A stretch of DNA of 64,000 bases from Nonlabens sp. Ci31 (GTDB lineage: Bacteria > Bacteroidota > Bacteroidia > Flavobacteriales > Flavobacteriaceae). The notes below the pieces were generated by a model. The model was not told where the DNA came from and did no database searches. It worked only from the letters and a program-made list of their open reading frames with translations. The stretch covers positions 2,911,501 to 2,975,500 of the forward strand of contig NZ_CP043633.1 of assembly GCF_012974865.1 (NCBI RefSeq). The letters are read 5' to 3'. The position numbers and the translations under genes were made by a program. This document shows, piece after piece, positions 1 to 64,000 of the stretch (the first letter of the stretch is position 1; each line of letters begins with the position of its first letter).

Positions 1-1994
1 GGAATAATGATCTCGAGGCCTATTTCAATATGAATACCTATATAGGAACGCACCTTAACGATGCTTCAGGAAACGGTCATAGAGGTAGTTTGATCCAGCC
101 AGATAGTTTTAGTATCAATGAGCAAACTGCGCCACTTCCTTATGTGTCTACATCTGATGGAAACTGGAATAGCGTTAGCAGCTGGAGTAACGGTAACGCT
201 ATGTTTATCCCAGGTGCTACAAGAGTCATTAATGGAACTACTGTATCAATAGACTGGAACATTGCAGTTGTAAATGAAAATATTACAGCAAATAATAAAG
301 ATTACACGCTATTAGGACTGGAAGTAGGGCCATTAGGAAATCTTTATATGGAAAGCGATCATGGCCTTAGGATAACACATAACTTAAAATTAGACGGTAC
401 CATAGATCTTCAAGGAGAATCTCAATTGGTACAATCTACAGATAGCGATTTGATCTCTTCTATAACAGGAAAGATTGAAATCGATCAACAAGGAACTTCT
501 AGTCAATACGATTACAACTACTGGAGTTCACCAGTAAGTAGGATTACTAACGGGACCAATAACAATGGATACACCATATCGGGAGTTCTTAAAGATGGAA
601 CTTTAGTAACCACTCCAAGAGACATACTATTTACTCCAACTTCAGTAAGAGATGGTGCTCCAGGAACAGTTAGCACACCTGCAACTATTTCAGGAAGATG
701 GTTATGGAAATATGGAAATCTTACTAGTAATACGTATGCCAATTGGGAATACGCAGGACCTACTAGCAACCAATTTGCTGGAGAAGCCTGGACAATGAAA
801 GGAACAGGAGCATCAGGAGCAACACAGAATTATATCTTTGTAGGAAAGCCTAATAATGGAGCTATTGATCTAAATATCGACAACGGGAATGACTACTTGG
901 TAGGAAACCCTTATCCAAGTGCCTTAGATGCTCATGAGTTTATCTCAGATAACCCAGATACAGATGGAACTGTTTATTTTTGGGAACACTGGGGAGGAAA
1001 CACACATATATTAAGAGACTATCAAGGTGGTTATGCTAGTTATAACTACTCTGGCGGAGTAGGTAGTGCTACCATAGGGACTTCAAATCCAGATATCAAT
1101 CAAGGAGGAATAGCAACAAAGCGACCAGAACAATTTATCCCAGTAGGTCAAGGTTTCTTTGTCACCGGAATCAATGATGGCGGTAGCATTAGATTTAGAA
1201 ACGATCAGCGTCAGTTTAGAAAAGAGTCAGATGGACAAAGTTTATTTGTATCTGCTCCAGGAAGCAACCCTATTTCAAGTATTGGAGATATCAATACAGT
1301 CAATGACCCACGTTCTAAAATCAGGTTGGGATTTGATTCTTCCAACTTAATTCACAGACAGTTGTTGGTAACTATAGATAGCAACACAACATTAGGATTT
1401 GATAGAGCTTATGATGGAAGAATGCAGGAAGAGCAAATGGATGACATGGCATGGTCCTTACCTAATGAAAAACTTCTCATTCAAGGAGTACCTGCTATGG
1501 ACGCTACTACAGAGTTGCCTTTATTTATAAAAGTAAATAACAACAGCAGGTTCAGCATCAAGATAGACGCTCTACGCAATGTGGCTCCTACACAAGAAAT
1601 ATATGTCAAAGACGCTTTATTAAACATCTATGTCAATATTATGAATGCTACTTATACCAGCCCACAACTGGTTGCAGGAACTTATGAAGATCGTTTCTCT
1701 ATTACCTTTTCAGATCCATCTACTTTAAGTAATGATAGTTTAGAAATAAGCGCTACCGACATTATTGTGTTTACACCTAATGATGCAGAAGAGTTACATA
1801 TCAAGAGATCTGTAGAAATAGAAATCGAAGAGCTAACGATCATCAATATGTTAGGACAACAGTTAAAAGTTTGGGATGTAGCCGACCAGAACGGAATCAT
1901 TAGAATAGATACCTCTTCCATAGCAAGCGGTAACTACATTATAAAAATGAATACCAATTACGGTATTCAAACTAGAAAAGTAATCATTAAGTAA
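1..1994 (+). CDS. LamG/T9SS surface protein, copy A (5' end outside window)
   Basis: C-terminal part of a giant secreted protein. The reading frame is open from the first base (N-N-D-L-E-A-Y-F before the first Met at position 30), so the gene continues upstream of the window. The sequence matches copies B and C almost residue for residue from their LamG/C-terminal half. Visible motifs are NYWSSPV and VGNPYPSALDAHEF, both common in flavobacterial cell-surface proteins, and a C-terminal tail ending in GNYIIKMN...TRKVIIK that fits a type A T9SS sorting domain. A few residues differ from B and C (for example DSNTTLGF against DGNTTSGF, NIYVN against NTYVN). Role inferred: exported, surface-attached or released adhesin or binding protein; ligand unknown. 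Confidence 0.85.
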   Translation, partial: NNDLEAYFNMNTYIGTHLNDASGNGHRGSLIQPDSFSINEQTAPLPYVSTSDGNWNSVSSWSNGNAMFIPGATRVINGTTVSIDWNIAVVNENITANNKDYTLLGLEVGPLGNLYMESDHGLRITHNLKLDGTIDLQGESQLVQSTDSDLISSITGKIEIDQQGTSSQYDYNYWSSPVSRITNGTNNNGYTISGVLKDGTLVTTPRDILFTPTSVRDGAPGTVSTPATISGRWLWKYGNLTSNTYANWEYAGPTSNQFAGEAWTMKGTGASGATQNYIFVGKPNNGAIDLNIDNGNDYLVGNPYPSALDAHEFISDNPDTDGTVYFWEHWGGNTHILRDYQGGYASYNYSGGVGSATIGTSNPDINQGGIATKRPEQFIPVGQGFFVTGINDGGSIRFRNDQRQFRKESDGQSLFVSAPGSNPISSIGDINTVNDPRSKIRLGFDSSNLIHRQLLVTIDSNTTLGFDRAYDGRMQEEQMDDMAWSLPNEKLLIQGVPAMDATTELPLFIKVNNNSRFSIKIDALRNVAPTQEIYVKDALLNIYVNIMNATYTSPQLVAGTYEDRFSITFSDPSTLSNDSLEISATDIIVFTPNDAEELHIKRSVEIEIEELTIINMLGQQLKVWDVADQNGIIRIDTSSIASGNYIIKMNTNYGIQTRKVIIK

Positions 1995-2398
1995 AAAGGG
2001 ATTCACTAATAATTATAACAACCTGTTTGCTCTAGTAAACAGGCTGTTGTATTATCTCAAATTAAGATGAATTAAATAAGTAATACTACTGGTGTAGTTC
2101 ATCGATAATCTCTTTTCAGTTCATAAAGATTGACATTTGTGCATAATATTATTAACAAATGTTAACATCTATTTTAATATTTAGGGTATAAAGTCGCTAA
2201 AGCACAAATGTTTTTAGGTTAAATTTCGACTAAGTGCATTCTTTTTCAGTACTTTAAAATAAAGTTAACAATGGTTAAATGCTGAATTATAGACATTTAT
2301 GTTTTGCTCGCCCAAATTTATGATGATTTGTCTTATTTTTTTTTTGGATTGATTGAATTATATCTCTATCGTTGTGTTAATCAATACAATATAGAAAA
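1995..2398. other. Intergenic spacer between copies A and B
   Basis: No gene is visible in this 404-bp spacer. The first ~146 bp (to about 2140) match the DNA downstream of copy B (7046-7194), including a terminator-like hairpin. After that the two spacers diverge abruptly into unrelated AT-rich DNA. An inverted repeat, ACATTTGT (2133-2140) and ACAAATGT (2155-2162), lies just at the divergence point. The copy B promoter is presumably in the unique second part, but no clear TAnnTTTG box was found. Confidence 0.6.
2019..2049 (+). terminator. Hairpin after copy A
   Basis: Inverted repeat CCTGTTT / AAACAGG with an 8-base loop, 27 bp after the stop codon. No strong T-run follows (TGTTGTATTATC), so termination may be weak. 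The same element follows copies B and C. Confidence 0.55.
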
Positions 2399-5300
2399 AT
2401 GGTTACAATTTCACACTTAAGCCAGAAAACAATCCTCTATGTTTTCACCTTATTTTTCTCTTCATTCCTTCTTGGACAGGTACCTATTTATAATGCCAAC
2501 TTTGGAAATTCAACAGGGGTTAATGCTTGGACCAATCAAAATAGTAGTGGACGCTCTTTTGTAAGAGGTAATACAGGAAATCATCCTGGTAGAACAGGAA
2601 ATTATCAATATTCGGGAATGTCGGGAAGTGATAGTTACGATGACGATACTAACGTATCTGTAACTTCACCAGTTATTGATTTGTCTGGTTATGATAAAAT
2701 GACATTGTCTTTAGATATTAGTCATTATACGGAGTCTAATTATGATGGAATGAACATAGAATTTACCAATGATGGTGGAGCTAACTGGCACCTGCTAGGA
2801 AAATATAATGGTGAAGCTACGAACTGGTATAATTCAAGTACTACAGGAGGGGTTTCAGTTATGCAGGGAGCATGGAGTGGAGATTCCAATGGATGGTTCA
2901 ATGCTTCCATGGATTTACCACCACAAGCATTTGATAACCAAAACAGCGTGCAATTTAGAGTTAATTTTGGAAGTAATGGTTCTAACAGAGATGTAGGTGT
3001 AGCATTTGATACTTTCAGAATTGTTGGATTTGCTCAGCAGGTTAAAAACTATATTACTTGTGGTACTGGTATTTATGACCGTCTAGAACTCTGGTTGAAT
3101 ACAGAAACGCTAGCGCTTGCGGGACGGAATAATGGAGATCGAGTGAGTGAGTGGGAAAATACTTCAGCATTACTTCCCGGGTCCAATATCAGTCCAGATT
3201 GGACTAATGCTAAGTCTTCTGGTTCAGAAAGACCCACTTATCATGACAACTCAACAAACAATGTTAATTTTAATCCCGTAGTTTCTTTTGACGGATCTAA
3301 TGCTATGTTTGGTAGGTCGGGCTTTTACAGTGAAGATTTATATATCGTGATTAACCCTACACTGACTATATCTGCTTCTCGTCCTACAGAGGATGTATTT
3401 TTAGGAGATGATTATGTAACCGATGGAAGAAATCAAGATGTAACAGGTATTTCTATCAATAACACTTCTGCCAGATATGGTTCTTCTCCAGACATTGTGG
3501 CTTATAATCAAGGAGCTCAAAGTGATTATGGTAAAGCCATTGTTCACCCTACGTTGGTGTATGATCGTCCAGTAATTTTTAATGCACGACTCAATGATGC
3601 TGGTAATGGTATGGATTTATATTTAGATGGTATAGATTTAGGGGTTACACTGGATCCGTCTTTGACTGAAGAAGCCAACCTTTCCACATTTAAAGATATT
3701 TTAAACTCCAAGTATTGGTTGGGAAGATCCGAGTTTTTTGGACCTAGTTTTACCGGTGATTTTTTGGAGGTGATGTCCTTTTCACAGCGCAAAAGTGATG
3801 CAGATCGCAAACGTTTAGAATCTTATTTAGCGGTAAAATTTGGCATAACCCTAGGTCTTTTTGAGGTCACAGCAATAGGACTGCCGCATGTGCCTGGTGA
3901 GTATTTTGATTCTAATGGATTTGCTTTATGGAACACAACATTAGATCCTGGCTACACGTATAATGTAACAGGTATAGGTCGTGATGACTGTTCTTTATTG
4001 AATCAGAAACAAGCAAAAAGTGTGGATCCGTTTACTTTTATGACAGTAGGTTTAGGAGATATTTATGCTACTAACAGTGCTAATCCAGGTGTTTTTGAAG
4101 ATAGCGGTGATTTTTTAATGTGGGGGAGTACTCGTGCGTCACTTTCAGCACTTTCAGCTCCTCTCGAAGTAACCTTAGGCCCAAGTCTGGTAACGACCTT
4201 TACAGAGGTGACAGAGCGAACTTGGAAGTTTAAAGAGATTTCCCAAAATGCCAATGATATTCCAGAAGTGAAAATATCAGTATTAACAGCGGGGTTAATC
4301 TCATTACCGCCATTAACAGGGAATGACGCTTATGTGATGATACTAGCCGATGATGATAATTTTACCACAGCAGTGGAAACTATATTTCTGGAAACTGTAG
4401 GTGCCAATCAAGAAGCTTTCTATGATTTTGATGGGACACGTTATGTTAAATTTGGAGTTGCTCATGAAGTTATTGCCTCTAAGGATATCCTATTTGATGG
4501 TACCAACGATTATGTAGCTATGGATGACGAAGTGGGGTTAGGCGGAGATTACTCCATCTCTGCTTGGGTAAAAACCAATGGCTCCAATTCAAGTAACACT
4601 GATAAAACTATTGTTTCTAAAAGAGCAGCAGGTAATGATGGGTATCATTTCTATATAACAGATAGCAATCGCGTGGCAATGACCCATAACGGGACTTCTA
4701 CTATAGTTAGTAATACCGCTTTAAGCAATAATGTATGGAGGTATGTGACTTTTACCTATAGCGGTAGTACAGCAGTGCTTTATATAGATGGAATTGAAGA
4801 TATTACTCAGAATATTGCCAATACGGTTCCTAATGATGCTAAGTTTTGTATTGCTTCTCGATATGTTGATAAATATAACATCATCGATAACTTTTCAGGA
4901 AACTTGGATGAGATCAGGATTTTTTCCAGAGCTCTTAGTCAGGATCAGATCCGTTTTATGATGAATCAAGAAATTGAGATCGATGGAACTGGTATAAAAG
5001 GATCCATTATCCCAGAAACAGTTAGTAGAAATGATATTTCTGGATTGAATTGGAATAATGATCTCGAGGCCTATTTCAATATGAATACCTATATAGGAAC
5101 GCACCTTAACGATGCTTCAGGAAACGGTCATAGAGGTAGTTTGATCCAGCCAGATAGTTTTAGTATCAATGAGCAAACTGCGCCACTTCCTTATGTGTCT
5201 ACATCTGATGGAAACTGGAATAGCGTTAGCAGCTGGAGTAACGGTAACGCTATGTTTATCCCAGGTGCTACAAGAGTCATTAATGGAACTACTGTATCAA

Positions 5301-7045
5301 TAGACTGGAACATTGCAGTTGTAAATGAAAATATTACAGCAAATAATAAAGATTACACGCTATTAGGACTGGAAGTAGGGCCATTAGGAAATCTTTATAT
5401 GGAAAGCGATCATGGCCTTAGGATAACACATAACTTAAAATTAGACGGTACCATAGATCTTCAAGGAGAATCTCAATTGGTACAATCTACAGATAGCGAT
5501 TTGATCTCTTCTATAACAGGAAAGATTGAAATCGATCAACAAGGAACTTCTAGTCAATACGATTACAACTACTGGAGTTCACCAGTAAGTAGGATTACTA
5601 ACGGGACCAATAACAATGGATACACCATATCGGGAGTTCTTAAAGATGGAACTTTAGTAACCACTCCAAGAGACATACTATTTACTCCAACTTCAGTAAG
5701 AGATGGTGCTCCAGGAACAGTTAGCACACCTGCAACTATTTCAGGAAGATGGTTATGGAAATATGGAAATCTTACTAGCAATACGTATGCCAATTGGGAA
5801 TACGCAGGACCTACTAGCAACCAATTTGCTGGAGAAGCCTGGACAATGAAAGGAACAGGAGCATCAGGAGCAACACAGAATTATATCTTTGTAGGAAAGC
5901 CTAATAATGGAGCTATTGATCTAAATATCGACAACGGGAATGACTACTTGGTAGGAAACCCTTATCCAAGTGCCTTAGATGCTCATGAGTTTATCTCAGA
6001 TAACCCAGATACAGATGGAACTGTTTATTTTTGGGAACACTGGGGAGGAAACACACATATATTAAGAGACTATCAAGGTGGTTATGCTAGTTATAACTAC
6101 TCTGGCGGAGTAAGTAGTGCTACCATAGGGACTTCAAATCCAGATATCAATCAAGGAGGAATAGCAACAAAGCGACCAGAACAATTTATCCCAGTAGGTC
6201 AAGGTTTCTTTGTCACCGGAATCAATGATGGCGGTAGCATTAGATTTAGAAACGATCAGCGTCAGTTTAGAAAAGAGTCAGATGGACAAAGTTTATTTGT
6301 ATCTGCTCCAGGAAGCAATCCTATTTCAAGTATTGGAGATATCAATACAGTCAATGACCCACGTTCTAAAATCAGGTTGGGATTTGATTCTTCCAACTTA
6401 ATTCACAGACAGTTGTTGGTGACTATAGATGGCAACACAACATCGGGATTTGATAGAGCTTATGACGGAAGAATGCAGGAAGAGCAAATGGATGACATGG
6501 CTTGGTCGCTGCCTAATGAGAAACTTCAAATACAAGGAGTTCCTGCTATGGATGCTACCACAGAGTTGCCTTTATTTATAAAAGTAAATAACAACAGCAG
6601 GTTCAGCATCAAGATAGACGCTCTACGCAATGTGGCTCCTACACAAGAAATATATGTCAAAGACGCTTTATTAAACACCTATGTCAATATTATGAATGCT
6701 ACTTATACCAGCCCACAACTGGTTGCAGGAACTTATGAAGATCGTTTCTCTATTACCTTTTCAGATCCATCTACTTTAAGTAATGATAGTTTAGAAATAA
6801 GCGCTACCGACATTATTGTGTTTACACCTAATGATGCAGAAGAGTTACATATCAAGAGATCTGTAGAAATAGAAATCGAAGAGCTAACGATCATCAATAT
6901 GTTAGGACAACAGTTAAAAGTTTGGGATGTAGCCGACCAGAACGGAATCATTAGAATAGATACCTCTTCCATAGCAAGCGGTAACTACATTATAAAAATG
7001 AACACTAATTACGGTATTCAAACTAGAAAAGTGATCATCAAGTAA
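2399..7045 (+). CDS. LamG/T9SS giant surface protein, copy B (1548 aa)
   Basis: Secreted multidomain protein. Residues 1-27 form a signal peptide (hydrophobic core YVFTLFFSSFLLG, ending GQ). Residues ~28-215 look like a jelly-roll binding module, with Asn/Gly/Ser-rich strands and SLDISHYTESNYDGMNIEF. Residues ~216-600 are a conserved flavobacterial surface segment (LELWLNTETL, YLAVKFGITLG, IGRDDCSLLNQKQAKS). Residues ~696-850 form a LamG/concanavalin-like fold (DGTNDYVAMDDEV, SISAWVKT, WRYVTFTYSG, ASRYVDKYN, LDEIRIFSRALS). NYWSSPV lies near residue 1060. The last ~75 residues are a T9SS type A sorting tail ending TRKVIIK. ATG at 2399 gives an ideal signal peptide. From about the LamG domain to the stop the gene is nearly identical to copy C; the first ~690 residues differ. 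The exact ligand cannot be read from sequence. Confidence 0.9.
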   Translation: MVTISHLSQKTILYVFTLFFSSFLLGQVPIYNANFGNSTGVNAWTNQNSSGRSFVRGNTGNHPGRTGNYQYSGMSGSDSYDDDTNVSVTSPVIDLSGYDKMTLSLDISHYTESNYDGMNIEFTNDGGANWHLLGKYNGEATNWYNSSTTGGVSVMQGAWSGDSNGWFNASMDLPPQAFDNQNSVQFRVNFGSNGSNRDVGVAFDTFRIVGFAQQVKNYITCGTGIYDRLELWLNTETLALAGRNNGDRVSEWENTSALLPGSNISPDWTNAKSSGSERPTYHDNSTNNVNFNPVVSFDGSNAMFGRSGFYSEDLYIVINPTLTISASRPTEDVFLGDDYVTDGRNQDVTGISINNTSARYGSSPDIVAYNQGAQSDYGKAIVHPTLVYDRPVIFNARLNDAGNGMDLYLDGIDLGVTLDPSLTEEANLSTFKDILNSKYWLGRSEFFGPSFTGDFLEVMSFSQRKSDADRKRLESYLAVKFGITLGLFEVTAIGLPHVPGEYFDSNGFALWNTTLDPGYTYNVTGIGRDDCSLLNQKQAKSVDPFTFMTVGLGDIYATNSANPGVFEDSGDFLMWGSTRASLSALSAPLEVTLGPSLVTTFTEVTERTWKFKEISQNANDIPEVKISVLTAGLISLPPLTGNDAYVMILADDDNFTTAVETIFLETVGANQEAFYDFDGTRYVKFGVAHEVIASKDILFDGTNDYVAMDDEVGLGGDYSISAWVKTNGSNSSNTDKTIVSKRAAGNDGYHFYITDSNRVAMTHNGTSTIVSNTALSNNVWRYVTFTYSGSTAVLYIDGIEDITQNIANTVPNDAKFCIASRYVDKYNIIDNFSGNLDEIRIFSRALSQDQIRFMMNQEIEIDGTGIKGSIIPETVSRNDISGLNWNNDLEAYFNMNTYIGTHLNDASGNGHRGSLIQPDSFSINEQTAPLPYVSTSDGNWNSVSSWSNGNAMFIPGATRVINGTTVSIDWNIAVVNENITANNKDYTLLGLEVGPLGNLYMESDHGLRITHNLKLDGTIDLQGESQLVQSTDSDLISSITGKIEIDQQGTSSQYDYNYWSSPVSRITNGTNNNGYTISGVLKDGTLVTTPRDILFTPTSVRDGAPGTVSTPATISGRWLWKYGNLTSNTYANWEYAGPTSNQFAGEAWTMKGTGASGATQNYIFVGKPNNGAIDLNIDNGNDYLVGNPYPSALDAHEFISDNPDTDGTVYFWEHWGGNTHILRDYQGGYASYNYSGGVSSATIGTSNPDINQGGIATKRPEQFIPVGQGFFVTGINDGGSIRFRNDQRQFRKESDGQSLFVSAPGSNPISSIGDINTVNDPRSKIRLGFDSSNLIHRQLLVTIDGNTTSGFDRAYDGRMQEEQMDDMAWSLPNEKLQIQGVPAMDATTELPLFIKVNNNSRFSIKIDALRNVAPTQEIYVKDALLNTYVNIMNATYTSPQLVAGTYEDRFSITFSDPSTLSNDSLEISATDIIVFTPNDAEELHIKRSVEIEIEELTIINMLGQQLKVWDVADQNGIIRIDTSSIASGNYIIKMNTNYGIQTRKVIIK

Positions 7046-7451
7046 AAAGTGATTCACTTATTATAATTACAACAGTCTGTTTCCTCTAGTAAACAGGCTG
7101 TTGTATTATCTCAAATTAAGATGAATTAAATAAGTAATACTACTGGTGTAGTTCATCGATAATCTCTTTTCAGTTCATAAAGATTGACATTTGTTAATTG
7201 TTTTTAAACCATAGTTAATATATATGGGTGTATTTTCAATCGTTAATCGACGAGTTATGCAGGCTTTTTCACTCAATTTCGTTGAAATACATTCCTTTTT
7301 AGTGATTTAATATATTATTAACTAATGTTAGCTATTGAATTATAGCAGTTTATGTTATGCATGCATAATACTATTATGCTATGCATTGTACAAATTTTGG
7401 ATTTTATTTTTTCAAGCTATAATATTGCGTTTCTCATTCTAAACTCGAGAA
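7046..7451. other. Intergenic spacer between copies B and C
   Basis: No gene is supported. The first ~149 bp repeat the DNA after copy A. The rest is unique and AT-rich and probably holds the copy C promoter, though no consensus box is evident. Confidence 0.6.
7070..7103 (+). terminator. Hairpin after copy B
   Basis: A 13-bp stem, CAACAGTCTGTTT / AAACAGGCTGTTG, with one mismatch or wobble and an 8-base loop, 24 bp after the stop. It is the copy B version of the hairpin found after all three paralogs. Confidence 0.6.
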
Positions 7452-10400
7452 ATGATTACATTTTTACACTTGAACCAGAAAACAATCCTCTATGTTTTCA
7501 CTTTATTTTTCTCTTCATTCCTTTTTGGACAAGTCACTATTTATAATGCTGACTTTGAAAATAGTACAGGAGTTAATGCTTGGACTTATCAAAATAATGG
7601 AGGACTTTCATTTTTAAGAGGAACATCTGGAGATCATCCAGGTAATGGAGGAAGTTATCAATACTCCGGTAATCAGGGAGGTAGATATCAAAATGATACC
7701 GATGTTTCAGCAACATCTCTAGCCATTAATTTGTCTGGTTATGATAAAATGACATTGTCTTTAGATATTAGTCATTATACGGAGTCTAATTATGATGGAA
7801 TGAACATAGAGTTTACTAATGATGGTACCAACTGGTATACGTTGGGAAAAATAAATGATGAAGCTACGAACTGGTATAATTCAAGTACTACAGGAGGGGT
7901 TTCAGTTATGCAGGGAGCATGGAGTGATAATTCAGGAGGTTGGTTCAATGCTTCCATGGATTTACCACCACAAGCATTTGATAACCAAAACAGCGTGCAA
8001 TTTAGAGTTAATTTTGGAAGTGACGGTTCTAACAGAGATGTAGGTGTAGCTTTTGATAATGTAAGAATTGCTGGATATACTCAACAAGTCAAAAATTATT
8101 CCGATTGTGGATTAGGAATTGGCCAGAATTTAGAATTGTGGTTGAATGCTAGAACATTAGCCGGATTAAGCGATGGCGATCCAGTGAGTCAATGGACCAA
8201 TATTTCTTCCTTAAATCCAGCATCTAATATTAGTGCTGAATGGACCAGTGCTACTGCTTCTGGTACAGAAAGACCTATCTATTACGATAACTCAACTAAT
8301 AACGTCAATTATAATCCAGTAGTTTCTTTTGATGGAACCAAGCAAATGTTTGGTAAATCTGGTTTTTACAATAGGGATATATTTATCGTTATAAATCCTA
8401 CTGCTACCATTAGCGCAGCGCGTCCTACAGAAGATATTTTTCTAGGAGATGACTATGTTACGAACGCAGGAAGTCAAGATGTAACAGGTATTTCTATAAA
8501 TGATACTTCAGCGAGATATGGTTCTTATCCAGACATTGCTGCTTATAATCAAGGAGCTCAAACTTCTTATGGTAGGGCGATTGTACATCCAAATTTAGTT
8601 TATGATCGTCCAGTAATTTTTAATGCGCGTTTGAATGCAGCTGGAGATGGTATGGATTTATATCTTGATGGGGTAGATTTAGGTTTAACTCTTGATCCAG
8701 CGTTGATGAGAGAAGAAAATGCTGCCACGTTTAAAGATATTTTAAACTCTAGATACTGGTTGGGTAGATCGGAGTTTTTCGGTCCTAGTTTTACAGGAGA
8801 TATCTTGGAGATCATGTCTTTTTCAGAGCGTAAACCTGATGTGGACCGCCAGCGTTTAGAATCTTATCTAGCGGTAAAATTTGGCATAACTCTTGGTCTT
8901 TTCCCAGTTCCTGCGATCAGTTTACCACATGTCCCAGGTGCTTATTTTGACTCTAATGGAAATCCATTGTGGAACGCCTCAACGGATACTGGTTACACCT
9001 ATAATGTGGCAGGAATAGGCTACGATGACTGTTCTTTATTGAATCAGAAACAAGCAAAAAGTGTGGATCCGTTCACTTTTATCACCATTGGTTTAGGAGA
9101 TATTTATGCCACTAATAGTGCTAATCCTAGTACTTTTGAATCTAGTGGTGACTTTTTAATGTGGGGAAGTACACGATCAACTTTAACAGCACTTCCTGAC
9201 CCTTTAGAAGTAACCTTAGGCCCAAGTCTGGTAACGACCTTTACAGAGGTGACAGAGCGAACTTGGAAGTTTAAAGAGATTTCCCAAAATGCCAATGATA
9301 TTCCAGAAGTTAAGATTTCTGTATCAACTATTGGACTTACATCACTGCCACCACTAGTTGGAAACGATGCTTATGTCATGATAGTCTCCGATGATGAAAA
9401 TTTTACAACGGGTATTGAAACAAAATTCTTGAGAACCGTAGGTTCTAATCAAGAAGTTTTCTATGATTTTGATGGGACACGTTATGTTAAATTTGGAGTT
9501 GCTCATGAAGTTATTGCCTCTAAGGATATCCTATTTGATGGTACCAACGATTATGTAGCTATGGACGACGAAGTAGAGTTTAGTGGTGATTATTCGATAT
9601 CTGCTTGGGTAAAAACCAATGGTTCCAATTCAAGTAACACTGATAAAACTATTGTTTCTAAAAGAGCAGCAGGTAATGATGGGTATCATTTCTATATAAC
9701 AGATAGCAATCGCGTGGCAATGACCCATAACGGGACTTCTACTATAGTTAGTAATACCGCTCTAAGCAATAATGTATGGAGGTATGTGACTTTTACCTAT
9801 AGCGGTAGTACAGCAGTGCTTTATATAGATGGAATTGAAGATATTACTCAGAATATTGCCAATACGGTTCCTAATGATGCTAAGTTTTGTATTGCTTCTC
9901 GATATGTTGATAAATATAACATCATCGATAACTTTTCAGGAAACTTGGATGAGATCAGGATTTTTTCCAGAGCTCTTAGTCAGGATCAGATCCGTTTTAT
10001 GATGAATCAAGAAATTGAGATCGATGGAACTGGTATAAAAGGATCCATTATCCCAGAAACAGTTAGTAGAAATGATATTTCTGGATTGAATTGGAATAAT
10101 GATCTCGAGGCCTATTTCAATATGAATACCTATATAGGAACGCACCTTAACGATGCTTCAGGAAACGGTCATAGAGGTAGTTTGATCCAGCCAGATAGTT
10201 TTAGTATCAATGAGCAAACTGCGCCACTTCCTTATGTGTCTACATCTGATGGAAACTGGAATAGCGTTAGCAGCTGGAGTAACGGTAACGCTATGTTTAT
10301 CCCAGGTGCTACAAGAGTCATTAATGGAACTACTGTATCAATAGACTGGAACATTGCAGTTGTAAATGAAAATATTACAGCAAATAATAAAGATTACACG

Positions 10401-12086
10401 CTATTAGGACTGGAAGTAGGGCCATTAGGAAATCTTTATATGGAAAGCGATCATGGCCTTAGGATAACACATAACTTAAAATTAGACGGTACCATAGATC
10501 TTCAAGGAGAATCTCAATTGGTACAATCTACAGATAGCGATTTGATCTCTTCTATAACAGGAAAGATTGAAATCGATCAACAAGGAACTTCTAGTCAATA
10601 CGATTACAACTACTGGAGTTCACCAGTAAGTAGGATTACTAACGGGACCAATAACAATGGATACACCATATCGGGAGTTCTTAAAGATGGAACTTTAGTA
10701 ACCACTCCAAGAGACATACTATTTACTCCAACGTCAGTAAGAGATGGTGCTCCAGGAACAGTTAGCACACCTGCAACTATTTCAGGAAGATGGTTATGGA
10801 AATATGGAAATCTTACTAGCAATACGTATGCCAATTGGGAATACGCAGGACCTACTAGCAACCAATTTGCTGGAGAAGCCTGGACAATGAAAGGAACAGG
10901 AGCATCAGGAGCAACACAGAATTATATCTTTGTAGGAAAGCCTAATAATGGAGCTATTGATCTAAATATCGACAACGGGAATGACTACTTGGTAGGAAAC
11001 CCTTATCCAAGTGCCTTAGATGCTCATGAGTTTATCTCAGATAACCCAGATACAGATGGAACTGTTTATTTTTGGGAACACTGGGGAGGAAACACACATA
11101 TATTAAGAGACTATCAAGGTGGTTATGCTAGTTATAACTACTCTGGCGGAGTAGGTAGTGCTACCATAGGGACTTCAAATCCAGATATCAATCAAGGAGG
11201 AATAGCAACAAAGCGACCAGAACAATTTATCCCAGTAGGTCAAGGTTTCTTTGTCACCGGAATCAATGATGGCGGTAGCATTAGATTTAGAAACGATCAG
11301 CGTCAGTTTAGAAAAGAGTCAGATGGACAAAGTTTATTTGTATCTGCTCCAGGAAGCAATCCTATTTCAAGTATTGGAGATATCAATACAGTCAATGACC
11401 CACGTTCTAAAATCAGGTTGGGATTTGATTCTTCCAACTTAATTCACAGACAGTTGTTGGTGACTATAGATGGCAACACAACATCGGGATTTGATAGAGC
11501 TTATGACGGAAGAATGCAGGAAGAGCAAATGGATGACATGGCTTGGTCGCTGCCTAATGAGAAACTTCAAATACAAGGAGTTCCTGCTATGGATGCTACT
11601 ACAGAGCTGCCTTTATTTATAAAAGTAAATAACAACAGCAGGTTCAGCATCAAGATAGACGATCTACGCAATGTGGCTCCTACACAAGAAATATATGTCA
11701 AAGACGCTTTATTAAACACCTATGTCAATATTATGAATGCTATTTATACCAGCCCACAACTGGTTGCAGGAACTTATGAAGATCGTTTCTCTATTACCTT
11801 TTCAGATCCATCTACTTTAAGTAATGATAGTTTAGAAATAAGCGCTACCGACATTATTGTGTTTACACCTAATGATGCAGAAGAGTTACATATCAAGAGA
11901 TCTGTAGAAATAGAAATCGAAGAGCTAACGATCATCAATATGTTAGGACAACAGTTAAAAGTTTGGGATGTAGCCGACCAGAACGGAATCATTAGAATAG
12001 ATACCTCTTCCATAGCAAGCGGTAACTACATTATAAAAATGAACACTAATTACGGTATTCAAACTAGAAAAGTGATCATCAAGTAA
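7452..12086 (+). CDS. LamG/T9SS giant surface protein, copy C (1544 aa)
   Basis: Third paralog with the same architecture as copy B: signal peptide (residues 1-27, ending FLFGQ), N-terminal jelly-roll-like module, surface segment with YLAVKFGITLG and LNQKQAKS, LamG domain (~690-845), NYWSSPV, and a T9SS type A tail ending TRKVIIK. The N-terminal ~690 residues differ from copy B at many positions and by small indels (for example the loop NGGLSFLRGTSGDHPG). From nucleotide ~9470 onward the two genes are almost identical, with single differences such as KIDDLRN against KIDALRN and NAIYTS against NATYTS. This mosaic suggests gene conversion or recent unequal crossing-over. Function inferred as a surface adhesin or binding protein. 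Confidence 0.9.
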   Translation: MITFLHLNQKTILYVFTLFFSSFLFGQVTIYNADFENSTGVNAWTYQNNGGLSFLRGTSGDHPGNGGSYQYSGNQGGRYQNDTDVSATSLAINLSGYDKMTLSLDISHYTESNYDGMNIEFTNDGTNWYTLGKINDEATNWYNSSTTGGVSVMQGAWSDNSGGWFNASMDLPPQAFDNQNSVQFRVNFGSDGSNRDVGVAFDNVRIAGYTQQVKNYSDCGLGIGQNLELWLNARTLAGLSDGDPVSQWTNISSLNPASNISAEWTSATASGTERPIYYDNSTNNVNYNPVVSFDGTKQMFGKSGFYNRDIFIVINPTATISAARPTEDIFLGDDYVTNAGSQDVTGISINDTSARYGSYPDIAAYNQGAQTSYGRAIVHPNLVYDRPVIFNARLNAAGDGMDLYLDGVDLGLTLDPALMREENAATFKDILNSRYWLGRSEFFGPSFTGDILEIMSFSERKPDVDRQRLESYLAVKFGITLGLFPVPAISLPHVPGAYFDSNGNPLWNASTDTGYTYNVAGIGYDDCSLLNQKQAKSVDPFTFITIGLGDIYATNSANPSTFESSGDFLMWGSTRSTLTALPDPLEVTLGPSLVTTFTEVTERTWKFKEISQNANDIPEVKISVSTIGLTSLPPLVGNDAYVMIVSDDENFTTGIETKFLRTVGSNQEVFYDFDGTRYVKFGVAHEVIASKDILFDGTNDYVAMDDEVEFSGDYSISAWVKTNGSNSSNTDKTIVSKRAAGNDGYHFYITDSNRVAMTHNGTSTIVSNTALSNNVWRYVTFTYSGSTAVLYIDGIEDITQNIANTVPNDAKFCIASRYVDKYNIIDNFSGNLDEIRIFSRALSQDQIRFMMNQEIEIDGTGIKGSIIPETVSRNDISGLNWNNDLEAYFNMNTYIGTHLNDASGNGHRGSLIQPDSFSINEQTAPLPYVSTSDGNWNSVSSWSNGNAMFIPGATRVINGTTVSIDWNIAVVNENITANNKDYTLLGLEVGPLGNLYMESDHGLRITHNLKLDGTIDLQGESQLVQSTDSDLISSITGKIEIDQQGTSSQYDYNYWSSPVSRITNGTNNNGYTISGVLKDGTLVTTPRDILFTPTSVRDGAPGTVSTPATISGRWLWKYGNLTSNTYANWEYAGPTSNQFAGEAWTMKGTGASGATQNYIFVGKPNNGAIDLNIDNGNDYLVGNPYPSALDAHEFISDNPDTDGTVYFWEHWGGNTHILRDYQGGYASYNYSGGVGSATIGTSNPDINQGGIATKRPEQFIPVGQGFFVTGINDGGSIRFRNDQRQFRKESDGQSLFVSAPGSNPISSIGDINTVNDPRSKIRLGFDSSNLIHRQLLVTIDGNTTSGFDRAYDGRMQEEQMDDMAWSLPNEKLQIQGVPAMDATTELPLFIKVNNNSRFSIKIDDLRNVAPTQEIYVKDALLNTYVNIMNAIYTSPQLVAGTYEDRFSITFSDPSTLSNDSLEISATDIIVFTPNDAEELHIKRSVEIEIEELTIINMLGQQLKVWDVADQNGIIRIDTSSIASGNYIIKMNTNYGIQTRKVIIK

Positions 12087-12377
12087 AAAGTGATTCACTT
12101 ATAATAATTACAACAGCCTGTTTCCACTAGTAAACAGGCTGTTTATTTATCTTATATTTCGTTTTTCCATCTTTACAAGTTCCTATAGCAAAAGCTTTAA
12201 AGTACGTATTGCTTATCTCCAATTGAAATATCAAATAGAAGATCCTATAGTTAGCATAAATTCTAACCAGTCGGCTCTGTTACTTTTTAAATTTTAAAGT
12301 TTATTCAAGAATGCATTGTATGGAAATGGTTAAAAAATCTGACCAAGGCAAGCTGTAGTTTTTGGACGCCTATTTAG
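12087..12377. other. Convergent intergenic region after copy C
   Basis: Holds the copy C terminator and then about 230 bp of AT-rich sequence with no gene, ending at the stop codon of the minus-strand DUF808 gene. The repeat unit shared after A and B is cut short here, just past the hairpin. Confidence 0.6.
12112..12150 (+). terminator. Terminator after copy C
   Basis: Perfect 12-bp stem AACAGCCTGTTT / AAACAGGCTGTT (12112-12123 and 12132-12143) followed by TATTTATC. It is the best-formed of the three paralogous hairpins and closes the array. Confidence 0.7.
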
Positions 12378-13253
12378 CTATTGCTTTTTATTAAAAAACA
12401 GGTATTTAAATAGTTTAAACAAAGCCAAGGAAATGGCTCCTACGATCAGACCAGTGATCAACTCACCTACAAGAGAAGGAAGTGACGATAGAAGCTCCTC
12501 TATAAAATGTAGGTTGTGCATAAAGATTCCACCAGCAACTAATAAAAGTGCGACAGTTCCTATTACAGATAAACTCTTAATTATCCAAGGTAACGCCTGG
12601 ACTAATATGGTACCTATCGTTTTTGATATACTCTTCTTTTTATCACTCCATTTAACTAATCTCCATCCTAAATCATCAATTCTAACAATTAGGGCTACAA
12701 TTCCGTAAACTCCTATAGTGGCAATAATTGCGACTATGGACACCACTAAAATTTGCATAAGTAGAATTTCTTCCAAAACAGACCCCAATGCAATGATTAC
12801 AATTTCTACAGATAAAATAAAGTCGGTCACAATAGCCGATTTAATCTTATCTTTTTCTGAGGCTAGAATTTCGGCCTCTGATAATTTGGGACTTTTAATT
12901 TCTATTTTTGGCTTATCGTGTGGAAACAACCACTCATAAATCTTTTCAGCACCTTCAAATGCCAGATAAATAGCTCCTAAAAGCAAAATAATTGTTATTG
13001 CCCAAGGTAAAAACGCACTTAATAGAAAAGCAATAGGCAAAATGATGAGCTTATTTAAAAAAGAGCCTTTAGTAATAGCCCACAAAATAGGTATTTCTCT
13101 AGAAGAAACAAAACCAGAAGCTTTTTCGGCATTTACGGCAAGATCATCACCTAAAATGCCTGCTGTTTTTTTTGTTGCAACCTTACTCATTGCAGCCATG
13201 TCATCCATGAGTACCGCTATATCATCTAGTAAAGCAAAAAATCCTGACGCCAT
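12378..13253 (-). CDS. DUF808 (YedI-like) membrane protein
   Basis: 291-residue integral membrane protein of the DUF808/YedI family, length typical. The N-terminus MASGFFALLDDIAVLMDD and the segments KKTAGILGDDLAVNAE and LFPHDKP are characteristic. About six hydrophobic segments are visible (near residues 70-100, 140-160, 165-190, 215-245 and the C-terminus). The family has no established function. It is a single gene, convergent with surface-protein copy C. Confidence 0.88.
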   Translation of the reverse strand: MASGFFALLDDIAVLMDDMAAMSKVATKKTAGILGDDLAVNAEKASGFVSSREIPILWAITKGSFLNKLIILPIAFLLSAFLPWAITIILLLGAIYLAFEGAEKIYEWLFPHDKPKIEIKSPKLSEAEILASEKDKIKSAIVTDFILSVEIVIIALGSVLEEILLMQILVVSIVAIIATIGVYGIVALIVRIDDLGWRLVKWSDKKKSISKTIGTILVQALPWIIKSLSVIGTVALLLVAGGIFMHNLHFIEELLSSLPSLVGELITGLIVGAISLALFKLFKYLFFNKKQ

Positions 13254-13610
13254 GGGTTATCTTTATTATCGGTGAATATGTTTGAATAAATCCTACAACA
13301 ACTTGCAAATTTGTAACTTCTTTCCTGTTTAAGTACTGCATTCCATTAAAGTTTTGGAATTATATAAAGTTGTATTTTTAAACGCCAAATTTAAATTATT
13401 TACCTGATTGGAGCAACCTTAAATTACTTTCAAAAGGTTAAATAGTTTCTTTATTTTATAAGCCTCTAGGATTATAAAATCATCTTTAGATTAAAAAAAA
13501 CTTACAGTTAGATACCATCTTTCGTGTTATGAAAAAGGGAATTACTTTACCGGTTCTACTTGAAAATTGCTTTTAAAACAAAAACGGCCACAAGGCAAGA
13601 AGTGAAACAC
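13254..13610. other. Intergenic region between lysA and the DUF808 gene
   Basis: About 360 bp, AT-rich, with no gene, RNA or repeat recognised. It should hold the promoter of the minus-strand DUF808 gene near 13254-13350. Confidence 0.5.
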
Positions 13611-13641
13611 AAAAAAAAGCCCAATCATAAGATGGGCTTTT
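13611..13641 (-). terminator. lysA intrinsic terminator
   Basis: On the minus strand, AAAAGCCCA, a 9-base loop and TGGGCTTTT are followed by more T residues (plus strand A-run 13611-13618). It begins 20 bp after the lysA stop. Confidence 0.85.
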
Positions 13642-13661
13642 GTATAAAAGTAGGAAATCAA

Positions 13662-14885
13662 CTATACAGGTATCAATTCTTCCAGTTGAATCTCACACTG
13701 TCCCTTTAATATATCTTTCATAGTTTCTCGTTCACGTATCAAGTGGGATGTACCGTTGTACCAAAGAACTTCGGCAGGTCGGTATCGAGAATTATAATTG
13801 CTTGCCATAGAAAAACAATAGGCTCCAGCATTTGAGAAAGAAAGAATATCTCCTTCTGTAATTTCAGCAATCTGGCGGTTGCTTGCAAAGGTGTCGGTTT
13901 CACATATATATCCTACTACACTATAAAAGCGATTGCGTCCTTCTGGATTTGAAATGTTTTTGATACCATGATAAGAACCGTATAACATAGGTCTTATCAA
14001 ATGATTAAACCCAGAGTCAATTCCCGCAAAAACCGTAGAAGTGGTTTGTTTGACCACGTTTACTTCGGCTAGAAACTTCCCAGCTTCACTTACTAAAAAC
14101 TTTCCTGGCTCAAATGCCATAGTAATTTCACGACCATAATCCTCGCAAAATTGATGGAAACGCACACATAATTGATCTGCTAGGTCTTCAATATCGGTAG
14201 AAACGTCTCCTTCTTTATAAGGGACTTTAAAACCACTACCGAAGTCAATAAACTCCAGATCTTTAAATTTGGCTGCCGTTTCAAAAAGAATCTCTGTTGC
14301 ATAAAGAAATACACCTATGTCTAAAATGTCACTACCAGTATGCATATGAACACCATTAACCATCATTCCTGTATTCTCCACAATACGCAAGATATGAGGT
14401 ATTTGATGTATAGAGATTCCAAATTTACTATCGATATGTCCTACAGAAATATTTGCATTTCCACCAGCCATCACATGAGGATTGATTCTTATACATACAG
14501 GCGTATTAGGATGTTTAGAACCGAATTGCTCTAAAATGGAAAGGTTGTCTATATTGATTTGCACCCCTTTTGTGGCAACTTTCTCTATTTCTTCTAGGGA
14601 AACACCATTAGGAGTAAAGATTATTTTCTTAGGATCAACGCCAGCAGCAAGACCTAATTCAACCTCTTGTAGACTCACGGTATCGAGCCCAGCGCCTAAC
14701 TGTTTAAAAAGTTTCAAAATTGAGATGTTCGAAAGTGCTTTAACTGCGTAGTGAATTCTTAAGTTTTTCGCTTTCGCGAAAGCGGAAACTAAACGTTCAT
14801 ACTGCGCTACAATGACCTCTGCATCATAGACATAGACCGGACTACCGTGTTCACGGGCTATGTTTAATAAATCTTGATTATTCAT
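13662..14885 (-). CDS. lysA: Diaminopimelate decarboxylase
   Basis: 407-residue PLP-dependent decarboxylase of the alanine racemase-like fold type III group, converting meso-diaminopimelate to L-lysine and CO2. The PLP lysine is K49 in HYAVKALS. Other family motifs are HIDSKFG, HMHTGSDI, GSGFKVPY (phosphate-binding region), EPGKFLVSEAG, and the catalytic Cys in CETD. The palindrome GCTTTCGCGAAAGC lies inside the gene (14769-14784) and encodes AFAKA at residues 35-39. The gene is monocistronic, with a -7 box 18 bp upstream and a strong terminator downstream. Confidence 0.95.
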   Translation of the reverse strand: MNNQDLLNIAREHGSPVYVYDAEVIVAQYERLVSAFAKAKNLRIHYAVKALSNISILKLFKQLGAGLDTVSLQEVELGLAAGVDPKKIIFTPNGVSLEEIEKVATKGVQINIDNLSILEQFGSKHPNTPVCIRINPHVMAGGNANISVGHIDSKFGISIHQIPHILRIVENTGMMVNGVHMHTGSDILDIGVFLYATEILFETAAKFKDLEFIDFGSGFKVPYKEGDVSTDIEDLADQLCVRFHQFCEDYGREITMAFEPGKFLVSEAGKFLAEVNVVKQTTSTVFAGIDSGFNHLIRPMLYGSYHGIKNISNPEGRNRFYSVVGYICETDTFASNRQIAEITEGDILSFSNAGAYCFSMASNYNSRYRPAEVLWYNGTSHLIRERETMKDILKGQCEIQLEELIPV

Positions 14886-14902
14886 GGTTAAAGTTAAGCC
14901 TA

Positions 14903-14910
14903 CAAAAGTA
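14903..14910 (-). promoter_or_regulatory. lysA -7 box (TACTTTTG)
   Basis: Matches the Bacteroidota TAnnTTTG -7 consensus on the minus strand, ending 17 bp before the ATG, which implies a very short leader. No convincing -33 element was picked out. Confidence 0.6.
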
Positions 14911-15046
14911 ATAGAGTAGCAGAATTAAACGTGAATAATATCATAAAATTTAACAGTAAGTTTAAAGTCTAGAGGAGCTGCATATCATGTGTATAAAATA
15001 AGCATTCTTTTAGATAGAATAATTTCAAATTCAAAGTTCACTTTCT

Positions 15047-15054
15047 TACTTTTG
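15047..15054 (+). promoter_or_regulatory. sucC -7 box (TACTTTTG)
   Basis: Consensus TAnnTTTG 31 bp before the sucC ATG. The identical octamer precedes lysA, aroB, lpxD and panB. Confidence 0.6.
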
Positions 15055-15085
15055 CTGTACTTAAATTGAATCTTAAAGAACAATT

Positions 15086-16282
15086 ATGAATCTTCACGAA
15101 TATCAAGGTAAAGAAATACTCGCCAGCTATGGTGTTACCATACAAAGGGGTAAAGTTGCAACAACTTCAGAAGAAGCCGTAGCCGCTGCAAAAGCGATTA
15201 CCGAGGAAACTGGAACTGGATGGCATGTCATCAAAGCACAGGTTCACGCTGGTGGTCGTGGTAAAGGTGGTGGTGTTAAACTTGCAAAAAACCTTGATCA
15301 AGTAAAAGAAATTTCTGGGCAGATTATAGGAATGGATCTTGTTACTCCTCAGACGAGTGCTGAAGGTAAGAGAGTACACCAAGTTCTTGTTGCAGAAGAT
15401 GTATACGAGCCAGGAGAGGCAGAAATAGAAGAATTCTATATGTCTGTACTACTAGATCGCGCACAAGGAAAAAATATGATTATGTATTCTACAGAAGGTG
15501 GGATGGATATCGAGACTGTGGCTGAAGAAACACCTCACTTGATTTTTACAGAAACTATACATCCAGCGCACGGTCTTCAAGCTTTTCAAGCGAGACGTAT
15601 CGCTTTCAATTTAGGATTAAGCGGCAAAGCTTTTAAAGAGATGACAAAGTTTGTCGACTGTCTATACAACGCTTATGTAGGGTCTGACTCTGCTTTATTT
15701 GAAATCAATCCAGTCCTTAAAGCTTCTAATAACACCATTATTGCAGTAGATTGTAAGATCACTCTTGATGAGAATGCATTATTCCGTCACAAAGATCTTG
15801 AGGCGTTAAGAGATGTTAGAGAAGAAAACCCAACAGAAGTAGAAGCAAGAGCCGTAGGATTGAACTATGTGGATCTAGACGGTAATGTAGGTTGTATGGT
15901 AAATGGTGCCGGACTTGCTATGGCAACTATGGACCTGATCAAACAAGCCGGTGGAGAACCTGCAAACTTCTTAGATGTAGGTGGTACTGCAGACGCTAAA
16001 CGTGTGGAAGAAGCGTTCCGTATTATCTTAAAGGATGATAAAGTAGAAGCTATTCTTGTCAACATATTTGGTGGTATCGTAAGATGTGACCGTGTAGCAC
16101 AAGGAATAGTAGATGCTTATAAAAATATGGGTGATGCTATTAACGTACCAATTATTGTGAGACTTCAGGGTACGAATGCAGAAATTGCCAAAGAACTCAT
16201 TGATAACTCTGGACTAGATGTTCAAAGTGCTGTTGAATTCCAAGAAGCAGCTGATAAAGTACAAGCGGTTTTAAATAAGTAA
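15086..16282 (+). CDS. sucC: Succinyl-CoA synthetase (ADP-forming) beta subunit
   Basis: 398 residues, the usual length. TCA-cycle enzyme that, with SucD, couples succinyl-CoA cleavage to nucleotide phosphorylation. N-terminal ATP-grasp domain (MNLHEYQGKEIL, GGRGKGGGVKLAK), central AHGLQAFQARRIAF, and C-terminal CoA-ligase-type domain with GCMVNGAGLAMATMD, FLDVGGTAD and NIFGGIVRCDRVAQGI. The partner sucD lies 16.5 kb away at 32846-33718, so the two subunits are not co-transcribed. Confidence 0.97.
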   Translation: MNLHEYQGKEILASYGVTIQRGKVATTSEEAVAAAKAITEETGTGWHVIKAQVHAGGRGKGGGVKLAKNLDQVKEISGQIIGMDLVTPQTSAEGKRVHQVLVAEDVYEPGEAEIEEFYMSVLLDRAQGKNMIMYSTEGGMDIETVAEETPHLIFTETIHPAHGLQAFQARRIAFNLGLSGKAFKEMTKFVDCLYNAYVGSDSALFEINPVLKASNNTIIAVDCKITLDENALFRHKDLEALRDVREENPTEVEARAVGLNYVDLDGNVGCMVNGAGLAMATMDLIKQAGGEPANFLDVGGTADAKRVEEAFRIILKDDKVEAILVNIFGGIVRCDRVAQGIVDAYKNMGDAINVPIIVRLQGTNAEIAKELIDNSGLDVQSAVEFQEAADKVQAVLNK

Positions 16283-16303
16283 AATCAAATAAAATATAGA
16301 ATT

Positions 16304-16344
16304 AAAAATCCCATTAAGGCTTTTGCTTTAATGGGATTTTTTTT
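16304..16344 (+). terminator. sucC intrinsic terminator
   Basis: AAAATCCCATTAA / TTAATGGGATTTT stem followed by a run of eight T residues, 22 bp after the stop. Confidence 0.9.
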
Positions 16345-16689
16345 CCATTTATGTATACTCTTAAATAAAAAGCTGCTCTTGTTTTATGCCAGCCTGTAGT
16401 CGTGTTTTCTATTTTTTAAAGCTTTTTTAACCTATAGATATTTAGGATAGCGGTAAGTAAAATTACGAATAACATCATTTTTAAAAAGCCCATCATCTTA
16501 AAATGTTCTAATTAAAAATTGATATCACTTAAATGAAATAAAGTTGCGAAAAAAAATGCAGGAGGAATGATGACTTTAGCCACCTTGACATTGATGTTCT
16601 TTAATTGGTTTTTGATTGTTGTGTACTCTAGTCATTTTATTATGTTTTAACTAATACAACGTCTGTGCACAAACAAAAACAGGTATGGT
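16345..16689. other. Intergenic region, possible tiny ORF
   Basis: AT-rich region without a convincing gene. A hydrophobic 27-codon frame on the plus strand (16567-16650) starts with MMTLATLTLMFFNW and is preceded by GGAGG. Bacteroidota rarely rely on such a ribosome binding site, so this may be chance. Short hydrophobic frames also exist on the minus strand (for example one containing KVAKVIIPPAFFFATLF) and could be remnants of a membrane protein. Confidence 0.35.
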
Positions 16690-16995
16690 TTAATCTTCTT
16701 CTTCAGCCTTCTTTAAATCATCCACGGTAATTTCTGGTAGTGCTTCTGGATCGCCCATTTCTTTTTCAGAATAATCCTCTTCATCAAAAGATTCCATCTG
16801 CATAGAAAGACGCTTAGAAATCTTTACAAGGTACTTCGTGTCCTCTGTAATGACTTCTACCGCTTCTATAGTTTCATATTTATGATTTTTAAAAGTAATC
16901 ACATCATCATCACCATATCCATCAGGATATTTTTCTACTAGCATGGCCAATACTTCTGGCGTAAGCTTTTTGTAATCAACAATAACATTTCTCAT
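16690..16995 (-). CDS. Conserved acidic hypothetical protein
   Basis: 101 residues starting MRNVIVDYKKLTPEVLAML, then YPDGYGDDDVITFKNHKYETIEAVEV and a very acidic C-terminus (DLKKAEEED). I recall similar proteins in other Flavobacteriaceae, sometimes loosely labelled DNA primase, but nothing here shows a primase fold. The ATG at 16995 is chosen because conserved-looking sequence begins there; an upstream ATG at 17046 would add 17 residues. It lies 77 bp downstream of aroB on the same strand and may be co-transcribed with it. Cytoplasmic; function unknown. Confidence 0.75.
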   Translation of the reverse strand: MRNVIVDYKKLTPEVLAMLVEKYPDGYGDDDVITFKNHKYETIEAVEVITEDTKYLVKISKRLSMQMESFDEEDYSEKEMGDPEALPEITVDDLKKAEEED

Positions 16996-17072
16996 ATCAT
17001 GACCGTTTGGGATTACCGAAAATATATTATTTCTGACAACCCACAAAACAATATTCTGAAGTTATTTAAATT

Positions 17073-18137
17073 TTAAAGTAAAGAAAAGCTTTTGATGACC
17101 TCTTCAACAGGTACTGTTTGATCTGTAACAAAAGAGCCTATAGATTCCAATAAAACAAATCTGATCTCACCGTTCACGTTCTTTTTATCGTGCATCATCA
17201 ATTCCAGCATTTGTTCAATTTCAGATGATGTAAAAGTTAATTTCAATCCTATTTGCTGGTACCAAGACGCTATTTCATCAAAATCTTTTTTATTCAGTCC
17301 CGTATGTACATGACTTAAATAAGATTCTAAATACAGACCTGCAGCAATGGCCTCTCCATGCAATAATGACTCCTGATGCTCATTAGATAAACAAAATGAC
17401 TCTATAGCATGACCTATCGTATGGCCGTAATTCAACGATTTACGAGGACCTTTTTCAAAAGGATCACTGTTGACTACTTTATTTTTAATCACGGCGCTTT
17501 GATAGATAAGACTTTTAAAGGTTTCAGAATAATAGTCATCACCTATTTGAATCATAGCATTCCAGTACGCTCGATCTGCAATAAGACCATGTTTAAACAT
17601 TTCTATAGAACCATTGAGCAATTGTCTCTTTTCTAGAGATAATAAGTAGGAGGTGTCTATCAAGGTCATTTCTGGTGGGACAATAACACCTATTTGATTT
17701 TTTAGATGTCCTATATCAACACCATTTTTACCACCTATAGCGGCATCTACCATACCTAAAACCGTAGTTGGAACATGAACGAAAGAGATGCCTCTTTTAA
17801 TGGTAGAAGCGATAAAACCGCCTAAATCTGTAATAACGCCACCGCCAAGATTAATCATTAGACTATTGCGATCGCAGCCTAATTCAATCATCGCACTCCA
17901 CACGCCACTGCATGTTTCTATATTTTTGTGTTCTTCTCCAGGCTCTACTTCGATGATTTCAATACGAGCTTCTGTTTCTATATGCGGCATAAGAATGGGA
18001 TAACAATGTTCCATGGTATTTTCGTCTACAAGTATAAAAATACAGCTTGGTTTTTTAGAAGCTATATATTTATTGAGATTCAGATACGTATCTTCTTGAA
18101 AATGTATGCTGTAATTGGAGTTTAAAATGGACTTCAT
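17073..18137 (-). CDS. aroB: 3-dehydroquinate synthase
   Basis: 354 residues, normal length. Converts DAHP to 3-dehydroquinate, the second shikimate-pathway step, using NAD and a divalent metal. NAD-binding region: LGGGVITDLGGFIAS and VPTTVLGMVDAAIGGKNGVD. Metal ligands are visible as Glu in GSIEMFKHG and His in NYGHTIGHAIES and LLHGEAIAAG. Its 5' leader (about 80 nt from the predicted promoter) contains an exact copy of the palindrome CGCTTTCGCGAAAGCG. Divergent from proline dehydrogenase. Confidence 0.96.
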   Translation of the reverse strand: MKSILNSNYSIHFQEDTYLNLNKYIASKKPSCIFILVDENTMEHCYPILMPHIETEARIEIIEVEPGEEHKNIETCSGVWSAMIELGCDRNSLMINLGGGVITDLGGFIASTIKRGISFVHVPTTVLGMVDAAIGGKNGVDIGHLKNQIGVIVPPEMTLIDTSYLLSLEKRQLLNGSIEMFKHGLIADRAYWNAMIQIGDDYYSETFKSLIYQSAVIKNKVVNSDPFEKGPRKSLNYGHTIGHAIESFCLSNEHQESLLHGEAIAAGLYLESYLSHVHTGLNKKDFDEIASWYQQIGLKLTFTSSEIEQMLELMMHDKKNVNGEIRFVLLESIGSFVTDQTVPVEEVIKSFSLL

Positions 18138-18170
18138 TAAAAAATAAGGTTATAGGTTTGATGATAAGTA

Positions 18171-18186
18171 CGCTTTCGCGAAAGCG
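18171..18186. repeat. Palindrome CGCTTTCGCGAAAGCG in the aroB leader
   Basis: Perfect 16-bp palindrome, 33 bp upstream of the aroB ATG and between it and the predicted -7 box. One of two purely intergenic copies in the window. Confidence 0.9.
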
Positions 18187-18223
18187 AGAACATCATACAC
18201 CTGGAATATATGTTATGATTTAC

Positions 18224-18231
18224 CAAAAGTA
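18224..18231 (-). promoter_or_regulatory. aroB -7 box (TACTTTTG)
   Basis: TAnnTTTG consensus on the minus strand, 86 bp upstream of the aroB ATG, giving a predicted leader of about 80 nt. Confidence 0.5.
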
Positions 18232-18266
18232 GCGTCTATATGATTAAATAAAACCAATTTCGAAAT

Positions 18267-18274
18267 TATATTTG
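18267..18274 (+). promoter_or_regulatory. Proline dehydrogenase -7 box (TATATTTG)
   Basis: TAnnTTTG consensus ending only 4 bp before the ATG at 18279. With a start site 5-7 nt downstream, the transcript would be leaderless or nearly so. Confidence 0.6.
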
Positions 18275-18278
18275 TACC

Positions 18279-19448
18279 ATGAATAAGAATCCTTTTAACA
18301 ATACCGCAAATGCTTTTTCTTTAAGATCTGATAAGGAACTGAAGAAGGCACATTTTATATTTAGTTCTATGTCAATGCCATGGCTTGTCAATTTAGGCTC
18401 TAAAGTTACTATGTTTGCTTTAAAATGGCATTTACCTGTAAAAGGAATCATAGAGGATACGGTCTTTCAACAGTTTTGTGGCGGTACAACCGATGAGGAA
18501 TGTATGCCACTGGTGGAAAAAATGTATGAAAAAGGAGTGAGTTCTATTCTGGATTATTCTGTGGAAGGAAAAGAAAACGAGGCCGACTTTGATGCAGTAG
18601 TAGGGAAGAAGTTGACACTGATTCATATGGCTAGTGAAAATAATGCGTTGCCATTTGAAGTGGTCAAGCCCACTGGTATAGGTCGATTTTATATTTGGCA
18701 AAAAATTACTGAAAAAAAAACACTAACTGTTCCAGAAGAACTGGAGTGGGAACGTATTTACAATAGAGTAGATCTACTTTGTAAAACAGCCGTGGATAAC
18801 AATATCTCTTTACTTTTTGATGGTGAAGAAACTTGGATGCAGGACGCTGCTGATGATCTTATACGGGAAATGATGCAAAAATACAATCACGGGAAAGCAT
18901 ATATATACAATACCGTACAATGCTATCGCCATGACAGACTGGATTACGTTATGGAGCTCTATGAAGACGCAAAAGCAAATGACTATATAGTTGGAGCAAA
19001 AATTGTTAGAGGAGCCTATATGGAAAAGGAACGGGAACGTGCCAAGAGTTATAACTATGCAAGCCCTATTTGTGTCGATAAAGCTGCTACAGATGAAATG
19101 TATAATAACGTTATGCATTACATTCTAGAAAGATTAGATACGATAAAACTTTGTATAGGAACCCATAATGAAGAAAGTACCCTAGATGCTATGCGAGTTT
19201 TAGCAGACAAGGAAATAGAGCCTAATACGAATGACGTATGGTTTGGACAACTCTATGGAATGAGTGATAACCTTACTTTTAACCTTGCTGCCTTGGGGCA
19301 CAATACCTTTAAGATAGTGCCATTTGGTCCTATTGAATATGTGATGCCTTATCTCATAAGAAGAGCACAAGAAAACACATCGGTAGCGGGGCAAACAGGA
19401 AGGGAACTTACTCTTATCAATCAAGAGATGGAAAGAAGAGGAATCTAA
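18279..19448 (+). CDS. Proline dehydrogenase (monofunctional)
   Basis: 389 residues, FAD-dependent oxidation of proline to pyrroline-5-carboxylate. The beta/alpha-barrel signatures of the PutA/PRODH family are present: NTVQCYRHDR, VRGAYMEKER, CIGTHNEES, and the substrate-binding PYLIRRAQEN near the C-terminus. There is no aldehyde dehydrogenase domain, so it is the stand-alone form; the P5C dehydrogenase must be elsewhere. The gene ends 3 bp from the stop of the convergent DUF4258 gene. Confidence 0.94.
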   Translation: MNKNPFNNTANAFSLRSDKELKKAHFIFSSMSMPWLVNLGSKVTMFALKWHLPVKGIIEDTVFQQFCGGTTDEECMPLVEKMYEKGVSSILDYSVEGKENEADFDAVVGKKLTLIHMASENNALPFEVVKPTGIGRFYIWQKITEKKTLTVPEELEWERIYNRVDLLCKTAVDNNISLLFDGEETWMQDAADDLIREMMQKYNHGKAYIYNTVQCYRHDRLDYVMELYEDAKANDYIVGAKIVRGAYMEKERERAKSYNYASPICVDKAATDEMYNNVMHYILERLDTIKLCIGTHNEESTLDAMRVLADKEIEPNTNDVWFGQLYGMSDNLTFNLAALGHNTFKIVPFGPIEYVMPYLIRRAQENTSVAGQTGRELTLINQEMERRGI

Positions 19449-19451
19449 TAG

Positions 19452-19826
19452 TTACTGGCTTAATACTTTTTCTACTCTAGTAAAACGATCACAATTTCTT
19501 ACCCATAAACTGGTATTAGCCAGTTCTTTTCTTCCAGAGATGTGGTAAAAGTTACAAGGAATAGTATCTGTATTAGATTTTGAAAAATCAACTTTGCCGT
19601 ATTTAAGGATGAGTTGAATGTCTAGGGTGTCGATTTTGCTTTGTTGAAGCATAGTGCGCACTTCAGGAGAAAATCGCACATAATTTTTTCTACCAATATC
19701 GCTAATAACACGATCTTCTGGCAACCAGGTACACTGTGTTCTCTTTCCGGTGAGAAAAAATACGAGAAAAACAATACCTATGGCAAAGCCTCCACCATAA
19801 AAACCTAAACGCTTTATAAACTTCAT
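19452..19826 (-). CDS. DUF4258 domain protein, membrane-anchored
   Basis: 124 residues. One N-terminal transmembrane segment (residues ~8-26, GFYGGGFAIGIVFLVFFL), then a periplasmic domain with TQCTWLPEDRVISDI, ILKYGKVDFSKSNT and a C-terminal VRNCDRFTRVEKV. This fits the small DUF4258 proteins often found beside ald in Flavobacteriaceae. Starts 6 bp after the ald stop, so almost certainly co-transcribed. Function unknown. Confidence 0.8.
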   Translation of the reverse strand: MKFIKRLGFYGGGFAIGIVFLVFFLTGKRTQCTWLPEDRVISDIGRKNYVRFSPEVRTMLQQSKIDTLDIQLILKYGKVDFSKSNTDTIPCNFYHISGRKELANTSLWVRNCDRFTRVEKVLSQ

Positions 19827-19832
19827 ACTTTT

Positions 19833-21032
19833 TTAAAAGATGAGCAAATTTACGTCGCTGTAAGGTAAATTATACCATTCCCCTACTGATTTATTAGTAA
19901 CAATACCATGATAAAGGTAAATACCACACTTTAAACCCTTGTCCATGCGTATGGCATGCTCAATACCACCGTCATTTGCTATATTTAATATGTAAGGAGT
20001 AAAAATATTGCTTAAAGCGACACTAGCAGTTTTTGAATACCGAGCGGGAATATTCGGTACGCAATAATGAGTAATACCCAATTTGGTATAAGTAGGTTGG
20101 TCGTGACTAGTTATTTCACTAGTTTCAAAACAGCCCCCCATGTCTATACTGACATCTATAATTACAGAACCTTTTTTCATGTTCTCTACCATAGTTTGAG
20201 AGACTACTACAGGCGTTCTGTTTTCGCCTGTTAGCGCTCCTATTACTACATCACATCGCCTGAGAGCCTTAGACAGGTATTTAGGCTGTATAGTGGAAGT
20301 AAACAATTGCTGACTTACATTATTTTGTACGTTGCGCAATTTTGAAATAGAATTATCAAAAATTTTAACACTAGCACCAAGGCCTAAAGCTGTTCTAGCC
20401 GCAAATTCTCCCACGACACCAGCACCTAAAATAACAACGTCTACTGGTGGTACTCCAGTTATGTTACCGAATAGATGTCCGGTTCTGTTTTCGCCACTAG
20501 ATAATAGTTCGGCCGCAATTAGAACAGAGGCTACACCAGAAATTTCACTTAATGCATTAACAGCAGTAAATCTTCCTTCGTCATCTGTAATGAATTCATA
20601 AGCTAGAGCAGTAATTTTCTTTTCGGCTAGTTTATTGAAATAATTTTGATCTCTAGTTTTTAATTGTAAGGCAGATATTAAAACCGATTGTTGTTTAATC
20701 ATCTTAATTTCTTCTAATGATGGGGGTGCCACTTTAAGAATGGTGGGACACGAGAATACTTTTGCAGTATCGGTAGTTAATTCTGCACCGGCATTGTTAT
20801 AATCTTGATCGGTAAAATTGCTTGCTAGCCCAGCTCCTTTTTCTATTAAAATACGATGGCCATGAGCACATACCGCAGCAACAGCATCTGGAGTTAAACA
20901 AATACGTTTTTCTTGATGTTGAGTTTCCTTGGGAATACCGATAAACAACTCCTTCTTGGTTCTTGTAATTTCAAGACGTTCCTCTTGCGGGATTAACTGG
21001 TCTTTGGTAAAAGGAGTAGAGTAGGAGGACAT
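19833..21032 (-). CDS. ald: Alanine dehydrogenase
   Basis: 399 residues, NAD-dependent reversible deamination of L-alanine to pyruvate and ammonia. N-terminal catalytic domain: GIPKETQHQEKRICLTPDAV and GAGLASNFTDQDY. Rossmann fold: VVILGAGVVGEFAARTALGL, with Asp after the beta strand (KIFDNS) binding NAD. PNIPARYSKTASVALSN is typical of the Bacteroidota form. Second gene of a three-gene minus-strand operon (membrane protein, ald, DUF4258 protein). Confidence 0.94.
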   Translation of the reverse strand: MSSYSTPFTKDQLIPQEERLEITRTKKELFIGIPKETQHQEKRICLTPDAVAAVCAHGHRILIEKGAGLASNFTDQDYNNAGAELTTDTAKVFSCPTILKVAPPSLEEIKMIKQQSVLISALQLKTRDQNYFNKLAEKKITALAYEFITDDEGRFTAVNALSEISGVASVLIAAELLSSGENRTGHLFGNITGVPPVDVVILGAGVVGEFAARTALGLGASVKIFDNSISKLRNVQNNVSQQLFTSTIQPKYLSKALRRCDVVIGALTGENRTPVVVSQTMVENMKKGSVIIDVSIDMGGCFETSEITSHDQPTYTKLGITHYCVPNIPARYSKTASVALSNIFTPYILNIANDGGIEHAIRMDKGLKCGIYLYHGIVTNKSVGEWYNLPYSDVNLLIF

Positions 21033-21070
21033 TCAGCTATAATATTTATTAATAATATATCGGGAATCAA

Positions 21071-21562
21071 TTATTTGAACCAACGATCACTAGGTTTTTT
21101 TATTCCATCTTCAATCTCACTGATGTCAATACCATGAATTTTATCAAAAATTTTGATTCTAGCGAGATAGGAAAGAGATAAGGATATAATGACAACGGGT
21201 ACAATGAAATACAATTCACCAGAATCAATGTAAGAAGTAGAAAAATCAAAAAGATTATACAACTGAAATGCGTATAAACTAATAGGGATAATTATGGTAT
21301 GGTACCACCAATGTTTACAAGTAAAAAACCAAATTAGCAATAAAATCAGAGGAACAATTTTTTGTACTAAAATCCATGAAGCCATTAAACGATTATCGGC
21401 AAATGACAAAGACAATCTCTTAAACATAGAGGTCTCCCATAACCAGTCAGGCAATGCTTCATAATAATAAAATGCGTAAGGAAGAATAGCCATGATAACC
21501 GCAATAGCACTACCTATGGCAATAGCATGTTTGCCCTTACTTGACTTATTTCTGGTGGCCAT
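21071..21562 (-). CDS. Four-helix membrane protein, unknown function
   Basis: 163 residues. Hydrophobic segments lie near residues 14-34, 65-80, 85-100 and 115-135. The N-terminus (TRNKSSKGKHA) is basic and the C-terminus (IEDGIKKPSDRWFK) is soluble. No family recognised. It sits 38 bp upstream of ald and is probably co-transcribed with it, so a transport or membrane role linked to alanine is possible but unproven. Confidence 0.75.
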   Translation of the reverse strand: MATRNKSSKGKHAIAIGSAIAVIMAILPYAFYYYEALPDWLWETSMFKRLSLSFADNRLMASWILVQKIVPLILLLIWFFTCKHWWYHTIIIPISLYAFQLYNLFDFSTSYIDSGELYFIVPVVIISLSLSYLARIKIFDKIHGIDISEIEDGIKKPSDRWFK

Positions 21563-21575
21563 ATAAATTTAAAAT

Positions 21576-21613
21576 TAAAAAACTCGCTGAAAGTAAATGT
21601 AGTGAGCTTTTTA
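21576..21613 (-). terminator. Possible terminator after the peptide array
   Basis: Read on the minus strand, a CTCACT / AGCGAG stem with wobble pairs flanked by A/T runs, 20 bp after the stop of the last peptide copy. Weak but well placed to end an array transcript. Confidence 0.4.
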
Positions 21614-21632
21614 TATAAAATCAAATTAAATC

Positions 21633-21794
21633 TTATACAGTTACCGGCGGCTTGAATTTAGCGAGTAATTTTTTCTCGATTTTAGTTGTTTTGGTTTCTT
21701 TAGTTTTTTGTGGTTAGAATTGAACGGCAGTTCCAGCGATGGATACACTTAATATGCCTAAAAGAGATAAGGCTCTAAGAGACTTACTGTTCAT
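21633..21794 (-). pseudogene. Peptide array copy 0 (nonsense at codon 27)
   Basis: Most downstream and most diverged copy of the tandem peptide gene. The frame is conserved over 53 codons (MNSKSLRALSLL, then ending KFKPPVTV), but codon 27, CAA (Gln) in all other copies, is TAA at 21714-21716, exactly at the predicted start of the mature peptide. It could still make a 26-residue signal peptide only. The preceding spacer is 48 bp and lacks the leader ATG seen in the 225-bp units. Confidence 0.8.
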
Positions 21795-21842
21795 AACAAA
21801 ACATTTAAACAAGTTGTCGAGTAAGGTGTTTTTAAAATGATA

Positions 21843-22004
21843 TTATCCAGTTACCGGTGGCTTGAACTTAGCAAGTAATAGCTTTTCGATTTTGGTTGTC
21901 TTCGTTTCTTTAGTTTCTTGTGGTTGAAACTGAACTGCTGCTCCTGCGATAGAAACGCTGAATATGGCTAAAAGGGCTAGTGCTTTAAGTGACTTGTTTT
22001 TCAT
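21843..22004 (-). CDS. Array secreted peptide, copy 1
   Basis: 53-residue peptide of unknown family. Residues 1-22 form a signal peptide: MKNKSLKALALLAIF is basic then hydrophobic, followed by SVSIAGA with an A-x-A-type cleavage site. The remaining ~30 residues, VQFQPQETKETKTTKIEK then LLLAKFKPPVTG, are Lys-rich and amphipathic. I chose the start MKNK because the edge copies (0, 10, 11) begin there and it puts the signal peptide at the N-terminus. An in-frame ATG 57 bp upstream (MDTDYQKN) would add a 19-residue leader. Confidence 0.75.
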   Translation of the reverse strand: MKNKSLKALALLAIFSVSIAGAAVQFQPQETKETKTTKIEKLLLAKFKPPVTG

Positions 22005-22067
22005 AATAGGTGTTTTAAAAGAGGTAGTGTGTAGGGTGTTTTTTTGATAATCGGTATCCATAATATT

Positions 22068-22229
22068 TTATCCAGTTACCGGTGGCTTGAACTTAGCAAG
22101 TAATAGCTTTTCGATTTTGGTTGTCTTCGTTTCCTTAGTTTCTTGTGGTTGAAACTGAACTGCTGCTCCTGCGATAGAAACGCTGAATATGGCTAAAAGG
22201 GCCAATGCTTTAAGTGACTTGTTTTTCAT
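22068..22229 (-). CDS. Array secreted peptide, copy 2
   Basis: Same 53-residue protein as copy 1. DNA differences from copy 1 are synonymous, for example GCATTGGCC for GCACTAGCC in the Ala-Leu-Ala stretch and AAG for AAA in TKET. The spacer carries the NTLH version of the leader frame. Confidence 0.75.
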   Translation of the reverse strand: MKNKSLKALALLAIFSVSIAGAAVQFQPQETKETKTTKIEKLLLAKFKPPVTG

Positions 22230-22292
22230 AATAGGTGTTTTAAAAGAGGTAGTGTGTAGGGTGTTTTTTTGATAATCGGTATCCATAATATT

Positions 22293-22454
22293 TTATCCAG
22301 TTACCGGTGGCTTGAACTTAGCAAGTAATAGCTTTTCGATTTTGGTTGTCTTCGTTTCTTTAGTTTCTTGTGGTTGAAACTGAACTGCTGCTCCTGCGAT
22401 AGAAACGCTAAATATGGCTAAAAGGGCTAGTGCTTTAAGTGACTTGTTTTTCAT
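22293..22454 (-). CDS. Array secreted peptide, copy 3
   Basis: Same 53-residue protein as copy 1. It has the synonymous TTT for TTC in AIFS and the NSLH version of the upstream leader frame. Confidence 0.75.
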   Translation of the reverse strand: MKNKSLKALALLAIFSVSIAGAAVQFQPQETKETKTTKIEKLLLAKFKPPVTG

Positions 22455-22517
22455 AATAGGTGTTTTAAAAGAGGTAGTGTGTAGGGAGTTTTTTTGATAA
22501 TCGGTATCCATAATATT

Positions 22518-22679
22518 TTATCCAGTTACCGGTGGCTTGAACTTAGCAAGTAATAGCTTTTCGATTTTGGTTGTCTTCGTTTCTTTAGTTTCTTGTGGTT
22601 GAAACTGAACTGCTGCTCCTGCGATAGAAACGCTGAATATGGCTAAAAGGGCTAGTGCTTTAAGTGACTTGTTTTTCAT
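22518..22679 (-). CDS. Array secreted peptide, copy 4
   Basis: Same 53-residue protein and essentially the same DNA as copy 1, with the NTLH leader frame. Confidence 0.75.
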   Translation of the reverse strand: MKNKSLKALALLAIFSVSIAGAAVQFQPQETKETKTTKIEKLLLAKFKPPVTG

Positions 22680-22742
22680 AATAGGTGTTTTAAAAGAGGT
22701 AGTGTGTAGGGTGTTTTTTTGATAATCGGTATCCATAATATT

Positions 22743-22904
22743 TTATCCAGTTATCGGTGGCTTGAACTTAGCAAGTAATAGCTTTTCGATTTTGGTTGTC
22801 TTCGTTTCTTTAGTTTCTTGTGGTTGAAACTGAACAGCTGCTCCTGCGATAGAAACGCTAAATATGGCTAAAAGGGCTAGTGCTTTAAGTGACTTATTTT
22901 TCAT
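22743..22904 (-). CDS. Array secreted peptide, copy 5 (PPITG variant)
   Basis: 53 residues. The only unit with a C-terminal replacement (PPITG for PPVTG, GTA to ATA). Also has synonymous changes at GCT for GCA (Ala), TTT for TTC (Phe) and AAT for AAC (Asn). Confidence 0.75.
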   Translation of the reverse strand: MKNKSLKALALLAIFSVSIAGAAVQFQPQETKETKTTKIEKLLLAKFKPPITG

Positions 22905-22967
22905 AATAGGTGTTTTAAAAGAGGTAGTGTGTAGGGAGTTTTTTTGATAATCGGTATCCATAATATT

Positions 22968-23129
22968 TTATCCAGTTACCGGTGGCTTGAACTTAGCAAG
23001 TAATAGCTTTTCGATTTTGGTTGTCTTCGTTTCTTTAGTTTCTTGTGGTTGAAACTGAACTGCTGCTCCTGCGATAGAAACGCTAAATATGGCTAAAAGG
23101 GCTAGTGCTTTAAGTGACTTGTTTTTCAT
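22968..23129 (-). CDS. Array secreted peptide, copy 6
   Basis: Same 53-residue protein as copy 1. Shares the synonymous TTT in AIFS and the NSLH leader frame with copies 3 and 5. Confidence 0.75.
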   Translation of the reverse strand: MKNKSLKALALLAIFSVSIAGAAVQFQPQETKETKTTKIEKLLLAKFKPPVTG

Positions 23130-23192
23130 AATAGGTGTTTTAAAAGAGGTAGTGTGTAGGGAGTTTTTTTGATAATCGGTATCCATAATATT

Positions 23193-23354
23193 TTATCCAG
23201 TTACCGGTGGCTTGAACTTAGCAAGTAATAGCTTTTCGATTTTGGTTGTCTTCGTTTCCTTAGTTTCTTGTGGTTGAAACTGAACTGCTGCTCCTGCGAT
23301 AGAAACGCTGAATATGGCTAAAAGGGCTAGTGCTTTAAGTGACTTGTTTTTCAT
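23193..23354 (-). CDS. Array secreted peptide, copy 7
   Basis: Same 53-residue protein as copy 1. Carries the AAG codon in TKET like copy 2, but the NSLH leader frame, so variants are reassorted between units. Confidence 0.75.
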   Translation of the reverse strand: MKNKSLKALALLAIFSVSIAGAAVQFQPQETKETKTTKIEKLLLAKFKPPVTG

Positions 23355-23417
23355 AATAGGTGTTTTAAAAGAGGTAGTGTGTAGGGAGTTTTTTTGATAA
23401 TCGGTATCCATAATATT

Positions 23418-23579
23418 TTATCCAGTTACTGGTGGCTTGAACTTAGCAAGTAATAGCTTTTCGATTTTGGTTGTCTTCGTTTCTTTAGTTTCTTGTGGTT
23501 GAAACTGAACTGCTGCTCCTGCGATAGAAACGCTGAATATGGCTAAAAGGGCTAGTGCTTTAAGTGACTTGTTTTTCAT
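23418..23579 (-). CDS. Array secreted peptide, copy 8
   Basis: Same 53-residue protein as copy 1, with the synonymous CCA for CCG in PPVTG and the NSLH leader frame. Confidence 0.75.
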   Translation of the reverse strand: MKNKSLKALALLAIFSVSIAGAAVQFQPQETKETKTTKIEKLLLAKFKPPVTG

Positions 23580-23642
23580 AATAGGTGTTTTAAAAGAGGT
23601 AGTGTGTAGGGAGTTTTTTTGATAATCGGTATCCATAATATT

Positions 23643-23804
23643 TTATCCAGTTACCGGTGGCTTGAACTTAGCAAGTAATAGCTTTTCGATTTTGGTTGTC
23701 TTCGTTTCTTTAGTTTCTTGTGGTTGAAACTGAACTGCTGCTCCTGCGATAGAAACGCTGAATATGGCTAAAAGGGCTAATGCTTTAAGTGACTTGTTTT
23801 TCAT
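23643..23804 (-). CDS. Array secreted peptide, copy 9
   Basis: Same 53-residue protein as copy 1, with the synonymous TTA for CTA in Ala-Leu-Ala and the NSLH leader frame. It is the last of the nine full 225-bp units. Confidence 0.75.
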   Translation of the reverse strand: MKNKSLKALALLAIFSVSIAGAAVQFQPQETKETKTTKIEKLLLAKFKPPVTG

Positions 23805-23867
23805 AATAGGTGTTTTAAAAGAGGTAGTGTGTAGGGAGTTTTTTTGATAATCGGTATCCATAATATT

Positions 23868-24029
23868 TTATCCAGTTACCGGTGGCTTGAACTTAGCAAG
23901 TAATAGCTTTTCGATTTTGGTTGTCTTCGTTTCTTTAGTTTCTTGTGGTTGAAACTGAACTACTGCTCCTGCGATAGAAACGCTGAATATGGCTAAAAGG
24001 GCTAGTGCTTTAAGTGACTTGTTGTTCAT
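23868..24029 (-). CDS. Array secreted peptide, copy 10 (edge copy)
   Basis: 53 residues, starting MNNKSLKALA and with GAVVQF for GAAVQF. Its upstream spacer (24030-24089) differs from the array spacer and has no MDTDYQKN frame, which supports MNNK/MKNK as the true start throughout the array. Confidence 0.75.
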   Translation of the reverse strand: MNNKSLKALALLAIFSVSIAGAVVQFQPQETKETKTTKIEKLLLAKFKPPVTG

Positions 24030-24089
24030 AAAATGTTATTTAAAAGAGTTAATGAGAGATGATTTTTATTATCTTAACCAACTTAACGT

Positions 24090-24242
24090 TCAACCAGTTA
24101 CAGGTGGCTTAAACTTAGCAAGTAATAGCTTGTCAATTTTAGTTGTTTTAGTTTCCTTTGGTTGAAACTGAATTGCTGCTCCTGCGATAGATACGCTAAA
24201 AATGGCTAAAAGAGCTAGTGCTTTAAGAGGCTTGTTGTTCAT
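24090..24242 (-). CDS. Array secreted peptide, copy 11 (most upstream)
   Basis: 50 residues: MNNKPLKALALL, GAAIQFQPKETKTTKIDK and LLLAKFKPPVTG. It lacks the QET repeat seen in the other copies (QPKETKTTK against QPQETKETKTTK) and uses TGA as stop. Being first in transcription order and most diverged at the upstream edge, it may be near the ancestral gene. The 147 bp between it and tsaE probably hold the array promoter; no clear consensus was found. Confidence 0.75.
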   Translation of the reverse strand: MNNKPLKALALLAIFSVSIAGAAIQFQPKETKTTKIDKLLLAKFKPPVTG

Positions 24243-24389
24243 AACGAAAGGTTTAAATTATTAACAAGACGAATCTAAATGCCTCATCGGTATAAACAAC
24301 AATTATGAAAAATTATTCGTTAAATAACTTGTAAATCAGACGTAAAAAATATAAAATCAATTGATAATTAACTAAAGATAAATAATAAC

Positions 24390-24803
24390 TTATTCAATCA
24401 ATTTTTCTAAAATCAAATTTCTAGTCTCTGAGCCTAGTATTTTTATTTTTATATATTGATAATCAGATAGAAAAGAAATTGACAGCTCCGGCCACTCGAT
24501 TAGACAAAGTGCGTCTTTTTCTAGATAATAATCAAAGCCAATGTCAAATAATTGATCATTTGTTTCTAATCTATAAAGGTCGAAATGTATAACATCGGTA
24601 GAATCACCTTTATACTCGTTAACAAGACTAAATGTTGGAGAATTCACATAGTCTTCTACCCCTAATTGCCTGCACATGGATTTTATTAATGTAGTTTTTC
24701 CTGCACCCATAGGTGCCTGGAACAAGATTACCTTAGATTCTAAGTTTTCTAGCAGCTTTTTTGCTACCATGTCAATTTCGTTAAGGGTATAGGTGATTTC
24801 CAT
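24390..24803 (-). CDS. tsaE: tRNA threonylcarbamoyladenosine biosynthesis ATPase
   Basis: 137 residues. P-loop ATPase of the TsaE (YjeE) family that drives the TsaB-TsaD complex in t6A37 modification of ANN-decoding tRNAs. Walker A is GAGKTTLIKSM; SPTFSLVNEY, HFDLYRL and LIEWPE are diagnostic. Its ATG overlaps the porX stop by one base (TAATG), so the two are translationally coupled. Confidence 0.95.
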   Translation of the reverse strand: MEITYTLNEIDMVAKKLLENLESKVILFQAPMGAGKTTLIKSMCRQLGVEDYVNSPTFSLVNEYKGDSTDVIHFDLYRLETNDQLFDIGFDYYLEKDALCLIEWPELSISFLSDYQYIKIKILGSETRNLILEKLIE

Positions 24804-26353
24804 TATCTAGGTTCAAAGATGGCAAATGGGATCAACATTTCTTCTAGGGAAACACCCCCATGTTGATAGGTGTTTCTAAAATAACTTACATAATGATTGT
24901 AGTTATTTGGATAAGCAAAAAACAAATCTCCTTTTGCAAAAATAAAACTACTGCTCATGTTTATTTTAGGTAGCTTGATCGTACTAGGATCTGTCGCCGC
25001 TAGAACATCTTTATCTTCATAGGATAAGCTGCGGCCTGTTTTATACCTTAAATTTAAACTGGTGTTTTTATCACCTATTACCTTACTTGGAGTAGTGACA
25101 TTAATGGTTCCATGATCAGTGGTTAAAACCAATTTGAATCCCAATTCTTGTCCGCGTTGTATAATATCTAATAATGGAGAATTCTTAAACCAACTTAAAG
25201 TTAATGACCTATAACTTTTATCGGTGCTTGCCAGCTCTTTAATGACTTCCATTTCAGTTTTAGAATGGGAGAGCATATCTACAAAATTGTAAACAACTAC
25301 AGTAAGGTCGTTGTCTTTTTGAGATTTAAAGTTATCAGCGAGTTTACGGCCGTTATTTTCATTAGTGATTTTGTGATATTGGTGATTAATATTAAGCCCA
25401 AGTCTTTTTAATTGAGCGGTTAAAAAGGCATTTTCATGCATGTTTTTTCCACCTTCCTCTGTATCATCGAGCCATAAGTCTGGATGACGCTTTTTCATAT
25501 CTTCTGGCATCAACCCAGAAAATATAGCATTTCTAGCGTACTGTGTAGCGGTAGGCAGTATGGAGCAATAGGTTTCCTCCTTAATTTTTTTGTAATGATT
25601 ATTGATCAAGTTCTCAAAAACTTTGAATTGATCATAACGCAAATTATCTACGACTATAAATAAAACTGGTTCCTTCTTTTTTAGGAGCGGCGCAACACGC
25701 TTCCTGAAAAGATCATGACTTAAGGTAGGATTACTTTCATGGCCATCAAACCAGTCGGGATAATTTTTTTCTATAAACTTACAGAATTGTTGATTTGCTT
25801 CGTTTTTTTGAGCAGTTAAGATTTCAAACATTCCCGAATCGTCAACATCCTCTAATTCAATTTCCCAGTAAATTAATTTTTGATAAAGTTGTACCCATTC
25901 TTCATAACTATTGATCATGGACATTTCCATCGCAATTTTGCGGAATTCCCGCTGGTAATCGCTAGTAGTTTTTTCATTGACTAACCTAGAGTGGTCTAAG
26001 TTTTTCTTTACAGCAAGAAGAATTTGATGAGGATTTACAGGTTTTATCAAGTAATCTGCAATCTTAGATCCTATAGCTTCTTCCATTATATACTCTTCCT
26101 CACTTTTAGTAATCATGATAACAGGAAGCTGTGCTTGTTTTTCCTTGATTTCATGTAAAGTTTCTAGACCTGTCAATCCAGGCATATTTTCGTCTAGAAA
26201 AATAAGGTCATATCTTGTTTCTTCAATAGCCTCTAATGCTTCTGAACCACTAATTCGCGTGTCTATGGAATAGCCTTTATTCTCAAGAAAAATAATGTGA
26301 GGCTTTAATAAATCCACTTCATCATCTACCCATAGTATTTTGATCTCTGCCAT
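24803..26353 (-). CDS. porX: PorX-type response regulator with PglZ phosphatase domain
   Basis: 516 residues. Receiver domain (1-120) with the acidic pair DD at 10-11, phospho-acceptor D54 in LIFLDENMPG and K103 in LIKPVNP. A helical linker follows, then a PglZ/alkaline-phosphatase-like domain from ~200 to the end (VVDNLRYDQF, LPTATQYARNAIFSG, LTTDHGTINV, NTYQHGGVSLEEM). In Porphyromonas and Flavobacterium, PorX works with the PorY kinase to control T9SS. The giant LamG proteins at 1-12 kb are likely T9SS cargo. Divergent from the HD gene. Confidence 0.95.
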   Translation of the reverse strand: MAEIKILWVDDEVDLLKPHIIFLENKGYSIDTRISGSEALEAIEETRYDLIFLDENMPGLTGLETLHEIKEKQAQLPVIMITKSEEEYIMEEAIGSKIADYLIKPVNPHQILLAVKKNLDHSRLVNEKTTSDYQREFRKIAMEMSMINSYEEWVQLYQKLIYWEIELEDVDDSGMFEILTAQKNEANQQFCKFIEKNYPDWFDGHESNPTLSHDLFRKRVAPLLKKKEPVLFIVVDNLRYDQFKVFENLINNHYKKIKEETYCSILPTATQYARNAIFSGLMPEDMKKRHPDLWLDDTEEGGKNMHENAFLTAQLKRLGLNINHQYHKITNENNGRKLADNFKSQKDNDLTVVVYNFVDMLSHSKTEMEVIKELASTDKSYRSLTLSWFKNSPLLDIIQRGQELGFKLVLTTDHGTINVTTPSKVIGDKNTSLNLRYKTGRSLSYEDKDVLAATDPSTIKLPKINMSSSFIFAKGDLFFAYPNNYNHYVSYFRNTYQHGGVSLEEMLIPFAIFEPR

Positions 26354-26358
26354 ATCAG

Positions 26359-26366
26359 TATATTTG
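26359..26366 (+). promoter_or_regulatory. -7 box for the HD gene (TATATTTG)
   Basis: TAnnTTTG consensus 19 bp upstream of the TTG start codon. It supports transcription beginning near 26373 and therefore initiation at the TTG. Confidence 0.5.
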
Positions 26367-26385
26367 TGTTTAAATAGCTGTTCCC

Positions 26386-27612
26386 TTGAAACAACAGAAC
26401 AAACTTAAAATATTAAACGATCCCATCTACGGTTTTATTTCGATTCCTTCTGAAGAGATCTTTAAAATCGTTGAGCATCCTTATTTTCAGCGCTTGCGTA
26501 GAATTACCCAAATGGGTTTGAGCTACCTGGTATATCCAGGTGCACACCACACGAGGTTCCATCATGCATTAGGTTGCTTGCATCTAATGCAAAAATCGGT
26601 GCAAGTACTTCGATCTAAGTCGGTTGAGATATCAGATAAGGAAGAAGACGCGTTGTATAAAGCGATCTTATTACATGACATTGGACATGGCCCTTTCTCT
26701 CATACATTAGAATATCAAATTATTAATAAGGTGACACATGAGCAATTATCATGTCATTTTATGAATCATTTAAATACCGAATTTAACGGTAGTTTAACAC
26801 TTGCTATTCAGATATTTAAGGGAGAATACCACCGCCCATTTATGCTAGAGCTCATATCTAGTCAACTGGATATGGACCGATTGGATTATTTGAAAAGAGA
26901 TAGCTTTTACACAGGAGTGGCTGAAGGTAATATTAACAGTCAGCGTTTGATCACTATGCTTAATGTTGTAGATGATCAGTTAGTGGTTGAAGAAAAAGGT
27001 CTATACAGTGTAGAGAATTTCCTTTCAGGACGCAGGTTGATGTATTGGCAAGTTTACTTACATAAAACTGGAATAGGAGCAGAGCATTTATTACAGTCTG
27101 TAATTCAACGTATTAAAGAACTGATTGATAAAGGAATAAAGGTAGAACTGCCTAAGAATTTAGAATACTTCATTAATAATTCAAACCCGGATTTTAATAC
27201 TAACACTAATGATCTTGAAAAATTTGCATCATTAGACGATTCAGATATTATTACTACCTTAAAGTTGGGGAAAGACCATAAGGACTTTGTTCTTAGCGAG
27301 TTGTGTACCATGATTTTAAATCGACAGTTGCTTAAAATTAAATTCACTAACAAACAAGTTGCTCCTAAAAAGGTGCAAAAACATCTTTATAAATTAATGC
27401 AAACTTATGAGCTGACAGAGCATGAAGCTTCTTATTTTGTGTTTTCTGGTTTTGTTGTTAACGTCGCTTACGCGAAAGCACAACCTATAAAAATATTGGA
27501 TAAAAAAGGAAAATTAATAGAGCTCATCAAGGCTGGAAAAGAAGATAGTTTTAAAGCATTGCTCAAAGAAGTGAGAAAATATTACTGTTGTTATCCTAAG
27601 CTGCAAGATTGA
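26386..27612 (+). CDS. HD-domain phosphohydrolase (dNTPase-like), TTG start
   Basis: 408 residues. HD superfamily metal-dependent phosphohydrolase with HTRFHHALG (residues ~55-63) and the HD pair in LLHDIGHGPFSHTLE (97-98), as in dNTP triphosphohydrolase-like proteins. The start codon is TTG: the conserved N-terminus (NKLKILNDPIYGF) lies immediately after it, and the first in-frame ATG is at residue 43, inside the conserved domain. One degenerate copy of the palindrome (GCTTACGCGAAAGC, 27466-27479) encodes AYAKA. Nucleotide substrate not determined. Confidence 0.88.
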   Translation: MKQQNKLKILNDPIYGFISIPSEEIFKIVEHPYFQRLRRITQMGLSYLVYPGAHHTRFHHALGCLHLMQKSVQVLRSKSVEISDKEEDALYKAILLHDIGHGPFSHTLEYQIINKVTHEQLSCHFMNHLNTEFNGSLTLAIQIFKGEYHRPFMLELISSQLDMDRLDYLKRDSFYTGVAEGNINSQRLITMLNVVDDQLVVEEKGLYSVENFLSGRRLMYWQVYLHKTGIGAEHLLQSVIQRIKELIDKGIKVELPKNLEYFINNSNPDFNTNTNDLEKFASLDDSDIITTLKLGKDHKDFVLSELCTMILNRQLLKIKFTNKQVAPKKVQKHLYKLMQTYELTEHEASYFVFSGFVVNVAYAKAQPIKILDKKGKLIELIKAGKEDSFKALLKEVRKYYCCYPKLQD

Positions 27613-27622
27613 TATAAATTAG

Positions 27623-27630
27623 TACTTTTG
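27623..27630 (+). promoter_or_regulatory. lpxD -7 box (TACTTTTG)
   Basis: TAnnTTTG consensus ending 5 bp before the lpxD ATG. A start site 5-7 nt downstream would fall on the ATG itself, suggesting a leaderless transcript. Confidence 0.6.
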
Positions 27631-27635
27631 CTACA

Positions 27636-28649
27636 ATGAAATTTACCATCAAACAAATTGCCGAAATTCTAGAAGGAACTATTGAAGGAGACTCAAGCGT
27701 TGAAGTAAGTCAATTGTCAAAAATAGAAGATGGTACGTCTGGTAGCTTGAGCTTCCTTTCTAATACCAAGTATACACCTTATATTTACAAAACTCAAGCT
27801 AGTGCTGTAATTGTAAACAACGAGTTTATAGTGGAGCAACCTGTAACTTGTTCTTTGATTCGAGTGGAAGATGCTTACCTCGCTTTTACAAAACTATTAG
27901 AGTTTTATCAATTGGCTAAAATGAACAAACAAGGTATTGAACAACCCAGCTTTATTCATGAGACAGCATCTTATGGAGACCATCTATATGTAGCTGCTTT
28001 TAGTTATATAGGTGAAAACGTAAAAATAGGCAACAATGTAAAGATTTTTTCCAATGTCAACATTGGAGATAATGTGACTATAGGAGATAATTGTATTTTA
28101 CATTCGGCAGTACAGATTAAATCTGATACCATAATAGGGAATCAGGTAGTTATTAATTCTGGTAGCGTAATAGGTTCAGATGGTTTTGGATTTGCGCCTA
28201 ACAAAGATGGCACTTACACAAAAATACCTCAAACGGGTAATGTAATTATCGAAGATAATGTAGAGATAGGATCACTAACTACTATAGATAAGGCCACCTT
28301 GGGGAGTACGATCATTAGATCTGGGGTCAAATTAGATAATCAGATTCAAGTTGCCCATAATGTTGAAATAGGATCAAATACAGTAATCGCAGCTCAAACT
28401 GGAATTGCAGGATCAAGTAGAATAGGAAAGAATTGTAAGATCGGTGGACAAGTAGGTATCGCAGGTCATATAGTCATTGAAGATAATGTCAACATACAAG
28501 CACAAAGCGGTGTTGGCAGAAAATTAAAAGAAGGAACAACGGTTCAAGGCTCTCCAGCTTTTGATTATTCAGACTGGAATAGAAGCTACGTGTTATTTAA
28601 GAATTTAAGAAAAATAGAATCGAGAATTTCAAATCTTGAAAAAAAATAA
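27636..28649 (+). CDS. lpxD: UDP-3-O-acylglucosamine N-acyltransferase
   Basis: 337 residues. Third step of lipid A synthesis: N-acylation of UDP-3-O-acyl-glucosamine from acyl-ACP. N-terminal uridine-binding domain (GSLSFLSNTKYTPYIY), then left-handed beta-helix hexapeptide repeats (IGENVKIGNNVKIF and many more), with catalytic His in QVAHNVEIGSN and a helical C-terminus (NLRKIESRISNLEKK). First gene of an lpxD-lpxC/fabZ-lpxA-efp-lpxD2 operon. Confidence 0.96.
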   Translation: MKFTIKQIAEILEGTIEGDSSVEVSQLSKIEDGTSGSLSFLSNTKYTPYIYKTQASAVIVNNEFIVEQPVTCSLIRVEDAYLAFTKLLEFYQLAKMNKQGIEQPSFIHETASYGDHLYVAAFSYIGENVKIGNNVKIFSNVNIGDNVTIGDNCILHSAVQIKSDTIIGNQVVINSGSVIGSDGFGFAPNKDGTYTKIPQTGNVIIEDNVEIGSLTTIDKATLGSTIIRSGVKLDNQIQVAHNVEIGSNTVIAAQTGIAGSSRIGKNCKIGGQVGIAGHIVIEDNVNIQAQSGVGRKLKEGTTVQGSPAFDYSDWNRSYVLFKNLRKIESRISNLEKK

Positions 28650-28655
28650 GCATAA

Positions 28656-30056
28656 ATGACGGTAACAGAATTTAAGCAAACGACCATAAAAGATGAAGTA
28701 ACCTTGTCGGGTGTTGGTTTGCATACTGGTAAAGAAGTAACTTTAGTTTTTAAACCGGCCCCAGAAAATCATGGTTATGCTTTTCAAAGAGTCGATTTAG
28801 AAGGTAGTCCGGTAATTGAAGCATCTGCTAATTATGTTACAGATACTAAAAGAGGTACTACTCTAGATAAAAGGGGCGTGCAAATCAATACTTGTGAGCA
28901 TGTACTCGCAGCTTTAGTAGGTTTAGAAATAGACAACTGTTTGATAGAAATAGATAGTAGTGAGCCACCAATCATGGATGGTTCTTCAAAATTCTTTGTT
29001 GAGGCCTTAGAAAAAGCAGGTAGGGTAGAACAAGAGCAGTTTAGAGAAGAATATGTGGTTCAAGAAAATATTTCCTACAAGGATGAAGAAACAGGTAGCG
29101 AGATTATCTTAATGCCTGCTGACTCCTATCAAATCACGGCAATGGTTGATTTTGGAACTAAAGTTTTAGGAACTCAAAACGCGACACTTCATAAAGTAAG
29201 CGACTTTAAAGAAGAGATTTCTAGTGCTAGAACATTTAGTTTTCTTCATGAAATTGAAATGCTTTTAGAACATGGATTGATAAAAGGTGGTGATCTTAAT
29301 AACGCCATTGTTTATGTCGACAAAGAACTGTCAGAGAAAACAACAGAAAGCCTTAAAAAAGCATTCAAAAAAGATAATATTACCATTAGACCTAATGGAA
29401 TTTTAGATAATCTAGAACTTCATCACCCTAATGAAGCTGCACGCCACAAGCTGTTAGATGTCATTGGTGATCTCGCCTTAATAGGCTATAAAATTAGAGG
29501 TAAAGTAATTGCCACTAAGCCGGGACATTTTGTCAACACTCAATTTGCGAAAAAAATGTCAAAAATTATTAAGAAGGATATTAAAGATAATGTACCTCAG
29601 GTAGATATTCGTAAGGAACCACTTATGGATGTAATGCAAATTATGGAGGTATTGCCGCACAGGCCCCCCTTTTTATTGATAGATAAGATATTTGAACTTT
29701 CTGATAGTCATGTAATTGGTTTGAAGAATGTAACAATGAATGAGCCCTTCTTCCTAGGTCATTTTCCTGGGCAGCCGGTAATGCCAGGAGTACTTATCGT
29801 AGAAGCCATGGCACAAACTGGTGGTATCTTAGTTTTGAGTACCGTTCCAGATCCAGAGAATTATTTGACTTTCTTTATGAAAATGGATAATGTAAAGTTT
29901 AAAAGAAAAGTATCCCCAGGTGATACCCTTATATTTAAATGTGATTTAATTTCTCCTATAAGAAGAGGGATTTGTCACATGCAAGCTTACGCTTACGCAA
30001 ATGGCATCCTTTGTGCCGAAGCTGAGTTGATGGCACAAATTTCAAAAGTAAAATAA
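28656..30056 (+). CDS. lpxC/fabZ: Bifunctional LpxC deacetylase / FabZ dehydratase
   Basis: 466 residues. Fusion typical of Bacteroidota. Residues 1-~305 are LpxC, the zinc-dependent UDP-3-O-acyl-GlcNAc deacetylase, with GVGLHTGK, zinc ligands in CEHVLAAL and LHHPNEAARHKLLDVIGDL, and the GHFVNT end motif. Residues ~320-466 are FabZ, 3-hydroxyacyl-ACP dehydratase, with HRPPFLLIDKI and catalytic His in GHFPGQPVMPGVLIVEAMAQ. The pairing links lipid A commitment to unsaturated or hydroxy fatty-acid flux. Six bases after lpxD; its stop overlaps the lpxA start by one base. Confidence 0.97.
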   Translation: MTVTEFKQTTIKDEVTLSGVGLHTGKEVTLVFKPAPENHGYAFQRVDLEGSPVIEASANYVTDTKRGTTLDKRGVQINTCEHVLAALVGLEIDNCLIEIDSSEPPIMDGSSKFFVEALEKAGRVEQEQFREEYVVQENISYKDEETGSEIILMPADSYQITAMVDFGTKVLGTQNATLHKVSDFKEEISSARTFSFLHEIEMLLEHGLIKGGDLNNAIVYVDKELSEKTTESLKKAFKKDNITIRPNGILDNLELHHPNEAARHKLLDVIGDLALIGYKIRGKVIATKPGHFVNTQFAKKMSKIIKKDIKDNVPQVDIRKEPLMDVMQIMEVLPHRPPFLLIDKIFELSDSHVIGLKNVTMNEPFFLGHFPGQPVMPGVLIVEAMAQTGGILVLSTVPDPENYLTFFMKMDNVKFKRKVSPGDTLIFKCDLISPIRRGICHMQAYAYANGILCAEAELMAQISKVK

Positions 30057-30841
30057 TGAATCAACCACTAGCATACGTACATCCAGGAGCAAAAATTGCC
30101 AAAAACGTAGTTATAGAACCTTTTACAACCATTCATAACGATGTGGTTATCGAGGAAGGAACTTGGATAGGATCTAACGTGACCATCATGGAAGGTGCAC
30201 GTATAGGTAAAAATGTAAGTATTTTCCCTGGTGCAGTAATAAGTGCCATTCCTCAAGATAAAAAGTTTGAAGACGAAGATACCCTAACTATAATAGGGGA
30301 TAATACCACTATTAGAGAATGTGTGACCATTAATCGGGGTACTTCAGACCGAATGAAAACCGTGATAGGTAAAAACTGTTGGATCATGGCTTATTGCCAC
30401 ATTGCACACGATTGTATTGTTGGAGATAATTGTATTTTTTCTAATAATAGTACTCTTGCAGGTCATATTACAGTAGGAGATTATGTAGTACTAGCAGGTA
30501 TGGCCGCTGTACAACAGTTTTGTCAGATAGGAAGCCATGCATTTGTAACCGGTGGATCTTTAGTTCGTAAGGATGTTCCTCCGTTTGTTAAAGCGGGTCG
30601 TGAGCCCTTAAGCTATGTAGGTATTAATTCTGTAGGCTTGCGTAGAAGAGGATTTGACTTGGAAAAAATCCGAGAAATTCAAGACATCTATCGCATTCTT
30701 TATCAAAAAAATTACAATGTTTCTCAAGGTGTAGAAATCATAGAGGCAGAAATGATTGCGACACCAGAGCGCGATGAAATATTAGAATTTATTAAAAACA
30801 CAAAGCGAGGTATCATGAGAGGATACGTTAGTAAACAATAA
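30056..30841 (+). CDS. lpxA: UDP-GlcNAc acyltransferase
   Basis: 261 residues. First lipid A step, O-acylation of UDP-GlcNAc from 3-hydroxyacyl-ACP. Hexapeptide beta-helix (PGAKIAKNVVIEPF through VGDYVVLAGMAAVQQF), catalytic His in CHIAHDCIVGDN, and a C-terminal helical domain (NSVGLRRRGFD and following). Overlaps lpxC/fabZ by one base and is followed by efp after 3 bases. Confidence 0.97.
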   Translation: MNQPLAYVHPGAKIAKNVVIEPFTTIHNDVVIEEGTWIGSNVTIMEGARIGKNVSIFPGAVISAIPQDKKFEDEDTLTIIGDNTTIRECVTINRGTSDRMKTVIGKNCWIMAYCHIAHDCIVGDNCIFSNNSTLAGHITVGDYVVLAGMAAVQQFCQIGSHAFVTGGSLVRKDVPPFVKAGREPLSYVGINSVGLRRRGFDLEKIREIQDIYRILYQKNYNVSQGVEIIEAEMIATPERDEILEFIKNTKRGIMRGYVSKQ

Positions 30842-30844
30842 GAT

Positions 30845-31411
30845 ATGGCAAGTACAAGCGACATTAGAAAAGGATTGTGTATTCATTACAATCACGATAT
30901 TTTTAAAATTATTGAATTTCTTCATGTAAAACCTGGTAAAGGTCCTGCATTTGTAAGAACTAAATTAAAATCTGTAACTTCAGGAAAAGTGATTGATAAT
31001 ACATTTTCTGCTGGACATAAAATTGAAGAAATACGTGTAGAAACACATTCTTTTCAATTTTTATATAAAGATGGTGAGGGATATCACTTCATGAATACAG
31101 AGACTTATGAGCAAATTATACTGCAAGAAAATTCTTTGGATGCGCCTGGATTATTAAAAGAAGGGGAAGTAGTGAAAATTCAAATCAATACAGAAGATGA
31201 TTCTCCATTGTCTGTAGATATGCCACAATACGTGATTCTTAAGGTAACCGCCACTGAACCAGGTCTTAAAGGAAATACAGCAACAAATGCATCTAAGCCA
31301 GCTACGGTAGAAACAGGTGCTGAAGTCAATGTTCCTTTATTTATCAATGAAGGTGATATCATTAGAATTGATACTGAAAAGGGGAACTATCACGAGAGAA
31401 TGAAGCAATAA
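30845..31411 (+). CDS. efp: Elongation factor P
   Basis: 188 residues, three beta-barrel domains. Binds between the ribosomal P and E sites to relieve stalling at polyproline. The domain I loop is HVKPGKGPAFVR with K32 at the tip, the usual modification site. Domains II/III include DAPGLLKEGEVVKI and the C-terminal VPLFINEGDIIRIDTEKGNYHERM. Embedded in the lpx operon, with its stop directly followed by the GTG start of the next gene. Confidence 0.97.
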   Translation: MASTSDIRKGLCIHYNHDIFKIIEFLHVKPGKGPAFVRTKLKSVTSGKVIDNTFSAGHKIEEIRVETHSFQFLYKDGEGYHFMNTETYEQIILQENSLDAPGLLKEGEVVKIQINTEDDSPLSVDMPQYVILKVTATEPGLKGNTATNASKPATVETGAEVNVPLFINEGDIIRIDTEKGNYHERMKQ

Positions 31412-32353
31412 GTGAGATTTCCTAAAACATATCAACTTGCTGAAATAGCCGCAATTATCAATTGTGATTATGTGGGTGACGCATCCTTTCCTGTTTTGGG
31501 AATGAATGAAATTCATGTGGTGACCCCAGGCGATATTGTTTTTGTGGATCACCCTAAATACTATGATAAAGCATTGCAAAGTGCTGCTAGCATTGTGTTA
31601 ATCAATAAACAAGTCGACTGTCCAAATGGCAAGGCATTACTTATTTCAGACGACCCTTTTAGAGATTTTAATAAGCTTACGCAGTATTTTGTTCCTTTTT
31701 TCGCTTTCGCGAAAGCGCAACTTCCCAAAAGTATAGGAGAACACTCCCACATTCATCCCAGCGCCACAATAGGTAGGGATGTAGAAATAGGAGATCACAC
31801 CATTATACATGCAAATGTGAGTATAGGTGATCGATCTGTTATTGGTAATCACGTGATTATTAATGCCGGGGCGGTTTTAGGGGGTGATGCTTTTTATTAC
31901 AAACGTCGTCCAGATGGCTATGATAAATTATTAAGTAATGGTCGTGTAGTCATTGAGGATCATGTAGAACTAGGCGCAAATACCACTATTGACCGTGGTG
32001 TTACAGGAGATACTACAATAGGCTATGGCAGTAAACTTGATAACCAAGTACAAATAGGGCATGATACCGTTTTAGGTAAACACGTTCTTATTGCCAGTCA
32101 GACAGGGATTGCAGGCTGTGTAGTTATAGAAGACGAAGTAACCATTTGGGGACAAGTAGGAATCACGAGCGGTGTAACAATAGGGAAGAAGGCAGTTATT
32201 TCTGCAAAGTCTGGAGTAAGTAAATCACTGGAAGGGAATAAAAATTATTTTGGTATTCCTGCAGATGATTTTAGAAGTAAATACAAGGAAATAGCAGCTA
32301 TAAAACAAATTCCGGAAGCCTTAGAACTTCTTAAAAAAATGAATAAGCAATAG
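31412..32353 (+). CDS. Second LpxD-like acyltransferase (GTG start)
   Basis: 313 residues. An LpxD-type protein with N-terminal uridine-binding domain (GMNEIHVVTPGDIVFVDHPKYYDKAL) and hexapeptide beta-helix; the catalytic-type His is kept (NQVQIGHDTVLG). It is clearly distinct from lpxD at 27636. The start is GTG, abutting the efp TAA; the conserved N-terminus (RFPKTYQLAEIAAIINC) begins there and the next ATG is internal. The exact palindrome CGCTTTCGCGAAAGCG lies inside the gene (31702-31717), encoding AFAKA between the two domains. Acyl or sugar specificity unknown. Confidence 0.9.
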   Translation: MRFPKTYQLAEIAAIINCDYVGDASFPVLGMNEIHVVTPGDIVFVDHPKYYDKALQSAASIVLINKQVDCPNGKALLISDDPFRDFNKLTQYFVPFFAFAKAQLPKSIGEHSHIHPSATIGRDVEIGDHTIIHANVSIGDRSVIGNHVIINAGAVLGGDAFYYKRRPDGYDKLLSNGRVVIEDHVELGANTTIDRGVTGDTTIGYGSKLDNQVQIGHDTVLGKHVLIASQTGIAGCVVIEDEVTIWGQVGITSGVTIGKKAVISAKSGVSKSLEGNKNYFGIPADDFRSKYKEIAAIKQIPEALELLKKMNKQ

Positions 32354-32440
32354 TTAATATTTTAATGAAAAGATAGAATTTTATTCTAGGTTAACATTTC
32401 ATTCTTACCTAGTTTAGCACTCAATTAAAAGTTTTTATAA

Positions 32441-32815
32441 ATGGCTGCAGCAGCAAAGAAAATAGTGCAAAAATTTTTAGATTCTGACGTGTTTGTTAAC
32501 GTAGAAGAGTTTGATCATTACATACATAAAGATCTTAAAATGCACTGGCATGCAAGCTCTGGTTACAGAGAATTCAATTACGATGATTATTACAGACTTT
32601 GTCAGTCTACAGCAACTTCCTATGAAAGTATGAGGTCTGAGGTAACACATATGATCAGTGATAAAAAAGAAGTAGCAGCGAGATTTACCGTTTATGTAAG
32701 AACAAATGAAAATCCAAGAGAAGAGATTCCTGTAGGATATTTTATTTCTATCTTTAAATTAGAAGACGATAAAATAATAGAGGTGCATCAGACCAGTCAC
32801 CCATCACAAGATTAA
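32441..32815 (+). CDS. NTF2-like (SnoaL-fold) protein
   Basis: 124 residues with the cone-shaped NTF2/SnoaL layout: N-terminal helices (KKIVQKFLDSD), a central YDDYYRLCQS and C-terminal strands (VAARFTVYVRT, PVGYFISIFKLEDDKIIEVHQTSHP). There is no signal peptide, so it is cytoplasmic. It sits between the lpx operon and sucD. Enzymatic or binding role unknown. Confidence 0.8.
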   Translation: MAAAAKKIVQKFLDSDVFVNVEEFDHYIHKDLKMHWHASSGYREFNYDDYYRLCQSTATSYESMRSEVTHMISDKKEVAARFTVYVRTNENPREEIPVGYFISIFKLEDDKIIEVHQTSHPSQD

Positions 32816-32845
32816 ATTAAGAATACTCCATATAAATTATAAACA

Positions 32846-33718
32846 ATGAGCGTTTTAGTAAACAAAGATTCTAAAATAATAGTACAAGGTTTTACCGGTA
32901 GTGAAGGTACCTTCCACGCAGGTCAAATGATAGATTACGGTACTAACGTAGTAGGTGGTGTTACCCCAGGAAAAGGTGGTCAAGAACATTTAGGTAAACC
33001 AGTTTTTAATACTGTTCAAGAAGCAGTAGAAAAAGCAGGAGCCGATGTATCCATCATTTTTGTACCCCCAGCTTTTGCTGCAGATGCTATTAAAGAAGCC
33101 GCAGATGCAGGTATCAAAGTAATCATTACCATTACAGAAGGTATTCCAGTAGCAGATATGGTTAAAGTTGCAGACTATATAAAAGATATGGACTGTCGCT
33201 TAGTAGGTCCTAACTGCCCAGGGGTGATTACTCCAGGAGAAGCAAAAGTAGGTATTATGCCAGGTTTTGTATTTAAAAAAGGAAAAATAGGTATTGTTTC
33301 CAAATCAGGAACGCTTACTTATGAGGCGTCAGACCAAGTTGTTAAACAGGGTTATGGTATTTCTACAGCAATAGGAATAGGTGGTGATCCAATTATAGGA
33401 ACAACTACTAAAGAAGCTGTTGAACTTTTTATGAATGATCCAGAAACTGAAGCTATCGTTATGATAGGTGAAATAGGTGGACAGTTAGAAGCTGACGCAG
33501 CACATTGGATCAAAGCAACTGGTAACAAAAAACCTGTTATAGGCTTTATCGCTGGTGAAACTGCTCCTGCAGGTCGTACTATGGGGCACGCTGGTGCAAT
33601 CGTAGGCGGGTCTGAAGATACTGCTCAAGCTAAAAAAGCAATCATGAAAGAATGTGGAATTCACGTGGTGGATTCTCCAGCCGAAATAGGTAAGAAAGTT
33701 GCCGAAGTTTTAGGATAA
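32846..33718 (+). CDS. sucD: Succinyl-CoA synthetase alpha subunit
   Basis: 290 residues, normal length. CoA-binding Rossmann domain ([34 protein letters not shown]) and ligase domain with the phospho-histidine in [13 protein letters not shown]. Forms the enzyme with SucC from 15086-16282. Confidence 0.97.
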
Positions 33719-33725
33719 ATTACAC

Positions 33726-33771
33726 AAAGCCAGAATACGTAACATTGATTTGATACCCATTCTGGCTTTTA
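33726..33771 (+). terminator. sucD terminator
   Basis: Perfect 11-bp stem AAAGCCAGAAT / ATTCTGGCTTT followed by TATATA. It separates sucD from fabG, so fabG probably has its own promoter or is reached by read-through. Confidence 0.7.
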
Positions 33772-33788
33772 TATATAACCAACCTCTT

Positions 33789-34535
33789 ATGAAATTATTA
33801 CAAGGTAAAAATGTAATCATTACTGGTGCCAGTCGTGGCATAGGTAAAGGTATTGCTGAAGTGTTTGCAAAACACGGAGCAAACATCGCTTTCACTTATG
33901 CAAGTTCTGAAGGCCCAGCGCTAGAGTTAGAGAAGGAACTTACCGCTTTAGGAGTTAAAGCAAAAGCATATAAAAGTAACGCAGCCGACTTTACGGAGTC
34001 ACAAGAACTTATTGATGTTGTTACAAAAGATTTTGACAGTATTGATGTATTGATAAATAATGCAGGTATCACTAAAGACAATCTCTTGATGAGAATGAGC
34101 GAGGTTGATTTTGATACAGTAATTCAAGTCAACTTAAAGTCTGTTTTTAACATGACCAAAGCAGTACAACGCACCATGTTAAAGCAACGTCACGGTAGTA
34201 TTATTAATATGAGCAGTATTGTAGGCGTGAAAGGAAATGCTGGACAGACCAATTATGCGGCTAGTAAAGCAGGGATTATAGGTTTTAGCAAATCAGTTGC
34301 TTTGGAATTAGGATCGCGTAACATACGTTGTAATTCTATTGCTCCTGGTTTTATAGAAACAGAAATGACAGATGCTCTTAATGAAGAAACAGTGCAGAGC
34401 TGGAGAAATGCAATCCCATTGAAACGTGGTGGTACTCCAGAAGATGTTGCAAACGCCTGTGTATTCCTTGCTAGTGATCTTTCTACTTACATTACCGGAC
34501 AGACACTACACGTAGATGGCGGGATGTTAACCTAA
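33789..34535 (+). CDS. fabG: 3-oxoacyl-ACP reductase
   Basis: 248 residues, short-chain dehydrogenase. NADP-binding TGASRGIGKGIA, NNAGIT, the catalytic Ser in NMSSIVG, the YxxxK pair in NYAASKAG, and a C-terminal GQTLHVDGGMLT typical of FabG. The ATG at 33789 gives the standard N-terminus (MKLLQGKNVIITG); an in-frame start further up at 33750 would add 13 residues inside the sucD terminator. Confidence 0.92.
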   Translation: MKLLQGKNVIITGASRGIGKGIAEVFAKHGANIAFTYASSEGPALELEKELTALGVKAKAYKSNAADFTESQELIDVVTKDFDSIDVLINNAGITKDNLLMRMSEVDFDTVIQVNLKSVFNMTKAVQRTMLKQRHGSIINMSSIVGVKGNAGQTNYAASKAGIIGFSKSVALELGSRNIRCNSIAPGFIETEMTDALNEETVQSWRNAIPLKRGGTPEDVANACVFLASDLSTYITGQTLHVDGGMLT

Positions 34536-34547
34536 AAAAATAATTTC

Positions 34548-36566
34548 ATGACCGTATTCTGGATGATTATTGCTGCAGTAGTAGCTGCGTTAATTGCTCT
34601 TTTTCAATACGGTTATATAGGTACTTCTAAAAATACCAAAAGAAAACCTTGGTTTGCGTTATTGCGCTTTCTCACGGTTTTTTTTATTTTATTGTTATTC
34701 ATTGCCCCTAGATTTGACTCTAAAACTTATGAATCGCTCTTGCCTCAATTGGTAATTATGGTAGATGATTCTAAATCTATGGACTATTTAGGGGCGGCGA
34801 GTACTGTTCAAAAGGATTTGGAATTATTACAAGAAAATGAGGAACTAAATTCAAAATTTGAGATTCAAAGCTTCCAGTTTTCTGACGTTATTCAACCTTT
34901 AGATTCTTTAGGTTTTAATCAATCAGATACCGACATAGGCAAAGCGATTGAGCAACCTCAAGAGCTTTTTAAGAATAGAAATAAAGCTGTCGTCATTCTT
35001 ACAGACGGTAACCAGACTAGTGGAAACAGCTATGCGTATGCTCTACTGGATGATAAAACCAGTTTGTATCCAGTTATTTATGGTGATACGACTTCCTATT
35101 CAGATGTACAGATCACTACTATTAACGTGAATAGGTATTCCTACCTTAACAATGAGTTTCCAGTAGAGGTATTTGTAGCATATCAAGGTACTGAAGAGGT
35201 GATTCTAAGCTTTACAGTAACTCAAGGAACCAAAACATTGCACAAGGAATCATTTTCGTTTGATGCAAAAAAAAGAGCTGCTATTGCGAGTTTTAATTTA
35301 ACGAGCACTTCTGTGGGAACACAATCAATGCTCGCGACCATACAAACCCTATCTAAGGAGAAGAACACAAAAAATAATTACCGAAGTTTTGCAGTAGAAG
35401 TAATTGATCAACAAACTAGTGTGCTTCTTTTAAGCGATCAATTGCATCCAGATATAGGAGTGCTAAAGAAAGCGATAGAATCCAATCAACAACGTAAGGT
35501 AACCATCAAAAACACCTCTGATTCTTACGATTTCAATGAGTACAATTTGGTAGTGATGTATGGGGTGAGTTCGGCTTTTGCCAAAGCGTATACCCAAAAA
35601 GACCAATGGAATAAAAACACTTGGATCATCACAGGAGTTGATCCTGATTTGAATTACATGAATGCCAATAACCCTGTATTTCAAATAGAGGCAAGTAATG
35701 AATACGATGAGGCGCAGCCTATTCTCAATGACTCCTATGCCACTTTCAATTTAGAGAAACTCAATTTTGAAGATTATCCGCCAGTTAAGGTACCTTTTGG
35801 TGATATGATATTTAATACCAATGTAGATGTTCTTTTTTATAAGCAAATAGGAAGTATTGCGACTACACAACCTATATGGTTTACCTATGAAAACAACGAT
35901 TCTAAACATGCGGTAACCTTAGCGAGTGGTTTATGGAGGTGGAGAGGCCAAAGTTTTCTTAATAATAAGGACTTTAAAAATTTTGATGACCTAGTAAGTA
36001 GTCAAGTTCAGTATCTTGCAAATAGTAAAAAGAGAAATAGATTAGAAGTACTTTATGAGTCTTTTTATTATCAGAATAAAGCCGTTGTTATTAATGCTCA
36101 ATACCTCGATAAGAATTATGAGTTTGAAGATAATGGTATCTTAAATATGAATTTAAGAAATAAGGATACTGAAGAAATAGTCACCAGACCTTTTGTGTTG
36201 AGTGGTAATACTTATACCGTAGATTTAAGTGGTTTGAATCATGGGGATTATACCTTTACAGTTCAAATAGAGAATGATCAATTATCTCGTTCTGGATCTT
36301 TTAGTATTTTAGATTACGATATTGAAAAGCAACAGGTAAATGCCAGTGATGTTGGTATGAAAAAGTTGGTGGGATCGTCAAATGTTTTTTATCAAGGACA
36401 GGTGGATCAGTTGATGACTCGATTAAATAGTGACCCATTATTACAAACAGTAGAAAGAGCAACCATAAAGCAAAATAGTCTAATAGACTGGAAAGTGGTA
36501 TTGGTAATGATCCTTTTATTGTTAGGTTTAGAATGGTTTTTAAGAAAATATAACGGATTAGTTTAA
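34548..36566 (+). CDS. Membrane protein with von Willebrand A-type domain
   Basis: 672 residues. Two N-terminal transmembrane segments (residues 3-22 and 38-55) and one near the C-terminus (VVLVMILLLLGLEWFL). After the second helix comes a VWA-like domain: MIDAS motif DDSKSM at ~73-78, and ILTDGNQTSG. The remainder is beta-rich and periplasmic. The layout resembles BatA/BatB-type or DUF-rich membrane proteins of Bacteroidota. It is 11 bp upstream of the prohibitin-like gene, suggesting a joint envelope role. Confidence 0.78.
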   Translation: MTVFWMIIAAVVAALIALFQYGYIGTSKNTKRKPWFALLRFLTVFFILLLFIAPRFDSKTYESLLPQLVIMVDDSKSMDYLGAASTVQKDLELLQENEELNSKFEIQSFQFSDVIQPLDSLGFNQSDTDIGKAIEQPQELFKNRNKAVVILTDGNQTSGNSYAYALLDDKTSLYPVIYGDTTSYSDVQITTINVNRYSYLNNEFPVEVFVAYQGTEEVILSFTVTQGTKTLHKESFSFDAKKRAAIASFNLTSTSVGTQSMLATIQTLSKEKNTKNNYRSFAVEVIDQQTSVLLLSDQLHPDIGVLKKAIESNQQRKVTIKNTSDSYDFNEYNLVVMYGVSSAFAKAYTQKDQWNKNTWIITGVDPDLNYMNANNPVFQIEASNEYDEAQPILNDSYATFNLEKLNFEDYPPVKVPFGDMIFNTNVDVLFYKQIGSIATTQPIWFTYENNDSKHAVTLASGLWRWRGQSFLNNKDFKNFDDLVSSQVQYLANSKKRNRLEVLYESFYYQNKAVVINAQYLDKNYEFEDNGILNMNLRNKDTEEIVTRPFVLSGNTYTVDLSGLNHGDYTFTVQIENDQLSRSGSFSILDYDIEKQQVNASDVGMKKLVGSSNVFYQGQVDQLMTRLNSDPLLQTVERATIKQNSLIDWKVVLVMILLLLGLEWFLRKYNGLV

Positions 36567-36577
36567 AAAAGAAGATT

Positions 36578-37393
36578 ATGCAAAAATTACCCAAAGCGGC
36601 AGTATTAACCTTAGTAGGTTTAGTGATACTAGCAATTATTATTATCAAAAGTTCAGTCATTATTGAGTCTGGGCAGGCAGGTGTTTTATTTAAAACTCTT
36701 GACAATGGTGTGGATAGAGAAAACACTTATGGTGAAGGATTTCACATTATTGCGCCGTGGAATGACATGATCATTTATCCTGTAAGACAGCTTTCAGTAA
36801 GTGATAAAATGAGAGTGCTTTCTGTTAACGGTCTAGAAGTTACTGTAGATGGTACGGTATGGTACCAACCACAATACAACAAATTACCTTACTTACATCA
36901 AGAAAAAGGACGTAATTACGAGTCTGCGATTCTTGCTCCAGCCATTAGTGCTGCCGCTAGAAGTGTGGTAGGACGTTATACTCCAGAGCAACTGTACTCT
37001 AGTAAAAGAGATGTTATTCAAAATGAAATTCTTGAAGAAGTCCAAAAAGAATTGTCCTCCCAATATATTCAAGTGAATAAAGTATTGGTAGAAGATGTAA
37101 CCTTACCGGTTAAAATTAAAGAGGCTATCGAGCGTAAATTACGTCAGGAACAAGAATCTTTAGAATATGAATTTCGTCTTACCAAAGCATCTAAAGAAGC
37201 TGAAAGACAAAGAATCGATGCCGAAGGAAAAGCAGTAGCTAACAAAATTCTAAGCGCATCTTTAACTGATAAAATTTTAAAGGAAAAAGGAATTGAAGCT
37301 ACCTTACAACTGTCTCAATCGCCTAATTCTAAAGTTATTGTTATAGGTGGCGGTGAAAACGGTGGTTTACCTATCATACTAGGGAATCAGTAA
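36578..37393 (+). CDS. Prohibitin-family (SPFH/band 7) protein
   Basis: 271 residues. One N-terminal transmembrane helix (residues ~8-25), an SPFH domain (SGQAGVLFKTLDNGVDRENT, GEGFHIIAPWND), then a coiled-coil region rich in Glu/Arg/Lys (LRQEQESLEYEFRLTKASKEAERQ broken at several points) and a Gly-rich C-terminus. Prohibitin-like proteins oligomerise on membranes and often scaffold proteases. Co-directional with the VWA protein. Confidence 0.9.
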   Translation: MQKLPKAAVLTLVGLVILAIIIIKSSVIIESGQAGVLFKTLDNGVDRENTYGEGFHIIAPWNDMIIYPVRQLSVSDKMRVLSVNGLEVTVDGTVWYQPQYNKLPYLHQEKGRNYESAILAPAISAAARSVVGRYTPEQLYSSKRDVIQNEILEEVQKELSSQYIQVNKVLVEDVTLPVKIKEAIERKLRQEQESLEYEFRLTKASKEAERQRIDAEGKAVANKILSASLTDKILKEKGIEATLQLSQSPNSKVIVIGGGENGGLPIILGNQ

Positions 37394-37417
37394 AAGACTC
37401 CGATTTCAATAGATTTT

Positions 37418-37460
37418 AAAAAAAGTCCCATTTCATAACTTATGAAATGGGACTTTTTAT
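37418..37460 (+). terminator. Terminator after the SPFH gene
   Basis: Long perfect stem AAAAAGTCCCATTTCATA / TATGAAATGGGACTTTTT (37420-37437 and 37441-37458), 25 bp after the stop. It ends the plus-strand block and could work in both directions. Confidence 0.92.
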
Positions 37461-37564
37461 GTTTGTAAAAGTGGCCTACCACGAGCTGTTTCAAGGTAGT
37501 CAATAGCAAGTGTCTTAAAAAAGTACTTGTGGCAATAACTCATATAGCTACTCGAGACCAGTGA

Positions 37565-38047
37565 TGCTACCGGTATATACGGGTGTCTGCTAATCCTGCG
37601 ATGATCCATTTAACATCGATAAAGAAAAGTGTAAACCTATTGGTTTCCAAATGCGCTAAGAAGTTATTGTAATAAAATTCATAGGTGGTTGTTACGGTCG
37701 CTATTTGTGTATCTCCGACAAAACTAATTTGATAAGTCGTTCTTCAAAAGGGATACTGTCTGGAATACTAACGATTTTTATAAGAAGCTGTGATGCTTCA
37801 GTCGTGCTTAATTTGTGGTCTTCTCTAGTTATAGATATAGTTGTCAGCGGTATATTCATACGTCTGGATTTTTTTAATGCAGTGGAGTCTTGTGCCTAAA
37901 AATGCTTAAAAAGGTTTTACGGCATCTATAGCAGTAGGCTTTTCAATGGTTACAGTGGTAGAATCTTGTGGTAGAGTTTGTTGAGAGTTTGCTTTCGCGA
38001 AAGCGAGAACGCAAATAATAGGGATTAGAAGTCTCCTGTTGTTTCAG
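37565..38047 (-). pseudogene. Decayed secreted NTF2-like protein
   Basis: Read on the minus strand, a signal-peptide-like start (LLIPIICVLAFAKANSQQ) is followed by TTVTIEKPTAIDAVKPF and a stop. Further on, ASQLLIKIVSIPDSIPFEERL appears, then after a frameshift TYEFYYNNFLAHLETNRF and WIIAGLADTRIYR. These pieces match, in order, the NTF2-like secreted proteins of Flavobacteriaceae (for example YEFY then a DTRR-like end). Stops and frameshifts make it nonfunctional. An exact palindrome (37991-38004) encodes the AFAKA at the signal-peptide end. Confidence 0.7.
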
Positions 38048-38069
38048 TTTAATTGCGCTGTAATAGTAG

Positions 38070-38077
38070 TACTTTTG
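38070..38077 (+). promoter_or_regulatory. panB -7 box (TACTTTTG)
   Basis: TAnnTTTG consensus 20 bp before the panB ATG at 38098. It argues against an alternative start at 38053, which lies upstream of the box. Confidence 0.6.
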
Positions 38078-38097
38078 CTACACTTAAAACAAGTATT

Positions 38098-38916
38098 ATG
38101 TCAACTGCAAAGAAGCAATATAAAAGAGTCACCGTAAAATCACTAACGGAGATGAAGGGGAATAACGAGAAAATATCGATGTTAACCGCTTATGATTATA
38201 CTATGGCAAAAATCATTGATAGCGCTGGTATAGATGTGATTCTTGTAGGTGATAGTGCCAGTAATGTAATGGCAGGACATGAAACAACTTTACCTATTAC
38301 GCTGGACCAAATGATTTATCATGCGAGCAGTGTGGTAAGAGGTACAGAGCGTGCTCTAGTAGTAGTTGATTTACCTTTCGGTAGTTATCAGAGTGATCCC
38401 AAAGAGGCGTTGCGCAGTGCCATACGCATCATGAAAGAAAGTGGCGGTCACAGTGTGAAATTAGAAGGTGGAAGCGAAGTTAAAGAATCTATCAAACGTA
38501 TTCTTCATGCAGGTATTCCAGTAATGGGTCACTTAGGACTCACGCCACAGTCTATTTATAAATTTGGAACGTACACGGTACGAGCAAAAGAAAAGGAGGA
38601 AGCCGATAAACTTATTGAAGATGCCCTTGCTATGGAACGTATGGGTTGTTTTGCTTTGGTATTAGAAAAAGTGCCGGCAGCACTTGCAAAACAAGTAGCA
38701 GACCAGCTTACCATTCCAGTAATAGGAATAGGAGCGGGCGCTGGAGTAGATGGACAGGTTTTAGTCTCTCACGACATGTTTGGTATGACGCATGAATTTA
38801 ATCCTCGTTTTTTACGTCGTTATTTAAACCTTTATGAAGATATGGGTAACGCAGTAGCAAATTATGTGAAAGATGTAAAAGCAGAGGACTTTCCTAATGA
38901 CGAGGAGCAGTATTAA
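38098..38916 (+). CDS. panB: 3-methyl-2-oxobutanoate hydroxymethyltransferase
   Basis: 272 residues. First committed step of pantothenate (CoA) synthesis, using methylene-THF. Motifs: [28 protein letters not shown] (metal site), [27 protein letters not shown], and [20 protein letters not shown]. The ATG at 38098 gives the normal N-terminus ([16 protein letters not shown]). Confidence 0.96.
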
Positions 38917-39343
38917 ATTCTAAATTACCGATTGCCTATTGGTATAAGGTGATACTAAATTATTTTATTGAATAAAATGCTGGAATGGGTGGGTTATCAA
39001 CCTAAACCTTTAGTCTCGATAGCTTCTGTACGGGGAAAGGTTTCTGAGAATAAGTACAGCCGAAACACTTTACCCAACTTAAAGGGGATATTTCTCAATA
39101 AAATCTGAATTTGGAAAATCCTTCCCGCAAGGGAATTTTGAGATGAGTGTTGGCAGTGATTGTAGTACTAAAAGTAACCATTAGTTTTTAGCTCCATAAG
39201 CTTTTGTAATTATTAAAAATCTTAATGCTTGGTTCCAGTACTTAATACTTCATCTTGTTCATTACTTGTGAATACTAAACTTAAGAACGCTTTAACAACT
39301 TCTTCAAGTTCTTTATTTTTAAAAATTACAATCAAAGACATTC
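38917..39343. other. Intergenic region between panB and murA
   Basis: 427 bp without a gene. A small hairpin TTCCC-GCAA-GGGAA with a GNRA loop sits at 39122-39135, followed by TTTT, and might act as a weak terminator. The murA promoter was not identified. Confidence 0.45.
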
Positions 39344-40654
39344 ATGGGAACATTTATAATAGAAGGCGGTCATCAATTAAAAGGAGATATACATCCGCAA
39401 GGAGCTAAAAACGAAGTACTTCAAATACTTTGTGCAGTTTTATTAACGGACCAGCCGGTAGAAATTAATAACGTTCCAGACATAATCGATGTGAATAAAC
39501 TCATCGCTTTGTTGAACAACTTAGGTGTGAAAGTGACTAAAAACGGTCCAGAATCGTACACTTTCCAGGCAGATAATATCAATCTGGACTGGTTACAGTC
39601 GGAAGAATATAAAACTCAAGGGCGCGGTCTGAGAGGTTCTATCATGTTAGTGGGGCCGTTATTAGCACGTTTTGGAAAAGGTTATATTCCACGCCCAGGC
39701 GGTGATAAAATAGGCCGTCGCAGATTAGATACCCACTTTGAAGGTTTTATCAAATTAGGAGCAAAATTCAGATACAATAAAGAAGAGTATTTCTATGGAG
39801 TAGAGGCAGATGAGCTTCACGGAGCCTACATGTTACTGGATGAGGCTTCGGTAACAGGAACAGCAAACATCGTTATGGCCGCTGTCCTTGCCAAAGGACA
39901 AACAACGATCTATAACGCCGCTTGTGAACCTTACCTACAGCAACTCTGCAAAATGCTCGTGCGTATGGGTGCCAACATATCTGGTATAGGATCTAACATG
40001 TTGATCATTGAAGGTGTAGAAAAATTAGGAGGCACGACACATCGCGTACTTCCAGATATGATTGAGATAGGAAGCTGGATAGGTCTTGCTGCGATGACTA
40101 AATCTGAAGTGACTATTAAAAATGTAGCTTATGACGAGCTGGGAAATATTCCTAATACCTTTAAAAAATTAGGAATTACCGTAGAGCGCAAAGGAGATGA
40201 TATTTACATTCCTGCTCATAAAGATGGGTACGAAATCCAGAATTACATCGACGGTTCTATTTTGACCATTTCTGATGCACCTTGGCCAGGTTTTACTCCA
40301 GATTTACTGAGTATTGTTTTGGTGGTGGCTACACAGGCTAGAGGTAGTGTGCTCATACACCAGAAGATGTTTGAAAGCCGTTTGTTCTTCGTAGATAAAT
40401 TGATTGATATGGGGGCAAAAATCATTCTTTGTGATCCACATAGAGCTACTGTTATTGGTCATGATTTTCAATCTCAGTTAAAGTCTACGACTATGACTAG
40501 TCCAGATATTAGAGCAGGTATCTCGTTACTTATAGCAGCATTAAGTGCAAAAGGCACGAGTACGATCCACAATATTGAGCAAATTGACCGAGGCTACCAA
40601 AATATAGATACTAGGTTAAGAGCGATAGGAGCTAAGATCGAGCGGTTGAATTAA
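39344..40654 (+). CDS. murA: UDP-GlcNAc 1-carboxyvinyltransferase (Asp-type active site)
   Basis: 436 residues. First committed step of peptidoglycan synthesis. Two EPSP-synthase-like domains; GAKNEVLQILCAVLL near the N-terminus and GYQNIDTRLRAIGAKIE at the end. In the catalytic loop the usual Cys (C115 in E. coli) is Asp121: RPGGDKIGRRRLDTHFEGF. From work on other Asp-type MurA enzymes this replacement keeps activity but blocks covalent inhibition by fosfomycin, so intrinsic resistance is expected. Single gene. Confidence 0.96.
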   Translation: MGTFIIEGGHQLKGDIHPQGAKNEVLQILCAVLLTDQPVEINNVPDIIDVNKLIALLNNLGVKVTKNGPESYTFQADNINLDWLQSEEYKTQGRGLRGSIMLVGPLLARFGKGYIPRPGGDKIGRRRLDTHFEGFIKLGAKFRYNKEEYFYGVEADELHGAYMLLDEASVTGTANIVMAAVLAKGQTTIYNAACEPYLQQLCKMLVRMGANISGIGSNMLIIEGVEKLGGTTHRVLPDMIEIGSWIGLAAMTKSEVTIKNVAYDELGNIPNTFKKLGITVERKGDDIYIPAHKDGYEIQNYIDGSILTISDAPWPGFTPDLLSIVLVVATQARGSVLIHQKMFESRLFFVDKLIDMGAKIILCDPHRATVIGHDFQSQLKSTTMTSPDIRAGISLLIAALSAKGTSTIHNIEQIDRGYQNIDTRLRAIGAKIERLN

Positions 40655-41005
40655 CTTTAATGATTTAGTATTTCAATTTTTAATCCCTTGACATTGAGTA
40701 GCGGAGCAAAAGCGATTCTAGTATTGATTCTGATCTAGGTGATGCTTCCGCGTCATGCCTTTTGGCAACCAAGAAAGCGCAACCACTATAAAAAGTGAGG
40801 TATTAAAGAACATCTTGCTTTTATAGAATTAGACAGGTTTTTATTATTTCTATTTTAAATGAACTGCTAGCTGGTACGGAAATCATTCTATATCAATGTC
40901 TTTGAAAGTTAAAATTGATTCAAGCGACCTATTTATTACAGTTCTTTTAACCTAAAATAACTTTTTAGAATACAGATTGGGCAAGGAATTTGATATCTTT
41001 CAATT
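40655..41005. other. Intergenic region after murA
   Basis: 351 bp with no recognisable gene. A TATCTTTC box (40994-41001) just before the next ATG at 41006 is one base off the TAnnTTTG consensus. Confidence 0.4.
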
Positions 41006-41617
41006 ATGAAAAATATTGTCGCATTCATTTTTATTTTTTCTTTAGGTATTTCTGTTGCTCAGGAAATCCCTAAAACGACTCCACGTACTATAGAACCGGT
41101 ACCTCAAACTACTTCGGGTGGATCGATGTTATTTCCAGAAAAGAAGGAGACAAAAACCTATACCAGACCTAAAGACAACAACGAAATCAAAATGCGTATA
41201 GAAACGGATTTGGTGGATCCAGGAATTAAATACGAAAAACAAAAATTTAAAAGAGATGCTCCAGTTGGTGCGGGATTTAAAAGTGATACTTTCTTAGGAG
41301 AGATCAGAACTGGCGAGAAAATATTACGCCTTATTTGTAGAGATCATCAATTTGAAGATGGAGATATGGTTCGTATCTGGCAAGATGATAAAATACTAGT
41401 GGATAAGATTTATCTAAGAAATGTCTATCAAGGGGTAAGCATACCACTTAAAGACGGTTTTAATAAATTAGAAATAGAAGCATTAAATCAAGGTACTTCA
41501 GGTCCCAATACAGCCGAGTTCAAGGTAATGGATTCCAAAGGGAAAGTCATCCAACAAAACATATGGAATCTGGCTGCCGGAGTAAAAGCAACCTTGATCA
41601 TTCTAAAGAATGAGTAA
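41006..41617 (+). CDS. Secreted hypothetical protein
   Basis: 203 residues. Signal peptide 1-18 (MKNIVAFIFIFSLGISVAQ), a Pro/Thr-rich linker (KTTPRTIEPVPQTTSGG), then a compact domain with TFLGEIRTGEKILRLICRDH, EDGDMVRIWQDDKIL, and a beta-rich end (GFNKLEIEALNQGTSGPN). It resembles periplasmic proteins conserved in Flavobacteriaceae but I cannot name a family. Function unknown. Confidence 0.78.
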   Translation: MKNIVAFIFIFSLGISVAQEIPKTTPRTIEPVPQTTSGGSMLFPEKKETKTYTRPKDNNEIKMRIETDLVDPGIKYEKQKFKRDAPVGAGFKSDTFLGEIRTGEKILRLICRDHQFEDGDMVRIWQDDKILVDKIYLRNVYQGVSIPLKDGFNKLEIEALNQGTSGPNTAEFKVMDSKGKVIQQNIWNLAAGVKATLIILKNE

Positions 41618-41719
41618 TTCTACCTTTAGGAAAAATACAACTGAATAGCTGTTTTACTTCTTCTGCTGCTAGTTAAAGCAAGCTAACATCAATAGTTGGT
41701 ATTCCCATAAAGAGCACAT

Positions 41720-42304
41720 TTATTCCGTGGTTATGAGTTCCGTAATTTCCACAACTTTTTCACCTTTTAAATCGTCTATTGTAAAATCTCCTATACGCAC
41801 ACGGGCTAATCGCAATACAGGAAAGCCTACCGCAGCACACATTTTACGTACTTGCCTAAATTTACCTTCTTTTAAAGTTACAGACACCCAGCTTGTTGGA
41901 CCATGTCGGTCATCTCTGACCCGTTGACGTGTTTTTGGTAAAAAGGGTTGGTGATCTAAAATACGAGCTTGACACTCTTTAGTTAAGTAGTTACTGCCGT
42001 TGATACTGATCTCCATACCCGTAATCATTTTTTCAACAGCTTCGGGAGTTATCGTGCCGTCTACTTGAGCATAATATTCCTTTTCTACTTTCCCTCTTTT
42101 ATTAATAATGTTGCTGAGTTGGCCGTCTGTTGTAATCATTAATAAGCCTTCACTGGTTTCATCCAGTCTTCCTACCGCCATACTTTCTGTTGGGAAATCA
42201 TAAAGATCGCCTAGAAAGTTCTTGTTTTTTTGATGCCTGTCGTTCGTCATAAACTGACTGAGCATTTTATAAGGTTTATAGATTAAGAAGTGGCGGTGAT
42301 CCAT
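41720..42304 (-). CDS. RluE-like 23S rRNA pseudouridine synthase
   Basis: 194 residues. RsuA/RluB/E/F-type synthase without an S4 domain: starts directly at the catalytic domain (HFLIYKPYKMLSQF), with the catalytic Asp in VGRLDETSEGLLMIT, then KVEKEYYAQVDG and EGKFRQVRKMCAAVGFPVLRLARVRIGDF. The lack of S4 and the short length fit RluE (position 2457-type modification), but the target cannot be proved from sequence. Confidence 0.88.
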   Translation of the reverse strand: MDHRHFLIYKPYKMLSQFMTNDRHQKNKNFLGDLYDFPTESMAVGRLDETSEGLLMITTDGQLSNIINKRGKVEKEYYAQVDGTITPEAVEKMITGMEISINGSNYLTKECQARILDHQPFLPKTRQRVRDDRHGPTSWVSVTLKEGKFRQVRKMCAAVGFPVLRLARVRIGDFTIDDLKGEKVVEITELITTE

Positions 42305-42399
42305 TCAGCAAAGTTCCTAAATTCCTACTCAAATCCTAAATAAATATTAATTAAATCTTACGTAATACTTACCTGGTAATTAAATGATACACTCATATT

Positions 42400-43622
42400 A
42401 TGAAAAAGCTGCTATTACTTTCCTTTATCCTACTCATCACCTCCTGTCAAAAAGCAGCAGAACAGTACTCGTTAAAGCCCAGTAACTGGAGACTTGTTTT
42501 TGATTTAGGAGACAATAACCAACTACCTGTAAAAATCACAGTAAATGAAGATCAAACCATTACTATAAAAAATGCTAACGAAGAAATCTTAGTTACCGAA
42601 GTAGCCATTGAAGGAGATTCTATTTTTATAAAACCGCCAGTTTTTGAAGGTTATTTTAAAGGTAAGTTTGAGTCTTATAGTTTAATTACAGGCGTCGATA
42701 TAAAACCTAGTCTGGATTGAATAGTACCATTTCAATTAAATGCGGGAAAAGAATATCGTTTTGATGAAACAAATAATAAAGGTATCGCAACCGATATGTC
42801 TGGAAACTATCAAACTGTTTTTAGTCCAGATAGTAAACTAGATCGATACATGGCAAAAGGTGTATTTAATCAAAAGGGAAACGAAGTAACGGGAACATAT
42901 GAAACAACAACTGGAGATTATAGGTTTTTAGAAGGTTCCATTATAAATCATACTTTAAAATTATCCACATTTGATGGGGCGCATGTATTCCTATTTGAAG
43001 CGGTGGTAAAAGACAGTGTTTTGGAGGGAGTCTTTTATAGTGGTAATCACTGTTGGGAACCTTTTACAGCTGTTCTAAATAATGAATACAACTTACCAGA
43101 TGCAAAAGAATTGACTTTTTTAAAAGAAGGCTCTGATTCTATTGACTTTAGTTTTAAAGATACTAATGGCAATATAGTCAGCTTGAATGATCCAGAATTT
43201 AAAGATCAGGTAGTTATTGTCCAGCTTTTAGGAAGTTGGTGTCCTAACTGTCTCGAAGAAACACGATTCTATCAAGAATACATCAACTCTCGACAACCTG
43301 ATGTTAAATTTATAGGACTCGCTTTTGAATATGAGGTTCTGAAAAAGAAGCATTTAATTCTATTGATCGTTTGATTGCAGCTGAAAATGTTACCTATCCT
43401 ATACTTTTAGCGCAATACGGCTTTACAGATAAGAAAACCGCTAACGAAAAACTACCTATGCTAGATCACATACTATCTTATCCTACCAGTATTTACATAG
43501 ATAGATTTGGAAAAGTAAGACGTATACATACCGGTTACAATGGACGCGCCACTGGACAGAAATATGAGAAATTTAAAGAGGAGTTTTACCAATTAATGGA
43601 ACAGTTGCAAAGCGACAATTAA
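42400..43622 (+). pseudogene. TlpA-like thioredoxin lipoprotein, broken
   Basis: Lipoprotein signal peptide with lipobox (LLLLSFILLITSC), a beta-rich N-terminal half, and a thioredoxin/TlpA domain with WCPNC. Two lesions are visible. First, TGA at 42718-42720 (in ...KPSLD-stop-IVPFQ), with the same frame continuing after it. Second, a -1-type frameshift near 43340, where FEYEVLKKK leaves the frame and EGSEKEAFNSIDRLIAAE continues in the next one. The total length, 1223 nt, is one short of a multiple of three. The intact protein would be an outer or inner membrane-anchored disulfide reductase. Confidence 0.85.
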
Positions 43623-43972
43623 AATAAATCGCGCATGATATTTGGTGGAATTACCAGCTCTTGCTCTTTCATATTAATCGGAATACGCACCAGTTTCAAT
43701 AGCTTCAACCCAGATTTTGTAAGCACATCGCGTAGTTCTCCTATTTTTGCATTGGTCAGTTGAATACTTAAAATAGAAGGCTTCCCTTTGGTATTATGAT
43801 GGGGGATTAAAGAAAGCAATTGTTTTCTTTTATTTTTACACAAACGTTCTAACTGCACGTCGAGATAGCTAGCACCTAGGTTATGCTTTAAAGCCATCCA
43901 CAATTTTGTAAAAGTGGTGGTGCTTACTTTTTCTTCCATAATCACATAATATTGTTGTACTAAGTTTCTCAT
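43619..43972 (-). CDS. Hypothetical protein
   Basis: 117 residues, beginning MRNLVQQYYVIMEEKVS; basic and Leu-rich (QLERLCKNKRKQLLSLI, TKSGLKLLKLVRIPIN). No family recognised. An ATG 30 bp upstream lies within the 3' end of the neighbouring pseudogene, so the shorter start is preferred. Its stop overlaps the end of the TlpA-like pseudogene by 3 bp (convergent). Could be a real small gene or an accident of a decaying locus. Confidence 0.5.
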   Translation of the reverse strand: MRNLVQQYYVIMEEKVSTTTFTKLWMALKHNLGASYLDVQLERLCKNKRKQLLSLIPHHNTKGKPSILSIQLTNAKIGELRDVLTKSGLKLLKLVRIPINMKEQELVIPPNIMRDLF

Positions 43973-43982
43973 AACATTTTTT

Positions 43983-44573
43983 TTAACCGTTGAGTAAGTC
44001 ATTCTTTTTAAAATCTATTCCTTTTCTAATCAAATAAGCATCTGGTATGTCGTGTGCCTATTCTGGTAAAATAAGCCTTATTAAAATTCGGCTTATAGGA
44101 AAAATTAATCCCACGACTAGTGCAGTTACAAAAGGTATCCCATCGTGATTAAAGCCTATTAAAGAGGTGAAAGCAATCAATGGCCTTACGCCCTATAATT
44201 TAGAAAGAAAGGCATGTGTGTAAGTCTCCTTTTTAAATTTCACCTTAATGATGATATAACAGGTGATTTCTATCTCCAAAATGATATAAATAGAAACGCT
44301 ATTATTGGCGATAAGTTGTGGGTATAATATCCAGGCAGTAAAACCTATAGAAAGCCAAAATACCATATAGCTCAGACGGTCCATTCTTCTTAGTTGAGCA
44401 CTAGGAATTCCTTGTTTGTGAGCGACTATACCACCGAGAATTTTAGAAACCAGTCCCAAATACATGAGAATTATTACAGTTATTTTAGAAGCATCATCGA
44501 CAAAATAGGCTAGTGTTAAAATGATCGGAGCTAAGAGCAGTCTAAATAATATCAATGCTTTTGGAATATGCAT
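43983..44573 (-). pseudogene. CDP-alcohol phosphatidyltransferase-like, two TAG stops
   Basis: One frame of 196 codons with two internal TAG codons, at the positions expected to be Trp (HAFLSKL-stop-GV, and ILPE-stop-AHDIPDAY). Membrane segments are clear (IPKALILFRLLLAPIILTL and others). The family active site should read D-G-x2-A-R...D-x3-D, but here it is ILGGIVAHKQ...RRMDRLSYM, so at least two of the metal-binding acidic residues are gone too. A 126-residue truncated product is possible from 44193-44573, but it should not be catalytic. Confidence 0.8.
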
Positions 44574-44651
44574 AAGTTCCTTTATTTGGAATGCTCAAAT
44601 CTATCGCGTTATTTCGAAGATCATTTGCGTTAACTCCTAATGTTGTATTTT

Positions 44652-44659
44652 TATTTTTG
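44652..44659 (+). promoter_or_regulatory. -7 box for the HTH-like gene (TATTTTTG)
   Basis: TAnnTTTG consensus 13 bp before the ATG at 44673. It lies downstream of an alternative ATG at 44640 and so decides the start. Confidence 0.55.
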
Positions 44660-44672
44660 TGAAAAATGCAAA

Positions 44673-45635
44673 ATGAATAAACAAGAGCTTGTTATTACCC
44701 GCTTTCGCGAAAGCCTAACAGAATCATCATCTTTTATACAACAAGTAGCCGACGTGCTAGAAATAAGTTATGACGCTGCTTATAGGCGTATTCAAGGCAA
44801 AGCAAAGCTGTCTATAGAGGAAGCCATGCAATTAGCGCAAAAAGGACAGTTTTCATTAGATAATATTTTAGTCGAAGATTTAAAATTAAGTGCCTTAGGA
44901 GAAGCAACTCCTCATGTGAATTCCATAAAAAGTATGGAAATTTACCTTGCCGAAACGATCCAAAACTTGTCTCAATTGGGTAAAGATGGGGTTCGTTTTG
45001 AATACAGCGCTAAGGATATTCCTGTCTATCACCATTTTGATGCTAGTGAGTTGTCCAGGTTCAAGATGTATGTATGGCTGCAATTAATGGATCCTAACTT
45101 TACCGAAACTCGCTATGAAAACTTTCATTTAAGCTTAGAGCTCAAGACATATATGAAAGAAATCAACAAATTGATAAGTCGATTTGAAGTTTGTGAAATA
45201 TGGAATGATACTACGGTGAGCAGCAGTCTTAAGCAAGTGGATTACTTTTTAACTGCTGGATTGTTACCTCTTTCTGATGCTAAGATATTGTGTCAGGACA
45301 TTATGAAGTTGGTAAAGCAAAGACAAAAAGATTTAGCCAGTGATAGGTATGATATACATTACCACGAGTTATTGATCATGACTAATAATTCTATAACTTA
45401 TAAGCACGGTCAACCAGCAGCCGGTTTTGTGACCATGACCATGCTGGGGTATATCAAATTTACCGCTAGTAATATGTTGGGTCGCATTCAAGGGTACTTC
45501 AAACACCAACTCAAACAATCTACTTCGTTGAGTAAGGCTTCCACTAAAGAAAGAGCGCGATTTTTCAATAAAATAGAACAAAAAATAAACGCTCTAGAAC
45601 AATCTCTAGAGCGTTATGAACTATTGGATTTTTAA
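44673..45635 (+). CDS. Predicted HTH regulator (BetR-like)
   Basis: 320 residues. The N-terminus (residues ~18-60: SFIQQVADVLEISYDAAYRRIQGKAKLSIEEAMQLA, read as helix-turn-helix) looks like a Cro/BetR DNA-binding domain. The larger C-terminal part is helical with LSRFKMYVWLQL and MTMLGYIKFTASNMLGRIQG and has no recognised family. The palindrome GCTTTCGCGAAAGC (44701-44714) is inside the coding sequence but in another phase than elsewhere, encoding RFRES. The last 50 bp contain a perfect inverted repeat that serves as terminator for the convergent gene. Confidence 0.8.
   Translation: MNKQELVITRFRESLTESSSFIQQVADVLEISYDAAYRRIQGKAKLSIEEAMQLAQKGQFSLDNILVEDLKLSALGEATPHVNSIKSMEIYLAETIQNLSQLGKDGVRFEYSAKDIPVYHHFDASELSRFKMYVWLQLMDPNFTETRYENFHLSLELKTYMKEINKLISRFEVCEIWNDTTVSSSLKQVDYFLTAGLLPLSDAKILCQDIMKLVKQRQKDLASDRYDIHYHELLIMTNNSITYKHGQPAAGFVTMTMLGYIKFTASNMLGRIQGYFKHQLKQSTSLSKASTKERARFFNKIEQKINALEQSLERYELLDF
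45580..45615 (-). terminator. Hydrolase terminator inside the convergent CDS
   Basis: Perfect 11-bp stem AACGCTCTAGA / TCTAGAGCGTT (45588-45598, 45605-45615). On the minus strand it is followed by TATTTTTTG and lies 24 bp after the stop of the alpha/beta hydrolase. It overlaps the last codons (NALEQSLERYE) of the plus-strand gene. Confidence 0.75.
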
Positions 45636-45639
45636 AAAT

Positions 45640-46473
45640 CTATTTGATAAAGCTCAGGAGCAATCTATTGAGTTCGTCTTTGTGAGTGAGGTATAAACCA
45701 TGAGGGCCACCTTTAATAATTTCTAACTTAGAACCTTTTACTAATTGATGTCCTTGTTGAGAACTAGGTGCTGAAGGAACAATGTTATCGGCATCTCCGT
45801 GAATGAATAGAGTGGGGACTTGGATAGCCTTTAATTCCTTACGTAAATCTGTTCTACCGAAGGAATTGATACAATCCAAAGTTCCTTTAGGACTAGCATC
45901 TATTGCGATTTGAAAGTTGTAATCTAATTGTCCTTGAGAAATACGGTCTTTATAATCTTTATAATTGACAAAGCTTTCACCAAAAGCTTTTAAAAAACCA
46001 GCACGGTCATTTTTCACATTTTCTTCCATTCCTTTAAAGACTTCGTCAGGAGCTCCATCGGGATTGTCATCTGTTTTTAATAGATAAGGAGCTACAGAAC
46101 TGATAAAAATAAGCTTGCTAATTCTACTGGTTCCATATGTTTCTGCATACTGTCCTAACTCACCACCGCCCATGGAAAACCCAACCAAAACAATATCTTT
46201 TAAATCTAATTTTTCAATCAAATCATGTAAATCTTCTGTCATGGATTTATAATCATAACCAAAATAAGGCCTAGAAGAACGACCAAAACCGCGACGATCA
46301 TAAATAATCACACGATAACCAGCTTCTACTAAAACAGGAACTTGGTATTCCCACATGGCACTACTTAATGGCCATCCATGAACTAAAACGATCGGTTGAC
46401 CGCTTCCATGATCTTCATAGTAGATGCTTACATTGTTATCTTTTTGAGCTGTAGTCTTTATTAAATTTGGCAT
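45640..46473 (-). CDS. Alpha/beta hydrolase (chloroperoxidase-like)
   Basis: 277 residues. Oxyanion region LVHGWPLSSAMWEYQ, YDRRGFGRSS, the nucleophile Ser in VGFSMGGGELGQY, acid Asp in FIHGDADNIVP and His in GGPHGLYLTHKDE. This is the signature of the cofactor-free haloperoxidase / arylesterase group. No signal peptide. Substrate unknown. Confidence 0.92.
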   Translation of the reverse strand: MPNLIKTTAQKDNNVSIYYEDHGSGQPIVLVHGWPLSSAMWEYQVPVLVEAGYRVIIYDRRGFGRSSRPYFGYDYKSMTEDLHDLIEKLDLKDIVLVGFSMGGGELGQYAETYGTSRISKLIFISSVAPYLLKTDDNPDGAPDEVFKGMEENVKNDRAGFLKAFGESFVNYKDYKDRISQGQLDYNFQIAIDASPKGTLDCINSFGRTDLRKELKAIQVPTLFIHGDADNIVPSAPSSQQGHQLVKGSKLEIIKGGPHGLYLTHKDELNRLLLSFIK

Positions 46474-46727
46474 TTTTTATTTTTTATTAGTTACAATTTA
46501 AAACAAAATAAATGGTATTCTAATAAGTAAATGTGAAAAAGGAAAGCTTTATCAAATTTAAATTTGCCATTAAAAGACAACTATACCTTGTTAATTTTTC
46601 TTAGACTCATAAGGTTTCAAATACCAATAATCAGCAACATAACTATTATAATGGGCAATAAAAACAGAATAATATTTACATAAGATTCAAGTTGATCACT
46701 ATTGGTATAATACCTTTTAAGTAAGGT
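46474..46727. other. Region downstream of the small COX1-like gene
   Basis: No intact gene. On the minus strand, the frame of the gene at 46728-46943 continues after its stop as TLLKRYYTNSDQLESY and then a hydrophobic segment (NIILFLLPIIIVMLLIIGI), ending at 46617. Confidence 0.55.
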
Positions 46728-46943
46728 TTACATAGGGAGATAAAAAAAGTAATTACGTATAAATGAAAACATCAATATTAGAAATATAATAAAGGTAATC
46801 ATGTAAAGCTTGGTAAAGGAAGAGAACTTCTTATTGCTTAAACCTGCTAAAAAAGAACCCAATAAGAGCCCTGTCCATAAAACAATAGAGAGCAAATCTA
46901 TTAAACCGAAAACATAATAGGTGTCATGAATATTAATATCCAT
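46728..46943 (-). CDS. Small membrane protein with COX1-like HDTYY motif, probably truncated
   Basis: 71 residues. Starts MDINIHDTYYVF, which resembles the HDTYFV motif of heme-copper oxidase subunit I, then two transmembrane segments (SIVLWTGLLLGSFLAGL and LYMITFIIFLILMFSF). The same frame runs on for 37 codons past the TAA to a third hydrophobic helix (stop 46617-46619). The full protein was therefore probably ~108 residues and has lost its C-terminus by a nonsense mutation. Function unknown. Confidence 0.6.
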   Translation of the reverse strand: MDINIHDTYYVFGLIDLLSIVLWTGLLLGSFLAGLSNKKFSSFTKLYMITFIIFLILMFSFIRNYFFYLPM

Positions 46944-47044
46944 AGACGAGTCTGCTATGCTAAGTTGATTTACATAGCCATACTAATAGCTATAATCAGT
47001 AAGCTCAGATAAAATTCAGTTCTATAAAATCTGGAAAGCACTAC

Positions 47045-47662
47045 TTATAATTCTATAGATCCCTTTCCTTCACGCAAAAGAACAGGCTCATCACCTGTAA
47101 GGTCAATAACTGTTGAACCTATGTTACCACCGAAACCGCCGTCGATCACATAATCCACTAGTTTGTCCCATTTTTCGGCAATAAGACTTGGATCTGTGGT
47201 GTATTCTATAACTTCATCATCATCTTTAATAGAAGTAGAGATAATTGGATTTCCTAATAATCGTACCAACTCTGTAGCGATCTTATTATCTGGCACACGT
47301 ATTCCTACTGTTTTCTTTTTCTTAAATACAGAAGGTAAATTATTATTCCCTGGTAAAATAAAGGTATAAGGACCTGGTAGATTACGTTTGAGAATTTTAA
47401 AAGTATGAGAATCAATTTGACTGGCGTAATCGCTTAGATTACTCAAGTCTTCACAGATAAAAGAAAAGTTGGCCTTTTCTAGTTTGACTCCTTTGATTCG
47501 GGCTATCTTTTCTAGTGCCGTTTTATTGGTAATATCACAACCTAAACCATAGACGGTATCAGTGGGATAAATAACTAAAGCACCGTCTCGCATAGCATCT
47601 GCCATACGTTTTAAGTCCTTTTGGTTAGGATTATCTTCGTATATTTTAATCAATTGTGCCAT
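47045..47662 (-). CDS. L-threonylcarbamoyladenylate synthase family (Sua5/YciO/YrdC)
   Basis: 205 residues. Typical start of the YrdC fold: LKRMADAMRDGALVIYPTDTVYGLGCDI, then LPGPYTFILPG and VGIRVPDN. The product of the Sua5/YrdC group, threonylcarbamoyl-AMP, is the substrate of the complex energised by TsaE, also encoded in this window. The YciO subgroup is of less certain function, so the exact role is open. Begins one base after the stop of the upstream membrane protein. Confidence 0.9.
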   Translation of the reverse strand: MAQLIKIYEDNPNQKDLKRMADAMRDGALVIYPTDTVYGLGCDITNKTALEKIARIKGVKLEKANFSFICEDLSNLSDYASQIDSHTFKILKRNLPGPYTFILPGNNNLPSVFKKKKTVGIRVPDNKIATELVRLLGNPIISTSIKDDDEVIEYTTDPSLIAEKWDKLVDYVIDGGFGGNIGSTVIDLTGDEPVLLREGKGSIEL

Positions 47663-47663
47663 A

Positions 47664-47978
47664 TTAATATTGCGGATTAAAAAATGATTTGATAGGAATC
47701 CAAAGAAAGGCTAAAGCGATAATAGCAATGAGAATGCGTATCCAAAACTTCAAATTACTATTGCCTGAATTGGGCACTACATCATATTTATATTTACCGT
47801 TGTGATCTATTTTTATAGAAATAGAATTTTTAGTGGAGTCAGAGTTTGCTTTCTGATTTTTTAAAAATAGCATCCATCCCAACACAAAAAGCCCAGAAAC
47901 AATAACAATTGTTAAGGTGCTTTGCAGGCTGTATTGCAGTAATTGCTGCGATGTAATTAGAGTATAATTCAAATCCAT
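47664..47978 (-). CDS. Two-helix membrane protein
   Basis: 104 residues. Transmembrane segments at residues ~20-39 (TIVIVSGLFVLGWMLFL) and ~78-96 (FWIRILIAIIALAFLW), with a polar loop between. No family recognised. Directly upstream of and co-transcribed with the YciO/Sua5 gene. Confidence 0.7.
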   Translation of the reverse strand: MDLNYTLITSQQLLQYSLQSTLTIVIVSGLFVLGWMLFLKNQKANSDSTKNSISIKIDHNGKYKYDVVPNSGNSNLKFWIRILIAIIALAFLWIPIKSFFNPQY

Positions 47979-48158
47979 GTTTTATATTAGGTTAAATTTA
48001 ATCAATAAAATTGATTAATCAGCAGCTTTTACTGCGCTTTATGTTTTAAAAGGCCTACAGCGCCTTGTTGTTGAATGTTTTATTTCTTCTTGACCAATAG
48101 TGTTAGGTTTAGATTATTTGATATTGTGATTTCTATTTTAGAGTATTTTATTTGTCTC

Positions 48159-48172
48159 GCTTTCGCGAAAGC
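48159..48172. repeat. Palindrome GCTTTCGCGAAAGC, intergenic
   Basis: Exact 14-bp copy in the region between the aldehyde dehydrogenase stop (48230) and the start of the two-helix protein (47978). Confidence 0.9.
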
Positions 48173-48229
48173 CTGCCACAAATAATTTTTTGATCATTTA
48201 GTATCAATTCGAGAATACTGATTATGGAA

Positions 48230-49606
48230 TTACAGCCAACTCATCAACTTTTTAACCCTACTCAACTTATGAGTATAGGGTGCGTATTTAACTGGTAAAT
48301 CAATCCAAGTACCTCTATGTACCACGCTTTTGTAATGAGAAAACACTTCAAAAGTTTTCTTACCGTGATAAGAGCCGATGCCGCTGTTGCCGACACCACC
48401 AAAGGGAAGCCTATCATTTAGAAACTGAACAATGCTATCGTTAATAACACCACCGCCAAAAGCAAATCGCTTGATGAACCACATTTCAAATTTAGAATCG
48501 CCAGTAAAGCAGTAAGCGCCCAAAGGTTTTTCAAAACTATCGATCCATTGTTCCAAATCTTCTTTTGTGGAATAGGTGATCACGGGTAGTAGAGGGCCAA
48601 AAATCTCATTCCCCATTATTTTAGTATCTCTAGATGGTTCATCAACAAGGGTAGGAGCTATATACAGTGCATCTCTATCGTGGTCGCCACCTTCGATTAG
48701 AATTTCTCCTTCCAACATACCAATAAGTTCGTCAAAATGATTCTCTCTAATAATTCTAGGGAAATCTGCCGATTCTTTTACGTTGGTACCGAAGAATACG
48801 TGAATTTGTTTTTTAATTTCAGTAACCAGTTGATCTTTAATGCTTTTGTGTACCAGTAAGTAATCTGGTGCGATACAGGTCTGACCTGCATTGAGAAACT
48901 TAGACCAAACGATACGTTTTGCCGTTACCCTGATATTTGCACTTTCATGGACCACACATGGATTTTTACCACCTAATTCTAATGTCACTGGTGTAAGATG
49001 TTTTGCTGCTGCTTGATAAATTAATTTACCTACTGCTGGACTCCCAGTAAAAAAGATATAATTCCAAGGCAGGGTAGTGAGCTCTTGTGCAACTTTTGAA
49101 TCTCCTAAAGCGACAGAAACATGTGCCTCGTCAAATGCTTCTTCTATGATTTCCTGTAACAATTTACTCGTCGCATTGGAGAATTCGCTAGGTTTTAAAA
49201 CTACTGTATTTCCTGCGGCTACAGCACCTATTAATGGAGCTAAAGCAAGTTGAAAAGGATAGTTCCAGGGCGATATAATCAAGGTATTTCCATAGGGCTC
49301 TGGGTATCTTCTTGCCTTAGAGGGAAAGTTGAGTACAGAAGCCCTAACTCTTTTAGGTTGAGACCATTTACTTGTTCTGTAAATGTATTTTTTAAGCTCA
49401 TCTATAATCACATTATACTCCGTAAGAAAGGCTTCAAATTCGCTCTTACCGAGATCATCTGCGAGTGCTTTGTAAACTTGTTGTTCCCGACTTTCTATCA
49501 CTTTTTTGAGCCTTTGAAGGCTTTCAACACGGTATTTTAGATCTTGTGTCTTACGCGTCTTAAAAAAATCTTGTTGGGCTTTATGGAGCTGTTCTACATT
49601 CATCAT
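48230..49606 (-). CDS. Aldehyde dehydrogenase
   Basis: 458 residues, the short class-3-like form. NAD(P) region: SPWNYPFQLALAPLIGAVAAGN, FTGSPAVGKLIYQAAA; catalytic Glu in TLELGGKNP; catalytic Cys in NAGQTCIAPDY; C-terminal FGGVGNSGIGSYHG. The C-terminus YAPYTHKLSRVKKLMSW fits this group. Its ATG (49604-49606) overlaps the TGA of the upstream NMT1-like gene, so the two are translationally coupled. Substrate is probably a fatty or aromatic aldehyde; not decided by sequence. Confidence 0.94.
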   Translation of the reverse strand: MMNVEQLHKAQQDFFKTRKTQDLKYRVESLQRLKKVIESREQQVYKALADDLGKSEFEAFLTEYNVIIDELKKYIYRTSKWSQPKRVRASVLNFPSKARRYPEPYGNTLIISPWNYPFQLALAPLIGAVAAGNTVVLKPSEFSNATSKLLQEIIEEAFDEAHVSVALGDSKVAQELTTLPWNYIFFTGSPAVGKLIYQAAAKHLTPVTLELGGKNPCVVHESANIRVTAKRIVWSKFLNAGQTCIAPDYLLVHKSIKDQLVTEIKKQIHVFFGTNVKESADFPRIIRENHFDELIGMLEGEILIEGGDHDRDALYIAPTLVDEPSRDTKIMGNEIFGPLLPVITYSTKEDLEQWIDSFEKPLGAYCFTGDSKFEMWFIKRFAFGGGVINDSIVQFLNDRLPFGGVGNSGIGSYHGKKTFEVFSHYKSVVHRGTWIDLPVKYAPYTHKLSRVKKLMSWL

Positions 49607-50511
49607 GATAATAAGGTATTAGTAAAAAGGGAATTCGCTTTTAAGTGATGGTTCTCTAACTTTTGGTCTTGAAGCCAGGTCAAGAATTTATGGATTCCAT
49701 CAGAATTCATTTGGCCCCAATGCTCGTGATCTCCTAAAACAGCACAAGTCATTATTATAGATTTCTGTAGATCCATGTTCTTATCTTTTTCTGGAACTAG
49801 AGCCTTTAAGAATTCTGCAGCCTTCTCAGGATATTCTTGCGCGTAGAAAAAACCCTTTTTAGTGGCTTTTAAAAATGATCTTAATGCGACTTCTTTTGTG
49901 GAAATGGTATGTTCAGAGCAACTGATCACAGGAGAATATGAGTAAGGAATACCGTAGTCCTTTAATTGGAACAATACCAACTCGGTATTCTGTTGTGCTG
50001 CCTGAACACCTTCCCAATTGGTAAAGATCCAAGTGGCTTGAACTTGATCCTTTTCTATGGTTTCCCAAATACCTAATTTATCTGGGTAAACGCATTCTAT
50101 CATTCCTTTTCCACCATCATTTTTGATCATTTGTTTCACTATAGCATCTTCGTAGCGGGCCTTATAAGAAGCATAAGTGGTATGATCTAAATCTTTAGGA
50201 GACCTAATCCCTGTACCAGATTTACAAGCTATTGCACTAAGATCTTCTTGAAATAGGGCTGCAATTGCAATTAGATCAAAAGCATTTGATTTTGTTTGAT
50301 AACTCATCACACTCTCCAGCGGACACAAAGCCATATCTACTTGGCCTAGTTCCACTTTCTTTGCAGGGGTGAGCTCGTAATTATCTTGTGAAGGATCTAT
50401 AATTTCTACCAATAAGTCTTCATTTGCGTAGTACCCCAATTCTTGAGCTATAAAAAACCCAATGTGATTTGCATTTGGCGTCCAGTCTAGAGCTATTTTT
50501 AACGATGTCAT
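49603..50511 (-). CDS. THI5/NMT1-like periplasmic-binding-fold protein lacking a signal peptide
   Basis: 302 residues. Starts at once with the binding fold (LKIALDWTPNANHIGFFIAQELGYYAN) and continues PAKKVELGQVDMALCPLESV. The family includes ThiY-type substrate-binding proteins for pyrimidine precursors of thiamine and the fungal Thi5 HMP synthases. There is no signal peptide or lipobox and no ABC permease or ATPase beside it. The only partner is the overlapping aldehyde dehydrogenase. Cytoplasmic ligand binding or catalysis is therefore possible, but unproven. Confidence 0.8.
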   Translation of the reverse strand: MTSLKIALDWTPNANHIGFFIAQELGYYANEDLLVEIIDPSQDNYELTPAKKVELGQVDMALCPLESVMSYQTKSNAFDLIAIAALFQEDLSAIACKSGTGIRSPKDLDHTTYASYKARYEDAIVKQMIKNDGGKGMIECVYPDKLGIWETIEKDQVQATWIFTNWEGVQAAQQNTELVLFQLKDYGIPYSYSPVISCSEHTISTKEVALRSFLKATKKGFFYAQEYPEKAAEFLKALVPEKDKNMDLQKSIIMTCAVLGDHEHWGQMNSDGIHKFLTWLQDQKLENHHLKANSLFTNTLLS

Positions 50512-50860
50512 CGATTGATTTTCAAATTAAAAACCAATTTACACCAAAGAACACCAAGTTATGTGAAGGTGTTTGTAAAGTTGGTAAGAAATTGTGATTG
50601 ATTACGTTGATATATGATTTGAAGATAAATACAAAGTATGTGATCCTATTCTAAGACCTCAAAATCTATCCGGCTAAAATTTGCCACCGCTACTTTCGCC
50701 CCTCCAGTGGCTACTTTTGGTCCCATTAACTATTACTTGCAGTCGATGAGCTTTTTTTCGAGAGCAATGCAAACGACAGATTTGCTAGCTTGCTACTAAT
50801 TAGTAGTGGTTGAAGAGGAGTTGGTTAATTCTCCTTTTCAAGTCCTATTCTCAGAACTAT
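50512..50860. other. Intergenic region, no gene seen
   Basis: 349 bp between the RluA-type gene and the NMT1-like gene. It should carry the promoter of the latter; no clear box, repeat or RNA was recognised. Confidence 0.45.
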
Positions 50861-51547
50861 TTACAACTCGGCAGCTGCCTTCCACAACGCATCCTTAACA
50901 TTCACAGGAGCGATAATCTTAACCTGCTGCTTTTTTACAGGATGCACAAATTCTAATGTTCTCGCGTGAAGATGAATACTGCCGTCTTTATTACTGCGTT
51001 TGGCGCCGTATTTTAAATCTCCTTTGATCACACAACCTATTTTACTCAGCTGTGATCTGATTTGATGATGTCTTCCTGTTTCCAGTTTTATTTCTAAAAG
51101 CGTATAACGATCCAGTTCTTTAATCACAGTATAGGAGAGTGCTGCTTTTTTAGAGTTGGGCACCTCATGATCATGTGCGTAACTTTTATTTTGCTTCGGA
51201 TTGCGGACCAGATAATGTTCCAAACGGTCTTTTTTCTTAGGTACAATTCCTTCTACAATTGCCCAATAGGTTTTGTCAGTTTCATGAGTAGCAAAAAGTT
51301 TGTTCATTCTAGGCAATGCTTTTGAAGTACGTGCAAATATCACAACACCGCTTGTAGGGCGGTCTAATCTATGAACCACGCCTAAATAGACAGCACCAGG
51401 TTTATCGTACTTCTTTGAGATATACTCTTTGATCACATCAGGGAGAATTTCATCTCCAGTTTTATCTCCTTGCACGAGATCTCCAGACTGCTTGTTGATA
51501 GCAATAAGGTGGTTGTCTTCAAAAAGGATGCGGTGGTTGATAGACAT
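50861..51547 (-). CDS. RluA-family pseudouridine synthase
   Basis: 228 residues. Catalytic domain only (no S4 domain): HRILFEDNHLIAINKQSG, catalytic Asp in VVHRLDRPTSGVVIFARTSKA, LLEIKLETGRHHQIRSQLSKIG, and C-terminal LHARTLEFVHPV. RNA target (rRNA or tRNA) not decidable. Confidence 0.92.
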   Translation of the reverse strand: MSINHRILFEDNHLIAINKQSGDLVQGDKTGDEILPDVIKEYISKKYDKPGAVYLGVVHRLDRPTSGVVIFARTSKALPRMNKLFATHETDKTYWAIVEGIVPKKKDRLEHYLVRNPKQNKSYAHDHEVPNSKKAALSYTVIKELDRYTLLEIKLETGRHHQIRSQLSKIGCVIKGDLKYGAKRSNKDGSIHLHARTLEFVHPVKKQQVKIIAPVNVKDALWKAAAEL

Positions 51548-51894
51548 AGGGTAGAATCGAGTGGTAAAGGTAAAGTACTTGTAACTTTTTTATAGTATAA
51601 TATCTTCATTGTATGATAGTGTTATTTGTTGCCATCTTACATTACTATTATCAAACTATGGGTGCAAGCGTAATTACAGTTTTTAAAAGACAAATGACCT
51701 TTAGGTTTAAAATACTCACTATGAATACATTAAATATTTTTTTAAAGATATTTCAGCCATTTATTTACCATTCCATGCAGAGATAGTTTTTTAAACTCCA
51801 TAGGTAATCTAAGTTTTTCTAAACACGAGTATTCATTCAATTCTTTAGGAACTTATAAATAAAACTGCGGCTGCCGATTTCTCGTTTATACAGT
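51548..51894. other. Divergent intergenic region
   Basis: 347 bp between the divergent RluA-type and LpxR genes. It must hold two promoters; none with the consensus box stands out. No gene seen. Confidence 0.45.
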
Positions 51895-52857
51895 ATGAGA
51901 AATACTAGCATTTTTACTTTACTCGTTTTACTACTTCCAGCGATAGCCATCGCTCAGAAAATTGATAACCTATCTTCCATACGCGATATCAAAAACACCA
52001 ACTACTTTAGATTTCATTACGATAACGATTATTTTGCTGCGTCAGATAAGAATTATACGCAAGGTTATAGTTTTGAATTGGCAACTCCATTTTTTAAAAA
52101 CAATCCTGCCAACTATCTTTTCTTAAAGCCAAAAGAAGTGGAGACTCGTTATGGATTAGCCATAGAACACATAGGCTTCACGCCAGGTCGCTATGATTTA
52201 CCCGAGATTCAAGTAGGAGACAGGCCTTTTGCAGCGGCTATTTTTTTAAAAAGCTTTGTAATCGCTACAGACAGCATCAACAAAAGCCGGTTTACTTCTT
52301 CTTTCAATTTAGGAATCATAGGCCCAGCAGCTTATGGTGGCGAGATGCAAATTGGAATACATGAGGCTACTGGAAATAAAACTCCTAGAGGTTGGGGAAA
52401 TCAAATCAAGAATGACTTGGTTATGAATTACGAAGTAGGTTACGAAAAACAATTGCTTCAATACAAAGACCTATTCTCTATTCAAGCCCAAGCAAACACA
52501 AAAATAGGAACGCTTTTTACCAACGCCTCTATGGGATTCAATTCTATGATTGGAATTATAAATTCGCCATTTTCTTCTGCGGAGAAAAGAAACGGGTTTC
52601 AACTCTATGCGTATGTCCAACCTATACTAAACGTCATAGGCTACGATGCCACACTCCAAGGAGGATTGTTCCATAGGAGCAGCCCTTACACTGTAGATTC
52701 TAGAAATCTAGAACGACTCAACACACAGTTCAATTATGGTATCGTTTTAAAAACGAAAACCTTGTATTTGGAATACACGCGTTCCATCATTTCAAAAGAA
52801 TTTGATACTGGAGAAACTGCAAAGTGGGGCGGGATCAGGATTGGGTTTACGATTTGA
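51895..52857 (+). CDS. LpxR-family outer-membrane lipid A deacylase
   Basis: 320 residues. Signal peptide 1-20 (TLLVLLLPAIAIAQ), then an outer-membrane barrel. LpxR signatures: FHYDNDYFAASDKNYTQGYSFEL near the N-terminus, and GPAAYGGEMQIGIHEATGNKTPRGWGNQI, which contains the active-site His/Glu region. The last residue is aromatic-preceded (RIGFTI), as expected for a barrel. It would remove the 3'-acyl chains of lipid A and so modify the product of the lpx genes in this window. Ends with the first copy of a 92-bp repeat. Confidence 0.88.
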   Translation: MRNTSIFTLLVLLLPAIAIAQKIDNLSSIRDIKNTNYFRFHYDNDYFAASDKNYTQGYSFELATPFFKNNPANYLFLKPKEVETRYGLAIEHIGFTPGRYDLPEIQVGDRPFAAAIFLKSFVIATDSINKSRFTSSFNLGIIGPAAYGGEMQIGIHEATGNKTPRGWGNQIKNDLVMNYEVGYEKQLLQYKDLFSIQAQANTKIGTLFTNASMGFNSMIGIINSPFSSAEKRNGFQLYAYVQPILNVIGYDATLQGGLFHRSSPYTVDSRNLERLNTQFNYGIVLKTKTLYLEYTRSIISKEFDTGETAKWGGIRIGFTI

Positions 52858-52868
52858 CATAGGATTAG

Positions 52869-52960
52869 AAAAAAATCCCCATTCACAAAGCAAATAAGGG
52901 ATTGTTTAATTGTAACAAAAGCATTTCCTAAGGGCAAAATAAATGCTGCCCTTTGGAAAA
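52869..52960 (+). repeat. 92-bp direct repeat, copy 1 (double hairpin)
   Basis: Begins 12 bp after the LpxR stop. Contains AATCCC...GGGATT and AGGGCA...TGCCCT inverted repeats, so it probably acts as a terminator. Copy 2 at 54356-54447 differs by one base (A at 52937, G at 54424). Confidence 0.9.
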
Positions 52961-53087
52961 TAAAGTCATGAGTAGCTTAGAAAAGAACTGTCTTGTTGGA
53001 TTTATATGAATTCAACTACGAAGAAAAGCTCCATTCAAATTTGTTCAGTATCTGTTGCGTACCTATCAAAACCCAATCAATAAGATC

Positions 53088-53318
53088 TTATAATTCGTTT
53101 TTTCGTTTAAGGTGGTCTAAGACTTTCCAGATAATTAAGGCCACACCTATTAAGATACCGAGAATTAATAAAGTATTGATATAAAGCACGTTTTCAAAAA
53201 TCCAAAAGGTAATCCCAGAAAATAAAATTAAAAGGCTGCCGCACATTACCCGTATGCTTGATATTTCAATAAAGCGATCGAGAAGCATTCCAAAAGCTTT
53301 AGTACTTAAGTATGACAT
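53088..53318 (-). CDS. Small membrane protein
   Basis: 76 residues, two transmembrane segments (VMCGSLLILFSGITFWIF and LLILGILIGVALIIWKVL) and a basic end (DHLKRKNEL). Unknown family. Last of three minus-strand genes lying between the two copies of the 92-bp repeat. Confidence 0.65.
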   Translation of the reverse strand: MSYLSTKAFGMLLDRFIEISSIRVMCGSLLILFSGITFWIFENVLYINTLLILGILIGVALIIWKVLDHLKRKNEL

Positions 53319-53340
53319 TTATTCAGTATTAATTGATATT

Positions 53341-53799
53341 TTAATTTTTTAATTGATGCCAACCAAGATCACCGTGTATTCCGAACCTATTAATAACTGT
53401 TTTTCGTTTTTTAAAATCAATTTCCATTAATGCCGCTACGGCTTCATCTCCAATAGTCCATTTTAATTGACTATCAATCGCATACTTGATATTTATAATG
53501 TTCAATTCTTCAGAGCTCAGATTAGTCTCGTTCTCAAAGCTTAACAGGCAGCTGGTACCGTCCTTATAAACTATAACTTGAAGTTTTAACACCCCTCTAA
53601 TTTTGTTAAAGGCATCCTCTTTCATGCTCTTAATCAATAATTCAAGGACATCTTTATCCTTAATTTTTGCAGTGGTTTCTCTGCTTTCTAAGCCGAACTG
53701 TTGAGTGTTACATTCGTTCAATTTTACTTTGTAAATGTTCTGAGCAAATGTGACTTGATAAGTAGCTAATAATAAGAAACTAAGGATTAATTTTTTCAT
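53341..53799 (-). CDS. Secreted hypothetical protein
   Basis: 152 residues. Signal peptide 1-19 (MKKLILSFLLLATYQVTFA, then Q). The mature part has KLQVIVYKDGTSCLLSFENE, somewhat like a small beta-sheet domain, and ends FGIHGDLGWHQLKN. Unknown family. 4 bp downstream of the lipoprotein gene, same operon. Confidence 0.7.
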   Translation of the reverse strand: MKKLILSFLLLATYQVTFAQNIYKVKLNECNTQQFGLESRETTAKIKDKDVLELLIKSMKEDAFNKIRGVLKLQVIVYKDGTSCLLSFENETNLSSEELNIINIKYAIDSQLKWTIGDEAVAALMEIDFKKRKTVINRFGIHGDLGWHQLKN

Positions 53800-53803
53800 G
53801 TTG

Positions 53804-54268
53804 TTAATAATTGGATGGATTTACGTGTTCATTATTTTTAATGATAATAAACCATAAGTTGGTGTGGCTAACATACCTTTTTTCTCTCTCTGAATAAGCT
53901 GGAGCTAATAAATCTATAGAGGGCAAAATATCAACAATTAGTTTCTTTAATAGACTGTTGTTAGTTGTATTAGTTATTAAATCTAACTTTCCATTAGCTT
54001 TAAAGCTGATCCCTACATTCACGGTGTCGTTGACAAATACCATTTTTCTTTTAATACTTTCATCAATAATGATGTAACTAATTGCGTTTTCAAGACAAGA
54101 GGAACTTTGAGCACCTTCGCAACCAGCTATTAATGGAAACAAAGGTTTAAAGTTAAAGACATTTTGATTCTTCTGCGTAAGCGCTGAGGTGTCTTTTTTT
54201 CTTTTTGTAGAACAGGACAACATCACACCACATAGAAAAAGACAAGAGAATAAGGTTTTTAATTTCAT
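53804..54268 (-). CDS. Lipoprotein with TonB C-terminal-like domain
   Basis: 154 residues. Lipobox in FLCGVMLSC. The rest follows the pattern of flavobacterial TonB-C-like domains: PLIAGCEGAQSSSCLENAI, NVGISFKANGKLDLI, and a C-terminal strand (LWFIIIKN). It is likely periplasmic and membrane-anchored. A role in energy transduction is only suggested by the fold. First gene of the three-gene cassette. Confidence 0.65.
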   Translation of the reverse strand: MKLKTLFSCLFLCGVMLSCSTKRKKDTSALTQKNQNVFNFKPLFPLIAGCEGAQSSSCLENAISYIIIDESIKRKMVFVNDTVNVGISFKANGKLDLITNTTNNSLLKKLIVDILPSIDLLAPAYSEREKRYVSHTNLWFIIIKNNEHVNPSNY

Positions 54269-54355
54269 TTAATGGCAATTAAATTTTATACTGGTAAAAA
54301 TAAAGAACTGGTTCTTCTTTATCTTTAATGATGTCAAATTTAATAACATTGCAAA

Positions 54356-54447
54356 AAAAAAATCCCCATTCACAAAGCAAATAAGGGATTGTTTAATTGT
54401 AACAAAAGCATTTCCTAAGGGCAGAATAAATGCTGCCCTTTGGAAAA
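54356..54447 (+). repeat. 92-bp direct repeat, copy 2 (double hairpin)
   Basis: Same orientation as copy 1 (offset 1487 bp), but here it lies 10 bp downstream of the minus-strand M42 peptidase stop, so it would work as a terminator in the opposite direction. The two inverted repeats make this plausible in both orientations. Confidence 0.9.
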
Positions 54448-54457
54448 AGAGGATCAT

Positions 54458-55567
54458 TTAAAACAAGCCTTCATTCTTATTAGAAAAATAATTAAAATCG
54501 TGATTATTCTCAATCTTCAATAAAGATTCATAAATCATTTTGATCACATTTTCTACATCATCTCTGTGAACCATTTCTACAGTAGTGTGCATATAACGTA
54601 ATGGAAGTGATATCAACGCACTTGGTACGCCACCATTAGAATAAGCAAAAGCATCTGTATCTGTTCCTGTAGAACGAGAAGTAGCTCTTTTTTGATAAGG
54701 AATCTTTTTCTCATCTGCGGCATCCATGATCAGGTTGCGCAGGTTGTTTTGAATCGCTGGTGCATAGGCGAGGACAGGACCTTTTCCTATGGCTGCGTCT
54801 CCATTAGATTTCTTTTCGATCATAGGAGTTGTCGTGTCGTGGGTCACGTCTGTAATGATCGCTACATTAGGTTTTATGGTATGCGTGATCATTTCTGCTC
54901 CGCGCAATCCTATTTCTTCTTGAACAGAATTAGTTATATACAGTCCAAAATCCAATTCTCGCTTATTTTCTTTCAATAAACGCGCTACTTCAGCAATCAT
55001 GAATCCGCCCATGCGGTTGTCCAGTGCGCGACATACAAATTTGTTTTTGTTCAATACAAAAAACTCATCTGGATAGGTAATCACACATCCTACATCTACT
55101 CCAAGTGCCAGTACTTCGTCTTTAGTCTCACAACCGCAGTCTATAAAAATATTGTCTGGTTTAGGAGCTTCTTCTTTGGACTTATTTCTAGTGTGAATCG
55201 CTGGCCAGCCGAATACTCCTGTCACGATTCCTTTCTTGGTATGAATGTTTACTTTTTTAGAAGGAGCGATTTGATGGTCAGAGCCACCATTGCGCACGAC
55301 ATAAATAAGGCCATCGTCCGTAATGTAATTCACATACCACGAGATCTCATCTGCATGCCCTTCTATAACGACTTTAAACTTTGCATCTGGATTGATAACG
55401 CCTACAGCGGTACCGTAATTATCTGTTATAAAGCTATCTACATAAGGTTTTAGGTAGTCCATCCATACCTTTTGACCGTTCCATTCATAACCAGTAGGAG
55501 AGGCGGTATTGAGGTATTTTTCTAGAAAGTCGAGTGATTTTTTATTTAAAATGCTTTTTTCAGCCAT
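54458..55567 (-). CDS. M42-family metallopeptidase (glutamyl aminopeptidase type)
   Basis: 369 residues. Co-catalytic two-metal aminopeptidase: metal His in VVIEGHADEISWYV, bridging Asp in CRALDNRMGG, catalytic Glu pair in SVQEEIGLRGAE, Asp in VAIITDVTHDTTTP, and His in RYMHTTVEMVHRDDV. Cytoplasmic dodecameric TET-like assembly is typical of the family. Length normal. Confidence 0.94.
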   Translation of the reverse strand: MAEKSILNKKSLDFLEKYLNTASPTGYEWNGQKVWMDYLKPYVDSFITDNYGTAVGVINPDAKFKVVIEGHADEISWYVNYITDDGLIYVVRNGGSDHQIAPSKKVNIHTKKGIVTGVFGWPAIHTRNKSKEEAPKPDNIFIDCGCETKDEVLALGVDVGCVITYPDEFFVLNKNKFVCRALDNRMGGFMIAEVARLLKENKRELDFGLYITNSVQEEIGLRGAEMITHTIKPNVAIITDVTHDTTTPMIEKKSNGDAAIGKGPVLAYAPAIQNNLRNLIMDAADEKKIPYQKRATSRSTGTDTDAFAYSNGGVPSALISLPLRYMHTTVEMVHRDDVENVIKMIYESLLKIENNHDFNYFSNKNEGLF

Positions 55568-55634
55568 GTGATAAATTTTAGAGCGTGAAGATAATAATAT
55601 GGTCGCAAAAACGCTTGTATTCTATTGGGTTTCT

Positions 55635-55642
55635 TATTTTTG
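55635..55642 (+). promoter_or_regulatory. DUF4294 -7 box (TATTTTTG)
   Basis: TAnnTTTG consensus 25 bp before the ATG at 55668. It excludes an upstream ATG at 55599. Confidence 0.5.
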
Positions 55643-55667
55643 GAACACTTTTAGAGCATACTTGTTT

Positions 55668-56462
55668 ATGATAAATAATTTAATTTTTTTACTAGTGGCT
55701 TGTGGCGGTCTCGCTTTCGCGAAAGCACAAGTAATACCAACACCCAAACCCGTTTCAAAAGACTCGATAGCAAAGGCAGTAGAACAATATTTCTACGTGG
55801 ATGGCGACTCATTAAGTGCCATAGAATTGGATAAAGTCCTTTTGATACAAGACTTAAATTTTGACAGTAGGTACGAGCGCATACGTTATTTAATCTTAAA
55901 ACGCAAGGTGGAAAAAGTATGGCCCTATGCAAAACTAGCGGCAGAACGTTTAACCGTTCTCGATAAACGACTCGCCTCTTTAGAAACCAAAAACCAAAAA
56001 AAGAAATATTCTAAGATGGTCGAGGACTATATCGAGGGAGAATTCAAAGGAGAGCTTAAAAAACTGTCCAAAACCGAAGGACAAATACTCATTAAACTCA
56101 TCCACCGGCAGACTGGAAATACGGCTTATGATTTATTAAAGCGCTTAAGAAGCGGTTGGAGTGCATTTTGGTTTGATAAAACAGCAAGTGTTTTTGATAT
56201 GTCTCTAAAAGAAGAGTACCGACCAGAAACCGTTGTAGATGATTTTTACGTGGAAGACATCCTTATGAACAGCATTACTGATGATAAATTGGAGGATCAA
56301 AAGCCTGCGATTGAGTTTGATTATTTTGCTGCGCGTGCGCATTGGAAATCTTATGAAAGAGAACTTCCAGCAAATTATGACAGTATTCAACTCGCTGCAA
56401 GAGCTAAACGCATCCAGGAATACAACGTGAAAAAAGCACGCAAAGCCAGACGTAATAATTGA
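55668..56462 (+). CDS. DUF4294 domain protein, secreted
   Basis: 264 residues. Signal peptide INNLIFLLVACGGLAFAKAQ, in which the palindrome GCTTTCGCGAAAGC (55713-55726) encodes the AFAKA at the cleavage site. The mature part carries the DUF4294 core: EQYFYVDGDSLSAIELDKV, RYLILKRKVEKVWPYAKLA, KKYSKMVEDYIEGEFKGELK, LSKTEGQILIKLIHRQTG. The C-terminus is Lys/Arg/Ala-rich (RIQEYNVKKARKARR). Conserved in Bacteroidota; function unknown. Confidence 0.9.
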   Translation: MINNLIFLLVACGGLAFAKAQVIPTPKPVSKDSIAKAVEQYFYVDGDSLSAIELDKVLLIQDLNFDSRYERIRYLILKRKVEKVWPYAKLAAERLTVLDKRLASLETKNQKKKYSKMVEDYIEGEFKGELKKLSKTEGQILIKLIHRQTGNTAYDLLKRLRSGWSAFWFDKTASVFDMSLKEEYRPETVVDDFYVEDILMNSITDDKLEDQKPAIEFDYFAARAHWKSYERELPANYDSIQLAARAKRIQEYNVKKARKARRNN

Positions 56463-56929
56463 TTTACTCTCCAGTTCCTTAACTAAATCCGAAGGTCTTA
56501 TAGTATCAGGCACCTCTTGTTGCTCCATACGATAAACTGATTCAAATTATCCTTTAGAATATCAATAAAACCATATAATAGACAAAGCCTATAGTGAGTT
56601 TTTAAATCATTTACAATGCTATTAATCAACTATTTAAATACTTCAAGTAAATATATAGTTTACATCATTAAATGGGCTTACGATTCTTTATACTATACTT
56701 CAAAAAGTTCACATTACAGCTCATAATTACATTAAAAGCTCCTCTAATTTGGAGTGCTTCGTCTTTGTTAGTAGAGTTCACGCTTTGGATTTGGTCCAAC
56801 ATTAAGTTGTGTTGTTAAAGCTGAAATAACGAGTTTTAAAAAAAGGAGCTATTTTTAAGATAGCGCTTTTGTAATCGTATAGGGTGCCTTACATTTGTTA
56901 TTTATAATAATTCTAGATAATAAATTACA
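56463..56929. other. Intergenic region before the PepSY gene
   Basis: 467 bp with no intact gene, RNA or repeat. On the minus strand a short frame starts MEQQEVPDTIRPSDLVKEL near 56528, but it runs into the DUF4294 gene antisense and looks unconvincing. Confidence 0.45.
56890..56897 (+). promoter_or_regulatory. PepSY gene -7 box (TACATTTG)
   Basis: TAnnTTTG consensus 32 bp before the ATG at 56930. Confidence 0.5.
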
Positions 56930-57439
56930 ATGGGTAGAAAAACTTCTCAAAAAATGCGCGAGTTGCACAGGTATCTGGGCTTTTTCCTTGCAGGTATCAT
57001 GGCTGTTTATGCGATAAGTGGTATTGCGTTAATCTTTAGAGATACAGAATTATTAAAGCAAGAGACCACCATTGAAAAAACAGTCGAGCCGCAGCTAACT
57101 ATAAGCGAAATAGGCCCAGCTATTCCAATAAAAAAACTTGAAGTAACTCGGGAGGAAGCAGGGATCTACTATTTTGAAAATGGTTTTTACAACAGTCTCA
57201 CTGGAGAAACGCAATACACTAAAATGGAATTGCCTTACCTATTAGATAAACTCACTCACTTCCACAAAGCAAAGTCAGGGCAGCCCTTGTTCTTTTTAAA
57301 CATCTTCTTTGGAGTTGGCTTGCTCTTCTTTGTAATATCAGCATTCTGGATGTTTATGCGAGGTACTGAAATCTTTAAAAAAGGAATTCTCTTTGCTGGC
57401 GCTGGATTGGTCTTGACCTTAGTCTTATTGTTTGTATAG
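56930..57439 (+). CDS. PepSY-domain membrane protein
   Basis: 169 residues. Short basic N-terminus (RKTSQKMRELHRYLG), transmembrane helix ~17-33 (FFLAGIMAVYAISGIAL), an extracytoplasmic stretch with HFHKAK, and two C-terminal helices (FFGVGLLFFVISAFWMF and LFAGAGLVLTLVLLFV). Resembles PepSY-associated membrane proteins; these often accompany iron or redox functions. Role unproven. Confidence 0.82.
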   Translation: MGRKTSQKMRELHRYLGFFLAGIMAVYAISGIALIFRDTELLKQETTIEKTVEPQLTISEIGPAIPIKKLEVTREEAGIYYFENGFYNSLTGETQYTKMELPYLLDKLTHFHKAKSGQPLFFLNIFFGVGLLFFVISAFWMFMRGTEIFKKGILFAGAGLVLTLVLLFV

Positions 57440-57505
57440 TTGTTCCTGCTGAATTAGACTTAGCAGTTTAATAATTAGATCTCAAAACTAAAGTTCACTC
57501 CAAAG

Positions 57506-57552
57506 AAAAATCCTCCGAATAGATGTTAAATCTACAGGGAGGATTTTTTTTA
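57506..57552. terminator. Bidirectional terminator, PepSY / desaturase
   Basis: Stem AAAAATCCTCC / GGAGGATTTTT (57506-57516, 57538-57548) with T-runs on both strands, placed between two convergent genes. Confidence 0.85.
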
Positions 57553-57564
57553 TTCTATTTTATA

Positions 57565-58293
57565 TCAAGACCTTTTAAGCTGTATGATGCCTATAGAGTT
57601 CAGTAATCTAATAATAAGGTAGGTAACGTCTATTTCGTACCATTTCACACCAAAGTTAGCACGATTAGCGTGTTTGTGGTGATTGTTGTGATAACCTTCT
57701 CCCATCATCAAGAAATCAAATCGGAATAAGTTCTTACTGGTATTTTTCATTTGGTAATTCACATAACCATAGATATGACCGAACCAGTTGATGATCACAC
57801 CATGAATAGGTGCCATCATAAGGGTAACTGGTAATAATAACCATTGCCACCAAGCAGTTACAAAGTAAACGAAGAATAATACGTACAAAGTAATCCATAA
57901 AAGCCTAGAGAAACGGGAGCTAGCAAATTTGTCAAAAGCTTTCCATTGAGGTACATTTTTAGTAAAACGTGCATCTACTTCTACGAGCTCTTGATTGATG
58001 TCTTGATAAATAGTTTTGGTCTTCCACATCATGGCAAACATATTATCATCAAATCTTGGGGAATGTGGGTCTTTTTCTGTGTCGGTAAAAGCGTGATGCA
58101 TTCTATGCATGATGCCGTACCCATAGGCACTTAAATAACTAGAGCCTTGAAAAATCCAAGTGAGTACAAAAGTAATGCGTTCCATTGTTTTAGACATCGT
58201 AAACACTTGATGTGCCGCATAGCGATGTAAAAAGAAGGATTGAAAGAAGAGTCCACCGTACCAGAGAGCTACAACTAAGAGTATAACAGCCAT
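57565..58293 (-). CDS. Acyl-CoA/fatty acid desaturase
   Basis: 242 residues, membrane di-iron desaturase (Delta-9 type). Histidine boxes HRYAAH (residues ~23-28), HRMHH (~63-67) and HNNHH (~204-208), with multiple transmembrane helices between. Introduces double bonds into membrane acyl chains. Shorter than many eukaryotic relatives, but all three boxes are present. Divergent -7 box immediately upstream. Confidence 0.93.
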   Translation of the reverse strand: MAVILLVVALWYGGLFFQSFFLHRYAAHQVFTMSKTMERITFVLTWIFQGSSYLSAYGYGIMHRMHHAFTDTEKDPHSPRFDDNMFAMMWKTKTIYQDINQELVEVDARFTKNVPQWKAFDKFASSRFSRLLWITLYVLFFVYFVTAWWQWLLLPVTLMMAPIHGVIINWFGHIYGYVNYQMKNTSKNLFRFDFLMMGEGYHNNHHKHANRANFGVKWYEIDVTYLIIRLLNSIGIIQLKRS

Positions 58294-58307
58294 AAATCTT
58301 TTTTTTA

Positions 58308-58315
58308 CAAAGGTA
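58308..58315 (-). promoter_or_regulatory. Desaturase -7 box (TACCTTTG)
   Basis: TAnnTTTG consensus on the minus strand, 14 bp before the ATG, giving a very short leader. Confidence 0.55.
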
Positions 58316-58348
58316 GGAGCAGTACCCTTGTAAAACTATGAACCTAGA

Positions 58349-58921
58349 TCAAGAAATTCGCTTTCTAATGCGGCTCAATGCTTGTGCGGTAACACCTATA
58401 TAAGAGCTGATATATTTCAAAGGCATGACACGTATCAATTGAGGTCTTTCTTTAAATAATTTCACGTATCGCTCTTCAGCGTTAAGATTCAAGAGGTTTT
58501 GTTCCCGTTTAGATTTTATTAAAAAAAGTCGCTCTGCGGTTAATCTGCCTATAAGATTCCCTATCTGCGTCTTTTTGTACACATCCTGTAAGTCCTCATA
58601 GGTAATACTGAGTAAACTTGTTTTGGTCAGTGTCTGTAATTGATACAATGAGGGCTGTCTGGTTAAAAAAGAGTCGTAGGCACTTATAAATTGGTTTTCA
58701 AAACTAAAGCCAAAAGTGATGTCTTTTTCATCGTCTTCTTTAGGAATAAACAAGCGTACGATTCCCGACTCTATAAACGAAATCTGATTTTCTACCTCAC
58801 CTAATTTTAGAAAAATTTCTTTTTTAGGAATCACTCGCTGCGTTAATTTTGAGGTAAAGAAATCCCAGTCCTCTTCAGAGATGTGAGCAATACTTTCTAG
58901 ATATTCTTTAATTTGTTCCAT
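58349..58921 (-). CDS. Crp/Fnr-family transcriptional regulator
   Basis: 190 residues. N-terminal cyclic-nucleotide-binding-type beta barrel (LTQRVIPKKEIFLKLGEVENQISFIESGIVRLF broken at several points; FGFSFENQFISAYDSFLTRQPS) and C-terminal winged HTH (YISSYIGVTAQALSRIRKRI). No cysteine cluster for iron-sulfur binding is evident. Located just upstream of the desaturase on the same strand, so control of membrane lipid genes is possible. Confidence 0.92.
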   Translation of the reverse strand: MEQIKEYLESIAHISEEDWDFFTSKLTQRVIPKKEIFLKLGEVENQISFIESGIVRLFIPKEDDEKDITFGFSFENQFISAYDSFLTRQPSLYQLQTLTKTSLLSITYEDLQDVYKKTQIGNLIGRLTAERLFLIKSKREQNLLNLNAEERYVKLFKERPQLIRVMPLKYISSYIGVTAQALSRIRKRIS

Positions 58922-58947
58922 TTAGATCGATCCTACTAATTCCATTT

Positions 58948-58955
58948 CAAAGATA
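58948..58955 (-). promoter_or_regulatory. Crp/Fnr gene -7 box (TATCTTTG)
   Basis: TAnnTTTG consensus on the minus strand, 26 bp before the ATG. Confidence 0.5.
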
Positions 58956-59291
58956 AGCGCATAGAAACAAATTAATAGATAGCAGTTTCCTAATTAAAAG
59001 GTAATTTAATAAGTGCCGATGGAGCAGAGCAATGTATTGTGCAGCATGGAACAAACTTTTGGTAGACTGCGTGGATATTTTGAGATTACCAGGATGTTTT
59101 TCCACAAGCATTCGTTTACTATTGTCGCTCCAACTAGCATCTTTCTTTATGATCAGTTCTATATCAAGTCGCCTTGCGGAGTACGGAATAGACTTTAAGC
59201 AGACTGCGTGGCATACCTTGTACGTAGCACGACTATTCGTAACGACAAAACTAGGGGCATTCCTACTGGTTCCCCATCAAATTTGGTGTTT
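58956..59291. other. Region without a supported gene
   Basis: About 340 bp. Open frames on the plus strand (59013-59343 region) lack any family signature and have unlikely composition. Possibly remnant DNA. Confidence 0.4.
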
Positions 59292-59597
59292 TTATCCCTG
59301 CAAAGCTAAACTTGCTTTACAATTGGGACACGCAATTTTATGACCTTTCATTAAATTTTTAGTAAGAAAAGGGATTGCGGTACCACAGTCAGGACAAGGG
59401 ATGCTAGATTTTTTTTCTTTTTTGATTTTATTAAAATTTTTGAACACTTCCATTTTCTGTTGATCCAAGTCTGTTTTTTCTGTCCGTCCAATTTTTACAT
59501 CACAATTGGAACAGGAAAAAGTTTTTCCTTTTAAGAATTCTTCTGTGTTTATTGAAATAGTAGTTTGGCAATTGGGGCAGGGGATGCTGTCAGACAT
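59292..59597 (-). CDS. Double zinc-ribbon protein
   Basis: 101 residues with two zinc ribbons: CPNC...CSNC at the N-terminus and CPDC...CPNC at the C-terminus, joined by a charged linker (FKNFNKIKKEKKSS). Likely a cytoplasmic structural or RNA/protein-binding factor. The ATG at 59597 is preferred because a -7 box lies 27 bp upstream, excluding an ATG at 59645. Confidence 0.8.
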   Translation of the reverse strand: MSDSIPCPNCQTTISINTEEFLKGKTFSCSNCDVKIGRTEKTDLDQQKMEVFKNFNKIKKEKKSSIPCPDCGTAIPFLTKNLMKGHKIACPNCKASLALQG

Positions 59598-59623
59598 TTT
59601 ATGAGTAATTATTAAGTGCGTCA

Positions 59624-59631
59624 CAAATATA
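59624..59631 (-). promoter_or_regulatory. Zinc-ribbon gene -7 box (TATATTTG)
   Basis: TAnnTTTG consensus on the minus strand, 27 bp before the ATG at 59597; decides the start. Confidence 0.5.
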
Positions 59632-59761
59632 ACCCTATGTCGCATTCTTAAAACACCATAATCATTTAGACCTGATAGGGTGTTTTCAGAGGTATTATAT
59701 TTGTTTTTGATAAACGGTATGATCCAGATACTTTTAGAGTTCTTGCTACATCATAAAACAA

Positions 59762-60152
59762 ATGAAAATGAACATCATTAACATTCAACCTTTAGGGTTT
59801 CCATGGAAGACACAAGATTCCTTTTTGTTCTGTGCACATCATCGAGATTTATACCCAGCTAGAGATACGTATTTAGGGATTCCTGATGTTTAAAAAGCAG
59901 GTAGAAACATAGATCAAGTTTTTATCATCAAAGATGGACTAGGAATCTATCATGGTAGTCTTGTACCTAGTTTCCCATAGCTCACGCACAGCGGGTTTGA
60001 AACAAAAAATGTAGTAGATGGGATAGATTGCTTTGGTTTTTAGACAATGGTATTAAAAACTGTATGAGGTCTATTTTAATTGGAACGATATCGAGAATGA
60101 TTTTTCACTACAATTTTTGGCATTTTATATGAGTAAGAAGCTGCACACTTGA
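59762..60152 (+). pseudogene. Pirin-family remnant
   Basis: One frame from ATG 59762 reads IINIQPLGFPWKTQDSFLFC, AHHRDLYPARDTYLGIPDV-stop, then KAGRNIDQVFIIKDGLGIYHGS and LVPSFP-stop, then LTHSGFETKNVVDGIDCF. This is the N-terminus of a pirin-like cupin (compare HHRDLYPKG, DGWRMYHG, GFPxHPHRGFET). Stops are TAA, TAG and TAG, all in one frame, plus a large deletion of the C-terminal half. Near the end only MSKKLHT-stop remains. Confidence 0.8.
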
Positions 60153-60207
60153 AACATATGTAGAACTACTATAAAAACTGAATAGCAAGTTGTAAAATCA
60201 TTACAAT

Positions 60208-60245
60208 AAAAAAGTCCCGCTATTCTATGATAGAATTGCGGGACT
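60208..60245 (-). terminator. Fasciclin gene terminator
   Basis: Minus-strand stem AGTCCCGC / GCGGGACT (60213-60220, 60238-60245) extended by an inner TTCTA/TAGAA pairing and followed by T residues, 31 bp after the fasciclin stop. Confidence 0.85.
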
Positions 60246-60276
60246 GATTTAAATATCAATACTTATAATTTAATGA

Positions 60277-60735
60277 TTACTTAGGCATTAAAACTTTATT
60301 GATAACATGTACGGTTCCATTTGAATTCTCAATGTTAGCTATTACAACTTCTGCTGCATTTCCATTTTCATCGTGAACGAAAACTTTACCATCCTCTGTA
60401 GTACAAGTTAATTCACCACCTGCTACTGTTTTAACAGTTGCTTTTCCATTGTTCTTTTCGATAAGACCCAATACATCTGCAGCTTTAATGTCTCCAGAAA
60501 CTACGTGATAAGTTAGAATACCTGCTAACTGACTCTTATTTTCTGGTTTTAATAAAGTTGCTACTGTTCCATCTGGTAATGCATCAAATGCATCATTTGT
60601 TGGAGCAAAAACGGTAAATGGTCCTTCACTAGATAATGTTTCTACTAGATCAGCTGCTTTTACAGCTGCTACTAAAGTTGAAAGTGCATCTGTTGCAATT
60701 GCTGTTTCTACGATTGTTTTGTTTAAATCTGACAT
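60277..60735 (-). CDS. Fasciclin (FAS1) domain protein
   Basis: 152 residues, one complete FAS1 domain: TIVETAIATDALSTLVAAVKAADLVETL, GPFTVFAPTNDAFDALPDGTV, LTYHVVSGDIKAADVL, and C-terminal VIANIENSNGTVHVINKVLMP. There is no signal peptide, although FAS1 proteins are usually exported, so it may be cytoplasmic or exported by another route. A decayed second fasciclin lies just upstream. Confidence 0.9.
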   Translation of the reverse strand: MSDLNKTIVETAIATDALSTLVAAVKAADLVETLSSEGPFTVFAPTNDAFDALPDGTVATLLKPENKSQLAGILTYHVVSGDIKAADVLGLIEKNNGKATVKTVAGGELTCTTEDGKVFVHDENGNAAEVVIANIENSNGTVHVINKVLMPK

Positions 60736-60914
60736 AAATTTGTTTTAAGGTTAATACTGTTTCTATAAGTTCGTACGTGCCTCTACTAACTTACCTGTAT
60801 TAACTAGGCTTTAACTAGAAAGTGATAAAATTGGCAAATTTTAAGTTTTTAAAAAAAAACGATATCCAATTTTATAAGCTCGGGATCAATATTGCTATTA
60901 TGGATGCTCAATAT

Positions 60915-61165
60915 TTACTTCTTAGTTAGATGTACACCATTGATTACATTTAAAACACCATTTCAATTTTCAACTTTTGGCATAATTAATTATGCGTTAT
61001 TTACATTTTCCTCCCTTACAAATACTTCTCTCCCTCTGTTGAGAATGTTAGCATTTCACTAGCTAAAATTTCAGCATTTGCTCGGCACTTATTTTTTCTA
61101 CAGCTATTAGTTTATCTGCCGTTTTAACATCAATAGCTGCGATCTGTTATGTTTAGATACCAGTG
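60915..61165 (-). pseudogene. Second fasciclin, decayed
   Basis: On the minus strand, the end KVEN-stop-NGVLNVINGVHLTKK-stop (stop 60915-60917) matches the C-terminus of the intact fasciclin (NIENSNGTVHVINKVLMPK). Further up, fragments such as DVKTADKLIAVEKISAEQ and MLTFSTEGEKYL can be followed through frame changes. At least one TGA sits where Ser is expected. Confidence 0.6.
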
Positions 61166-61479
61166 CGATTTAAAGAGACAAACGACCTTAATACTAGAAG
61201 TATGTTACCAAAACTTTTTTAATGTTACAATCGTTCTATTGTTAAACCAACATATTTATAAACATAAAATATTTGTTTTAATCTCTTAGCCTTTAAGAAT
61301 CAGTAAAATTTAAATCACGAAGCAACTCAAATATTTTTAGATTAAAATAAGGTACCGCTGCTATAAGATGATCAAATATAGCTGCCATTATATATTCATA
61401 ATTCTTCCTGCGCTTATCAATACTGATGGCGTAAATTTCAATTGAAATCCTGTGACTAATAGGAATTAGCTAGAGCACT

Positions 61480-61612
61480 TGGAACACTATCTACTTGTTG
61501 TTGCTAGAATAATTTTCAATACAGGTTTCCATATACTTTCTAAAAACATTAATAGTAGTTAGGTTACTTTCATTTAAAGGCAACTCTTCATTTATAGTTT
61601 GGTCTTTATTAC
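61480..61612 (-). pseudogene. Lipoprotein-like fragment
   Basis: Minus-strand frame reading GGIEACNKDQTINEELPLNE, then SNLTTINVFRKYMETCIENY and SSNNK-stop. It looks like the start of a mature lipoprotein after its lipobox Cys, but has no signal peptide left and ends at an early stop. Confidence 0.4.
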
Positions 61613-61617
61613 AAGCC

Positions 61618-62060
61618 TCAATACCACCATCAGGTTATAGAGAACAAAGAGATGGTGAAGCCGTTAACGATAACATTTATATGTTTGGAGGAGCAGACCA
61701 TACCTCAAGTTCTTCACCTGGGCCAAATTCAATAAATTTATCAGACGAAGTGATTGTTTACAATAGTTTGAACGGTACGTGGATTCAAGTACATAGCATT
61801 ACATAATGCAGTATTCGAATCGTTAACTTCAAAATTTAGCCAGATCATTATAGTCGTAGGGAATAAAAATCGAGATCAAACTAGTTCCTTTATTGGTAGT
61901 TATGATGTTTTATCATACACTTAGAGCGAATTGCAAACTACACTTAACCTGGATCATATTACTATAAGAGGTATAACCGCACTCGACGATGACATTTACA
62001 TAGCTTATGATGATTTGGTTACACTTATGCCAAACATCATAAGCATAAAGTGGTTTAGAC
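61618..62060 (+). pseudogene. Kelch-repeat protein remnant
   Basis: Plus-strand fragment with kelch features: EAVNDNIYMFGGADHTSSSS, SDEVIVYNSLNGTW, then after a frame change AVFESLTSKFSQIIIVVG, SYDVLSYT-stop, and ITIRGITALDDDIYIAYD. Internal stops and a frameshift make it nonfunctional. Confidence 0.6.
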
Positions 62061-62104
62061 TTCACTTCTATAGATTTTTGATTTATAAATTAAAACGCGA
62101 TCAA

Positions 62105-62560
62105 TTATTAAAAAACAAGTAATAATTATTTTGCTTGCAATACTAAGTTTAGGCCTTAATTTTGGATGAAAATATTCCTCCAATAACAACAACTATTGTA
62201 TCTACATCAATAGTAAGAAGTAAACTTTTGGAAATGGCGAAGAAGAAATCGTTCAACAAGACATTTTTAGTACAGTCCAAAACACTAAGGACGATTTAAT
62301 AATTAAATTGAATTCAATATCTCATGTTCCTGACGATCTTTCAGATACAGGTATTGAATTTTTTCAATCTACTATTATTGTTGTTTTTGACTAGATAAAA
62401 GCTAATAGGACACTTTTAGATTTAAATATTATTTCCAATTCTAAAATAAGAATAGTCCGTGCAGCGATCTAGCTGTAGCAAGAATACAGTACCAAGACAT
62501 TATGATCCTTTTCATTTAACAATTTTAGAGGTAATAAATAGCGTTTATAACGCTTACTGT
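62105..62560 (+). pseudogene. Lipoprotein remnant with lipobox Cys lost to TGA
   Basis: One frame reads IKKQVIIILLAILSLGLNFG-stop(TGA 62167-62169)-KYSSNNNN, where a Cys codon (TGC/TGT) is expected, then TAA, then TFGNGEEEIVQQDIFSTV and SISHVPDDLSDTGIEFFQST, then TAG. The frame is otherwise preserved over about 120 codons. Later parts (DLAVARIQYQDI) are in another frame. Confidence 0.6.
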
Positions 62561-62889
62561 AACGTATAATTACTTTGTTATTTTTTCACCTAATTGTGTC
62601 AAATTATGCAGCCTTTATTCAGGACGGGGCAACTTCTTTATGGAATTAATCTTCCCTTTTCAATTTACCTGTATGATTTTCTGTTTTTAATACAGGTAAG
62701 GATACAACAACTTATATTTGTGACGTCGTTAACAAACTATGTTAACGTATTCAATCTACTAAGCACATAGTTGCAGATGACATTTATATTATTGTATATT
62801 ATCAGAATCTGTTCGTATTTCTAGGCTTTGTTAACGAGCAGCTTTATTTATTTACAACATAGCTTTAACCCAATATTAAAATTTAATTA

Positions 62890-63762
62890 ATGAAATTTGC
62901 AGTTTTATCAGCCAGTCCTAACCTCTATTCTACAAAAAGAATTATAGAGGCAGGTAAAAAGAAAGGGCATGAAATGATCATCATAGATCACACAAAGTGT
63001 GATTTAGTTATTGAAAAAAAGAAACCTATCGTTATTTACAAAGACGAAGAAATACGAGATCTCGATGGAGTCATTCCTCGTATAGGTGCTTCGGTAACCT
63101 TTTTTGGTACCGCCGTAGTGCGTCAGTTTGAAATGATGAAAATTTTTACGGCTACAGAGTCGCAAGCTCTTGTGCGTTCTAGAGATAAGTTGAGAAGCCT
63201 TCAAATTTTAGCTAGAGCAGGTCTTGATTTGCCGAAAACTGTATTTAGTAATTACTCTAAAAATGTGAGCAATGTCGTAGAGAAAGTAGGCGGTGCACCA
63301 CTAGTTATTAAGTTATTAGAAGGTACTCAAGGTCTTGGTGTGGTATTAGCCGATAATAAAAACTCTGCCGAATCTATCTTAGAAGCTTTTAATGGTTTAC
63401 AAGCTCGTGTGATCGTACAAGAATTTATCAAAGAGGCAAAAGGTGCCGACTTACGTGCTTTTATAGTTGATGGTGTGGTAGTAGGGGCGATGAAAAGACA
63501 AGGAAAGGAAGGGGAATTTAGATCTAATTTGCACAGAGGTGGATCAGCAGACATCATTGAATTAACAGATGAAGAAGAAAATGCAGCTTTAAAAGCAGCT
63601 AAAGTAATGGGATTAGGTATTGCGGGTGTAGATATGCTACAGTCGGCAAGAGGTCCTTTAATTTTAGAAGTGAACTCTTCCCCTGGACTAGAAGGGATCG
63701 AGACAGCAACAGGTAAAGACATTGCTTCCCAAATTATCAAATACGTAGAGAGAAATGCATAA
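62890..63762 (+). CDS. rimK: RimK-family alpha-L-glutamate ligase
   Basis: 290 residues, ATP-grasp ligase. Family motifs: VIPRIGASVTFFGTAVVRQFE, SRDKLRSLQILARAGLDLPKT, VIKLLEGTQGLGVVLAD, VQEFIKEAKGADLRAFIVDG, GEFRSNLHRGGSAD, and LILEVNSSPGLEGIE (metal/ATP ligands). In E. coli it adds Glu to ribosomal protein S6; in other bacteria it also acts on other acceptors. The next gene starts inside its stop region (ATGCATAA). Confidence 0.95.
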   Translation: MKFAVLSASPNLYSTKRIIEAGKKKGHEMIIIDHTKCDLVIEKKKPIVIYKDEEIRDLDGVIPRIGASVTFFGTAVVRQFEMMKIFTATESQALVRSRDKLRSLQILARAGLDLPKTVFSNYSKNVSNVVEKVGGAPLVIKLLEGTQGLGVVLADNKNSAESILEAFNGLQARVIVQEFIKEAKGADLRAFIVDGVVVGAMKRQGKEGEFRSNLHRGGSADIIELTDEEENAALKAAKVMGLGIAGVDMLQSARGPLILEVNSSPGLEGIETATGKDIASQIIKYVERNA

Positions 63763-64000
63763 CAGTAGTATCGAAGTTTTAGGAAAAGTCATTTCAGAAG
63801 GTAAAGGGCTTCAAATCAATCTCGATATCGCAAAACTTCATACACGCACAAAAATAGAAGTGCCTATTATTATAGAGCGGGCAAAGGAACCTGGTCCTAC
63901 CATTTTAATCACTGGGGGGATTCATGGTGACGAAATTAACGGAGTAGAAATCGTCAGGCAACTGGTTGCCAAAGGCTACCACAAGCCTCAAAAAGGAATG
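63755..64000 (+). CDS. Succinylglutamate desuccinylase/aspartoacylase-like protein (3' end outside window)
   Basis: First 82 codons only. Begins MHNSSIEVLGKVISEGKGLQ and contains the zinc-binding LITGGIHGDEINGVEIVRQL typical of the AstE/AspA family. Overlaps the rimK end by 8 bp, so it is translationally coupled. In many marine bacteria such a gene follows rimK. Substrate unknown. Confidence 0.88.
   Translation, partial: MHNSSIEVLGKVISEGKGLQINLDIAKLHTRTKIEVPIIIERAKEPGPTILITGGIHGDEINGVEIVRQLVAKGYHKPQKGM

Follow-up and report, generated by a model that had tools for sequence, protein, structure and literature searches.

Bacteriocin pairs consist of a gene for a small exported peptide followed by one for a small multi-helix membrane immunity protein. 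In the yeast alpha-factor precursor a short peptide is present several times, with basic residues at the end of some units, and the enterococcal sex pheromones are cut from lipoprotein precursors, out of the signal peptide. RRNPPA receptors are intracellular TPR-type proteins encoded adjacently. In Bacteroidota, peptide signalling has to our knowledge hardly been described, and a literature search covering titles and abstract openings brought up nothing on it that we recognised. According to the main text of a study of the RRNPPA (Rap-Phr) systems of Bacillota, in which a small exported propeptide likewise stands with a partner gene, Phr propeptides contain 1-4 pheromone repeats, and repeated pheromones are produced and active (PMC11343458); the terms 'bacteroid' and 'gram-negative' do not occur in that main text.

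We analysed a window of 64,000 nucleotides from Nonlabens sp. Ci31. On the evidence of its sequence, a tandem array in this window is the amplified propeptide gene of a two-gene unit of an exported peptide and a four-helix membrane protein, mem163. The unit has an exported small ORF with a conserved C-terminal core and, in 7 of 190 loci, in-frame repeats, which would match the RRNPPA propeptides if that core is the active segment. However, the RRNPPA receptor is intracellular, whereas the constant neighbour here is not TPR-type but a four-helix membrane protein that has no match above cut-off in Pfam and none in the other libraries searched. Moreover, the peptide here may be lipid-anchored, and some arrays repeat the entire gene in 11-12 intact copies. 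The gene layout resembles that of bacteriocin and immunity pairs, but this unit has a fixed locus, a conserved tail, acidic lipid-anchored forms and no library match. A multi-copy precursor in which certain units end in basic residues is shared with the alpha-factor, although the unit here is bacterial, mostly single-copy and without a known processing enzyme. A small exported or lipoprotein precursor also recalls the enterococcal pheromones, but the part multiplied here is the C-terminus and not the signal peptide.

The array in the Nonlabens window

The array occupies 21633-24242 on the minus strand and has 12 copies, of which 11 are intact and one is cut short by a stop codon (Table 1). TRF reports a period of 225 and 10.7 copies. 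The first-pass annotation had described twelve tandem genes, nine of them exact 225-bp units. The array indeed lies where it was placed, but only 11 genes are intact, and the units are exact in length but not in sequence: there are 7 distinct alleles among the nine, and their 162-bp genes have a mean identity of 98.5 % (minimum 95.7 %). Seven of the 8 variable intragenic sites are synonymous, the other being V51I. Comparing 6 sequences of different Nonlabens species in 15 pairs gave a pN/pS of 0.18. The earlier view that substitutions are nearly all synonymous and point to selection on the peptide is supported, this selection being purifying. The proposed homogenisation is also borne out. Units are 98.5 % identical in the window (9 units) and 99.4 % in a second Nonlabens array, that of G009 (11 units), versus 84.5 % between the two; unequal crossing-over would hold the middle copies alike. 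A search of the whole 3.74-Mb genome gave 12 matches, every one inside the array.

Table 1. Positions of the array, its signals and the neighbouring genes in the window
Feature	Position	Strand	Remarks
Response regulator with PglZ domain, landmark	24803..26353	minus	domains by Pfam; porX-like
tsaE, upstream landmark	24390..24803	minus	Pfam TsaE, 5e-35
Promoter-like site, flavobacterial type	24270..24299	minus	TTG, 19 nt, TAGATTCG; 1 mismatch to consensus; before first copy
Copy 1, diverged edge copy	24090..24242	minus	first transcribed; intact, 50 aa
Copy 2, edge copy	23868..24029	minus	intact, 53 aa
Copies 3-11, nine 225-bp units	21843..23861	minus	53-aa peptide MKNKSLKALALLAIFSVSIAGAAVQFQPQETKETKTTKIEKLLLAKFKPPVTG; one copy V51I
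Genes of copies 3-11	23643-23804, then each 225 bp down to 21843-22004	minus
Copy 12, edge copy	21633..21794	minus	degenerate; one in-frame TAA
Terminator-like inverted repeat and T-run	21577..21612	minus	between array and mem163 gene
mem163, partner gene	21071..21562	minus	163-aa four-helix membrane protein
Alanine dehydrogenase, downstream landmark	19833..21032	minus	Pfam

The peptide starts at the methionine of MKNKS/MNNKS. A 72-aa start was rejected, since the ORF extension falls in the spacer, which differs in G009. The flavobacterial promoter consensus is TTG-N-TAnnTTTG; the TAGATTCG box also stands 5' of the first copy in G009, and the best promoter-like sites in the array spacers have 3-4 mismatches. 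One promoter would drive 11 intact peptide genes, yielding more peptide relative to mem163. The G009 array likewise closes with a degenerate copy. Its terminator-like repeat folds into a clear hairpin; that of the window is imperfect, and in the lowest-energy structure computed for this region the bases paired differently. Scanning the window for Rfam families and tRNAs gave no hits, and a Pfam search of the neighbours at the locus found nothing else resembling a dedicated protease or exporter. A 5-kb tandem repeat is present elsewhere in the window.

A two-gene unit at one place in Flavobacteriaceae

The family of the peptide had not been recognised at first. It is not without relatives: the peptide belongs to a syntenic unit with a four-helix membrane protein that extends across Flavobacteriaceae, Dokdonia species included. 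The homolog search that had been suggested, applied to 22 other Nonlabens genomes, matched 21 of them (E 1e-4 or better), in the same place in 21/21. These matches, their common place and the pN/pS of 0.18 argue that the ORF is not a chance frame. In the family at large, 210 mem163 loci were reduced to 193 distinct ones by removing duplicates by DNA, and the peptide gene lies between tsaE and mem163 in 191 of these. The exceptions are two Aestuariivivens loci (L283 and L287) that carry mem163 without the peptide. Feature counts below use 190 picked loci; L161, a further locus in genome G191, also counts as distinct and encodes the peptide but lies outside this set. A control covered the 181 testable loci (12 of the 193 fell outside it): a signal-bearing ORF occurs in the gap in 177 in sense, 25 in antisense and 10 after shuffling, and a gap ORF ending in PxxG occurs in 104 in sense versus none in antisense.

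The two genes are also absent together. The peptide was missing from all 19 mem163-less loci in which tsaE and alanine dehydrogenase were both in view. These loci (16 of the family, 3 of other families of the order) come from 30 genomes chosen because mem163 had not been found; the remaining loci were left out, since one of the two landmarks was not in view or, at L174, mem163 was partial. In one Nonlabens genome, G014, neither peptide nor mem163 was matched, and tsaE and alanine dehydrogenase are 81 bp apart. A Fisher value computed for the co-occurrence was set aside, as it takes no account of relatedness. Moreover, paralogous versions of the pair exist at other loci. Paralogous four-helix genes have their own overlapping peptide, ending in PPNG or PTNG, in 13 of 17 fetched loci (L199-L211); the C-tail motif of mem163 is lost in them and its WW part alone is kept. 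As judged from synteny, peptide and mem163 are a two-gene unit kept at one place across Flavobacteriaceae. No paper on the peptide or the locus was found among titles and abstract openings, and this exported peptide with its membrane partner appears to have gone unnamed.

A sample of 149 genomes of Flavobacteriaceae contained 107 with mem163. A class-wide profile search found it in 1 of 295 genomes, its own, and in none outside the family, which is weak evidence of absence because at most 11 candidates per genome were scored. Neither mem163 nor the window peptide has a Pfam or NCBIfam family above cut-off, and neither is matched in PADLOC or PHROGs. Candidates set aside were YWFCY for mem163 (Pfam E 0.029) and DUF4148 for the peptide (Pfam E 0.032), both below cut-off, and, from PADLOC, a '2TM effector' row (E 0.015) that concerned a mem-like ORF of 398 aa. 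The AF2 model of mem163 (pLDDT 73) gave low, scattered matches to PDB folds, none convincing, and a profile of mem163 had no match among PDB sequences. Its most conserved parts are those predicted to be cytoplasmic (4.27 and 3.60 bits), against 2.80 and 2.13 in the outside loops. The family-consensus tail, HGIDLSEIE, resembles peptide cores such as GIDKSEV, from which it would be separated by the membrane. Among 120 relatives listed, source names include one 'glucan phosphoethanolaminetransferase' (P0059) and one 'uncharacterized membrane protein'.

A short HTH-like gene is seen in 24 of 220 loci. Its 11 best matches in 30 genomes (E 2e-20 or better) all lie beside mem-like genes, 10 of these genomes having been chosen for that very neighbourhood. 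Fifteen weaker matches (E 2e-14 and above) are elsewhere or unchecked, except one beside the G140 match, and the three Nonlabens genomes searched gave none.

Peptide, gene overlap and amplification

Across the family the peptide has 40-55 residues and is exported, in soluble or lipid-anchored form. By eye, the window peptide has the charged N-region, hydrophobic core and A-x-A of a signal peptidase I substrate, with predicted cleavage at MKNKSLKALALLAIFSVSIAGA-AVQF, which would leave a mature peptide of about 31 residues and upholds its description as secreted; the signal peptide is conserved. The window copies have no Cys and hence no lipobox, which a regular expression finds in 52 of 190 loci; the lipid-anchored versus soluble split and the cleavage sites both come from such expressions, and some members are miscalled. 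The most constant mature region is the C-terminal ~12 residues, roughly [IV][DE]KxxIx[IV]PxxG, and between genera constancy is limited to this short tail. Some Nonlabens lineages have an altered tail (AKANGLL, NRENLRWL and other endings).

In 134 of 190 loci, the first ATG of mem163 falls within the peptide gene, and invariably in the +1 frame. This overlap, the usual state, would couple translation of the two proteins. The other 56 loci keep the peptide (7 have no ATG in the scanned stretch), and PxxG ends are rarer among them (23/56 versus 87/134). Within the overlap, the peptide frame shows less amino-acid change than the mem163 frame (0.346 versus 0.446; 242 non-independent pairs). The Nonlabens array lineage has no overlap, and the terminator-like repeat stands between the two genes.

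It had been suggested that copy number could vary between strains; between Nonlabens species it does vary (1, 12 or 13), N. dokdonensis being single-copy and Nonlabens sp. MB-3u-79 having an array like the window's species. Amplification took two routes: tandem arrays (8 loci) multiply the whole gene, with 12 and 13 copies in Nonlabens and 2-6 elsewhere, and in-frame repeats in one precursor (7 loci) multiply only the C-terminal core, 2-6 times. The copy number of L297 (at least 2) is a minimum, as this locus contains a stretch of N. A quick tree requires at least 8 changes between the single and the multiplied state. Judging from these sequences, arrays and in-frame repeats are apparently the same result reached differently. 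None of the 15 amplified loci has the overlap. A plain Fisher test of this association is significant and an independent-pair test gives a median p of 1, so we describe it as a pattern, dependence not being proven.

Regulatory unit and alternatives

We give about an even chance to the reading that a propeptide and its partner in the membrane form a unit, probably for regulation or signalling, in which the peptide dose rose repeatedly; dosage amplification, as first proposed, is still the simplest reading of the array. Signal peptidase I would cut the peptide, with lipidation instead in other genera, and the C-terminal tail would be the ligand of mem163. The pair would serve regulation or signalling between cells, with its output at the cytoplasmic face of mem163.

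It is unlikely, though worth serious thought, that the peptide is a structural or accessory subunit, an abundant envelope component or a small part of a mem163 complex whose amplification meets a greater need. The frequent overlap does suggest fixed co-production, the two genes are co-inherited, and many genera have lipid-anchored forms. However, only the short tail is constant between genera, and in-frame repeats multiply this tail and not the anchor; nor is fixed 1:1 production kept, because the amplified forms have no overlap with the partner gene.

We consider it improbable that the peptide is bacteriocin-like and mem163 its small membrane immunity protein. The small exported peptide directly 5' of a four-helix membrane protein would fit, as would the cationic window peptide (pI 9.7, +2.8). 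But lipid-anchored members are acidic (mean mature net charge -2.35, 52 peptides), 51 of 138 members without the anchor are not cationic, and the tail is conserved between genera rather than diversifying. The unit keeps a single place throughout the family, and viral contigs encode no mem163 relative. PADLOC and PHROGs match neither protein, although such a lack of matches is also compatible with this role. The acidic forms and the fixed locus thus disfavour the antimicrobial, or surface-active, role initially considered.

There is a slim chance that the array is neutral, a product of unequal crossing-over of a constrained gene in which dose was not selected. Degenerate edge copies in G000 and G009 speak for it, and the 5-kb repeat indicates that tandem duplication happens here too, but 11 (window) and 12 (G009) frames stay intact, intragenic differences are almost all synonymous, and at least 8 state changes by two mechanisms strike one gene. 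Finally, a leader peptide translated only to couple or attenuate mem163 translation is very improbable: the constant +1 overlap would suit it, but the peptide persists where overlap is absent, arrays and in-frame repeats would serve no purpose, and the peptide frame changes less than that of mem163 and has a conserved signal peptide.

The regulatory reading may, more tentatively, be extended to a Bacteroidota-native form of peptide communication, for which we see perhaps one chance in three. It would comprise a soluble or lipidated ligand with the conserved tail, a four-helix receptor and, though only in certain lineages, an HTH-like regulator of its own, the ligand dose being tuned by arrays or strung ligand copies where the overlap that fixes the ligand:receptor ratio is absent. 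Flavobacteria rank among the main degraders of algal material in the ocean. That copy number changed repeatedly at a single gene, and by two mechanisms, amounts to a natural experiment on the reasons for multiplying a peptide, and the single-copy, in-frame-repeat and array species, together with the natural absence of both genes, allow direct tests.

The peptide array and its Nonlabens relatives

In the window, a tandem array of secreted-peptide genes separates tsaE from mem163, the gene for a 163-aa membrane protein, and all 12 peptide-gene matches of a genome-wide search fall inside it. The first-pass annotation had described twelve genes, including nine exact 225-bp units. Twelve copies are present, but only 11 are intact; likewise, the nine units share their length but differ in sequence (mean identity 98.5 % over the 162-bp gene, 7 alleles). 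As it had noted, in-gene substitutions are nearly all synonymous (7 of 8 variable sites).

Features of the window described here
Feature	Position	Strand	Remark
tsaE	24390-24803	-	flanks array on copy-1 side
promoter-like site	24270-24299	-	
copy 1	24090-24242	-	first in transcription order; 50 aa
copy 2	23868-24029	-	53 aa
copies 3-11	21843-23861	-	nine 225-bp units
last copy	21633-21794	-	broken; in-frame TAA
mem163	21071-21562	-	flanks array on last-copy side
~5-kb tandem copies	1-12086		three; first truncated by window start
92-nt repeat	52869-52960, 54356-54447		99 % identity; 1487 bp apart

The promoter-like site upstream of copy 1 reads TTG-N19-TAGATTCG, and in G009, the other array-bearing Nonlabens, copy 1 is preceded by an identical TAGATTCG box with a TTG at a distance of 22 nt. 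No site in the array spacers comes closer than 3-4 mismatches to the flavobacterial consensus (TTG-N-TAnnTTTG). Between the array and mem163 lies a terminator-like repeat, which folds into a clear hairpin in G009 and a less clear one in the window. Since the promoter-like site occurs only before copy 1 and the terminator-like repeat follows the array, the latter is likely to form one polycistronic transcript.

Peptide matches at E 1e-4 or better were found in 21 of 22 other Nonlabens genomes; beyond the genus, the best reaches E 0.016. All 21 loci share the order tsaE, peptide, mem163, followed, where the contig or stretch extends, by alanine dehydrogenase, a 124-aa gene and mostly proline dehydrogenase. 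G014, the only one of the 22 in which no peptide match was obtained, has no mem163 match either, and 81 bp lie between its tsaE and alanine dehydrogenase. The peptide gene is single in 20 of the 21 genomes, in one of which (G001) it is disrupted by a frameshift, and G009 has 13 copies (12 intact, 1 degenerate). The frameshift (locus L038, 8099-8292) may be either genuine or a sequencing error; the near relative in L048 is intact. G009 and the window's genome, G000, are sisters on a quick tree (SH-aLRT 99), both arrays finish with a degenerate copy, and units are alike within species (98.5 % for 9 units in G000, 99.4 % for 11 in G009) versus 84.5 % between them, with unit lengths of 225 and 210 bp. 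Most simply, therefore, the two arrays would have a single origin followed by concerted evolution. Uncorrected pN/pS (15 pairs from 6 Nonlabens sequences) is 0.18 for the whole peptide, 0.11 for the signal part and 0.23 for the mature part. The tail PPVTG is replaced by AKANGLL(G)- or NRENLRWL-like ends in Nonlabens loci L040, L048, L051, L015, L042, L050 and L052, possibly a shift of specificity.

Elsewhere in the window, the ~5-kb copies repeat a region that encodes very large secreted proteins; some 300-nt stretches are 100 % identical. The two complete proteins each contain a Laminin_G_3 domain, and their Por secretion tail scores slightly below its cut-off. The 92-nt repeat may be a short mobile element or a regulatory one.

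A two-gene unit across the Flavobacteriaceae

Of 149 Flavobacteriaceae genomes, their genera nearly all different, 107 have a mem163 relative; G187 has a paralog-type match (L211) and no other. Among the 210 loci examined, 193 are distinct, and these comprise 105 from family genomes, 65 from further ones, 22 from Nonlabens including the window, and L297. In nearly all cases, the tsaE-mem163 gap contains an ORF of 40-55 aa bearing either a signal peptide or a lipobox, together with a KIEKSRIKVPTHG-like tail. A peptide was found at 191 of the 193 distinct loci (190 automatic picks, one hand-corrected, plus L161), so that the family, unrecognised in the first-pass annotation, is not without relatives; L283 and L287, from two Aestuariivivens species, have mem163 with no peptide gene before it. 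The ORF filter was passed by 177 of 181 testable gaps in sense, 25 in antisense and 10 after shuffling, and ORFs ending in PxxG, the conserved tail end, occur in 104 sense and 0 antisense gaps. Because of this control, the pattern across loci is sound, although individual picks may err. At the 19 mem163-less loci showing both tsaE and alanine dehydrogenase, no ORF of at least 28 aa lies between them, except for a 155-157-aa gene, acetyltransferase-like by eye, at two.

Paralogs of mem163 at unrelated loci show 24-30 % identity within matched parts. Thirteen of 17 fetched paralog loci (L199-L211) encode a ~172-aa protein and its own overlapping lipopeptide, mostly of 40 aa (61 aa from the first ATG in L202), with the same tail, e.g. 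MKKLMFILAILALAASCTPEALSTDEQQIDKDKYEVPPNG; the remaining four (L212-L215) show a broken gene, or mem-like genes that are larger or lie in a different position. Since paralogs carry their own peptide, conservation extends to the pair, beyond place alone. Judged by gene content, peptide and mem163 thus form a two-gene unit, present or absent together with two exceptions and recurring as a paralogous pair.

At 134 of 190 loci the first mem163 ATG lies within the peptide gene, invariably in the +1 frame and 47-89 nt before its end. Overlap occurs at none of the 15 amplified loci, for which relatedness can account (independent-pair median p 1). One Nonlabens subclade overlaps, L056 within it being scored without overlap, and the other, array-bearing one does not. 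Within the overlap, amino acids differ less in the peptide frame (0.346) than in the mem163 frame (0.446), as measured over 242 non-independent pairs. PxxG ends are found at 87 of 134 overlapping loci and are kept at 23 of 56 non-overlapping ones, which argues that the tail, though changed in several lineages, is more than an overlap by-product.

Amplification, membrane partner and HTH-like neighbour

Fifteen of 190 loci are amplified. Eight are gene arrays: the window (11 intact, +1), G009 (12, +1), G065 (6), Galbibacter pacificus (3), Joostella atrarenae (4), Galbibacter orientalis (3), Robertkochia sediminum (4) and L297 (at least 2, adjoining a stretch of N). Seven are in-frame repeats within one precursor, multiplying the C-terminal core only: L060 (6 copies of FIDKFQKPPKHGFA-like units), a Sinomicrobium MAG (3), L152 (3), L154 (3), L155 (4), L156 (4) and Maribacter arenosus (2). 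On the quick tree (alanine dehydrogenase plus mem163; 166 rows, 14 amplified), the locus must have switched between the single and the amplified state at least 8 times, a count blind to gain versus loss.

The AF2 model of mem163 (58 sequences; pLDDT 73, pTM 0.57) has four long helices and no convincing resemblance to solved folds. Conservation peaks in the CKHWWYH loop, at 4.27 bits, and in the FDKIHGIDISEIED tail, at 3.60 bits, compared with 2.80 and 2.13 bits in the outside loops; given the N-in topology that we infer, the most conserved parts would be cytoplasmic. When nine of the paralogs are aligned with mem163, 20 residues including the start are invariant, and the C-tail motif of mem163 is not among them. 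The cytoplasmic tail in the window, HGIDISEIE, is similar to some peptide cores, for example GIDKSEV in L154, although the topology argues against the two being directly linked.

A 121-136-aa protein, labelled HTH-like from a weak PHROG transcription-regulator match and otherwise by eye, occurs at 24 of 220 loci and at 0 of 23 among L169-L191. Across 30 genomes, the top 11 matches to it, at E 2e-20 or better, all adjoin mem-like genes, 10 of these genomes having been picked for that adjacency and the query coming from such a place; three of three Nonlabens genomes searched gave no match. Near peptide loci L142, L143, L147, L154, L163, L166, L106 and L089, the HTH-like gene faces or abuts mem-like genes (~200 or 400 aa), and in L124 three consecutive HTH-like genes lie upstream of the peptide gene.

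Possible function

A regulatory or signalling role is favoured over a structural one because the tail is constant between members, because the tail and not the anchor is multiplied, and because of the HTH-like neighbour gene. Two features argue against a bacteriocin, which would fit the antimicrobial function that was one of those suggested at first: the locus is fixed, and lipid-anchored members are acidic, with net charge averaging -2.35 over 52 peptides.

The family is absent from every library searched. A profile search identified 602 relatives with E-values of 0.01 or lower, and the source names among the 120 matches listed are all "hypothetical" or "uncharacterized" protein; literature searches found no published description of peptide or locus. 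In its way of working, the flavobacterial unit comes closest to the Rap-Phr propeptide, which carries 1-4 pheromone repeats (PMC11343458); the two differ in their receptor, their phylum and their anchoring.

The conserved tail has been multiplied repeatedly across loci. We give about an even chance to a regulatory or signalling unit with the tail as ligand; the tail would bind the mem163 membrane protein, and the output of the pair would lie on the cytoplasmic side.
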